Source: Lepidurus packardi
Lineage: Eukaryota; Arthropoda; Branchiopoda; Notostraca; Triopsidae
Reading direction: 5' to 3'
Length of the DNA: 64,000 bases
NCBI GenBank assembly: GCA_023053545.1
Contig: JAKZAN010000158.1
Location: forward strand, 19,479-83,478
A program made the position numbers and the translations under genes. The notes beneath the pieces are model-generated. The model was not told the DNA's origin and made no database searches. It was given only the letters and a program-made list of their open reading frames with translations. This document shows positions 1 through 64,000 of this stretch, one piece after another. Positions within the stretch are counted from its first letter, which is position 1; every line of letters begins with the position of its first letter.

Positions 1-696
1 GTCCGTAATTAATTAATTCAGTCCGTAATTAATTAATTCATTCCTTACGGAATTAATTAAGTCCATAAGGAATTAATTCAGTCTGTAAGGATTTAATTAA
101 GTCCGTAATGAATTAATTCAGTCCGTAATGAATTAATTCAGTCCGTAAGGATTTAATTCAGTCCGTAAGGTATTAATTCAGTCCGTAAGGAATTAATTCA
201 GTCCGTAATGAATTAATTCAGTCCGTAAGGAATTAATTCTGTCCGTAAGGATGTAATTCAGTCCGTGAGGTATTAATTCAGTCCGTAAGGAATTAATTCA
301 GTCCGTAAGGAATTAATTCAGTCCGTAAGGAATAAGTTCAGTACGTAAGGAATTAATTCAGTCCGTAATGGATTAATTAAGTCCGTAATGAATTAATTCA
401 GTCCGTATGAAATTAATTCAGTCCGTAAGGAATTCATTAGTCCGTAAGGAATTAATTCAGTAAGAAAGGAATTCAATCAATCCTAAAGAATTAATTCAGT
501 CCGTAAGGAACTAATTCAGTCCGTAAGGAATTAATTCTGTCCGTAAGGAATTAATTCAGTCCGTAAGGAATTAATTCAGTCCGTAAGGAATTATTTCAGT
601 CCGTAATTAATTCATTCATTCCTTACGGAATTAATTAAGTCCATAAGGAATTAATTTAGTCTGTAAGGATTTAATTAAGTCCGTAATGAATTAATT

Positions 697-2900
697 CAGT
701 CCGTAAGGAATAACTTCAGTACGTAAGGAAATAATTCAGTAAGTAATGGATTAATTAAGTCCGTAATGAATTAATTCAGTCCGTAAGGAATTAATAAAAT
801 CCGTACGGAATTAATTCAGTCCGAAAGGAATTAATTCAGTCCGTAATTAATAAGTTCAGTACGTAAGGAATTAATTCAGTCCGTATTGGATTAATTAAGT
901 CCGTAATTAATAAGTTCAGTACGTAAGGAATTAATTAAGTCCGTAATGGATTAATTAAGTCCGTAATGAATTAATTCAGTCCGTATGAAATTAATTCAGT
1001 CCGTAAGGAATTCATTCAGTCCGTAAGGAATTCATTCAGTCCGTAAGGAATTCGTTCAGTCCGTAAGGAATTAATTCAGCGAGAAAGGAATTCAATCAAT
1101 CTTAAAGAATTAATTCAATCCGTAAGGAACTAATTCAGTCCGTAAGGAATTAATTCAGTCCGTAAGGAAATAATTAAGTCCGTAAGGAATTAATTAAGTC
1201 CGTAAGGAATTAATTCAGTCCGTAAGGAATTAATTCAGTCCGTAAGGAATTATTTCAGTCCGTAATTAATTAATTCATTCCTTACGGAATTAATTAAGTC
1301 CATAAGGAATTAATTTAGTCTGTAAGGATTTAATTAAGTCCGTAATGAATTAATTCAGTCCGTAAGGAATTAATTCAGTCCGTAAGGAATTAATTCAGTC
1401 CGTAAGGAATTAATTCAGTCCGTAAGGAATTAATTCAGTCCGTAAGGAATTAATTCTGTCCGTGAGGATGTAATTCAGTCCGTAAGGTATTAATTAAGTC
1501 CGTAAGGAATTAATTCACTCCGTAAGGAATTAATTCAGTCCGTAAGGAATTAATTCAGTCCGTAAGAAATTAATTCAGTCAGTAAGGAATTAATTCAGTC
1601 CGTATGAAATTAATTCAGTCCGTAAGGAATTCATTCAGTCCGTAAGGAATTCATTCAGTCCGTAAGGAATTATTCAGTGAGAAAGGAATTCAATCAATCT
1701 TAAAGAATTAATTCAGTCCGTAAGGAACTAATTCAGTCCGTAAGGAATTAATTCAGTCCGTAAGGAATTAATTAAGTCCGTAAGGAATTAATTAAGTCCG
1801 TAAGGAATTAATTAAGTCCGTAAGGAATTAATTCAGTCCGTAAGGAATAACTTCAGTACGTAAGGAAATAATTCAGTAAGTAATGGATTAATTAAGTCCG
1901 TAATGAATTAATTCAGTCCGTAAGGAATTAATAAAATCCGTACGGAATTAATTCAGTCCGAAAGGAATTAATTCAGTCCGTAATTAATAAGTTCAGTACG
2001 TAAGGAATTAATTCAGTCCGTATTGGATTAATTAAGTCCGTAATTAATAAGTTCAGTACGTAAGGAATTAATTAAGTCCGTAATGGATTAATTAAGTCCG
2101 TAATGAATTAATTCAGTCCGTATGAAATTAATTCAGTCCGTAAGGAATTCATTCAGTCCGTAAGGAATTCATTCAGTCCGTAAGGAATTCGTTCAGTCCG
2201 TAAGGAATTAATTCAGCGAGAAAGGAATTCAATCAATCTTAAAGAATTAATTCAATCCGTAAGGAACTAATTCAGTCCGTAAGGAATTAATTCAGTCCGT
2301 AAGGAAATAATTAAGTCCGTAAGGAATTAATTAAGTCCGTAAGGAATTAATTCAGTCCGTAAGGAATTAATTTAGTCTGTAAGGATTTAATTAAGTCCGT
2401 AATGAATTAATTCAGTCCGTAAGGAATTAATTCAGTCCGTAAGGAATTAATTCAGTCCGTAAGGAATTAATTCAGTCCGTAAGGAATTAATTCAGTCCGT
2501 AAGGAATTAATTCTGTCCGTGAGGATGTAATTCAGTCCGTAAGGTATTAATTAAGTCCGTAAGGAATTAATTCACTCCGTAAGGAATTAATTCAGTCCGT
2601 AAGGAATTAATTCAGTCCGTAAGAAATTAATTCAGTCAGTAAGGAATTAATTCAGTCCGTATGAAATTAATTCAGTCCGTAAGGAATTCATTCAGTCCGT
2701 AAGGAATTCATTCAGTCCGTAAGGAATTATTCAGTGAGAAAGGAATTCAATCAATCTTAAAGAATTAATTCAGTCCGTAAGGAACTAATTCAGTCCGTAA
2801 GGAATTAATTCAGTCCGTAAGGAATTAATTAAGTCCGTAAGGAATTAATTAAGTCCGTAAGGAATTAATTAAGTCCGTAAGGAATTAATTCAGTCCGTAA
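697..2900. repeat. Higher-order tandem repeat, 1137/1057 bp, two copies
   Basis: Copy 1 runs from about 697 to 1837 and copy 2 from about 1838 to 2900. The diagnostic monomer with aataacttcagtacg occurs at 701 and 1838, and the rare unit gcgagaaagg at 1079 and 2216; both pairs are 1137 bp apart. Further on, gtgagaaagg at 1677 and 2734 is 1057 bp apart, so copy 2 lost 80 bp (four monomers). This is the pattern expected from unequal exchange in register with the monomer. Copy ends are accurate to about one monomer. Confidence 0.8.
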
Positions 2901-3472
2901 GGAATTATTTCAGTCCGTAATTAATTAATTCATTCCTTACGGAATTAATTAAGTCCATAATGAATTAATTTAGTCTGTAAGGATTTAATTAAGTCCGTAA
3001 TGAATTAATTCAGTCCGTAAGGAATAACTTCAGTACGTAAGGAAATAATTAATTCCGTAATTTATTAATTCAGTACGTAAGGAATTAATTCAGTCCGTAA
3101 GGAATTAATTCAGTCCGTAAGGATTTAATTCAGTCCGTAAGGTATTAATTCAGTCCGTAAGGAATTAATTCAGTCCGTAAGGAATTAATTCAGTCTGTAA
3201 GGATTTGATTAAGTCCGTAATGAATTAATTCAGTCCGTAAGGAATTAATTCAGTCCGTAAGGAATTAATTTAGTCCGTAAGGAATTAATTCAGTCCGTAA
3301 GGAATTAATGAAGTCCGTAATGAATTAATTCAGTCCGTATGAAATTAATTCAGTCCGTAAGGAATTCATTCAGTCCGTAAGGAATTAATTCAGTCCGTAA
3401 GGAATTAATTCAGTCCGTAAGGAATTAATTCAGTCCGTAAGGAATTAATTCAGTCCGTAAGGATTTTATTCA

Positions 3473-5092
3473 TTCCGTAAGGTATTAATTCAGTCCGTAA
3501 GGAATTAATTCAGTCCGTAAGGAATTAATTCAGTCCGTAAGGAATTAATTCAGTCCGTAAGGAATTAATTCTGTCCGTGAGGATGTAATTCAGTCCGTAA
3601 AGTATTAATTCATTCCGTAAGGAATTAATTCAGTCCGTAAGGAATTAATTCAGTCCGTAAGGAATTAATTCAGTCCGTAAGAAATTAATTCAGTCCGTAA
3701 GGAATTCATTCAGTCCTTAAGGAATTCATTCAGTCCGTAAGGAATTAATTCAGTCCGTAAGGAATTAATTCAGTCCGTAAGGAATTAATTCAGTCCGTAA
3801 GGATTTAATTCATTCCGTAAGGTATTAATTCAGTCCGTAAGGAATTAATTCAGTCCGTAAGGAATTAATTCAGTCCGTAAGGAATTAATTCAGTCCGTAA
3901 GGAATTAATTCTGTCCGTGAGGATGTAATTCAGTCCGTAAGGAATTAATTCAGTCCGTAAGGAATTAATTCAGTCCGTAAGGAATTAATTCAGTCCGTAA
4001 GGATTTAATTCATTCCGTAATGAATTAATTCAGTCCGTAAGGAATTAATTCAGTCCGTAAGGAATTAATTCAGTCCGTCAGGAATTAATTCAGTCCGTAA
4101 GGAATTAATTCACTCCGTAAGGAATTATTTCAGTCCGTAAGGAATTAATTCAGTAAGAAAGGAATTCAATCAATCCTAAAGAATTAATTCAGTCCGTTAG
4201 GAAATATTTCAGTCCGTAAGGAATTAATTCAGTCCGTAAGGAATTAATTCAGTCCGTAAGGAATTAATTCAGTCCGTAAGGAATATGTTCAGTACGTAAG
4301 GAATTAATTCAGTCCGTAAGGAATTAATTCAGTCCGTAAGGAATTAATTCAGTCCGTAAGGAATTAATTCAGTCCGTAAGGAATTAATTCTGTCCGTGAG
4401 GATGTAATTCAGTCCGTAAGGTATTAATTCATTCCGTAAGGAATTAATTCAGTCCGTAAGGAATTAATTCAGTCCGTAAGGAATTAATTCAGTCCGTAAG
4501 AAATTAATTCAGTCCGTAAGGAATTCATTCAGTCCGTAAGGAATTCATTCAGTCCGTAAGGAATTAATTCAGTCCGTAAGGAATTAATTCAGTCCGTAAG
4601 GAATTAATTCAGTCCGTAAGGATTTAATTCATTCCGTAAGGTATTAATTCAGTCCGTAAGGAATTAATTCAGTCCGTAAGGAATTAATTCAGTCCGTAAG
4701 GAATTAATTCAGTCCGTAAGGAATTAATTCTGTCCGTGAGGATGTAATTCAGTCCGTAAGGAATTAATTCAGTCCGTAAGGAATTAATTCAGTCCGTAAG
4801 GAATTAATTCAGTCCGTAAGGATTTAATTCATTCCGTAATGAATTAATTCAGTCCGTAAGGAATTAATTCAGTCCGTAAGGAATTAATTCAGTCCGTCAG
4901 GAATTAATTCAGTCCGTAAGGAATTAATTCACTCCGTAAGGAATTATTTCAGTCCGTAAGGAATTAATTCAGTAAGAAAGGAATTCAATCAATCCTAAAG
5001 AATTAATTCAGTCCGTTAGGAAATATTTCAGTCCGTAAGGAATTAATTCAGTCCGTAAGGAATTAATTCAGTCCGTAAGGAATATGTTCAGT
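3473..5092. repeat. Higher-order tandem repeat, 819 bp, two copies
   Basis: Diagnostic variants recur at an offset of 819 bp: gtccgtgagg at 3573 and 4392, and gtaagaaagg at 4153 and 4972. The rare gtccgttaggaaatattt and gaatatgttcagtacg variants follow in both copies. The period is 40 monomers of 20 bp plus one 19-bp unit (atcctaaagaattaattca), which explains why it is not a multiple of 20. Outer limits are approximate. Confidence 0.75.
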
Positions 5093-8000
5093 ACGTAAGG
5101 AATTAATTCAGTCCGTAATGAATTAATTCAGTCCGTAATGGATTAATTAAGTCCGTAATGAATTAATTCAGTCCGTATGAAATTAATTCAGTCCGTAAGG
5201 AATTCATTTAGTCCGTAAGGAATTCATTCAGTCCGTAAGGAATTAATTCAGTCCGTAAGGAATTAATTCAGTCCGTAAGGAATTAATTCAGTCCGTAAGG
5301 ATTTAATTCATTCCGTAAGGTATTAATTCAGTCCGTAAGGAATTAATTCAGTCCGTAAGGAATTAATTCAGTCCGTAAGGAATTAATTCAGTCCGTAAGG
5401 AATTAATTCTGTCCGTGAGGATGTAATTCAGTCCGTAAGGTATTAATTCAGTCCGTAAGGAATTAATTCACTCCGTAAGGAATTAATTCAGTCCGTAAGG
5501 AATTAATTCATTCCGTAAGAAATTAATTCAGTCAGTAAGGAATTAATTCAGTCCGTATGAAATTAATTCAGTCCGTAAGGAATTCATTCAGTCCGTAAGG
5601 AATTCATTCAGTCCGTAAGGAATTATTCAGTGAGAAAGGAATTCAATCAATCTTAAAGAATTAATTCAGTCCGTAAGGAACTAATTCAGTCCGTAAGGAA
5701 TTAATTCAGTCCGTAAGGAATTAATTAAGTCCGTAAGGAATTAATTAAGTCCGTAAGGAATTAATTCAGTCCGTAAGGAATTATTTCAGTCCGTAATTAA
5801 TTCATTCATTCCTTACGGAATTAATTAGGTCCATAAGGAATTAATTTAGTCTGTAAGGATTTAATTAAGTCCGTAATGAATTAATTCAGTCCGTAAGGAA
5901 TAACTTCAGTACGTAAGGAAATAATTCAGTCCGTAATTTATTAATTCAGTACGTAAGGAATTAATTCAGTCCGTAAGGAATTAATTCAGTCCGTAAGGAT
6001 TTAATTCAGTCCGTAAGGTATTAATTCAGTCCGTAAGGAATTAATTCAGTCCGTAAGGAATTAATTCAGCCTGTAAGGATTTGATTAAGTCCGTAATGAA
6101 TTAATTCAGTCCGTAAGGAATTAATTCAGTCCGTAAGGAATTAATTTAGTCCGTAAGGAATTATTTCAGTCCGTAAGGAATTAATTAAGTCCGTAATGAA
6201 TTAATTCAGTCCGTATGAAATTAATTCAGTCCGTAAGGAATTAATTCAGTCCGTAAGGAATTAATTCAGTCCGTAAGGAATTAATTCAGTCCGTAAGGAA
6301 TTAATTGAGTCCGTAAGGAATTAATTCAGTCCGTAAGGATTTTATTCATTCCGTAAGGTATTAATTCAGTCCGTAAGGAATTAATTCAGTCCGTAAGGAA
6401 TTAATTTAGTCCGTAAGGAATTAATTCTGTCCGTGAGGATGTAATTCAGTCCGTAAGGTATTAATTCATTCGTAAGGAATTAATTCAGTCCGTAAGGAAT
6501 TAATTCAGTCCGTAAGGAATTAATTCAGTCCGTAAGAAATTAATTCAGTCCGTAAGGAATTCATTCAGTCCGTAAGGAATTCATTCAGTCCGTAAGGAAT
6601 TAATTCAGTCCGTAAGGAATTAATTCAGTCCGTAAGGAATTAATTCAGTCCGTAAGGATTTAATTCATTCCGTAAGGTATTAATTCAGTCCGTAAGGAAT
6701 TAATTCAGTCCGTAAGGAATTAATTCAGTCCGTAAGGAATTAATTCAGTCCGTAAGGAATTAATTCTGTCCGTGAGGATGTAATTCAGTCCGTAAGGAAT
6801 TAATTCAGTCCGTAAGGAATTAATTCAGTCCGTAAGGAATTAATTCAGTCCGTAAGGAATTAATTCAGTCCGTAAGGAATTAATTCAGTCCGTAAGGATT
6901 TAATTCATTCCGTAAGGTATTAATTCAGTCCGTAAGGAATTAATTCAGTCCGTAAGGAATTAATTCAGTCCGTAAGGAATTAATTCAGTCCGTAAGGAAT
7001 TAATTCTGTCCGTGAGGATGTAATTCAGTCCGTAAGGTATTAATTCAGTCCGTAAGGAATTAATTCACTCCGTAAGGAATTAATTCAGTCCGTAAGGAAT
7101 TAATTCATTCCGTAAGAAATTAATTCAGTCAGTAAGGAATTAATTCAGTCCGTATGAAATTAATTCAGTCCGTAAGGAATTCATTCAGTCCGTAAGGAAT
7201 TCATTCAGTCCGTAAGGAATTATTCAGTGAGAAAGGAATTCAATCAATCTTAAAGAATTAATTCAGTCCGTAATTAACTAATTCAGTCCGTAAGGAATTA
7301 ATTCAGTCCGTAAGGAATTAATTAAGTCCGTAAGGAATTAATTAAGTCAGTAAGGAATTAATTTAGTCCGTAAGGAATTATTTCAGTCCGTAATTAATTA
7401 ATTCATTCCTTACGGAATTAATTAGGTCCATAAGGAATTAATTTAGTCTGTAAGGATTTAATTAAGTCCGTAATGAATTAATTCAGTCCGTAAGGAATAA
7501 CTTCAGTACGTAAGGAAATAATTCAGTCCGTAATTTATTAATTCAGTACGTAAGGAATTAATTCAGTCCGTAAGGAATTAATTCAGTCCGTAAGGATTTA
7601 ATTCAGTCCGTAAGGTATTAATTCAGTCCGTAAGGAATTAATTCAGTCCGTAAGGAATTAATTCAGCCTGTAAGGATTTGATTAAGTCCGTAATGAATTA
7701 ATTCAGTCCGTAAGGAATTAATTCAGTCCGTAAGGAATTAATTTAGTCCGTAAGGAATTATTTCAGTCCGTAAGGAATTAATTTAGTCCGTAATGAATTA
7801 ATTCAGTCCGTATGAAATTAATTCAGTCCGTAAGGAATTCATTCAGTCCGTAAGGAATTAATTCAGTCCGTAAGGAATTAATTCAGTCCGTAAGGAATTA
7901 ATTCAGTCCGTAAGGAATTAATTCAGTCCGTAAGGATTTTATTCATTCCGTAAGGTATTAATTCAGTCCGTAAGGAATTAATTCAGTCCGTAAGGAATTA

Positions 8001-8949
8001 ATTTAGTCCGTAAGGAATTAATTCTGTCCGTGAGGATGTAATTCAGTCCGTAAGGTATTAATTCATTCCGTAAGGAATTAATTCAGTCCGTAAGGAATTA
8101 ATTCAGTCCGTAAGGAATTCATTCAGTCCGTAAGGAATTCATTCAGTCCGTAAGGAATTAATTCAGTCCGTAAGGAATTAATTCAGTCCGTAAGGAATTA
8201 ATTCAGTCCGTAAGGAATTAATTCTGTCCGTGAGGATGTAATTCAGTCCGTAAGGTATTAATTCAGTCCGTAAGGAATTAATTCACTCCGTAAGGAATTA
8301 ATTCAGTCCGTAAGGAATTAATTCATTCCGTAAGAAATTAATTCAGTCAGTAAGGAATTAATTCAGTCCGTATGAAATTAATTCAGTCCGTAAGGAATTC
8401 ATTCAGTCCGTAAGGAATTCATTCAGTCCGTAAGGAATTATTCAGTGAGAAAGGAATTCAATCAATCTTAAAGAATTAATTCAGTCCGTAAGGAACTAAT
8501 TCAGTCCGTAAGGAATTAATTCAGTCCGTAAGGAATTAATTAAGTCCGTAAGGAATTAATTAAGTCCGTAAGGAATTAATTTAGTCCGTAAGGAATTATT
8601 TCAGTCCGTAATTAATTAATTCATTCCTTACGGAATTAATTAGGTCCATAAGGAATTAATTTAGTCTGTAAGGATTTAATTAAGTCCGTAATGAATTAAT
8701 TCAGTCCGTAAGGAATAACTTCAGTACGTAAGGAAATAATTCAGTCCGTAATTTATTAATTCAGTACGTAAGGAATTAATTCAGTCCGTACGGAATTAAT
8801 TCAGTCCGTAAGGATTTAATTCAGTCCGTAAGGTATTAATTCAGTCCGTAAGGAATTAATTCAGTCCGTAAGGAATTAATTCAGCCTGTAAGGATTTGAT
8901 TAAGTCCGTAATGAATTAATTCAGTCCGTAAGGAATTAATTCAGTCCGT

Positions 8950-10740
8950 AAGGAATTAATTTAGTCCGTAATGAATTAATTCAGTCCGTATGAAATTAAT
9001 TCATTCCGTAAGGAATTCATTCAGTCCGTAAGGAATTAATTCAGTCCGTAAGGAATTAATTCAGTCCGTAAGGAATTAATTCAGTCCGTAAGGAATTAAT
9101 TCAGTCCGTAAGGATTTTATTCAGTCCGTAAGGAATTAATTCAGTCCGTAAGAAATTAATTCAGTCCGTAAGGAATTCATTCAGTCCGTAAGGAATTCAT
9201 TCAGTCCGTAAGGAATTCATTCAGTCCGTAAGGAATTAATTCAGTCCGTAAGGAATTAATTCAGTCCGTAAGGAATTAATTCAGTCCGTAAGGAATTAAT
9301 TCTGTCCGTGAGGATGTAATTCATTCCGTAAGGAATTAATTCAGTCCGTAAGGAATTAATTCAGTCCGTAAGGAATTAATTCAGTCCGTAAGGATTTAAT
9401 TCATTCCGTAATGAATTAATTCAGTCCGTAAGGAATTAATTCAGTCCGTAAGGAATTAATTCAGTCCGTCAGGAATTAATTCAGTCCGTAAGGAATTAAT
9501 TCACTCCGTAAGGAATTATTTCAGTCCGTAAGGAATTAATTCAGTAAGAAAGGAATTATTTCAGTCCGTAAGGAATTAATTCAGTAAGAAAGGAATTCAA
9601 TCAATCCTAAAGAATTAATTCAGTCCGTTAGGAAATATTTCAGTCCGTAAGGAATTAATTCAGTCCGTAAGGAATTAATTCAGTCCGTAAGGAATATGTT
9701 CAGTACGTAAGGAATATGTTCAGTACGTAAGGAATTAATTCAGTCCGTAATGAATTAATTCAGTCCGTAATGGATTAATTAAGTCCGTAATGAATTAATT
9801 CAGTCCGTATGAAATTAATTCAGTCCGTAAGGAATTCATTCAGTCCGTAAGGAATTCATTCAGTCCGTAAGGTATTAATTCAGTCCGTAAGGAATTAATT
9901 CAGTCCGTAAGGAATTAATTCAGCCTGTAAGGATTTGATTAAGTCCGTAATGAATTAATTCAGTCCGTAAGGAATTAATTCAGTCCGTAAGGTATTAATT
10001 CAGTCCGTAAGGAATTAATTCAGTCCGTAAGGAATTAATTCAGTCCGTAAGGAATTAATTCAGTCCGTAAGGAATTAATTCTGTCCGTGAGGATGTAATT
10101 AAGTCCGTAAGGTATTAATTCATTCCGTAAGGAATTAATTCAGTCCGTAAGGAATTAATTCAGTCCGTAAGGAATTAATTCAGTCCGTAAGAAATTAATT
10201 CAGTCCGTAAGGAATTCATTCAGTCCGTAAGGAATTCATTCAGTCCGTAAGGAATTCATTCAGTCCGTAAGGAATTAATTCAGTCCGTAAGGAATTAATT
10301 CAGTCCGTAAGGAATTAATTCAGTCCGTAAGGAATTAATTCTGTCCGTGAGGATGTAATTCATTCCGTAAGGAATTAATTCAGTCCGTAAGGAATTAATT
10401 CAGTCCGTAAGGAATTAATTCAGTCCGTAAGGATTTAATTCATTCCGTAATGAATTAATTCAGTCCGTAAGGAATTAATTCAGTCCGTAAGGAATTAATT
10501 CAGTCCGTCAGGAATTAATTCAGTCCGTAAGGAATTAATTCACTCCGTAAGGAATTATTTCAGTCCGTAAGGAATTAATTCAGTAAGAAAGGAATTATTT
10601 CAGTCCGTAAGGAATTAATTCAGTAAGAAAGGAATTCAATCAATCCTAAAGAATTAATTCAGTCCGTTAGGAAATATTTCAGTCCGTAAGGAATTAATTC
10701 AGTCCGTAAGGAATTAATTCAGTCCGTAAGGAATATGTTC
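8950..10740. repeat. Higher-order tandem repeat, 1039 bp
   Basis: The rare gtccgtcagg variant lies at 9464 and 10503, and the doubled gtaagaaagg unit begins at 9544 and 10583; both pairs are 1039 bp apart (51 full monomers plus one 19-bp unit). Copy 1 has an additional repeated gaatatgttcagtacg monomer near 9701-9720 that is single in copy 2. Start and end are estimates because canonical monomers at the edges carry no information. Confidence 0.65.
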
Positions 10741-11120
10741 AGTACGTAAGGAATTAATTCAGTCCGTAATGAATTAATTCAGTCCGTAATGGATTAATTA
10801 AGTCCGTAATGAATTAATTCAGTCCGTATGAAATTAATTCAGTCCGTAAGGAATTCATTCAGTCCGTAAGGAATTCATTCAGTCCGTAAGGAATTAATTC
10901 AGTCCGTAAGGAATTAATTCAGTCCGTAAGGAATTAATTCAGTCCGTAAGGATTTAATTCATTCCGTAAGGTATTAATTCAGTCCGTAAGGAATTAATTC
11001 AGTCCGTAAGGAATTAATTCAGTCCGTAAGGAATTAATTCAGTCCGTAAGGAATTAATTCTGTCCGTGAGGATGTAATTCAGTCCGTAAGGTATTAATTC
11101 AGTCCGTAAGGAATTAATTC

Positions 11121-13770
11121 ACTCCGTAAGGAATTAATTCAGTCCGTAAGGAATTAATTCAGTCCGTAAGAAATTAATTCAGTCAGTAAGGAATTAATTC
11201 AGTCCGTATGAAATTAATTCAGTCCGTAAGGAATTCATTCAGTCCGTAAGGAATTCATTCAGTCCGTAAGGAATTATTCAGTGAGAAAGGAATTCAATCA
11301 ATCTTAAAGAATTAATTCAGTCCGTAAGGAACTAATTCAGTCCGTAAGGAATTAATTCAGTCCGTAAGGAATTAATTAAGTCCGTAAGGAATTCATTAAG
11401 TCCGTAAGGAATTAATTCAGTCCGTAAGGAATTATTTCAGTCCGTAATTAATTAATTCATTCCTTGCGGAATTAATTAGGTCCATAAGGAATTAATTTAG
11501 TCTGTAAGGATTTAATTAAGTCCGTAATGAATTAATTCAGTCCGTAAGGAATTAATTCATTCCGTAAGGAATTAATTTAGTCCGTAAGGAATTATTTCAG
11601 TCCGTAAGGAATTAATTAAGTCCGTAATGAATTAATTCAGTCCGTATGAAATTAATTCAGTCCGTAAGGAATTCATTCAGTCCGTAAGGAATTAATTCAG
11701 TCCGTAAGGAATTAATTCAGTCCGTAAGGAATTTATTCAGTCCGTAAGGAATTAATTCAGTCCGTAAGGATTTTATTCATTCCGTAAGGTATTAATTCAG
11801 TCCGTAAGGAATTAATTCAGTCCGTAAGGAATTAATTCAGCCCGTAAGGAATTAATTTAGTCCGTAAGGAATTAATTCTGTCCGTGAGGATGTAATTCAG
11901 TCCGTAAGGTATTAATTCATTCCGTAAGGAATTAATTCAGTCCGTAAGGAATTAATTCAGTCCGTAAGGAATTAATTCAGTCCGTAAGAAATTAATTCAG
12001 TCCGTAAGGAATTCATTCAGTCCGTAAGGAATTCATTCAGTCCGTAAGGAATTAATTCAGTCCGTAAGGAATTAATTCAGTCCGTAAGGAATTAATTCAG
12101 TCCGTAAGGATTTAATTCATTCCGTAAGGTATTAATTCAGTCCGTAAGGAATTAATTCAGTCCGTAAGGAATTAATTCAGTCCGTAAGGAATTAATTCAG
12201 TCCGTAAGGAATTAATTCTGTCCGTGAGGATGTAACTCAGTCCGTAAGGTATTAATTCAGTCCGTAAGGAATTAATTCACTCCGTAAGGAATTAATTCAG
12301 TCCGTAAGGAATTAATTCAGTCCGTAAGAAATTAATTCAGTCAGTAAGGAATTAATTCAGTCCGTATGAAATTAATTCAGTCCGTAAGGAATTCATTCAG
12401 TCCGTAAGGAATTCATTCAGTCCGTAAGGAATTATTCAGTGAGAAAGGAATTCAATCAATCTTAAAGAATTAATTCAGTCCGTAAGGAACTAATTCAGTC
12501 CGTAAGGAATTAATTCAGTCCGTAAGGAATTAATTAAGTCCGTAAGGAATTCATTAAGTCCGTAAGGAATTAATTCAGTCCGTAAGGAATTATTTCAGTC
12601 CGTAATTAATTAATTCATTCCTTACGGAATTAATTAGGTCCATAAGGAATTAATTTAGTCTGTAAGGATTTAATTAAGTCCGTAATGAATTAATTCAGTC
12701 CGTAAGGAATAACTTCAGTACGTAAGGAAATAATTCAGTCCGTAATTTATTAATTCAGTACGTAAGGAATTAATTCAGTCCGTAAGGAATTAATTCAGTC
12801 CGTAAGGATTTAATTCAGTCCGTAAGGTATTAATTCAGTCCGTAAGGAATTAATTCAGTCCGTAAGGAATTAATTCAGCCTGTAAGGATTTGATTAAGTC
12901 CGTAATGAATTAATTCAGTCCGTAAGGAATTAATTCAGTCCGTAAGGAATTAATTTAGTCCGTAAGGAATTATTTCAGTCCGTAAGGAATTAATTAAGTC
13001 CGTAATGAATTAATTCAGTCCGTATGAAATTAATTCAGTCCGTAAGGAATTCATTCAGTCCGTAAGGAATTAATTCAGTCCGTAAGGAATTAATTCAGTC
13101 CGTAAGGAATTAATTCAGTCCGTAAGGAATTAATTCAGTCCGTAAGGATTTTATTCATTCCGTAAGGTATTAATTCAGTCCGTAAGGAATTAATTCAGTC
13201 CGTAAGGAATTAATTCAGTCCGTAAGGAATTAATTTAGTCCGTAAGGAATTAATTCTGTCCGTGAGGATGTAATTCAGTCCGTAAGGTATTAATTCATTC
13301 CGTAAGGAATTAATTCAGTCCGTAAGGAATTAATTCAGTCCGTAAGGAATTAATTCAGTCCGTAAGAAATTAATTCAGTCCGTAAGGAATTCATTCAGTC
13401 CGTAAGGAATTCATTCAGTCCGTAAGGAATTCATTCAGTCCGTAAGGTATTAATTCAGTCCGTAAGGAATTAATTCAGTCCGTAAGGAATTAATTCAGTC
13501 CGTAAGGAATTAATTCAGTCCGTAAGGAATTAATTCTGTCCGTGAGGATGTAATTCAGTCCGTAAGGTATTAATTCAGTCCGTAAGGAATTAATTCACTC
13601 CGTAAGGAATTAATTCAGTCCGTAAGGAATGAATTCAGTCCGTAAGAAATTAATTCAGTCAGTAAGGAATTAATTCAGTCCGTATGAAATTAATTCAGTC
13701 CGTAAGGAATTCATTCAGTCCGTAAGGAATTCATTCAGTCCGTAAGGAATTATTCAGTGAGAAAGGAATT
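11121..13770. repeat. Higher-order repeats of about 1.16 and 1.32 kb
   Basis: The gtgagaaagg/tcttaaag mark occurs at 11281, 12439 and 13757, giving periods of 1158 and 1318 bp. Between marks, the same order of variants recurs: aattcattaag or aattaattaag, then ccttacgg or ccttgcgg, then ataaggaattaattta, then gtctgtaaggattt. The longer interval contains extra monomers, including aataacttcagtacg and gtccgtaatttatt, that are missing from the shorter one. Limits are approximate. Confidence 0.6.
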
Positions 13771-16700
13771 CAATCAATCTTAAAGAATTAATTCAGTCCG
13801 TAAGGAACTAATTCAGTCCGTAAGGAAATAATTCAGTCCGTAAGGAATTAATTAAGTCCGTAAGGAATTAATTAAGTCCGTAAGGAATTAATTCAGTCCG
13901 TAAGGAATTATTTCAGTCCGTAATTAATTAATTCATTCCTTACGGAATTAATTAAGTCCATAAGGAATTAATTCAGTCCGTAAGGAATTAATTCAGTCCG
14001 TAAGGAATTAATTCAATCTGTAAGGATTTGATTAAGTCCGTAATGAATTAATTCAGTCCGTAAGGAATTAATTCAGTCCGTAAGGAATTAATTTAGTCCG
14101 TAAGGAATTAATTCAGTCCGTAAGGAATTAATTAAGTCCGTAATGAATTTATTCAGTCCGTATGAAATTAATTCAGTCCGTAAGGAATTCATTCAGTCCG
14201 TAAGGTATTAATTCATTCCGTAAGGAATTAATTCAGTCCGTAAGGAATTAATTCAGTCCGTAAGGAATTAATTCAGTCCGTAAGAAATTAATTCAGTCCG
14301 TAAGGAATTAATTCAGTCCGTAAGAAATCAATTCAGTCCGTAAGGAATTCATTCAGTCCGTAAGGAATTCATTCAGTCCTTAAGGAATTAATTCAGTCCG
14401 TAAGGAATTAATTCAGTCCGTAAGGAATTAATTCAGTCCGTAAGGATTTAATTCATTCCGTAAGGTATTAATTCAGTCCGTAAGGAATTAATTCAGTCCG
14501 TAAGGAATTAATTCAGTCCGTAAGGAATTAATTCAGTCCGTAAGGAATTAATTCTGTCCGTGAGGATGTAATTCAGTCCGTAAGGAATTAATTCAGTCCG
14601 TAAGGAATTAATTCAGTCCGTGAGGAATTAATTCAGTCCGTAAGGATTTAATTCATTCCGTAATGAATTAGTTCAGTCCGTAAGGAATTAATTTAGTCCG
14701 TAAGGAATTAATTCAGTCCGTCAGGAATTAATTCAGTCCGTAAGGAATTAATTCACTCCGTAAGGAATTATTTCAGTCCGTAAGGAATTAATTCAGTAAG
14801 AAAGGAATTCAATCAATCCTAAAGAATTAATTCAGTCCGTTAGGAAATATTTCAGTCCGTAAGGAATTAATTCAGTCCGTAAGGAATTAATTCAGTCCGT
14901 AAGGAATTAATTCAGTCCGTAATGAATTAATTCAGTCCGTAATGGATTAATTAAGTCCGTAATGAATTAATTCAGTCCGTATGAAATTAATTCAGTCCGT
15001 AAGGAATTCATTCAGTCCGTAAGGAATTCATTCAGTCCGTAAGGAATTAATTCAGTCCGTAAGGAATTAATTCAGTCCGTAAGGAATTAATTCAGTCCGT
15101 AAGGATTTAATTCATTCCGTAAGGTATTAATTCAGTCCGTAAGGAATTAATTCAGTCCGTAAGGAATTAATTCAGTCCGTAAGGAATTAATTCAGTCCGT
15201 AAGGAATTAATTCTGTCCGTGAGGATGTAATTTAGTCCGTAAGGTATTAATTCAGTCCGTAAGGAATTAATTCACTCCGTAAGGAATTAATTCAGTCCGT
15301 AAGGAATTAATTCAGTCCGTAAGAAATTAATTCAGTCAGTAAGGAATTAATTCAGTCCGTATGAAATTAATTCAGTCCGTAAGGAATTCATTCAGTCCGT
15401 AAGGAATTCATTCAGTCCGTAAGGAATTATTCAGTGAGAAAGGAATTCAATCAATCTTAAAGAATTAATTCAGTCCGTAAGGAACTAATTCAGTCCGTAA
15501 GGAATTAATTCAGTCCGTAAGGAATTAATTAAGTCCGTAAGGAATTAATTAAGTCCGTAAGGAATTAATTCAGTCCGTAAGGAATTATTTCAGTCCGTAA
15601 TTAATTAATTCATTCCTTACGGAATTAATTAAGTCCATAAGGAATTAATTCAGTCCGTAAGGATTTAATTCATTCCGTAAGGAATTAATTCAGTCCGTAA
15701 GGAATAACTTCAGTACGTAAGGAAATAATTCAGTCCGTAATTTATTAATTCAGTACGTAAGGAATTAATTCAGTCCGTAAGGAATTAATTCAGTCCGTAA
15801 GGATTTAATTCAGTCCGTAAGGTATTAATTCAGTCCGTAAGGAATTAATTCTGTCCGTAAGGAATTAATTCAGTCCGTAAGGAATAAGTTCAGTACGTAA
15901 GGAATTAATTCAGTCCGCAATCGATTAATTAAGTCCGTAATGAATTAATTAAGTCCGTATGAAATTAACTCAGTCCGTAAGGAATTAATTAAGGAATTAA
16001 TTCAGTCCGTAAGGAATTAATTCAATCCGTAATTACTTAATTCATTCCTTACGGAATTAATTAAGTCCATAAGGAATTAATTTAGTCTGTAAGGATTTAA
16101 TTAAGTCCGTAATGAATTAATTCAGTCCGTAATCGATTAATTAAGTCCGTAATGAATTAATTCAGTCCGTATGAAATTAATTCAGTCCGTAAGGAATTAA
16201 TTCAGTCCGTAAGGAATTAATTCAGTCCGTAAGGAATTAATTCAGTCCGTAAGGAATAAGTTCAGTCCGTAAGGAATTAATTCAGTCCGTAAGGAATTAT
16301 TTGAGTCCGTAATTAATTCATTCATTCCTTACGGAATTAATTAAGTCCATAAGGAATTAATTTAGTCTGTAAGGATTTAATTCAGTCCGTAATGGATTAA
16401 TTAAGTCCGTAATGAATTAATTCAGTCCGTAAGGAATTAATAAATTCCGTACGGAATTAATTCAGACCGTAAGGAATTAATTCAGTCCGTAAAGAATTCA
16501 TTCAGTCCGTAAGGAATTAATTCAGTCCGTAAGGAATTAATTCAGTCCGTAAGGAATTAATTCAGTCCGTAAGGTATTAATTCAGTCCGTAAGGTATTAA
16601 TTCAGTCCGTAAGGAATTAATTCAGTCCGTAAGGAATTAATTCAGTCCGTAAGGAATTAATTCAGTCCGTTAGGAATAAGTTCAGTACGTAAGGAATTAA

Positions 16701-18057
16701 TTCAGTCGGTAATCGATTAATTAAGTCCGTAATGAATTAATTCAGTCCGTATGAAATTAATTCAGTCCGTAAGGAATTAATTAAGGAATTAATTCAGTCC
16801 GTAAGGAATTAATTAAGGAATTGATTCAGTCCGTAAGGAATTAATTCAGTCCGTAACGAATAAGTTCAGTACGTAAGGAATTAATTCAGTCCGTAATCGA
16901 TTAATTAAGTCCGTAATGAATTACTTCAGTCCGTATGAAATTAATTCAGTCCGTAAGGAATTAATTAAGGAATTTATTCAGTCCGTACGGAATTAATTCA
17001 GTCCGTAATTAATTAATTCAGTCCGAAAGGATTTAATTCGGTCCGTAAGGTATTAATTCAGTCCGTAAGGAATAAATTCAGTCCGTAAGGAATTAATTCA
17101 GTCCGTAAGGAATTATTTCAGTCCGTAATTAATTCATTCATTCCTTACGGAATTAATTAAGTCCATAAGGAATTAATTTAGTCTGTAAGGATTTAATTAA
17201 GTCCGTAATGAATTAATTCAGTCCGTAAGGAATTAATAAAATCCGTACGGAATTAATTCAGACCGTAAGGAATTAATTCAGTCCGTAAGGAATTAATTCA
17301 GTCCGTAAGGAATTAATTCAGTCAGTAAGGAATTAATTCAGTCCGTAAGGAATTAATTCAGTCCGTAATCGATTATTTAAGTCCGTAAGGAATTAATTCA
17401 GTCCGTAAGGTATTAATTCAGTCCGTAAGGTATTAATTCAGTCCGTAAGGAATTAATTCAGTCCGTAAGGAATTAATTCAGTCCGTAAGGAATTAATTCA
17501 GTCCGTTAGGAATAAGTTCAGTACGTAAGGAATTAATTCAGTCGGTAATCGATTAATTAAGTCCGTAATGAATTAATTCAGTCCGTATGAAATTAATTCA
17601 GTCCGTAAGGAATTAATTAAGGAATTAATTCAGTCCGTAAGGAATTAATTAAGGAATTGATTCAGTCCGTAAGGAATTAATTCAGTCCGTAAGGAATTAA
17701 TTCAGTCCGTAAGGAATAAGTTCAGTACGTAAGGAATTAATTCAGTCCGTAATCGATTAATTAAGTCCGTAATGAATTACTTCAGTCCGTATGAAATTAA
17801 TTCAGTCCGTAAGGAATTAATTAAGGAATTTATTCAGTCCGTACGGAATTAATTCAGTCCGTAATTAATTAATTCAGTCCGAAAGGATTTAATTCGGTCC
17901 GTAAGGTATTAATTCAGTCCGTAAGGAATTAATTCAGTCCGTAGGGAATTAATTCAGTCCGTAAGGAATTAATTCAGTCCGTAAGGAATTAATTCAGTCC
18001 GTAAGGAATTAATTCAGTCCGTAAGGAATAAATTCAGTCCGTAAGGAATTAATTCAG

Positions 18058-18107
18058 TCCGTAAGGAATTATTTCAGTCCGTAATTAATTCATTCATTCC
18101 TTACGGA
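18058..18107. repeat. Hairpin-forming inverted repeat (representative of about 50)
   Basis: Left arm tccgtaaggaat at 18058-18069 and right arm attccttacgga at 18096-18107 are perfect 12-bp reverse complements separated by 26 bp. The right arm is the only common motif in the array that reads in the opposite orientation. It always follows a ggaattattt monomer and a ccgtaatt monomer, and is followed by ataagg and then gtctgtaaggattt. Equivalent copies include those at about 5780, 13905, 25300, 38645, 48965, 51185, 57205 and 59295. Confidence 0.8.
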
Positions 18108-19899
18108 ATTAATTAAGTCCATAAGGAATTAATTTAGTCTGTAAGGATTTAATTAAGTCCGTAATGAATTAATTCAGTCCGTAAGGAATTAATAAAATCC
18201 GTACGGAATTAATTCAGACCGTAAGGAATTAATTCAGTCCGTAAGGAATTAATTCAGTCCGTAAGGAATTAATTCAGTCAGTAAGGAATTAATTCAGTCC
18301 GTAAGGAATTAATTCAGTCCGTAAGGAATTAATTCAGTCCGTAAGGTATTAATTCAGTCCGTAAGGTATTAATTCAGTCCGTAAGGAATTAATTCAGTCC
18401 GTAAGGAATTAATTCAGTCCGTAAGGAATTAATTCAGTCCGTAAGGAATAAGTTCAGTACGTAAGGAATTAATTCAGTCGGTAATCGATTAATTAAGTCC
18501 GTAATGAATTAATTCAGTCCGTATGAAATTAATTCAGTCCGTAAGGAATTAATTAAGGAATTGATTCAGTCCGTAAGGAATTAATTCAGTCCGTAAGGAA
18601 TTAATTCAGTCCGTAAGGAATAAGTTCAGTACGTAAGGAATTAATTCAGTCCGTAATCGATTAATTAAGTCCGTAATGAATTAATTCATTCCGTATGAAA
18701 TTAATTCAGTCCGTAAGGAATTAATTAAGGAATTTATTCAGTCCGTAAGGAATTAATTCAGTCCGTAATTAATTAATTCAGTCCGAAAGGATTTAATTCG
18801 GTCCGTAAGGTTGTCCGTAAGGAATTAATTAAGTCCGTAAGGAATTAATTCATTCCGTAAGGAATTAATTCAGTCCGTAAGGAATTAATTCAGTCCGTAA
18901 GGAATTATTTCAGTCCGTAATTAATTCATTCATTCCTTACGGAATTAATTTAGTAAATAAAGAATTAATTTAGTCTGTAAGGATTTAATTACGTCCGTAA
19001 TGAATTAATTCAGTCCGTAAGGAATTATTTAAGTCCGTAAGGAATTAATTCAGTCCGTAAGGAATTAATTCAGTCCGTAAGGAATTAATTCAGTCCGTAA
19101 GGAATTAATTCAGTCAGTAAGGAATTAATTCAGTCCGTAAGGAATTAATTCAGTCCGTAAGGAATTAATTCAGTCCGTAAGGATTTAATTCAGTCCGTAA
19201 GGTATTAATTCAGTCCGTAAGGAATTAATTCAGTCCGTAAGGAATTAATTCAGTCCGTAAGGAATTAATTCAGTCCGTAAGGAATAAGTTCAGTCCGTAA
19301 GGAATTAATTCAGTCCGTAAGGAATTATTTCAGTCCGTAATTAATTCATTCATTCCTTACGGAATTAATTAAGTCCATAAGGAATTAATTTAGTCTGTAA
19401 GGATTTAATTAAGTCCGTAATGAATTAATTCAGTCCGTAGGGAATAACTTCAGTCCGTAAGGAATAACTTCAGTACGTAAGGAAATAATTCAGTCCGTAA
19501 TGGATTAATTAAGTCCGTAATGAATTAATTCAGTCCGTAAGTAATTAATAAAATCCGTACGGAATTAATTCAGACCGTAAGGAATTAATTCAGTCCGTAA
19601 GGAATTAATTCAGTCCGTAAGGATTTAATTCAGTCCGTAAGGTATTAATTCAGTCCGTAAGGAATTAATTCAGTCCGTAAGGAATTAATTCAGTCCGTAA
19701 GGAATTAATTCAGTCCGTAAGGAATAAGTTCAGTCCGTAAGGAATTAATTCAGTCCGTAAGGAATAAGTTCAGTACGTAAAGAATTAATTCAGTCCGTAA
19801 TGGATTAATTAAGTCCGTAATGAATTAATTCAGTCCGTATGAAATTAATTCAGTCCGTAAGGAATTCATTCAGTCCGTAAGGAATTAATTCAGTAAGAA

Positions 19900-21410
19900 A
19901 GGAATTAATTAAGTCCGTAAGGAATTAATTCAGTCCCTAAGGAATTAATTAAGTCCGTAAGGAATTAATTAAGTCCGTAAGGAATTAATTAAGTCCGTAA
20001 GGAATTAATTCAGTCCGTAAGGAATTAATTCAGTCCGTAAGGAATTAATTCAGTCCGTAAGGAATTATTTCAGTCCGTAATTAATTCATTCATTCCTTAC
20101 GGAATTAATTTAGTAAATAAAGAATTAATTTAGTCTGTAAGGATTTAATTAAGTCCGTAATGAATTAATTCAGTCCGTAAGGAATAACTTCAGTACGTAA
20201 TGGATTAATTAAGTCCGTAATGAATTAATTCAGTCCGTAAGGATTTAATAAAATCCGTAAGGAATTAATAAAATCCTCACGGAATTAATTCAGACCGTAA
20301 GGAATTAATTCAGTCCGTAAGGAATTAATTCAGTCCGTAAGGAATTAATTCAGTCAGTAAGGAATTAATTCAGTCCGTAAGGAATTAATTCAGTCCGTAA
20401 GGATTTAATTCAGTCCGTAAGGAATTAATTCAGTCCGTAAGGTATTAATTCAGTCCGTAAGGTATTAATTCAGTCCGTAAGGAACTAATTCAGTCCGTAA
20501 GGAATTAATTCAGTCCGTAAGGATTTAATTCAGTCCGTAAGGTATTAATTCAGTCCGTAATGAATTAATTCAGTCCGTAAGGAATTAATTCAGTCCGTAA
20601 GGAATAAGTTCAGTACGTAAGGAATTAATTCAGTCCGTAATGAATTAATTCAGTCCGTAATGGATTAATTCAGTCCGTATGAAATTAATTCAGTCCGTAA
20701 GGAATTCATTCAGTCCGTAAGGAATTAATTCAGTAAGAAAGGAATTAATTAAGTCCGGAAGGAATTAATTAAGTCCGGAAGGAATTAATTCAGTCCCTAA
20801 GGAATTAATTCAGTCCGTAAGGAATTAATTCAGTCTGTAAGGAATTAATTCAGTCCGTAAGGAATTAATTCAGTCCGTAAGGAATTATTTCAGTCCGTAA
20901 TTAATTCATTCATTCCTTACGGAATTAATTAAGTAAATAAGGAATTAATTTAGTCTGTAAGGATTTAATTAAGTCCGTAATGAATTAATTCAGTCCGTAA
21001 GGAATAACTTCAGTACGTAATGGATTAATTAAGTCCGTAATGAATTAATTCAGTCCGTAAGGATTTAATAAAATCCGTAAGGAATTAATAAAATCCTCAC
21101 GGAATTAATTCAGACCGTAAGGAATTAATTCAGTCCGTAAGGAATTAATTCAGTCCGTAAGGAATTAATTCAGTCAGTAAGGAATTAATTCAGTCCGTAA
21201 GGAATTAATTCAGTCCGTAAGGATTTAATTCAGTCCGTAAGGAATTAATTCAGTCCGTAAGGTATTAATTCAGTCCGTAAGGTATTAATTCAGTCCGTAA
21301 GGAACTAATTCAGTCCGTAAGGAATTAATTCAGTCCGTAAGGATTTAATTCAGTCCGTAAGGTATTAATTCAGTCCGTAATGAATTAATTCAGTCCGTTA
21401 GGAATAACTT
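19900..21410. repeat. Higher-order tandem repeat, 820 bp
   Basis: The rare pair aaatccgtaagg and aaatcctcacgg recurs with the second element at 20271 and 21091, 820 bp apart and in the same neighbour order. A third related block with aaattcctcacgg lies far downstream near 23521-23560, showing that the block has also moved or been duplicated over a longer distance. Boundaries are approximate. Confidence 0.65.
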
Positions 21411-22100
21411 CAGTACGTAAGGAAATAATTCAGTCCGTAATGGATTAATTAAGTCCGTAATGAATTAATTCAGTCCATAAGGAATTAATAAAATCCGTAC
21501 GGAATTAATTCAGACAGTAAGGAATTAATTCAGTCCGTAAGGAATTAATTCAGTCCGTAATGGATTAATTAAGTCCGTAATGAATTAATTCAGTCAGTAA
21601 GGAAGTAATTCAGTCCGTAAGGAATTAATTCAGTCCGTAAGGATTTAATTCAGTCCGTAAGGAATTAATTCAGTCCGTAAGGTATTAATTCAGTCCGTAA
21701 GGTATTAATTCAGTCCGTAAGGAACTAATTCAGTCCGTAGGGAATTAATTCAGTCCGTAAGGATTTAATTCAGTCCGTAAGGTATTAATTCAGTCCGTAA
21801 TGAATTAATTCAGTCCGTAAGGAATAACTTCAGTAGGTAAGGAAATAATTCAGTCCGTAATGGATTAATTAAGTCCGTAATGAATTAATTCAGTCCATAA
21901 GGAATTAAGGAATTAATAAAATCCGTACGGAATTAATTCAGACAGTAAGGAATTAATTCAGTCCGTAAGGAATTAATTCAGTCCGTAAGGAATTAATTCA
22001 GTCAGTAAGGAATTAATTCAGTCCGTAAGGAATTAATTCAGTCCGTAAGGAATTAATTCAGTCCGTAAGGTATTAATTCAGTCCGTAAGGAATTAATTCA

Positions 22101-25100
22101 GTCCGTAATTAATTAATTCAGTCCGTAAGGAATTAATTCAGTTAGTAATCGATTAATTAAGTCCGTAATGAATTAATACAGTCAGTATGAAATTAATTCA
22201 GTCCGTAAGGAATTAATTCAGTCCGTAAGGAATTAATTCAGTCCGTAAGGAATTAATTCAGTCCGTAAGGAATTAATTCAGTTAGTAATCGATTAGTTAA
22301 GTCCGTAATGAATTAATACAGTCAGTATGAAATTAATACAGTCCGTAAGGAATTAATTCAGTTAGAAATCGATTAACTAAGTCCGTAATGAATTAATACA
22401 GTCAGTATGAAATTAATTCAGTCCGTAAGGAAATAATTCAGTTAGAAATCGATTAATTAAGTCCGTAATGAATTAATTCAGTCCGTATGAAATTAGTTCA
22501 GTCCGTAAGGAATTAATTAAGCAATTAATTGTGTCCGTAAGGAATTAATTCAGTCCGTAAGGAATTAATTAAGCAATTAATTGTGTCCGTAAGGAATTAA
22601 TTCAGTCCGTAAGGAATTATTTCAGTCCGTAATTAATTAATTCATTCCTTATGGAATTAATTAAGTCCATAAGGAATTAATTCAGTCTGTAAGGATTTAA
22701 TTAAGTCCGTAATGAATTAATTCTGTCCGTAAGGAATTAATTCAGTCCGTAAGGAATTAATTCAGTCCGTAAGGAATTAATTCAGTCCGTAAAGAATTAA
22801 TTCAGTCCGTAAGGAAATATTTCAGTCCGTAAGGAATTAATTCAGTAAGAAAGGAATTCAATCAATCCTAAAGAATTAATTCAGTCCGTAAGGAAATATT
22901 TCAGTCCGTAAGGAATTAATTAAGTCCGTAAGGAATTAATTCAGTCCGTAAGGAATTAATTCAGTCAGTAAGGAATTAATTCAGTCCGTAAGGAATTAAT
23001 TCAGTCCGTAAGGAATTAATTAAGTCCGTAAGGAATTAATTCAGTCCGTAAGGTATTAATTCAGTCCGTAAGGAACTAATTCAGTCCGTAAGGAATTAAT
23101 TCAGTCCGTAAGGATTTAATTCAGTCCGTAAGGTATTAATTCAGTCCGTAATGAATTAATTCAGTCCGTAAGGATTTAATTCAGTCCGTAATGGATTAAT
23201 TAAGTCCGTAATGAATTAATTCAGTCCATAAGGAATTAATAAAATCCGTACGGAATTAATTCAGACAGTAAGGAATTAATTCAGTCCGTAAGGAATTAAT
23301 TCAGTCCGTAAGGAATAAGTTCAGTACGTAAGGAATTAATTCAGTCCGTAATGAATTAATTCAGTCCGTAATGGAATAATTAAGTCCGTAATGAATTAAT
23401 TCAGTCCGTATGAAATTAATTCAGTCCGTAATGAATTAATTCAGTCCGTAAGGAATAACTTCAGTACGTAATGGATTAATTAAGTCCGTAATGAATTAAT
23501 TCAGTCCGTAAGGATTTAATAAAATCCGTAAGGAATTAATAAATTCCTCACGGAATTAATTCAGACCGTAAGGAATTAATTCAGTCCGTAAGGAATTAAT
23601 TCAGTCCGTAAGGAATTAATTCAGTCAGTAAGGAATTAATTCAGTCCGTAAGGAATTAATTCAGTCCGTAAGGATTTAATTCAGTCCGTAAGGAATTAAT
23701 TCAGTCCGTAAGGTATTAATTCAGTCCGTAAGGTATTAATTCAGTCCGTAAGGAACTAATTCAGTCCGTAAGGAATTAATTCAGTCCGTAAGGATTTAAT
23801 TCAGTCCGTAAGGTATTAATTCAGTCCGTAATGAATTAATTCAGTCCGTTAGGAATAACTTCAGTACGTAAGGAAATAATTCAGTCCGTAATGGATTAAT
23901 TAAGTCCGTAATGAATTAATTCAGTCCATAAAGAATTAATAAAATCCGTACGGAATTAATTCAGACAGTAAGGAATTAATTCAGTTCGTAAGGAATTAAT
24001 TCAGTCCGTAATGGATTAATTAAGTCCGTAATGAATTAATTCAGTCAGTAAGGAATTAATTCAGTCCGTAAGGAATTAATTCAGTCCGTAAGGATTTAAT
24101 TCAGTCCGTAAGGAATTAATTCAGTCCGTAAGGTATTAATTCAGTCGTAAGGTATTAATTCAGTCCGTAAGGAACTAATTCAGTCCGTAGGGAATTAATT
24201 CAGTCCGTAAGGATTTAATTCAGTCCGTAAGGTATTAATTCAGTCCGTAATTAATTAATTCAGTCCGTAAGGAATAACTTCAGTAGGTAAGGAAATAATT
24301 CAGTCCGTAATGGATTAATTAAGTCCGTAATGAATTAATTCAGTCCATAAGGAATTAATAAAATCCGTACGGAATTAATTCAGACAGTAAGGAATTAATT
24401 CAGTCCGTAAGGAATTAATTCAGTCCGTAAGGAATTAATTCAGTCAGTAAGGAATTAATTCAGTCCGTAAGGAATTAATTCAGTCCGTAAGGAATTAATT
24501 CAGTCCGTAAGGAATTAATTCAGTCCGTAAGGTATTAATTCAGTCCGTAAGGTATTAATTCAGTCCGTAAGGAATTAATTCAGTCCGAAAGGAATTAATC
24601 CAGTCCGTAACGAATTAATTCAGTCCGTATGAAATTAATTCAGTCCGTAAGGAATTAATTAAGGAATTAATTCAGTCCGTAAGGAATTAATTAAGGAATT
24701 AATTCAGTCCGTAAGGAATTAATTCAGTCCGTAAGGAATTAATTCAGTCCGTAAGGATTTAATTCAGTCCGTAAGGTATTAATTCAGTCCGTAAGGAATT
24801 AATTCAGTCCGTAATTAATTAATTCAGTCCGTAAGAAATTAATTCAGTTAGTAATCGATTAATTAAGTCCGTAATGAATTAATACAGTCAGTATGAAATT
24901 AATTCAGTCCGTAAGGAATTAATTCAGTCCGTAAGGAATTAATTCAGTCCGTAAGGAATTAATTCAGTTAGTAATCGATTAGTTAAGTCCGTAATGAATT
25001 AATACAGTCAGTATGAAATTAATTCAGTCCGTAAGGAATTAATTCAGTTAGAAATCGATTAATTAAGTCCGTAATGAATTAATACAGTCAGTATGAAATT

Positions 25101-28100
25101 AATTCAGTCCGTAAGGAAATAATTCAGTTAGAAATCGATTAATTAAGTCCGTAATGAATTAATTCAGTCCGTATGAAATTAGTTCAGTCCGTAAGGAATT
25201 AATTAAGCAATTAGTTGTGTCCGTAAAGAATTAATTCAGTCCGTAAGGAATTAATTAAGCAATTAATTGTGTCCGTAAGGAATTAATTCAGTCCGTAAGG
25301 AATTATTTCTGTCCGTAATTAATTAATTCATTCCTTACGGAATTAATTAAGTCCATAAGGAATTAATTCAGTCTGTAAGGATTTAATTAAGTCCGTAATG
25401 AATTAATTCTGTCCGTAAGGAATTAATTCAGTCCGTAAGGAATTAATTCAGTCCGTAAGGAATTAATTCAGTCCGTAAAGAATTAATTCAGTCCGTAAGG
25501 AAATATTTCAGTCCGTAAGGAATTAATTCAGTAAGAAAGGAATTCAATCAATCCTAAAGAATTAATTCAGTCCGTAAGGAAATATTTCAGTCCGTAAGGA
25601 ATTAATTCAGTCCGTAAGGAATTAATTCAGTCCGTAAGGAATTAATTCAGTCAGTAAGGAATTAATTCAGTCCGTAAGGAATTAATTCAGTCCGTAAGGA
25701 ATTAATTAAGTCCGTAAGGAATTAATTCAGTCCGTAAGGTATTAATTCAGTCCGTAAGGTATTAATTCAGTCCGTAAGGAATTAATTCAGTCCGAAAGGA
25801 ATTAATTCAGTCCGTAAGGAATTAATTCAGTCCGTAAGGAATAAGTTCAGTAAGTAAGGAATTAATTCAGTCCGTAATAGATTAATTAAGTCCGTAACGA
25901 ATTAATTCAGTCCGTATGAAATTAATTCAGTCCGTAAGGAATTAATTAAGGAATTAATTCAGTCCGTAAGGAATTAATTAAGGAATTAATTCAGTCCGTA
26001 AGGAATTAATTCAGTCCGTAAGGAATTAATTCAGTCCGTAAGGAATTAATTAAGGAATTAATTCAGTCCGTAAGGAATTAATTCAGTCCGTAAGGAATTA
26101 ATTCAGTCCGTAAGGATTTAATTCAGTCCGTAAGGTATTAATTCAGTCCGTAAGGAATTAATTCAGTCCGTAAGGAATTAATTCAGTCCGTAAGGAATTA
26201 ATTCAGTCAGTAAGGAATTAATTCAGTCCGTAAGGAATTAATTCAGTCCGTAAGGAATTAATTAAGTCCGTAAGGAATTAATTCAGTCCGTAAGGTATTA
26301 ATTCAGTCCGTAAGGTATTAATTCAGTCCGTAAGGAATTAATTCAGTCCGAAAGGAATTAATTCAGTCCGTAAGGAATTAATTCAGTCCGTAAGGAATAA
26401 GTTCAGTACGTAAGGAATTAATTCAGTCCGTAATAGATTAATTAAGTCCGTAACGAATTAATTCAGTCCGTATGAAATTAATTCAGTCCGTAAGGAATTA
26501 ATTAAGGAATTAATTCAGTCCGTAAGGAATTAATTCAGTCCGTAAGGAATTAATTCAGTCCGTAAGGATTTAATTCAGTCCGTAAGGTATTAATTCAGTC
26601 CGTAAGGAATTAATTCAGTCCGTAAGGAATTAATTCAGTCCGTAAGGAATTAATTCAGTCCGTAAGGAATTAATTAAGTCCGTAAGGAATTAATTCAGTC
26701 CGTAAGGTATTAATTCAGTCCGTAAGGTATTAATTCAGTCCGTAAGGAATTAATTCAGTCCGAAAGGAATTAATTCAGTCCGTATGGAATTAATTCAGTC
26801 CGTAAGGAATAAGTTCAGTACGTAAGGAATTAATTCAGTCCGTAATAGATTAATTAAGTCCGTAACGAATTAATTCAGTCCGTATGAAATTAATTCAGTC
26901 CGTAGGGAATTAATTAAGGAATTAATTCAGTCCGTAAGGAATTAATTAAGGAATTAATTCAGTCCGTAAGGAATTAATTCAGTCCGTAAGGAATTAATTC
27001 AGTCCGTAAGGATTTAATTCAGTCCGTAAGGTATTAATTCAGTCCGTAAGGAATTAATTCAGTCCGTAAGGAATTAATTCAGTCCGTAAGGAATTAATTC
27101 AGTTAGTAATCGATTAATTAAGTCCGTAATGAATTAATACAGTCAGTATGAAATTAATTCAGTCCGTAAGGAATTAATTCAGTTAGAAATCGAATAATTA
27201 AGTCCGTAATGAATTAATACAGTCAGTATGAAATTAATTCAGTCCGTAAGGAATTAATTCAGTTAGAAATCGATTAATTAAGTCCGTAATGAATTAATTC
27301 AGTCCGTATGAAATTAATTCAGTCCGTAAGGAATTAATTAAGCAATTAATTGTGTCCGTAAGGAATTAATTCAGTCCGTAAGGAATTATTTCAGTCCGTA
27401 ATTAATTAATTCATTCCTTACGGAATTAATTAAGTCCATAAGGAATTAATTCAGTCTGTAAGGATTTAATTAAGTCCGTAATGAATTAATTCTGTCCGTA
27501 AGGAATTAATTCAGTCCGTAAGGAATTAATTCAGTCCGTAAGGAATTAATTCAGTCCGTAAGGAATTAATTCAGTCCGTAAGGAAATATTTCAGTCCGTA
27601 AGGAATTAATTCAGTAAGAAAGGAATTCAATCAATCCTAAAGAATTAATTCAGTCCGTAAGGAAATATTTCAGTCCGTAAGGAATTAATTCAGTCCGTAA
27701 GGAATTAATTCAGTCCGTAAGGAATTAATTAAGTCCGTAAGGAATTAATTCAGTCCGTAAGGTATTAATTCAGTCCGTAAGGTATTAATTCAGTCCGTAA
27801 GGAATTAATTCAGTCCGAAAGGAATTAATTCAGTCCGTAAGGAATTAATTCAGTCCGTAAGGAATAAGTTCAGTACGTAAGGAATTAATTCAGTCCGTAA
27901 TAGATTAATTAAGTCCGTAACGAATTAATTCAGTCCGTATGAAATTAATTCAGTCCGTAAGGAATTAATTAAGGAATTAATTCAGTCCGTAAGGAATTAA
28001 TTAAGGAATTAATTCAGTCCGTAAGGAATTAATTCAGTCCGTAAGGAATTAATTCAGTCCGTAAGGATTTAATTCAGTCCGTAAGGTATTAATTCAGTCC

Positions 28101-31100
28101 GTAAGGAATTAATTCAGTCCGTAAGGAATTAATTCAGTCCGTAAGGAATTAATTCAGTCCGTAAGGAATTAATTAAGTCTGTAAGGAATTAATTCAGTCC
28201 GTAAGGTATTAATTCAGTCCGTAAGGTATTAATTCAGTCCGTAAGGAATTAATTCAGTCCGAAAGGAATTAATTCAGTCCGTAAGGAATTAATTCAGTCC
28301 GTAAGGAATAAGTTCAGTACGTAAGGAATTAATTCAGTCCGTAATAGATTAATTAAGTCCGTAACGAATTAATTCAGTCCGTATGAAATTAATTTAGTCC
28401 GTAAGGAATTAATTAAGGAATTAATTCAGTCCGTAAGGAATTAATTAAGGAATTAATTCAGTCCGTAAGGAATTAATTCAGTCCGTAAGGAATTAATTCA
28501 GTCCGTAAGGATTTAATTCAGTCCGTAAGGTATTAATTCAGTCCGTAAGGAATTAATTCAGTCCGTAAGGATTTAATTCAGTCCGTAAGGTATTAATTCA
28601 GTCCGTAAGGAATTAATTCAGTCCGTAATTAATTAATTCAGTCCGTAAGAAATTAATTCAGTTAGTAATCGATTAATTAAGTCCGTAATGAATTAATACA
28701 GTCAGTATGAAATTAATTCAGTCCGTAAGGAATTAATTCAGTCCGTAAGGAATTAATTCAGTCCGTAAGGAATTAATTCAGTTAGTAATCGATTAGTTAA
28801 GTCCGTAATGAATTAATACAGTCAGTATGAAATTAATTCAGTCCGTAAGGAATTAATTCAGTTAGAAATCGAATAATTAAGTCCGTAATGAATTAATACA
28901 GTCAGTATGAAATTAATTCAGTCCGTAAGGAATTAATTCAGTTAGAAATCAATTAATTAAGTCCGTAATGAATTAATTCATTCCGTATGAAATTAATTCA
29001 GTCCGTAAGGAATTAATTAAGCAATTAATTGTGTCCGTAAGGAATTAATTCAGTCCGTAAGGAATTAATTAAGCAATTAATTGTGTCCGTAAGGAATTAA
29101 TTCAGTCCGTAAGGAATTATTTCAGTCCGTAATTAATTAATTCATTCCTTACGGAATTAATTAAGTCCATAAGGAATTAATTCAGTCTGTAAGGATTTAA
29201 TTAAGTCCGTAATGAATTAATTCTGTCCGTAAAGAATTAATTCAGTCCGTAAGGAATTAATTCAGTCCGTAAGGAATTAATTCAGTCCGTAAGGAATTAA
29301 TTCAGTCCGTAAGGAAATATTTCAGTCCGTAAGGAATTAATTCAGTAAGAAAGGAATTCAATCAATCCTAAAGAATTAATTCAGTCCGTAAGGAAATATT
29401 TCAGTCCGTAAGGAATTAATTCAGTCCGTAAGGAATTAATTCAGTCCGTAAGGAATTAATTAAGTCCGTAAGGAATTAATTCAGTCCATAAGGAATTAAT
29501 AAAATCCGTACGGAATTAATTCAGACAGTAAGGAATTAATTCAGTCCGTAAGGAATTAATTCAGTCCGTAATGGATTAATTAAGTCCGTAATGAATTAAT
29601 TCAGTCAGTAAGGAATTAATTCAGTCCGTAAGGAATTAATTCAGTCCGTAAGGATTTAATTCAGTCCGTAAGGAATTAATTCAGTCCGTAAGGTATTAAT
29701 TCAGTCCGTAAGGTATTAATTCAGTCCGTAAGGAACTAATTCAGTCCGTAGGGAATTAATTCAGTCCGTAAGGATTTAATTCAGTCCGTAAGGTATTAAT
29801 TCAGTCCGTAATGAATTAATTCAGTCCGTAAGGAATAACTTCAGTAGGTAAGGAAATAATTCAGTCCGTAATGGATTAATTAAGTCCGTAATGAATTAAT
29901 TCAGTCCATAAGGAATTAATAAAATCCGTACGGAATTAATTCAGACAGTAAGGAATTAATTCAGTCCGTAAGGAATTAATTCAGTCCGTAAGGAATTAAT
30001 TCAGTCAGTAAGGAATTAATTCAGTCCGTAAGGAATTAATTCAGTCCGTAAGGAATTAATTCAGTCCGTAAGGAATTAATTCAGTCCGTAAGGATTTAAT
30101 TCAGTCCGTAAGGTATTAATTCAGTCCGTAAGGAATTAATTCAGTCCGTAAGGAATTAATTCAGTCCGTAAGGAATTAATTCAGTTAGTAATCGATTAAT
30201 TAAGTCCGTAATGAATTAATACAGTCAGTATGAAATTAATTCAGTCCGTAAGGAATTAATTCAGTTAGAAATCGAATAATTAAGTCCGTAATGAATTAAT
30301 ACAGTCAGTATGAAATTAATTCAGTCCGTAAGGAATTAATTCAGTTAGAAATCAATTAATTAAGTCCGTAATGAATTAATTCATTCCGTATGAAATTAAT
30401 TCAGTCCGTAAGGAATTAATTAAGCAATTAATTGTGTCCGTAAGGAATTAATTCAGTCCGTAAGGAATTAATTAAGCAATTAATTGTGTCCGTAAGGAAT
30501 TAATTCAGTCCGTAAGGAATTATTTCAGTCCGTAATTAATTAATTCATTCCTTACGGAATTAATTAAGTCCATAAGGAATTAATTCAGTCTGTAAGGATT
30601 TAATTAAGTCCGTAATGAATTAATTCTGTCCGTAAAGAATTAATTCAGTCCGTAAGGAATTAATTCAGTCCGTAAGGAATTAATTCAGTCCGTAAGGAAT
30701 TAATTCAGTCCGTAAGGAAATATTTCAGTCCGTAAGGAATTAATTCAGTAAGAAAGGAATTCAATCAATCCTAAAGAATTAATTCAGTCCGTAAGGAAAT
30801 ATTTCAGTCCGTAAGGAATTAATTCAGTCCGTAAGGAATTAATTCAGTCCGTAAGGAATTAATTAAGTCCGTAAGGAATTAATTCAGTCCATAAGGAATT
30901 AATAAAATCCGTACGGAATTAATTCAGACAGTAAGGAATTAATTCAGTCCGTAAGGAATTAATTCAGTCCGTAATGGATTAATTAAGTCCGTAATGAATT
31001 AATTCAGTCAGTAAGGAATTAATTCAGTCCGTAAGGAATTAATTCAGTCCGTAAGGATTTAGTTCAGTCCGTAAGGAATTAATTCAGTCCGTAAGGTATT

Positions 31101-34020
31101 AATTCAGTCCGTAAGGTATTAATTCAGTCCGTAAGGAACTAATTCAGTCCGTAGGGAATTAATTCAGTCCGTAAGGATTTAATTCAGTCCGTAAGGTATT
31201 AATTCAGTCCGTAATGAATTAATTCAGTCCGTAAGGAATAACTTCAGTAGGTAAGGAAATAATTCAGTCCGTAATGGATTAATTAAGTCCGTAATGAATT
31301 AATTCAGTCCATAAGGAATTAATAAAATCCGTACGGAATTAATTCAGACAGTAAGGAATTAATTCAGTCCGTAAGGAATTAATTCAGTCCGTAAGGAATT
31401 AATTCAGTCAGTAAGGAATTAATTCAGTCCGTAAGGAATTAATTCAGTCCGTAAGGAATTAATTCAGTCCGTAAGGAATTAATTCAGTCCGTAAGGTATT
31501 AATTCAGTCCGTAAGGTATTAATTCAGTCCGTAAGGAATTAATTCAGTCCGAAAGGAATTAATCCAGTCCGTAAGGAATTAATTCAGTCCGTAAGGAATA
31601 AGTTCAGTACGTAAGGAATTAATTCAGTCCGTAATCGATTAATTAAGTCCGTAACGAATTAATTCAGTCCGTATGAAATTAATTCAGTCCGTAAGGAATT
31701 AATTAAGGAATTAATTCAGTCCGTAAGGAATTAATTAAGGAATTAATTCAGTCCGTAAGGAATTAATTCAGTTAGTAATCGATTAATTAAGTCCGTAATG
31801 AATTAATTCAGTCCGTATGAAATTAATTCAGTCCGTAAGGAATTAATTAAGCAATTAATTATGTCCGTAAGGAATTAATTCTGTCCGTAAGGAATTATTT
31901 CAGTCCGTAATTAATTAATTCATTCCTTACGGAATTAATTAAGTCCATAAGGAATTAATTCAGTCTGTAAGGATTTAATTAAGTCCGTAATGAATTAATT
32001 CAGTCCGTAAGGAATTAATTCAGTCCGTAAGGAATTAATTCAGTCCGTAAGGAATTAATTCAGTCCGTAAGGAAATATTTCAGTCCGTAAGGAATTAATT
32101 CAGTAAGAAAGGAATTCAATCAATCCTAAAGAATTAATTCAGTCCGTAAGGAAATATTTCAGTCCGTATGGAATTAATTCAGTCCGTAAGGAATTAATTC
32201 AGTCCGTAAGGAATAAGTTCAGTACGTAATGGATTAGTTAAGTCCGTAATGAATTAATTCAGTCCGTATGAAATTAATTCAGTCCGTAAATAATTCATTC
32301 AGTCCGTAAGGAATTAATTCAGTAAGAAAGGAATTAATTAAGTCCGTAAGGAATTAATTCAGTCCATAAGGAATTAATTCAGTCCGTAAGGAATTAATTC
32401 AGTCCGTAAGGAATTAATTCAGTCCGTAAGGAATAAGTTCAGTACGTAAGGAATTAATTCAGTCCGTAATCGATTAATTGAGTCCGTAATGAATTAATTC
32501 AGTCCGTATGAAATTAATTCAGTCCGTAAGGAATTAATTCAGTCCGTAAGGAATTATTTCAGTCCGTAATTAATTAATTCATTCCTTACGGAATTAATTA
32601 AGTCCATAAGGAATTAATTCAGTCTGCAAGGATTTAATTAAGTCCGTAATGAATTAATTCAGTCCGTAAGGATTTAATTCAGTCCGTAAGGAATTAATTC
32701 AGTCCATAAGGAAATAATTTAGTCTGTACGGATTTAATTAAGTCCGTAATGAATTAATTCAGTCCGTAAGGAATAACTTCAGTACGTAAGGAAATAATTC
32801 AGTCCGTAATGGATTAATTAAGTCCGTAATGAATTAATTCAGTCCGTAAGGAATTAATAAAATCCGTACGGAATTAATTCAGACCGTAAGGAATTAATTC
32901 AGTCCGTAAGGAATTAATTCAGTCCGTAAGGAATTAATTCAGTCCGTAAGGAATTAATTCAGTCCGTAAGGAAATATTTCAGTCCGTAAGGAATTAATTC
33001 AGTAAGAAAGGAATTCAATCAATCCTAAAGAATTAATTCAGTCCGTAAGGAAATATTTCAGTCCGTAAGGAATTAATTCAGTCCGTAAGGAATTAATTAA
33101 GTCCGTAAGGAATTAATTCAGTCCGTAAGGAATTAATTCTGTCCGTAAGGATGTAATTCAGTCCGTAAGGTATTAATTCAGTCCGTAAGGAATTAATTCA
33201 GTCCGTAATGGATTAATTAAGTCCGTAATGAATTAATTCAGTCCGTATGAAATTAATTCAGTCCGTAAGGAATTCATTCAGTCCGTAAGGAATTAATTCA
33301 GTAAGAAAGGAATTAATTAAGTCCGTAAGGAATTAATTAAGTCCGTAAGGAATTAAATCAGTCCGTAGTGAATTAATTCAGTCCGTAATGGATTAATTTA
33401 GTCCGTAATGAATTAATTCAGTCCGTATGAAATTAATTCAGTCCGTAAGGAATTCATTCAGTCCGTAAGGAATTAATTAAGTCCGTAAGGAATTAATTCA
33501 GTCCGTAAGGAATTAATTCAGTCCGTAAGGAATTAATTCAGTCCGTAAGGAATTAATTCAGTCCTTAAGGAATTAATTCAGTCCGAAAGGAATTAATTCA
33601 TTCCGTAAGGAATTAATTCAATCCGTAAGGAATTAATTCAGTCCGTAAGGAATTAATTCAGTCCGTACGGTATTAATTCAGTCCGTAAGGTATTATTTTA
33701 TTCCGTAAGGAATTAATTCAGTCCGTAAGGAATTAATTCAGTCCGTAAGGAATTAATTCACTCCGTAAGGTATTATTTTAGTCCGTAATTAATTAATTCA
33801 TTCCTTACGGAATTAATTAAGTCCATAAGGAATTAATTCAGTCTGTAAGGATTTAATTAAGTCCGTAATGAATTAATTCTGTCCGTAAGGAATTAATTCA
33901 TTCCGTAAGGAATTAATTCAGTCCGTAAGGAATTAATTCAGTCGGTAAGGAATTAATTCAGTCCGTAAGGAAATATTTCAGTCCGTAAGGAATTAATTCA
34001 GTCCGTAAGGAATTAATTCA
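22101..34020. repeat. 20-bp satellite array, domain C (gttagtaatcg and gcaattaattgtg variants)
   Basis: Satellite marked by monomers beginning gttagtaatcgatt or gttagaaatcgatt (first near 22141), by aattaatacagtcagtatg, and by the short fusion aagcaattaattgtgtccg. Monomers containing taatagatt mark several sub-blocks between about 25.8 and 28.4 kb. The 19-bp unit here reads tcctaaag rather than tcttaaag. From about 32.2 kb the variants grade into those of the next domain. No genes or foreign sequence are seen. Confidence 0.95.
28721..31486. repeat. Higher-order tandem repeat, 1403 bp, two copies
   Basis: Copy 1 is about 28721-30123 and copy 2 about 30124-31486. The rare gttagaaatcaattaatt lies at 28941 and 30344, gttagaaatcgaataatt at 28861 and 30264, and a gtccataagg followed by aataaaatcc at 29484 and 30887, all 1403 bp apart. 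The copies agree nearly base for base. One substitution I noticed is gattagttaa at about 28791 against gattaattaa in copy 2. The high identity suggests recent duplication. Confidence 0.8.
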
Positions 34021-37000
34021 GTCCGTAAGGAATTAATTCAGTCCGTAATGGATTAATTAAGTCCGTAATGAATTAATTCAGTCCGTAAGGAATTAATTCA
34101 GTCCGTAAGGAATTCATTCAGTCCGTAAGGAATTAATTCAGTAAGAAAGGAATTCAATCAATCCTAAATAATTTATTCAGTCCGTAAGGAGCTAATTCAG
34201 TCCGTAAGGAATTAATTCTGTCCGTAAGGAATTAATTCAGTCCGTAAGGAATTATTTCAGTCCGTAATTAATTCATTCATTCCTTACGGAATTATTTCAG
34301 TCCGTAATTAATTCATTCATTCCTTACGGAATTAATTAAGTCCATAAGGAATTAATTTAGTCTGTAAGGATTTATTTCTTAAGGATTTTTAATTTTTTTT
34401 AAGGATGTAAGGAAATATTTCAGTCCGTAAGGAATTAATTCAGTCCGTAAGGAATTAATTCAGTCCGTAAGGAAATATTTCAGTCCGTAAGGAATTAATT
34501 CAGTAAGAAAGGAATTCAATCAATTCTAAAGAATTAATTCAGTCCGTAAGGAAATATTTCAATCCGTAAGGAATTAATTCAGTCCGTAAGGAATTAATTA
34601 AGTCCGTAAGGAATTAATTCAGTCCGTAAGGAATTAATTCTGTCCGTAAGGATGTAATTCAGTCCGTAAGGTATTAATTCAGTCCGTAAGGAATTAATTC
34701 AGTCCGTAATGGATTAATTAAGTCCGTAATGAATTAATTCAGTCCGTAAGGAATTAATTCAGTCCGTAAGGAATTCATTCAGTCCGTAAGGAATTAATTC
34801 AGTAAGAAAGGAATTCAATCAATCCTAAATAGTTTATTCAGTCCGTAAGGAGCTAATTCAGTCCGTAAGGAATTAATTCTGTCCGTAAGGAATTAATTCA
34901 GTCCGTAAGGAATTTTTTCAGTCCGTAATTAATTCATTCATTCCATACGGAATTATTTCAGTCCGTAATTAATTCATTCATTCCTTACGGAATTAATTAA
35001 GTCCATAAGGAATTAATTTAGTCTGTAAGGATTTATTTCTTAAAGATTTTTAATTTTTTTTAAGGATGTAAGGAAATATTTCAGTCCGTAAGGAATTAAT
35101 TCAGTCCGTAAGGAATTAATTCAGTCCGTAAGGAATGAATTCAGTCCGTAAGGAATAAGTTCAGTACGTAATGGATTAATTAAGTCCGTAATGAATTAAT
35201 TCAGTCCGTATGAAATTAATTCAGTCCGTAAGGAATTAATTCAGTCCGTAAGGAATTATTTCAGTCCGTAATTAATTAATTCATTCCTTACGGAATTAAT
35301 TAAGTCCATAAGGAATTAATTCAGTCTGTAAGGATTTAATTAAGTCCGTAATGAATTTATTCAGTCCGTAAGGATTTAATTCAGTCCGTAAGGAATTAAT
35401 TCAGTCCATAAGGATATAATTTAGTCTGTAAGGATTTAATTAAGTCCGTAATGAATTAATTCAGTCCGTAAGGAATAACTTCAGTACGTAAGGAAATAAT
35501 TCAGTCCGTAATGGATTAATTAAGTCCGTAATGAATTAATTCAGTCCGTAAGGAATTAATAAAATCCGTACGGAATTAATAAAATCCGTACGGAATTAAT
35601 TCAGACCGTAAGGAATTAATTCAGTCCGTAAGGAATTAATTCAGTCCGTAATGAATTAATTCTGTCCGTAAGGAATTAATTCATTCCGTAAGGAATTAAT
35701 TCAGTCCGTAAGGAATTAATTCAGTCCGTAAGGAATTAATTCAGTCCGTAAGGAAATATTTCAGTCCGTAAGGAATTAATTCAGTAAGAAAGGAATTCAA
35801 TCAATCCTAAAGAATTAATTCAGTCCGTAAGGAAATATTTCAGTCCGTAAGGAATTAATTCAGTCCGTAAGGAATTAATTAAGTCCGTAAGGAATTAATT
35901 CAGTCCGTAAGGAATTAATTCTGTCCGTAAGGATGTATTTCAGCCCGTAAGGTATTAATTCAGTCCGTAAGGAATTAATTCAGTCCGTAATGGATTAATT
36001 AAGTCCGTAATGAATTATTTCAGTCCGTAAGGAATTAATTCAGTCCGTAAGGAATTCATTCAGTCCGTAAGGAATTAATTCAGTAAGAAAGGAATTCAAT
36101 CAATCCTAAATAATTTATTCAGTCCGTAAGGAGCTAATTCAGTCCGTAAGGAATTAATTCTGTCCGTAAGGAATTAATTCAGTCCGTAAGGAATTATTTC
36201 AGTCCGTAATTAATTCATTCATTCCTTACGGAATTATTTCAGTCCGTAATTAATTCATTCATTCCTTACGGAATTAATTAAGTCCATAAGGAATTAATTT
36301 AGTCTGTAAGGATTTATTTCTTAAGGATTTTTAATTTTTTTTAAGGATGTAAGGAAATATTTCAGTCCGTAAGGAATTAATTCAGTCCGTAAGGAATTAA
36401 TTCAGTCCGTAAGGAAATATTTCAGTCCGTAAGGAATTAATTCAGTAAGAAAGGAATTCAATCAATTCTAAAGAATTAATTCAGTCCGTAAGGAAATATT
36501 TCAATCCGTAAGGAATTAATTCAGTCCGTAAGGAATTAATTAAGTCCGTAAGGAATTAATTCAGTCCGTAAGGAATTAATTCTGTCCGTAAGGATGTAAT
36601 TCAGTCCGTAAGGTATTAATTCAGTCCGTAAGGAATTAATTCAGTCCGTAATGGATTAATTAAGTCCGTAATGAATTAATTCAGTCCGTAAGGAATTAAT
36701 TCAGTCCGTAAGGAATTCATTCAGTCCGTAAGGAATTAATTCAGTAAGAAAGGAATTCAATCAATCCTAAATAGTTTATTCAGTCCGTAAGGAGCTAATT
36801 CAGTCCGTAAGGAATTAATTCTGTCCGTAAGGAATTAATTCAGTCCGTAAGGAATTTTTTCAGTCCGTAATTAATTCATTCATTCCATACGGAATTATTT
36901 CAGTCCGTAATTAATTCATTCATTCCTTACGGAATTAATTAAGTCCATAAGGAATTAATTTAGTCTGTAAGGATTTATTTCTTAAAGATTTTTAATTTTT

Positions 37001-37904
37001 TTTAAGGATGTAAGGAAATATTTCAGTCCGTAAGGAATTAATTCAGTCCGTAAGGAATTAATTCAGTCCGTAAGGAATGAATTCAGTCCGTAAGGAATAA
37101 GTTCAGTACGTAATGGATTAATTAAGTCCGTAATGAATTAATTCAGTCCGTATGAAATTAATTCAGTCCGTAAGGAATTAATTCAGTCCGTAAGGAATTA
37201 TTTCAGTCCGTAATTAATTAATTCATTCCTTACGGAATTAATTAAGTCCATAAGGAATTAATTCAGTCTGTAAGGATTTAATTAAGTCCGTAATGAATTT
37301 ATTCAGTCCGTAAGGATTTAATTCAGTCCGTAAGGAATTAATTCAGTCCATAAGGATATAATTTAGTCTGTAAGGATTTAATTAAGTCCGTAATGAATTA
37401 ATTCAGTCCGTAAGGAATAACTTCAGTACGTAAGGAAATAATTCAGTCCGTAATGGATTAATTAAGTCCGTAATGAATTAATTCAGTCCGTAAGGAATTA
37501 ATAAAATCCGTACGGAATTAATAAAATCCGTACGGAATTAATTCAGACCGTAAGGAATTAATTCAGTCCGTAAGGAATTAATTCAGTCCGTAATGAATTA
37601 ATTCTGTCCGTAAGGAATTAATTCATTCCGTAAGGAATTAATTCAGTCCGTAAGGAATTAATTCAGTCCGTAAGGAATTAATTCAGTCCGTAAGGAAATA
37701 TTTCAGTCCGTAAGGAATTAATTCAGTAAGAAAGGAATTCAATCAATCCTAAAGAATTAATTCAGTCCGTAAGGAAATATTTCAGTCCGTAAGGAATTAA
37801 TTCAGTCCGTAAGGAATTAATTAAGTCCGTAAGGAATTAATTCAGTCCGTAAGGAATTAATTCTGTCCGTAAGGATGTATTTCAGCCCGTAAGGTATTAA
37901 TTCA
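34021..37904. repeat. Higher-order tandem repeat, 1942 bp, two copies, with T-rich junction
   Basis: Copy 1 is 34021-35962, copy 2 is 35963-37904, and a partial third continues to about 38100. The mark tctgtaaggatttatttctt occurs at 34361 and 36303, and a variant of it at 35022 and 36964. Pairs are 1942 bp apart between copies and 661 bp apart within each copy. After each mark comes an irregular T-rich stretch ending ttttttttaaggatgtaagg. It is the only place outside the LINE where the 20-bp register is clearly disrupted by sequence not derivable from one or two substitutions. Variant differences such as ccatacgg and aaagattttt are also conserved between copies, so the internal 661-bp duplication came before the 1942-bp one. 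Confidence 0.85.
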
Positions 37905-40900
37905 GTCCGTAAGGAATTAATTCAGTCCGTAATGGATTAATTAAGTCCGTAATGAATTATTTCAGTCCGTAAGGAATTAATTCAGTCCGTAAGGAATTCA
38001 TTCAGTCCGTAAGGAATTAATTCAGTAAGAAAGGAATTCAATCAATCCTAAATAATTAATTCAGTCCGTAAGGAGCTAATTCAGTCCGTAAGGAATTAAT
38101 TCAGTAAGAAAGGAATTCAATCAATCCTAAATAATTAATTCAGTCCGTAAGGAGCTAATTCAGTCCGTAAGGAATTATTTCAGTCCGTAATTAATTCATT
38201 CATTCCTTACGGAATTAATTAAGTCCATAAGGAATTAGTTTAGTCTGTAAGGATTTAATTAAGTCCGTAATGAATTAATTCAGTCCGTAAGGAATAACTT
38301 CAGTACGTAAGGAAATAATTCAGTCCGTAATGGATTAATTAAGTCCGTAATGAATTAATTCAGTCCGTTAATAATTAATTCAGTCCGAAATGAATTAATT
38401 CAGTCCGTAAGGTATTAATTCAGTAAGTAAGGTATTAATTCAGTCCGTAAGGAATTAATTCAGTCCGTAAGGAATTAATTCAGTCCGTAAGGAATTAATT
38501 CAGTCCGTAAGGAATTAATTCAGTTAGTAATCGATTAATTAAGTCCGTAATGAATTAATTCAGTCCGTATGAAATTAATTCAGTCCGTAAGGAATTAATT
38601 AAGCAATTAATTATGTCCGTAAGGAATTAATTCAGTCCGTAAGGAATTATTTCAGTCCGTAATTAATTAATTCATTCCTTACGGAATTAATTAAGTCCAT
38701 AAGGAATTAATTCAGTCTGTAAGGATTTAATTAAGTCCGTAATGAATTAATTCAGTCCGTAAGTATTTAATTCAGTCCGTAAGGAATTAATTCAGTCCGT
38801 AAGGAATTAATTCAGTCCGTAAGGAATTAATTCAGTCCGTAAGGAATTATTTCAGTCCGTAATTAATTCATTCATTCCGTAAGGAATTAATAAAATCCGT
38901 ACGGAATTAATTCAGACCGTAAGGAATTAATTCAGTCCGTAAGGAATTAATTCAGTCCGTAAGGAATTAATTCAGTCAGTAAGGAATTAATTCAGTCCGT
39001 AAGGAATTAACTCAGTCCGTAAGGAATTAATTCAGTCCGTAAGGAGTTAATTCAGTCTGTAAGGTATTAATTCAGTCCATAAGGTATTAAATCAGTCCGT
39101 AAGGAATTAATTCAGTCCGTAAGGAATTAATTCAGTCCGTAAGGAATTAATTCAGTCCGTAAGGAATTATTTCAGTCCGTAAGGAATTAATTCAGTAAGA
39201 AAGGAATTCAATCAATCCTAAAGAATTAATTCAGTCCGTAAGGAAATATTTCAGTCCGTAAGGAATTAATTCAATCCGTAAGGAATTAATTCAGTCCGTA
39301 AGGAATTAATTCAGTCCGTAAAGTATTAATTCAGTCCGTAAGGTATTATTTTATTCCGTAAGGAATTAATTCAGTCCGTAAGGAATTAATTCAGTCCGTA
39401 AGGAATAAGTTCAGTACGTAAGGAATTAATTCAGTCCGTAATCGATTAATTAAGTCCGTAATGAATTAATTCAGTCCGTAATCGATTAATTAAGTCCGTA
39501 ATGAATTAATTCAGTCCGTATGAAATTAATTCAGTCCGTAAGGAATTAATTAAGGAATTAATTCAGTCCGTAAGGAATTAATTCAGTCCGTAAGGAATTG
39601 ATTCGGTCCGTAAGGATTTAATTCAGTCCGTAAGGTATTAATTCAGTCCGTAAGGAATTCATTCAGTCCGTAAGGAATTAATTCAGTCCGTAAGGAACTA
39701 ATTCAGTCCGTAAGGAATTAATTCAGTCCGTAAGGAATTAATTCAATCCGTAAGGAATTAATTCAGTCCGTAAGGAATTAATTCAGTCCGTAAGGTATTA
39801 ATTCAGTCCGTAAAGAATTAATTCAGTCCGTAAGGAATTAATTCAGTCCGTAAGGAATTAATTCAGTCCGTAATCGATTAATTAAGTCCGTAATGAATTA
39901 ATTCAGTCCGTATGAAATTAATTCAGTCCGTAAGGAATTAATTAAGGAATTAATTCAGTCCGTAAGGAATTAATTAAGGAATTAATTCAGTCCGTAAGGA
40001 ATTAATTCAGTCCGTAAGGAATTAATTCGGTCCGTAAGGATTTAATTCAGTCCGTAAGGTATTAATTCAGTCCGTAAGGAATTAATTCAGTCCGTAAGGA
40101 ATTAATTCAGTCCGTAAGGAATTAATTCAGTCCGTAAGGAATAAGTTCAGTACGTAAGGAATTAATTCAGTTAGTAATCGATTAATTAAGTCCGTAATGA
40201 ATTAATTCAGTCCGTATGAAATTAATTCAGTCCGTAAGGAATTAATTAAGGAATTAATTCAGTCCATAAGGAATTAATTCAGTCTGTAAGGATTTAATTA
40301 AGTCCGTAATGAATTAATTCAGTCCGTAAGGATTTAATTCAGTCCGTAAGGAATTAATTCAGTCCGTAAGGAATTAATTCAGTCCGTAAGGAATTAATTC
40401 AGTCCGTAAGGAAATATTTCAGTCCGTAAGGAATTAATTCAGTAAGAAAGGAATTCAATGAATCCTAAAGAATTAATTCAGTCCGTAAGGAAATATTTCA
40501 GTCCGTACGGAATTAATTCAGTCCGTAAGGGATTAATTCAGTCCGTAAGGAATTAATTAAGTCCGTAAGGAATTAATTCAGTCCATAAGGAATTAATTCA
40601 GTCCGTAAGGAAATATTTCAGTCCGTAAGGAATTAAGTCAGTCCGTAAGGAATTAATTCAGTCCGTAAGGAATTAATTCAGTCCGTAAGGAATAAGTTCA
40701 GAACGTAAGGAATTAATTCAGTCCGTAATGAATTAATTCAGTCCGTAATGGACTAATTAAGTCCGTAATGAATTAATTCAGTCCGTATGAAATTAATTCA
40801 GTCCGTAAGGAATTCATTCAGTCCGTAAGGAATTAATTCAGTCCGTAAGGAATTAATTCAGTCTGTAAGGAATTAATTCAGTCCGTAAGGAATTAATTCA

Positions 40901-43900
40901 GTCTGTAAGGAATTAATTCAGTCCGTAAGGAATTAATTCAGTCCATAAGGAATTAATTTAGTCTGTAAGGATTTAATTAAGTCCGTAATGAATTAATTCA
41001 GTCCGTAAGGAATAACTTCAGTACGTAAGGAATTAATTCAGTCCGTAATGGATTAATTAATTCCGTAATGAATTAATTCAGTCCGTAAGGAATTAATAAA
41101 ATCCGTACGGAATTAATTCAGACCGTAAGGAATTAATTCAGTCCGTAAGGAATTAATTCAGTCCGTAATGAATTAATTCTGTCCGTAAGGAATTAATTCA
41201 TTCCGTAAGGAATTAATTCAGTCCGTAAGGAATTAATTCAGTCCGTAAGGAATTAATTCAGTCCGTAAGGAAATATTTCAGTCCGTAAGGAATTAATTCA
41301 GTAAGAAAGGAATTCAATCAATCCTAAAGAATTAATTCAGTCCGTAAGGAAATATTTCAGTCCGTAAGGAATTAATTCAGTCCGTAAGGAATTAATTAAG
41401 TCCGTAAGGAATTAATTCAGTCCGTAAGGAATTAATTCTGTCCGTAAGGATGTATTTCAGCCCGTAAGGTATTAATTCAGTCCGTAAGGAATTAATTCAG
41501 TCCGTAATGGATTAATTAAGTCCGTAATGAATTATTTCAGTCCGTAAGGAATTAATTCAGTCCGTAAGGAATTCATTCAGTCCGTAAGGAATTAATTCAG
41601 TAAGAAAGGAATTCAATCAATCCTAAATAATTAATTCAGTCCGTAAGGAGCTAATTCAGTCCGTAAGGAATTAATTCAGTAAGAAAGGAATTCAATCAAT
41701 CCTAAATAATTAATTCAGTCCGTAAGGAGCTAATTCAGTCCGTAAGGAATTAATTCTGTCCGTAAGGAATTAATTCAGTCCGTAAGGAATTATTTCAGTC
41801 CGTAATTAATTCATTCATTCCTTACGGAATTAATTAAGTCCATAAGGAATTAGTTTAGTCTGTAAGGATTTAATTAAGTCCGTAATGAATTACTTCAGTC
41901 CGTAAGGAATAACTTCAGTACGTAAGGAAATAATTCAGTCCGTAATGGATTAATTAAGTCCGTAATGAATTAATTCAGTCCGTTAATAATTAATTCAGTC
42001 CGAAATGAATTAATTCAGTCCGTAAGGTATTAATTCAGTAAGTAAGGTATTAATTCAGTCCGTAAGGAATTAATTCAGTCCGTAAGGAATTAATTCAGTC
42101 CGTAAGGAATTAATTCAGTCCGTAAGGAATTAATTCAGTCCGTAAGGAATTAATTCAGTTAGTAATCGATTAATTAAGTCCGTAATGAATTAATTCAGTC
42201 CGTATGAAATTAATTCAGTCCGTAAGGAATTAATTAAGCAATTAATTATGTCCGTAAGGAATTAATTCAGTCCGTAAGGAATTATTTCAGTCCGTAATTA
42301 ATTAATTCATTCCTTACGGAATTAATTAAGTCCATAAGGAATTAATTCAGTCTGTAAGGATTTAATTAAGTCCGTAATGAATTAATTCAGTCCGTAAGTA
42401 TTTAATTCAGTCCGTAAGGAATTAATTCAGTCCGTAAGGAATTAATTCAGTCCGTAAGGAATTAATTCAGTCCGTAAGGAATTATTTCAGTCCGTAATTA
42501 GTTCATTCATTCCGTAAGGAATTAATAAAATCCGTACGGAATTAATTCAGACCGTAAGGAATTAATTCAGTCCGTAAGGAATTAATTCAGTCCGTAAGGA
42601 ATTAATTCAGTCAGTAAGGAATTAATTCAGTCCGTAAGGAATTAACTCAGTCCGTAAGGAATTAATTCAGTCCGTAAGGAGTTAATTCAGTCTGTAAGGT
42701 ATTAATTCAGTCCATAAGGTATTAATTCAGTCCGTAAGGAATTAATTCAGTCCGTAAGGAATTAATTCAGTCCGTAAGGAATTAATTCAGTCCGTAAGGA
42801 ATTATTTCAGTCCGTAAGGAATTAATTCAGTAAGAAAGGAATTCAATCAATCCTAAAGAATTAATTCAGTCCGTAAGGAAATATTTCAGTCCGTAAGGAA
42901 TTAATTCAATCCGTAAGGAATTAATTCAGTCCGTAAGGAATTAATTCAGTCCGTAAGGTATTAATTCAGTCCGTAAGGTATTATTTTATTCCGTAAGGAA
43001 TTAATTCAGTCCGTAAGGAATTAATTCAGTCCGTAAGGAATAAGTTCAGTACGTAAGGAATTAATTCAGTCCGTAATCGATTAATTAAGTCCGTAATGAA
43101 TTAATTCAGTCCGTAATCGATTAATTAAGTCCGTAATGAATTAATTCAGTCCGTATGAAATTAATTCAGTCCGTAAGGAATTAATTAAGGAATTAATTCA
43201 GTCCGTAAGGAATTAATTCAGTCCGTAAGGAATTGATTCGGTCCGTAAGGATTTAATTCAGTCCGTAAGGTATTAATTCAGTCCGTAAGGAATTAATTCA
43301 GTCCGTAAGGAATTAATTCAGTCCGTAAGGAACTAATTCAGTCCGTAAGGAATTAATTCAGTCCGTAAGGAATTAATTCAATCCGTAAGGAATTAATTCA
43401 GTCCGTAAGGAATTAATTCAGTCCGTAAGGTATTAATTCAGTCCGTAAGGAATTAATTCAGTCCGTAAGGAATTAATTCAGTCCGTAAGGAATTAATTCA
43501 GTCCGTAATCGATTAATTAAGTCCGTAATGAATTAATTCAGTCCGTATGAAATTAATTCAGTCCGTAAGGAATTAATTAAGGAATTAATTCAGTCCGTAA
43601 GGAATTAATTAAGGAATTAATTCAGTCCGTAAGGAATTAATTCAGTCCGTAAGGAATTAATTCGGTCCGTAAGGATTTAATTCAGTCCGTAAGGTATTAA
43701 TTCAGTCCGTAAGGAATTAATTCAGTCCGTAAGGAATTAATTCAGTCCGTAAGGAATTATTTCAGTCCGTAATTAGTTCATTCATTCCGTAAGGAATTAA
43801 TAAAATCCGTACGGAATTAATTCAGACCGTAAGGAATTAATTCAGTCCGTAAGGAATTAATTCAGTCCGTAAGGAATTAATTCAGTCAGTAAGGAATTAA

Positions 43901-46900
43901 TTCAGTCCGTAAGGAATTAATTCAGTCCGTAAGGAATTAATTCAATCCGTAAGGAATTAATTCAGTCCGTAAGGAATTAATTCAGTCCGTAAGGTATTAA
44001 TTCAGTCCGTAAGGAATTAATTCAGTCCGTAAGGAATTAATTCAGTCCGTAAGGAATTAATTCAGTCCGTAATCGATTAATTAAGTCCGTAATGAATTAA
44101 TTCAGTCCGTATGAAATTAATTCAGTCCGTAAGGAATTAATTAAGGAATTAATTCAGTCCGTAAGGAATTAATTAAGGAATTAATTCAGTCCGTAAGGAA
44201 TTAATTCAGTCCGTAAGGAATTAATTCGGTCCGTAAGGATTTAATTCAGTCCGTAAGGTATTAATTCAGTCCGTAAGGAATTAATTCAGTCCGTAAGGAA
44301 TTAATTCAGTCCGTAAGGAATTATTTCAGTCCGTAATTAGTTCATTCATTCCGTAAGGAATTAATAAAATCCGTACGGAATTAATTCAGACCGTAAGGAA
44401 TTAATTCAGTCCGTAAGGAATTAATTCAGTCCGTAAGGAATTAATTCAGTCAGTAAGGAATTAATTCAGTCCGTAAGGTATTAATTCAGTCCGTAAGGTA
44501 TTATTTTATTCCGTAAGGAATTAATTCAGTCCGTAAGGAATTAATTCAGTCCGTAAGGAATAAGTTCAGTACGTAAGGAATTAATTCAGTCCGTAATCGA
44601 TTAATTAAGTCCGTAATGAATTAATTCAGTCCGTAATCGATTAATTAAGTCCGTAATGAATTAATTCAGTCCGTATGAAATTAATTCAGTCCGTAAGGAA
44701 TTAATTAAGGAATTAATTCAGTCCGTAAGGAATTAATTCAGTCCGTAAGGAATTGATTCGGTCCGTAAGGATTTAATTCAGTCCGTAAGGTATTAATTCA
44801 GTCCGTAAGGAATTAATTCAGTCCGTAAGGAATTAATTCAGTCCGTAAGGAACTAATTCAGTCCGTAAGGAATTAATTCAGTCCGTAAGGAATTAATTCA
44901 ATCCGTAAGGAATTAATTCAGTCCGTAAGGAATTAATTCAGTCCGTAAGGTATTAATTCAGTCCGTAAGGAATTAATTCAGTCCGTAAGGAATTAATTCA
45001 GTCCGTAAGGAATTAATTCAGTCCGTAATCGATTAATTAAGTCCGTAATGAATTAATTCAGTCCGTATGAAATTAATTCAGTCCGTAAGGAATTAATTAA
45101 GGAATTAATTCAGTCCGTAAGGATTAATTAAGGAATTAATTCAGTCCGTAAGGAATTAATTCAGTCCGTAAGGAATTAATTCGGTCCGTAAGGATTTAAT
45201 TCAGTCCGTAAGGTATTAATTCAGTCCGTAAGGAATTAATTCAGTCCGTAAGGAATTAATTCAGTCCGTAAGGAATTATTTCAGTCCGTAATTAGTTCAT
45301 TCATTCCGTAAGGAATTAATAAAATCCGTACGGAATTAATTCAGACCGTAAGGAATTAATTCAGTCCGTAAGGAATTAATTCAGTCCGTAAGGAATTAAT
45401 TCAGTCAGTAAGGAATTAATTCAGTCCGTAAGGAATTAACTCAGTCCGTAAGGAATTAATTCAGTCCGTAAGGAGTTAATTCAGTCTGTAAGGTATTAAT
45501 TCAGTCCATAAGGTATTAATTCAGTCCGTAAGGAATTAATTCAGTCCGTAAGGAATTAATTCAGTCCGTAAGGAATTAATTCAGTCCGTAAGGAATTATT
45601 TCAGTCCGTAAGGAATTAATTCAGTAAGAAAGGAATTCAATCAATCCTAAAGAATTAATTCAGTCCGTAAGGAAATATTTCAGTCCGTAAGGAATTAATT
45701 CAATCCGTAAGGAATTAATTCAGTCCGTAAGGAATTAATTCAGTCCGTAAGGTATTAATTCAGTCCGTAAGGTATTATTTTATTCCGTAAGGAATTAATT
45801 CAGTCCGTAAGGAATTAATTCAGTCCGTAAGGAATAAGTTCAGTACGTAAGGAATTAATTCAGTCCGTAATCGATTAATTAAGTCCGTAATGAATTAATT
45901 CAGTCCGTAATCGATTAATTAAGTCCGTAATGAATTAATTCAGTCCGTATGAAATTAATTCAGTCCGTAAGGAATTAATTAAGGAATTAATTCAGTCCGT
46001 AAGGAATTAATTCAGTCCGTAAGGAATTGATTCGGTCCGTAAGGATTTAATTCAGTCCGTAAGGTATTAATTCAGTCCGTAAGGAATTAATTCAGTCCGT
46101 AAGGAATTAATTCAGTCCGTAAGGAACTAATTCAGTCCGTAAGGAATTAATTCAGTCCGTAAGGAATTAATTCAATCCGTAAGGAATTAATTCAGTCCGT
46201 AAGGAATTAATTCAGTCCGTAAGGTATTAATTCAGTCCGTAAGGAATTAATTCAGTCCGTAAGGAATTAATTCAGTCCGTAAGGAATTAATTCAGTCCGT
46301 AATCGATTAATTAAGTCCGTAATGAATTAATTCAGTCCGTATGAAATTAATTCAGTCCGTAAGGAATTAATTAAGGAATTAATTCAGTCCGTAAGGAATT
46401 AATTAAGGAATTAATTCAGTCCGTAAGGAATTAATTCAGTCCGTAAGGAATTAATTCGGTCCGTAAGGATTTAATTCAGTCCGTAAGGTATTAATTCAGT
46501 CCGTAAGGAATTAATTCAGTCCGTAAGGAATTAATTCAGTCCGTAAGGAATTAATTCAGTCCGTAAGGAATAAGTTCAGTACGTAAGGAATTAATTCAGT
46601 TAGTAATCGATTAATTAAGTCCGTAATGAATTAATTCAGTCCGTATGAAATTAATTCAGTCCGTAAGGAATTAATTAAGCAATTAATTCAGTCCGTATGA
46701 AATTAATTCAGTCCGTAAGGAATTAATTAAGGAATTAATTCAGTCCATAAGGAATTAATTCAGTCTGTAAGGATTTAATTAAGTCCGTAATGAATTAATT
46801 CAGTCCGTAAGGATTTAATTCAGTCCGTAAGGAATTAATTCAGTCCGTAAGGAATTAATTCAGTCCGTAAGGAATTAATTCAGTCCGTAAGGAAATATTT

Positions 46901-47460
46901 CAGTCCGTAAGGAATTAATTCAGTAAGAAAGGAATTCAATGAATCCTAAAGAATTAATTCAGTCCGTAAGGAAATATTTCAGTCCGTACGGAATTAATTC
47001 AGTCCGTAAGGGATTAATTCAGTAAGTAAGGAATTAATTAAGTCCGTAAGGAATTAATTCAGTCCATAAGGAATTAATTCAGTCCGTAAGGAAATATTTC
47101 ATTCCGTAAGGAATTAAGTCAGTCCGTAAGGAATTAATTCAGTCCGTAAGGAATTAATTCAGTCCGTAAGGAATAAGTTCAGAACGTAAGGAATTAATTC
47201 AGTCCGTAATGAATTAATTCAGTCCGTAATGGATTAATTAAGTCCGTAATGAATTAATTCAGTCCGTATGAAATTAATTCAGTCCGTAAGGAATTCATTC
47301 AGTCCGTAAGGAATTAATTCAGTCCGTAAGGAATTAATTCAGTCTGTAAGGAATTAATTCAGTCCGTAAGGAATTAATTCAGTCTGTAAGGAATTAATTC
47401 AGTCCGTAAGGAATTAATTCAGTCCATAAGGAATTAATTTAGTCTGTAAGGATTTAATTA
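37346..47460. repeat. Approximately 3.6-kb higher-order repeat with nested expansion
   Basis: Variants from about 37346 recur 3575-3636 bp downstream: gcccgtaaggtatt at 37885 and 41460, gtccgttaataatt at 38363 and 41978, and ttattccgta at 39351 and 42987. The offset drifts by 20-bp steps as monomers were gained or lost. The tail of copy 1 (about 40140-40960, with gtccgtacgg and gggattaatt) matches about 46560-47460 rather than the segment directly after 43.7 kb. Copy 2 therefore seems to have expanded internally. Within that expansion the mark aattagttcattcattccg occurs at 42496, 43771, 44335 and 45290. Confidence 0.65.
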
Positions 47461-49339
47461 AGTCCGTAATGAATTAATTCAGTCCGTAAGGAACTAATTC
47501 AGTAAGAAAGGAATTAATTCAGTCCGTAAGGAAATATTTCAGTCCGTAAGGAAATATTTCAGTCCGTACGGAATTAATTCAGTCCGTAAGGAATTAATTC
47601 AGTCCGTAAGGAATTAATTAAGTCCGTAAGGAATTAATTCAGTCCATAAGGAATTAATTCTGTCCGTAAGGATGTAATTCAGTCCGTAAGGTATTAATTC
47701 AGTCCGTAAGGAATTAATTCAGTCCGTAAGGAATTAATTCATTCCGTAAGGAATAAGCTCAGTAAGTAAGGAATTCATTCAGTCCGTAATGGATTAATTA
47801 AGTCCGTAATGAATTAATTCAGTCCGTAAGGAATTAATAAAATCCGTACGGAATTAATTCAGACCGTAAGGAATTAATTCCGTCCGTTAGGAATTAATTC
47901 AGTCCGTAAGGAATTAATTCAGTCCGTAAGGAATTAATTCAGTCCGTAAGGAATTAATTCAGTCCGTAAGGAATTATTTCAGTCCGTAAGGAATTAATTC
48001 AGTAAGAAAGGAATTCAATCAATTCATAAGGAATTAATTCAGTCTGTAAGGATTTAATTAAGTCCGTAATGAATTAATTCAGTCCGTAAGTAATTAATTC
48101 AGTCCGTAAGGAATTAATTCAGTCCGTAAGGAATTAATTCAGTCCGTAAGGAATAAGTTCAGTACGTAAGGAATTAATTCAGTCCGTAATGGATTAATTA
48201 AGTCCGTAATGAATTAATTCAGTCCGTATGAAATTAATTCAGTCCGTAAGGAATTCATTTAGTCCGTAAGGAATTAATTCAGTAAGAAAGGAATTCAATC
48301 AATCCTAAAGAATTAATTCAGTCCGTAAGAAACTAATTCAGTCCGTAAGGAATTAATTCTGTCCGTAAGGAATTAATTCAGTCCGTAAGGAATTAATTCA
48401 GTCCGTAATGGATTAATTAAGTCCGTATGAAATTAATTCAGTCCGTAAGGAATTAATTCAGTAAGAAATAAATTAATTAAGTCCGTAAGGAATTAATTCA
48501 GTCTGTAAGGAATTAATTCAGTCCGTAAGGAAATATTTCAGTCCGTAAGGAATTAATTCAGTCCGTAAGGAATTAATTCAGTCCGTAAGGAATTAATTCA
48601 GTCCGTAAGGAATAAGTTCAGTACGTAAGGAATTAATTCAGTCCGTAATGGATTAATTAAGTCCGTAATGAATTAATTCAGTCCGTATGAAATTAATTCA
48701 GTCCGTAAGGAATTCAGTTAGTCCGTAAGAAATTAATTCAGTAAGAAAGGAATTCAATCAATCCTAAAGAATTAATTCAGTCCGTAAGAAACTAATTCAG
48801 TCCGTAATGAATTAATTCAGTCCGTATGAAATTAATTCAGTCCGTAAGGAATTAATTCAGTCTGTAAGGAATTAATTCAGTCAGTAAGGAATTAATTCAG
48901 TCCGTAAGGAATTAATTCAGTCCGTAAGGAATTAATTCAGTCCGTAAGGAATTAATTCAGTCCGTAAGGAATTATTTCAGTCCGTAATTAATTCATTCAT
49001 TCCTTACGGAATTAATTAAGTCCATAAGGAATTAATTTAGTCTGTAAGGATTTAATTAAGTCCGTAATGAATTAATTCAGTCCGTTAGGAATAACTTGAG
49101 TACGTAAGGAAATAATTCAGTCCGTAATGGATTAATTAAGTCCGTAATGAATTAATTCAGTCCGTAAGGAATTAATTCAGTCCGTAAGGAATTAATTCAG
49201 TCCGTAAGGAATTAATTCAGTCAGTAAGGAATTAATTCAGTCCGTAAGGAATTAATTCAGTCCGTAAGGAATTAATTCAGTCTGTAAGGTATTAATTCAG
49301 TCCATAAGGTATTAATTCAGTCCGTAAGGAATTAATTCA
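37905..49339. repeat. 20-bp satellite array, domain E
   Basis: Satellite with atcgatt monomers, short ggaattaattaagg fusions, aattgattcggtccg, and ttattttattccg variants. It is built of large nested HORs (given separately). From about 46.9 to 49.3 kb the array mixes gtccgtacgg, gtaagaaagg, aagctcagtaagtaagg and gtctgtaagg monomers, which lead into the LINE-bearing block. Near 47761-47780 there is a gaattcattcagtcc monomer that differs by one base from the later LINE target gaattcattgagtcc. No gene or foreign insertion is visible. Confidence 0.95.
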
Positions 49340-49787
49340 GTCCATAAGGAATTAATTCAGTCTGTAAGGATTTAATTAAGTCCGTAATGAATTAATTCAG
49401 TCCGTAAGGATTTAATTCAGTCCGTAAGGAATTAATTCAGTCCGTAAGGAATTAATTCAGTGCGTAAGGAATTAATTCAGTCCGTAAGGAAATATTTCAG
49501 TCCGTAAGGAATTAATTCAGTAAGAAAGGAATTCAATCAATCCTAAAGAATTAATTCAGTCCGTAAGGAAATATTTCAGTCCGTACGGAATTAATTCAGT
49601 CCGTAAGGAATTAATTCAGTCCGTAAGGAATTAATTAAGTCCGTAAGGAATTAATTCAGTCCATAAGGAATTAATTCTGTCCGCAAGGATGTAATTCAGT
49701 CCGTAAGGTATTAATTCAGTCCGTAAGGAATTAATTCAGTCCGTAAGGAATTAATTCAGTCCGTAAGGAATAAGCTCAGTAAGTAAG

Positions 49788-49801
49788 GAATTCATTGAGT
49801 C
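49788..49801 (+). repeat. Target-site duplication, left, LINE copy 1
   Basis: gaattcattgagtc directly precedes the element and is repeated exactly after its poly(A) tail. It is satellite sequence, found uninterrupted elsewhere in the window. The last base could instead belong to the element, giving 13 bp. Confidence 0.9.
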
Positions 49802-50061
49802 GATGTTACCTTCACAAAATTAAAAAAATAGATAAGCCTATCTGCCCCTGTTCCGATCACACTAAACAAGATTTACAACATATATTTTTCCACTGTAGAT
49901 GGCTAAACAAAATAAGAGCAGTACTACTAAGGGAACTTTCCAAATTAAAGATACATTTTAATGCAAACCTTTTCCTTTGCAATCCCAAAGCCTTCCCGGC
50001 AATAGTTTCTTTTGTTAACAACGCAACTTACCTCCTCAAAGAAGCTAGAGCCATTTTATAG
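49802..50061 (+). pseudogene. C-terminal fragment of LINE ORF2 (reverse transcriptase), copy 1
   Basis: The frame stays open from the satellite into the element and ends at TAG. The apparent start is a TTG at 49795 in satellite DNA. Its first two codons are satellite and the third straddles the junction, so it is not a real start. The element contributes about 85 residues from Cys4. A C-x-C-x9-H-x4-C motif (Cys17, Cys19, His29, Cys34 in that numbering), in the context CPC...LQHIFFHC, matches the Cys/His knuckle found at the extreme C terminus of insect Jockey-, I- and R1-like ORF2 proteins, after the polymerase and any RNase H domain. A basic, leucine-rich tail follows (RAVLLRELSKL). Catalytic regions are absent, so the fragment is inert. 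Confidence 0.85.
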
Positions 50062-50125
50062 TTCGCTATAATTGGCCCAATGTAATAAGTCCTATACCAA
50101 AATATGTATGTACTTAGAACTTTAA

Positions 50126-50154
50126 GCCAGCAAAGAGCAAACGCTCACGCTGGT
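50126..50154 (+). other. 3' UTR stem-loop of LINE copy 1
   Basis: gccagc (50126-50131) pairs with gctggt (50149-50154), with one G-U pair. Inside it, gagc (50135-50138) pairs with gctc (50143-50146) around the loop aaac. The structure sits 9 bases before the tail region. 3'-terminal hairpins are used by the reverse transcriptase to recognise template RNA in several LINE families; that role is inferred here. Confidence 0.6.
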
Positions 50155-50160
50155 AGTATA

Positions 50161-50162
50161 AA

Positions 50163-50166
<4 letters not shown>
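50161..50166 (+). promoter_or_regulatory. Polyadenylation signal AATAAA, LINE copy 1
   Basis: AATAAA overlaps the start of the A tail, directly after tagtat. A signal this close to the tail is typical of LINE-encoded 3' ends. The last A residues of the hexamer cannot be told apart from the tail. Confidence 0.5.

Positions 50167-50190
<24 letters not shown>
50164..50190 (+). repeat. Poly(A) tail, 27 A, LINE copy 1
   Basis: Uninterrupted run of 27 A between the 3' UTR and the right-hand target-site duplication. It shows an RNA intermediate and fixes the element on the + strand. Confidence 0.95.
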
Positions 50191-50193
<3 letters not shown>

Positions 50194-50204
50194 TTCATTG
50201 AGTC
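50191..50204 (+). repeat. Target-site duplication, right, LINE copy 1
   Basis: gaattcattgagtc follows the poly(A) tail and continues into the normal satellite monomer cgtaatggattaattaag, restoring the register of the uninterrupted sites. Confidence 0.9.
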
Positions 50205-53200
50205 CGTAATGGATTAATTAAGTCCGTAATGAATTAATTCAGTCCGTAAGGAATTAATAAAATCCGTACGGAATTAATTCAGACCGTAAGGAATTAATTC
50301 AGTCCGTAAGGAATTAATTCAGTCCGTAAGGAATTAATTCAGTCCGTAAGGAATTAATTCAGTCCGTAAGGAATTAATTCAGTCCGTAAGGAATTATTTC
50401 AGTCCGAAATTAATTCATTCATTCCTTACGGAATTAATTAAATCCATAAGGAATTAATTTAGTCTGTAAGGATTTAATTAAGTCCGTAATGAATTAATTC
50501 AGTCCGTTAGGAATAACTTCAGTACGTAAGGAAATAATTCAGTCCGTAATGGATTAATTAAGTCCGTAATGAATTAATTCAGTCCGTAAGGAATTAATTC
50601 AGTCCGTAAGGAATTAATTCAGTCCGTAAGGAATTAATTCAGTCCGTAAGGAATTAATTCAGTCCGTAAGGAATTAATTCAGTCTGTAAGGTATTAATTC
50701 AGTCCATAAGTTATTAATTCAGTCCGTAAGGAATTAATTCAGTCCATAAGGAATTAATTCAGTCTGTAAGGATTTAATTAAGTCCGTAATGAATTAATTC
50801 AGTCCCTAAGGATTTAATTCAGTCCGTAAGGAATTAATTCAGTCCGTAAGGAATTAATTCAGTCTGTAAGGAATTAATTCAGTCAGTAAGGAATTAATTC
50901 AGTCCGTAAGGAATTAATTCAGTCCGTAAGGAATTAATTCAGTCCGTAAGGAATTAATTCAGTCCGTAAGGAATAAGCTCAGTAAGTAAGGAATTCATTG
51001 AGTCCGTAATGGATTAATTAAGTCCGTAATGAATTAATTCAGTCCGTAAGGAATTAATAAAATCCGTACGGAATTAATTCAGACCGTAAGGAATTAATTC
51101 AGTCCGTAAGGAATTCATTCAGTCCGTAAGGAATTAATTCAGTCCGTAAGGAATTAATTCAGTCCGTAAGGAATTAATTCAGTCCGTAAGGAATTATTTC
51201 AGTCCGTAATTAATTCATTCATTCCTTACGGAATTAATTAAATCCATAAGGAATTAATTTAGTCTGTAAGGATTTAATTAAGTCCGTAATGAATTAATTC
51301 AGTCCGTTAGGAATAACTTCAGTACGTAAGGAAATAATTCAGTCCGTAATGGATTAATTAAGTCCGTAATGAATTAATTCAGTCCGTAAGGAATTAATTC
51401 AGTCCGTAAGGAATTAATTCAGTCCGTAAGGAATTAATTCAGTCAGTAAGGAATTAATTCAGTCCGTAAGGAATTAATTCAGTCCGTAAGGAATTAATTC
51501 AGTCCGTAAGGAATTAATTCAGTCTGTAAGGTATTAATTCAGTCCATAAGGTATTAATTCAGTCCGTAAGGAATTAATTCAGTCCATAAGGAATTAATTC
51601 AGTCTGTAAGGATTTAATTAAGTCCGTAATGAATTAATTCAGTCCGTAAGGATTTAATTCAGTCCGTAAGGAATTAATTCAGTCCGTAAGGAATTAATTC
51701 AGTGCGTAAGGAATTAATTCAGTCCGTAAGGAAATATTTCAGTCCGTAAGGAATTAATTCAGTAAGAAAGGAATTCAATCAATCCTAAAGAATTAATTCA
51801 GTCCGTAAGGAAATATTTCAGTCCGTACGGAATTAATTCAGTCCGTAAGGAATTAATTCAGTCCGTAAGGAATTAATTAAGTCCGTAAGGAATTAATTCA
51901 GTCCATAAGGAATTAATTCTGTCCGCAAGGATGTAATTCAGTCCGTAAGGTATTAATTCAGTCCGTAAGGAATTAATTCAGTCCGTAAGGAATTAATACA
52001 GTCCGTAAGGAATAAGCTCAGTAAGTAAGGAATTCATTGAGTCCGTAATGGATTAATTAAGTCCGTAATGAATTAATTCAGTCCGTAAGGAATTAATAAA
52101 ATCCGTACGGAATTAATTCAGACCGTAAGGAATTAATTCAGTCCGTAAGGAATTCATTCAGTCCGTAAGTAATTAATTCAGTCCGTAAGGAATTAATTCA
52201 GTCCGTAAGGAATTAATTCAGTCCGTAAGGAATTAATTCAGTCCGTAAATAAATAATTCATTCCGTAAGGAATTATTTCAGTCCGTAAGGAATTAATTCA
52301 GTAAGAAAGGAATTCAATCAATCCTAAAGAATTAATTCAGTCCGTAAGGAAATATTTCAGTCCGTAAGGAATTAATTCAGTCCGTAAGGAATTAATTCAG
52401 TCCGTAAGGAATTAATTCAGTCCGTAAGGAATAAGTTCAGTACGTAAGGAATTAATTTAGTCCGTAATGGATTAATTAAGTCCGTAATGAATTAATTCAG
52501 TCCGTATGAAATTAATTCAGTCCGTAAGGAATTCATTTAGTCCGTAAGGAATTAATTTAGTAAGAAAGGAATTCAATCAATCCTAAAGAATTAATTCAGT
52601 CCGTAAGAAACTAATTCAGTCCGTAAGGAATTAATTCTGTCCGTAAGGAATTAATTCAGTCCGTAAGGAATTAATTCAGTCCGTAATGGATTAATTAAGT
52701 CCGTAATGAATTAATTCAGTCCGTATGAAATTAATTCAGTCCGTAAGGAATTCATTCAGTCCGTAAGGAATTAATTCAGTAAGAAATGAATTAATTAACG
52801 CCGTAAGGAATTAATTCAGTCTGTAAGGATTTAATTAAGTCCATAAGGAATTAATTCAGTCTGTAAGGATTTAATTAAGTCCGTAATGAATTAATTCAGT
52901 CCGTAAGGATTTAATTCAGTCCGTAAGGAATTAATTCAGTCCGTAAGGAATTAATTCAGTGCGTAAGGAATTAATTCAGTCCGTAAGGAAATATTTCAGT
53001 CCGTAAGGAATTAATTCAGTAAGAAAGGAATTCAATCAATCCTAAAGAATTAATTCAGTCCGTAAGGAAATATTTCAGTCCGTACGGAATTAATTCAGTC
53101 CGTAAGGAATTAATTCAGTCCGTAAGGAATTAATTAAGTCCGTAAGGAATTAATTCAGTCCATAAGGAATTAATTCTGTCCGCAAGGATGTAATTCAGTC

Positions 53201-53286
53201 CGTAAGGTATTAATTCAGTCCGTAAGGAATTAATTCAGTCCGTAAGGAATTAATTCAGTCCGTAAGGAATAAGCTCAGTAAGTAAG
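50205..53286. repeat. 20-bp satellite between the two LINE copies
   Basis: Pure satellite of the 49.6-60.6 kb variant family (gtccgcaaggatg, gtccataagg, gtctgtaaggtatt, gtccgttaggaataactt). It includes uninterrupted LINE target sites at 50991 and 52030. The segment 51582-52043 aligns monomer for monomer with 49340-49801, 448 bp from gtccataagg to the target in both cases, so it is a LINE-free sister of the insertion site. Contains no gene. Confidence 0.95.
52030..52043 (+). repeat. Empty (pre-insertion) LINE target site
   Basis: gaattcattgagtc occurs here once, uninterrupted, in the same neighbour context as the insertion site. It gives the ancestral state and confirms the exact ends of the element. 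Other empty sites start at 50991, 54492, 55451, 57768, 58548 and 60707. Confidence 0.9.
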
Positions 53287-53300
53287 GAATTCATTGAGTC
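53287..53300 (+). repeat. Target-site duplication, left, LINE copy 2
   Basis: gaattcattgagtc, identical to the copy 1 duplication and in the same satellite context. This shows the second element copy came from duplication of the block, not from a second insertion. Confidence 0.9.
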
Positions 53301-53560
53301 GATGTTACCTTCACAAAATTAAAAAAATAGATAAGCCTATCTGCCCCTGTTCCGATCACACTAAACAAGATTTACAACATATATTTTTCCACTGTAGATG
53401 GCTAAACAAAATAAGAGCAGTACTACTAAGGGAACTTTCCAAATTAAAGATACATTTTAATGCAAACCTTTTCCTTTGCAATCCCAAAGCCTTCCCGGCA
53501 ATAGTTTCTTTTGTTAACAACGCAACTTACCTCCTCAAAGAAGCTAGAGCCATTTTATAG
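53301..53560 (+). pseudogene. C-terminal fragment of LINE ORF2 (reverse transcriptase), copy 2
   Basis: Identical in translation to the copy 1 fragment, with the same C-x-C-x9-H-x4-C motif and TAG stop (53558-53560). The seeming TTG start at 53294 again lies in the satellite target-site duplication. No stop or frameshift has arisen in either copy since duplication. That reflects recency rather than selection, because the protein lacks all catalytic domains. Confidence 0.85.
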
Positions 53561-53624
53561 TTCGCTATAATTGGCCCAATGTAATAAGTCCTATACCAAA
53601 ATATGTATGTACTTAGAACTTTAA

Positions 53625-53653
53625 GCCAGCAAAGAGCAAACGCTCACGCTGGT
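53625..53653 (+). other. 3' UTR stem-loop of LINE copy 2
   Basis: Same two-tier hairpin as copy 1: outer gccagc/gctggt, inner gagc/gctc, loop aaac. Confidence 0.6.
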
Positions 53654-53659
53654 AGTATA

Positions 53660-53660
53660 A

Positions 53661-53665
<5 letters not shown>
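53660..53665 (+). promoter_or_regulatory. Polyadenylation signal AATAAA, LINE copy 2
   Basis: Same position relative to the tail as in copy 1. Part of the hexamer may be tail sequence. Confidence 0.5.

Positions 53666-53691
<26 letters not shown>
53663..53691 (+). repeat. Poly(A) tail, 29 A, LINE copy 2
   Basis: Uninterrupted run of 29 A, two longer than in copy 1 and the only difference seen between the two elements. Confidence 0.95.
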
Positions 53692-53693
<2 letters not shown>

Positions 53694-53705
53694 ATTCATT
53701 GAGTC
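53692..53705 (+). repeat. Target-site duplication, right, LINE copy 2
   Basis: gaattcattgagtc after the tail, continuing into cgtaatggattaattaag as at the copy 1 site. Confidence 0.9.
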
Positions 53706-56238
53706 CGTAATGGATTAATTAAGTCCGTAATGAATTAATTCAGTCCGTAAGGAATTAATAAAATCCGTACGGAATTAATTCAGACCGTAAGGAATTAATT
53801 CAGTCCGTAAGGAATTAATTCAGTCCGTAAGGAATTAATTCAGTCCGTAAGGAATTAATTCAGTCCGTAAGGAATTAATTCAGTCCGTAAGGAATTATTT
53901 CAGTCCGAAATTAATTCATTCATTCCTTACGGAATTAATTAAATCCATAAGGAATTAATTTAGTCTGTAAGGATTTAATTAAGTCCGTAATGAATTAATT
54001 CAGTCCGTTAGGAATAACTTCAGTACGTAAGGAAATAATTCAGTCCGTAATGGATTAATTAAGTCCGTAATGAATTAATTCAGTCCGTAAGGAATTAGTT
54101 CAGTCCGTAAGGAATTAATTCAGTCCGTAAGGAATTAATTCAGTCCGTAAGGAATTAATTCAGTCCGTAAGGAATTAATTCAGTCTGTAAGGTATTAATT
54201 CAGTCCATAAGTTATTAATTCAGTCCGTAAGGAATTAATTCAGTCCATAAGGAATTAATTCAGTCTGTAAGGATTTAATTAAGTCCGTAATGAATTAATT
54301 CAGTCCCTAAGGATTTAATTCAGTCCGTAAGGAATTAATTCAGTCCGTAAGGAATTAATTCAGTCTGTAAGGAATTAATTCAGTCAGTAAGGAATTAATT
54401 CAGTCCGTAAGGAATTAATTCAGTCCGTAAGGAATTAATTCAGTCCGTAAGGAATTAATTCAGTCCGTAAGGAATAAGCTCAGTAAGTAAGGAATTCATT
54501 GAGTCCGTAATGGATTAATTAAGTCCGTAATGAATTAATTCAGTCCGTAAGGAATTAATAAAATCCGTACGGAATTAATTCAGACCGTAAGGAATTAATT
54601 CAGTCCGTAAGGAATTCATTCAGTCCGTAAGGAATTAATTCAGTCCGTAAGGAATTAATTCAGTCCGTAAGGAATTAATTCAGTCCGTAAGGAATTATTT
54701 CAGTCCGTAATTAATTCATTCATTCCTTACGGAATTAATTAAATCCATAAGGAATTAATTTAGTCTGTAAGGATTTAATTAAGTCCGTAATGAATTAATT
54801 CAGTCCGTTAGGAATAACTTCAGTACGTAAGGAAATAATTCAGTCCGTAATGGATTAATTAAGTCCGTAATGAATTAATTCAGTCCGTAAGGAATTAATT
54901 CAGTCCGTAAGGAATTAATTCAGTCCGTAAGGAATTAATTCAGTCAGTAAGGAATTAATTCAGTCCGTAAGGAATTAATTCAGTCTGTAAGGTATTAATT
55001 CAGTCCATAAGGTATTAATTCAGTCCGTAAGGAATTAATTCAGTCCATAAGGAATTAATTCAGTCTGTAAGGATTTAATTAAGTCCGTAATGAATTAATT
55101 CAGTCCGTAAGGATTTAATTCAGTCCGTAAGGAATTAATTCAGTCCGTAAGGAATTAATTCAGTGCGTAAGGAATTAATTCAGTCCGTAAGGAAATATTT
55201 CAGTCCGTAAGGAATTAATTCAGTAAGAAAGGAATTCAATCAATCCTAAAGAATTAATTCAGTCCGTAAGGAAATATTTCAGTCCGTACGGAATTAATTC
55301 AGTCCGTAAGGAATTAATTCAGTCCGTAAGGAATTAATTCTGTCCGCAAGGATGTAATTCAGTCCGTAAGGTATTAATTCAGTCCGTAAGGAATTAATTC
55401 AGTCCGTAAGGAATTAATACAGTCCGTAAGGAATAAGCTCAGTAAGTAAGGAATTCATTGAGTCCGTAATGGATTAATTAAGTCCGTAATGAATTAATTC
55501 AGTCCGTAAGGAATTAATAAAATCCGTACGGAATTAATTCAGACCGTAAGGAATTAATTCAGTCCGTAAGGAATTCATTCAGTCCGTAAGTAATTAATTC
55601 AGTCCGTAAGGAATTAATTCAGTCCGTAAGGAATTAATTCAGTCCGTAAGGAATTAATTCAGTCCGTAAATAAATAATTCATTCCGTAAGGAATTATTTC
55701 AGTCCGTAAGGAATTAATTCAGTAAGAAAGGAATTCAATCAATCCTAAAGAATTAATTCAGTCCGTAAGGAAATATTTCAGTCCGTAAGGAATTAATTCA
55801 GTCCGTAAGGAATTAATTCAGTCCGTAAGGAATTAATTCAGTCCGTAAGGAATAAGTTCAGTACGTAAGGAATTAATTTAGTCCGTAATGGATTAATTAA
55901 GTCCGTAATGAATTAATTCAGTCCGTATGAAATTAATTCAGTCCGTAAGGAATTCATTTAGTCCGTAAGGAATTAATTTAGTAAGAAAGGAATTCAATCA
56001 ATCCTAAAGAATTAATTCAGTCCGTAAGAAACTAATTCAGTCCGTAAGGAATTAATTCTGTCCGTAAGGAATTAATTCAGTCCGTAAGGAATTAATTCAG
56101 TCCGTAATGGATTAATTAAGTCCGTAATGAATTAATTCAGTCCGTATGAAATTAATTCAGTCCGTAAGGAATTCATTCAGTCCGTAAGGAATTAATTCAG
56201 TAAGAAATGAATTAATTAACGCCGTAAGGAATTAATTC
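53706..56238. repeat. 20-bp satellite, remainder of duplicated block copy 2
   Basis: Satellite of the same variant family, shorter than its counterpart by two 40-bp losses. Contains empty target sites at 54492 and 55451 and no gene. Confidence 0.95.
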
Positions 56239-59200
56239 AATCTGTAAGGAATTAATTCAGTCCGTAAGGAATTAATTCAGTCCGTAAGGAATTAATTAAG
56301 TCCGTAAGGAATTAATTCAGTCCGTAAGGAATTAATTCAATCCGTAAGGAATTAATTCAGTCCGTAAGGAATTAATTCAGTCCGTAAGGAATTATTTCAG
56401 TCCGTAATTAATTCATTCATTCCTTACGGAATTAATTAAGTCCATAAGGAATTAATTTAGTCTGTAAGGATTTAATTAAGTCCGTAATGAATTAATTCAG
56501 TCCGTTAGGAATAACTTCAGTACGTAAGGAAATAATTCAGTCCGTAATGGATTAATTAAGTCCGTATGAATTAATTCAGTCCGTAAGGAATTAATTCAGT
56601 CCGTAAGGAATTAATTCAGTCCGTAAGGAATTAATTCAGTCAGTACGGAATTAATTCAGTCCGTAAGGAATTAATTCAGTCCTTAAGGAATTAATTCAAT
56701 CCGTAAGGAATTAATTCAGTCTGTAAGGTATTAATTCAGTCCATAAGGTATTAATTCAGTCCGTAAGGAATTAATTCAGTCCATAAGGAATTAATTCAGT
56801 CTGTAAGGATTTAATTAAGTCCGTAATGAATTAATTCAGTCCGTAAGGATTTAATTCAGTCCGTAAGGAATTAATTCAGTCCGTAAGTAATTAATTCAGT
56901 GCGTAAGGAATTAATTCAGTCCGTAAGGAAATATTTCAGTCCGTAAGGAATTAATTCAGTCCATAAGGAATTAATTCTGTCCGCAAGGATGTAATTCAGT
57001 CCGTAAGGTATTAATTCAGTCCGTAAGGAATTAATTCAGTCCGTAAGGAATTAATTCAGTCGGTAAGGAATTAATAAAATCCGTACGGAATTAATTCAGA
57101 CCGTAAGGAATTAATTCAGTCCGTAAGGAATTCATTCAGTCCGTATGGAATTAATTCAGTCCGTAAGGAATTAATTCAGTCCGTAAGGAATTAATTCAGT
57201 CCGTAAGGAATTATTTCAGTCCGTAATTAATTCATTCATTCCTTACGGAATTAATTAAATCCATAAGGAATTAATTTAGTCTGTAAGGATTTAATTAAGT
57301 CCGTAATGAATTAATTCAGTCCGTTAGGAATAACTTCAGTACGTAAGGAAATAATTCAGTCCGTAATGGATTAATTAAGTCCGTAATGAATTAATTCAGT
57401 CCGTAAGGAATTAATTCAGTCCGTAAGGAATTAATTCAGTCCGTAAGGAATTAATTCAGTCAGTAAGGAATTAATTCAGTCCGTAAGGAATTAATTCAGT
57501 CCGTAAGAAATTAATTCAGTCCGTAAGGAATTAATTCAGTCTGTAAGATATTAATTCAGTCCATGAGGTATTAATTCAGTCCGTAAGGAATTAATTCAGT
57601 CCATAAGGCATTAATTCAGTCTGTAAGGATTTAATTAAGTCCGTAATGAATTAATTCAGTCCGTAAGGATTTAATTCAGTCCGTAAGGAATTAATTCAGT
57701 CCGTAAGGAATTAATTCAGTCCGTAAGGAATTAATTCAGTCCGTAAGGAATAAGCTCAGTAAGTAAGGAATTCATTGAGTCCGTAATGGATTATTTAAGT
57801 CCGTAATGAATTAATTCAGTCCGTAAGGAATTAATAAAATCCGTACGGAATTAATTCAAACCGTAAGGAATTAATTCAGTCCGTAAGGAATTCATTCAGT
57901 CCGTAAGGAATTAATTCAGTCCGTAAGGAATTAATTCAGTCCGTAAGGAATTAATTCAGTCCGTAAGGAATTATTTCAGTCCGTAATTAATTCATTCATT
58001 CCTTACGGAATTAATTAAATCCATAAGGAATTAATTTAGTCTGTAAGGATTTAATTAACTCCGTAATGAATTAATTCAGTCCGTTAGGAATAACTTCAGT
58101 ACGTAAGGAAATAATTCAGTCCGTAATGGATTAATTAAGTCCGTAATGAATTAATTCAGTCCGTAAGGAATTAATTCAGTCCGTAAGGAATTAATTCAGT
58201 CAGTAAGGAATTAATTCAGTCCGTAAGGAATTAATTCAGTCCGTAAGGAATTAATTCAGTCCGTAAGGAATTAATTCAGTCTGTAAGGTATTAATTCAGT
58301 CCATGAGGTATTAATTCAGTCCGTAAGGAATTAATTCAGTCCATAAGGAATTAATTCAGCCTGTAAGGATTTAATTAAGTCCGTAAGGAATTAATTCAGT
58401 CCGTAAGGAATTAATTCAGTCCATAAGGAATTAATTCTGTCCGCAAGGATGTAATTCAGTCCGTAAGGTATTAATTCAGTCCGTAAGGAATTAATTCAGT
58501 CCGTAAGGAATTAATTCAGTCCGTAAGGAATAAGCTCAGTAAGTAAGGAATTCATTGAGTCCGTAATGGATTAATTAAGTCCGTAATGAATTAATTCAGT
58601 CCGTAAGGAATTAATAAAATCCGTACGGAATTAATTCAGACCGTAAGGAATTAATTCAGTCCGTAAGGAATTAATTCAGTCCGTAAGGAATTAATTCAGT
58701 CCGTAAGGAATTATTTCAGTCCGTAATTAATTCATTCATTCCTTACGGAAATAATTAAATCCATAAGGAATTAATTTAGTCTGTAAAGATTTAATTAAGT
58801 CCGTAATGAATTAATTCAGTCCGTTAGGAATAACTTCAGTACGTAAGGAAATAATTCAGTCCGTAATGGATTAATTAAGTCCGTAATGAATTAATTCAGT
58901 CCGTAAGGAATTAATTCAGTCCGTAAGGAATTAATTCAGTCCGTAAGGAATTAATTCAGTCAGTAAGGAATTAATTCAGTCCGTAAGGAATTAATTCAGT
59001 CCGTAAGGAATTAATTCAGTCCGTAAGGAATTAATTCAGTCTGTAAGGTATTAATTCAGTCCATAAGGTATTAATTCAGTCCGTAAGGAATAAGCTCAGT
59101 AAGTAAGTAATTCATTGAGTCCGTAATGGATTAATTAAGTCCGTAATGAATTAATTCAGTCCGTAAGGAATTAATAAAATCCGTACGGAATTAATTCAGA

Positions 59201-62200
59201 CCGTAAGGAATTAATTCATTCCGTAAGGAATTCATTCAGTCCGTAAGGAATTAATTCAGTCCGTAAGGAATTAATTCAGTCCGTAAGGAATTAATTCAGT
59301 CCGTAAGGAATTATTTCAGTCCGTAATTAATTCATTCATTCCTTACGGAATTAATTAAATCCATAAGGAAATAATTTAGTCTGTAAGGATTTAATTAAGT
59401 CCGTAATGAATTAATTCAGTCCGTTAGGAATAACTTCAGTACGTAAGGAAATAATTCAGTCCGTAATGGATTAATTAAGTCCGTAATGAATTAATTCAGT
59501 CCGTAAGGAATTAATTCAGTCCGTAAGGAATTAATTCAGTCCGTAAGGAATTAATTCAGTCAGTAAGGAATTAATTCAGTCCGTAAGGAATTAATTCAGT
59601 CCGTAAGGAATTAATTCAGTCCGTAAGGAATTAATTCAGTCTGTAAGGTATTAATTCAGTCCGTAAGGAATTAATTCAGTCCGTAAGGAATTAATTCAGT
59701 CCATAAGGAATTCATTCAGTCCGTAAGGATGTAATTCAGTCCGTAAGGTATTAATTCAGTCCGTAAGGAATTAATTCAGTCCGTAAGGAATTATTTCAGT
59801 CCGTAATTAATTCATTCATTCCTTACGGAATTAATTAAATCCATAAGGAATTAATTTAGTCTGTAAGGATTTAATTAAGTCCGTAATGAATTAATTCAGT
59901 CCGTTAGGAATAACTTCAGTACGTAAGGAAATAATTCAGTCCGTAATGGATTAATTAAGTCCGTAATGAATTAATTCAGTCCGTAAGGAATTAATTCAGT
60001 CCGTAAGGAATTAATTCAGTCCGTAAGGAATTAATTCAGTCCGTAAGGAATTAATTCAGTCAGTAAGGAATTAATTCAGTCCGTAAGGAATTAATTCAGT
60101 CCGTAAGGAATTAATTCAGTCCGTAATGAATTAATTCAGTCCGTAAGGAATTAATTCAGTCCGTAAGGAATTAATTCAGTCCGTAAGGAATTAATTCAGT
60201 CCGTAAGGAATTAATTCAGTCAGTAAGGAATTAATTCAGTCCGTAAGGAATTAATTCAGTCCATAAGGAATTAATTCAGTCTGTAAGGATTTAATTAAGT
60301 CCGTAATGAATTAATTCAGTCCGTAAGGATTTAATTCAGTCCGTAAGGAAATAATTCAGTCCGTAAGGAATTAATTCAGTGCGTAAGGAATTAATTCAGT
60401 CCGTAAGGAAATATTTCAGTCCGTAAGGAATTAATTCAGTAAGAAAGGAATTCAATCAATCCTAAAGAATTAATTCAGTCCGTAAGGAAATATTTCAGTC
60501 CGTACGGAATTAATTCAGTCCGTAAGGAATTAATTCAGTCCGAAAGGAATTAATTAAGTCCGTAAGGAATTAATTCAGTCCATAAGGAATTAATTCTGTC
60601 CGCAAGGATGTAATTCAGTCCGTAAGGTATTAATTCAGTCCGTAAGGAATTAATTCAGTCCGTAAGGAATTAATTCAGTCCGTAAGGAATAAGCTCAGTA
60701 AGTAAGGAATTCATTGAGTCCGTAATGGATTAATTAAGTCCGTAATGAATTAATTCAGTCCGTAAGGAATTAATAAAATCCGTACGGAATTAATTCAGAC
60801 CGTAAGGAATTCATTCAGTCCGTAAGGAATTAATTCAGTCCGTAAGGAATTAATTCAGTCCGTAAGGAATTAATTCAGTCCGTAAGGAATTATTTCAGTC
60901 CGTAATGAATTAATTCAGTCCGTAATGAATTAATTCAGTCCGTATGAAATTAATTCAGTCCGTAATGAATTAATTCAGTCCGTAATGGATTAATTTAGTC
61001 CGTAATGAATTAATTCAGTCCGTTAGGAATTAATTCAGTCCGTAAGGAATTAATTCAGTCCGTAAGGAATTAATTCAGTCCGTAAGGAATTAATTCAATC
61101 CGTAAGGAATTAATTCAGTCCGTAAGGAATTAATTCAGTCCGTAAGGTATTACTTCAGTCCGTAAGGTATTAATTCAGTCCGTAAGCAATTAATTCAGTC
61201 CGTAAGGAATTAATTCAGTCCGTAAGGAATTAATTCAGTCCGTAAGGAATAAGTTCAGTACGTAAGGAATTAATTCAGTCCGTAATGGATTAATTAAGTC
61301 CGTAATGAATTAATTCAGTCCGTATGAAATTAATTCAGTCCGTAAGGAATTCATTCAGTCCGTAAGGAATTAATTCAGTAAGAAAGGAATTGATTAAGTC
61401 CGTAAGGAATTAATTAAGTCCGTAAGGAATTAATTCAGTCCGTAATGAATTAATTCAGTCCGTAATGGATTAATTTAGTCCGTAATGAATTAATTCAGTC
61501 CGTATGAAATTAATTCAGTACGTAAGGAATTAATTAAGTAAGAAAGGAATTAATTAAGTCCGTAAGGAATTAATTCAGTCCGTAAGGAATTGATTAAGTC
61601 CCTAAGGAATTAATTAAGTCCGTAAGGAATTAAATCAGTCCGTAATGAATTAATTCAGTCCGTAATGGATTAATTTAGTCCGTAATGAATTAATTCAGTC
61701 CGTATGAAATTAATTCAGTACGTAAGGAATTAATTCAGTAAGAAAGGAATTAATTAAGTCCGTAAGGAATTAATTCAGTCCGTAAGGAATTAATTCAGTA
61801 GGTAAGGAATTAATTCAGTCCGTAAGGAATTAATACAGTCCGTAAGTAATTAATTCAGTCCGTAAGGAATTAATTCAATCCGTAAGGAATTAATTCAGTC
61901 CGTAAGGAATTAATTCAGTCCGTAAGGTATTAATTCAGTCCGTAAGGTATTAATTCAGTCCGTAAGCAATTAATTCAGTCCGTAAGGAATTAATTCAGTC
62001 CGTAAGGAATTAATTCAGTCCATAAGGAATAAGTTCAGTACGTAAGGAATTAATTCAGTCCGTAATCGATTAATTAAGTCCGTAATGAATTAATTCAGTC
62101 CGTATGAAATTAATTCAGTCCGTAAGGAATTAATTAAGGAATTAATTCAGTCCGTAAGGAATTAATTCAGTCCGTAAGGAATTAATTCGGTCCGTAAGGA

Positions 62201-64000
62201 TTTAATTCAGTCCGTAAGGTATTAATTCAGTCCGTAAGGAATTAACTCAGTCCGTAAGGAATTAATTCAGTCCGTAAGGAATTAATTCAGTCCGTAAGGA
62301 ATTAATTCAGTCCGTAAGGAATTAATTCAATCCGTAAGGAATTAATTCAGTCCGTAAGGAATTAATTCAGTCCGTAAGGTATTAATTCAGTCCGTAAGGT
62401 ATTAATTCAGTCCGTAAGGAATTAATTCAGTCCGTAAGGAATTCATTCAGTCCGTAAGGAATTAATTCAGTCCGTAAGGAATAAGTTCAGTACGTAAGGA
62501 ATTAATTCAGTCCGTAATCGATTAATTAAGTCCGTAATTAATTAATTCAGTCCGTATGAAATTAATTCAGTCCGTAAGGAATTAATTAAGCAATTAATTC
62601 TGTCCGTAAGGAATTAATTCAGTCCGTAAGGAATTATTTTATCCCGTAATTAATTAATTCATTCCTTACGGAATTAATTAAGTCCATAAGGAATTAATTC
62701 AGTCTGTAAGGATTTCATTAAGTCCGTAATGAATTAATTCAGTCCGTAAGGAATTAATTCAGTCCGTAAGGAATTAATTCAGTCCGTAAGGATTTAATTC
62801 AGTCCGTAAGGAATTAATTCAGTCCGTAAGGAATTAATTCAGTCCGTAAGGAATTAATTCAGTCCGTAAGGAATTAATTCAGTCCGTAAGGAATAAGTTC
62901 AGTACGTAAGGAATTAATTCAGTTAGTAATCGATTAATTAAGTCCGTAATTAATTAATTCAGTCCGTATGAAATTAATTTAGTCCGTAAGGAATTAATTA
63001 AGCAATTAATTCTGTCCGTAAGGAATTAATTCAGTCCGTAAGGAAATATTTTAGTCCGTAATTAATTAATTCATTCCTTACGGAATTAATTAAGTCCATA
63101 AGGAATTAATTCAGTCTGTAAGGATTTAATTAAGTCCGTAATGAATTAATTCAGTCCGTAAGGAATTAAATCAGTCCATAAGGAATTAATTCAGTCTGTA
63201 AGGATTTAATTCAGTCCGTAAGGAATTAATTCAGTCCGTAAGGAATTAATTCAGTCCGTAAGGAATTAATTCAGTCCGTAAGGAAATATTTCAGTCCGTA
63301 AGGAATTAATTCAGTAAGAAAGGAATTCAATCAATCCTAAAGAATTAATTCAGTCCGTAAGGAAATATTTCAGTCCGTACGGAATTAATTCAGTCCGTAA
63401 GGAATTTATTCAGTCCGTAAGGAATTAATTAAGTCCGTAAGGAATTAATTCAGTCCATAAGGAATTAATTCTGTCCGTAAGGATGTAATTCAGTCCGTAA
63501 TGAATTAATTCAGTCCGTAAGGAATTAATTCAGTCCTTAAGGAATTAATTCAGTCCGTAAGGAATAAGCTCAGTAAGTAAGGAATTCATTCAGTCCGTAA
63601 TGGATTAATTAAGTCCGTAATGAATTAATTCAGTCCGTAAGGAATTAATAAAATCCGTACGGAATTAATTCAGACCGTAAGGAATTAATTCAGTCCGTAA
63701 TCGATTAATGAAGTCCGTAATGAATTAATTCAGTCCGTAAGGAATTAATTCAGTCCGTAAGGAATTATTTCAGTCCGTAAGGAATTAATTCAGTAAGAAA
63801 GGAATTCAATCAATCCATAAGGAATTAATTCAGTCTGTAAGGATTTAATTAAGTCCGTAATGAATTAATTCAGTCCGTAAGGAATTAATTCAGTCCGTAA
63901 GGAATTAATTCAGTCCGTAATGAATTAATTCAGTCCGTAAGGAATTAATTCAGTCCTTAAGGAATTAATTCAGTCCGTAAGGAATAAGCTCAGTAAGTAA
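56239..64000. repeat. 20-bp satellite array, domain G
   Basis: Satellite continuing to the end of the window. From 56.2 to 60.7 kb the blocks resemble the LINE-bearing block but lack the element, with empty sites at 57768, 58548 and 60707. A related site near 59101 reads aagtaagtaattcattgag. From about 60.9 kb the family changes: gtccgtaatggattaattta with gtaagaaagg (61.4-61.8 kb), then atcgatt monomers and aagcaattaattctg fusions (62.0-63.1 kb) that resemble domains C and E. Near the end a block with gtccttaagg and aagctcagtaagtaa recurs 420 bp apart (63493 and 63913). No gene is visible. Confidence 0.95.

Follow-up and report, generated by a model that had tools for sequence, protein, structure and literature searches.

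A 5'-truncated LINE fragment occurs twice inside a 20-bp satellite array of Lepidurus packardi, and the pair very probably goes back to a single LINE insertion that was followed by tandem duplication of the ~3.48-kb block carrying it. The window, i.e., the whole stretch of DNA analysed here, comprises 64,000 bp and corresponds to positions 19479-83478 of the 83,478-bp contig C147, in an assembly of 108.6 Mb and 344 contigs. TRF assigns a period of 20 to window positions 1-63985, and the repeat-family analysis of the window recovers the 20-bp array again and nothing beyond it. Moreover, when the complete contig C147 (83,478 bases) is scanned for stretches unlike the satellite monomer, only two non-satellite runs emerge, at window positions 49803-50163 and 53303-53663, so the pairing of the LINE fragments is not due to chance. 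The features are collected in the table.

Table. Features of the satellite array, the duplicated blocks and the LINE fragments, in window positions.
Feature	Position	Strand	Remarks
20-bp satellite array, consensus GTCCGTAAGGAATTAATTCA	1..64000	+	fills the window apart from the two LINE fragments
Block A	49339..52818	+	3480 bp; holds LINE copy 1
5' target-site duplication, copy 1, GAATTCATTGAGTC	49788..49801	+	14 bp
5'-truncated LINE 3' end, copy 1	49802..50163	+	ORF2 C-terminus, then 3' UTR
A-run, copy 1	50164..50190	+	27 A
3' target-site duplication, copy 1, GAATTCATTGAGTC	50191..50204	+	
Empty target unit	50991..51004	+	no LINE
Junction linker	52819..52837	+	19 bp, between blocks A and B
Block B	52838..56239	+	3402 bp; holds LINE copy 2
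5' target-site duplication, copy 2, GAATTCATTGAGTC	53287..53300	+	
5'-truncated LINE 3' end, copy 2	53301..53662	+	identical to copy 1
A-run, copy 2	53663..53691	+	29 A
3' target-site duplication, copy 2, GAATTCATTGAGTC	53692..53705	+	
Further empty target units	starts 52030, 54492, 55451, 57768, 58548, 60707	+	

Each fragment has the anatomy of an insertion by target-primed reverse transcription, namely a 3' end shared with other LINE copies, a cut-short 5' end, an A-tail and a target-site duplication, together with empty sites in which the duplicated bases stand once (seven window units, and contig C255). The 362-bp element is 100% identical to the 3' ends of the copies on contigs C36, C68 and C247; it was also aligned to longer family members, and the longest relatives align over ~4.7 kb. 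The frame that opens at 49804 gives 85 residues which, set beside the ORF2 end of the longer family locus L038, represent the ORF2 C-terminal end and carry a CxC...H...C arrangement. Counted from their first element base, the two copies agree over 389 bases, of which 362 belong to the element and 27 to the A-run. The initial annotation, made from the sequence alone, had described a common truncation point, a common 14-bp target-site duplication and common neighbours 3499 bp apart, and all three descriptions hold: the element starts, 49802 and 53301, are offset by 3499 bp and show no difference on close inspection, GAATTCATTGAGTC stands on both sides of both copies, and 463 bases upstream of the copies and 406 downstream of the A-run are identical. 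Its further statement that the two differ only by 27 versus 29 A is correct for the elements and fails for the blocks, in which a substitution and two 40-bp stretches differ as well.

The satellite offers several equivalent target units, so that each block might be imagined to have received an insertion of its own at a corresponding site. For practical purposes this is refuted, because both copies have the same truncation point and the same target-site duplication; the other truncated copies that were compared, L033 (C36), L035 (C3) and L037 (C247), each begin at a different point. In keeping with a single event, a search of the 108.6-Mb assembly allowing up to 2 mismatches, as the initial annotation had proposed, locates the LINE 5' junction twice, here and nowhere else. 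That both copies have truncation point, target-site duplication and flanks in common places the insertion first and the duplication later.

The alignment of the two blocks, which extends one base beyond the block ends, is identical at 3400 of 3401 aligned bases, the lone substitution being A at 50597 against G at 54098. The length differences consist of two additional A in the A-run of block B and of two 40-bp stretches, each equal to two monomers, which are absent from B and sit near 51446 and 51866 of A, while an extra 18-bp alignment gap at 52819 is junction sequence and lies outside the repeat. The long form of the second stretch (near 51866) is also present left of both LINE copies, at ~49630 and ~53130, and this second difference is therefore probably a loss from B and not a gain in A; for the first stretch a loss from B is less clear, because unit numbers there vary among neighbours. 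Sequencing error could account for the one substitution and for the length of the A-run. The copies are thus direct, near-adjacent and collinear, flanks included, and they meet at a novel join: a 20-base string across it, at 52829, occurs once in C147 and is absent from 7 kb of C255, the regions searched.

Gene conversion, by which the LINE-bearing stretch would have been moved into a pre-existing neighbouring block, would suit the similarly arranged satellite units around both copies, and it is nonetheless very improbable, given that the near-identity covers the full 3.48 kb and ends at the block ends, which would call for a conversion tract of equal extent and with the same end points. In the favoured order of events, the 3' end of a LINE would have entered one satellite unit, 5'-truncated, in one insertion by target-primed reverse transcription; a later tandem duplication, through out-of-register exchange or break-induced replication, would have doubled the ~3.48-kb block with the insertion and its neighbouring units; and the divergence since then would amount to a single substitution, two A and two stretches of two monomers each, which B has probably lost. 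What we infer from this arrangement is the route of recombination, the direction in which the 40-bp stretches changed and the position of both copies on one chromosome. Taken as a measure of age, a single substitution over the 3401 aligned columns, which may itself be a sequencing error, would amount to ~29,000-74,000 generations (95% range from <1000 to ~410,000) if rates between 5e-9 and 2e-9 per base and generation are assumed.

The empty sites bear on the same history. In the window, GAATTCATTGAGTC occurs 11 times, four times flanking the LINEs and seven times in LINE-free units, and the empty unit with at most one mismatch is found at 26 places genome-wide (10 in C147, 12 in C255 and 4 in C235). 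Contig C255, compared over 7 kb of its sequence, carries the left flank of copy 1 and then continues as LINE-free satellite. Its exact match left of copy 1 covers the 540 bp that directly adjoin the LINE and thus passes the start of block A, whereas left of copy 2 the match amounts to 463 bp and stops at the start of block B, which marks the A/B join as the derived one. On the right side, C255 agrees exactly with the unit at 50991 over 546 bp and with the LINE's own right flank over 111 bp (5 mismatches in 500). A simple pre-insertion allele was accordingly rejected for C255, as its right flank fits another window unit better; it is a rearranged LINE-free relative and no plain earlier state, and may represent either the other haplotype, for which it is a candidate, or a sister part of the array. 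The view of the initial annotation that one retrotransposition preceded the amplification is thereby sustained: truncation point, target-site duplication and 463 bp of upstream sequence are common to both copies, and LINE-free units stand in the array and in C255.

The same contig enters on both sides of another explanation, a false duplication in which the assembler wrongly joined two haplotypes, or one locus, in tandem. The differences between A and B (one substitution, unit-length indels and the A-run) are of a haplotype-like kind, and C255 demonstrates that near-identical variants of the array are kept as separate contigs. An artefact is nevertheless unlikely: the window contains no N, the join has a linker sequence of its own, C255, which lacks the LINE, could itself be the other haplotype, and LINE-free near-identical self-pairs exist elsewhere in C147. 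Block doublings are indeed a habit of this array, since the LINE-bearing pair, with a span of 3480 bp, is only the second longest of the near-identical self-pairs chained in C147; the longest covers 4618 bp at an offset of 5060 and is without LINE. A fixed higher-order period was considered and dismissed, as none of the offsets dominates, the commonest being shared by 6 of the 1136 exact self-pairs that measure at least 120 bp.

The array had also been called unmappable apart from a unique tag provided by the LINE. The first part is too strong, because 90% of the 1001-mers and 98% of the 2001-mers are unique, as counted inside C147, and most of the array should therefore be placeable by long reads. 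The second is true of the junction, though it is present twice, and not of the LINE fragment, which has 15 near-full copies in the genome. Scaled by how densely a 43-base pattern occurs in C147, the satellite totals an estimated ~5.7 Mb, i.e., 5.3% of the assembly. Among eleven scaffold ends of 400 bases each, this satellite occupies the end of C1 and the starts of C2 and C4, another repeat occupies the starts of C3 and C6, the start of C5 consists of N, and the start of C1 and the ends of C2, C4, C5 and C6 hold neither repeat; TTAGG repeats are found at the end of scaffold C3, as is usual for arthropods. From this scaffold-end content, we infer a pericentromeric or subtelomeric location of the satellite.

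The fragment has 37 matches in the genome, and the 15 near-full ones (at least 309 of 358 query bases, 96-100% identity) represent 13 insertions when C147 and the C45/C47 pair are each counted once. Classified by the monomer 10-mers of their flanks and by 8-mer diversity, four of the 13 lie in this satellite (C147, C68, C69, C45/C47), three in other tandem repeats (C247, C36, C89) and six in non-repeat sequence (C1, C3 twice, C6 twice, C58). With the satellite at 5.3% of the assembly, the binomial probability of four in 13 is 0.004, a value that counts one LINE family and ignores selection, the incomplete assembly and the choice of the family after the window had been seen; it hints at an enrichment of the family in the satellite.

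Nine family loci with long flanks (L033-L041) were aligned by a restricted comparison, locus-versus-locus BLAST being swamped by satellite matches. An open ORF2 frame of 1082 codons is present in six of the nine, five of which also have an ORF1 frame of 342-365 codons; ORF2 is broken in L034, and truncation has left no more than a few hundred bases of L033 and of L035. The family is young. In L038, the Pfam domains RVT_1, Exo_endo_phos_2 and zf-CCHC (reverse transcriptase, endonuclease and zinc knuckle) follow the TRAS/SART-type layout, with endonuclease and reverse transcriptase in ORF2 and the zinc knuckle in ORF1. When the endonuclease stretch is compared with solved structures, TRAS1 is the sole convincing match (E 7e-6; two others, E 0.85 and 0.99). 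TRAS1 is a member of the R1 clade, and the match is a hint that the family may belong there too. A site-specific LINE of the TRAS/SART type, with one fixed target sequence, was ruled out, since the target sites vary and 6 of the 13 insertions lie in non-repeat sequence; this comparison of target sites leaves aside L034 and L038, which yield chance satellite matches only, and the pairwise counts are made without L034 owing to an indel shift.

A second shared insertion of the family is found on contigs C45 and C47, where the element is nearly full-length, begins at the same 5' end, closes with 17 A and is flanked by the same target-site duplication, AACTAATTCCGTAAG. Over ~4.74 kb, 12 substitutions and a single 3-base gap separate the two elements; the right flanks stay collinear for ~2.1 kb, in which several indels and 5 substitutions occur, and the left flanks agree for only 65 bases and then diverge. 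The pair may stem from an older duplication or from two rearranged haplotypes. Two of the four satellite insertions are thus present twice (C147, two copies; C45 and C47). It is conceivable, albeit doubtful, that the family has a preference for tandem-repeat arrays and that its increase there is in part due to block duplication, with no transposition involved.

Satellite arrays are hard to date, as the units all resemble their neighbours. An insertion that has both a truncation point and a target-site duplication, and that stands among empty units, orders two events and bounds a recent duplication, which makes the LINE-tagged block a good worked example and a usable marker. Among the papers listed by the literature searches, none deals with this satellite or this LINE insertion. 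According to Khost et al. 2017, the G5 clusters of the Rsp satellite reportedly arose by duplication of one insertion. This array of Drosophila melanogaster, with its islands of the Jockey-type non-LTR element G5, is the nearest published setting found (PMC12871663); the proximal G5 cluster is missing in one strain, and a digest distinguishes two G5 elements. Non-LTR elements are interspersed in a satellite array there as here; Rsp differs in its 120-bp units and its LINE, and in C147 a 14-bp duplication and a truncation point tie the copies together.

G2/Jockey-3 has ~63% of its copies in the candidate centromere contigs of Drosophila (PMC6516634) and is likewise a LINE family of recent activity that clusters in contigs rich in repeats, whereas in the present case the 20-bp satellite, which has no known centromere mark, holds 4 of the 13 near-full insertions. 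TRAS and SART, which are telomere-targeted LINEs (PMC7265360, PMC2868851), resemble the present family through the match of its ORF2 endonuclease to TRAS1 and the presence of some insertions in tandem repeats; the family differs from them in that it has no fixed target, its target-site duplications vary and 6 of 13 insertions are in non-repeat sequence. Lastly, retrotransposition followed by array duplication is a textbook mechanism and is not new, and the case is an unusually clean one. In the amplification of satellite arrays by unequal exchange or break-induced replication, out-of-register events can double or remove series of tandem units, and higher-order units arise in this way (Smith 1976, cited in PMC8997354). 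Unlike in general satellite amplification, the duplicated stretch of C147 bears a non-satellite tag, through which a single event can be traced.

The start of the target-site duplication follows a recurrent pattern in this young LINE family: among the other distinct insertions with a resolved duplication, four of the six (loci L033, L036, L037 and L040/L041, the latter two counted as one insertion) begin with AA after a T, while L035 and L039 do not. In the window insertion, unlike in those four, the duplication begins with G; the usual pattern would fit if this duplication comprised 17 bases, started with AAGG and had lost one G on the right. This target-site feature is common to both LINE copies of the window and therefore predates the duplication of the block.

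L040 and L041, on contigs C45 and C47, respectively, represent one nearly full-length LINE insertion and are identical in target-site duplication, 5' end and A-run; their flanks are collinear on the right and broken after 65 bp on the left. The family member on contig C58 consists of two same-strand pieces about 4.7 kb apart and, from their arrangement, seems to be split, in the way an insertion inside it would leave it. The members on C36 and C89 lie within another tandem repeat, which is AACTGGTTT-rich.

Coordinates of the features
Feature	Sequence	Positions
Sites bearing on the start of the target-site duplication of the window insertion, left and right	window	49785-49805, 50185-50195
Split member, query bases 1-309	C58	63215-63523
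Split member, query bases 304-358	C58	68213-68267
Region with the member in the other tandem repeat	C36	327700-337500
Region with the member in the other tandem repeat	C89	84700-93500
Longest near-identical self-pair	C147	2236-6853, 7296-11973

The longest near-identical self-pair of the window's contig, C147, is located left of the window; it spans 4618 bp at an offset of 5060, includes an exact run of 2763 bp and contains no LINE.

A COX1 search of the genome returned many scattered COX1-like pieces with in-frame TGA (C1, C2, C4, C5, C6, C21, C38), which are probably nuclear copies of mitochondrial DNA, and three long stop-free pieces on C52, C214 and C43, perhaps bacterial contigs.

Several large scaffolds reach the 20-bp satellite at one end (C1 end, C2 and C4 starts); the C3 and C6 starts run into a different, AAATTTC-rich repeat, and TTAGG repeats close C3 at its end.
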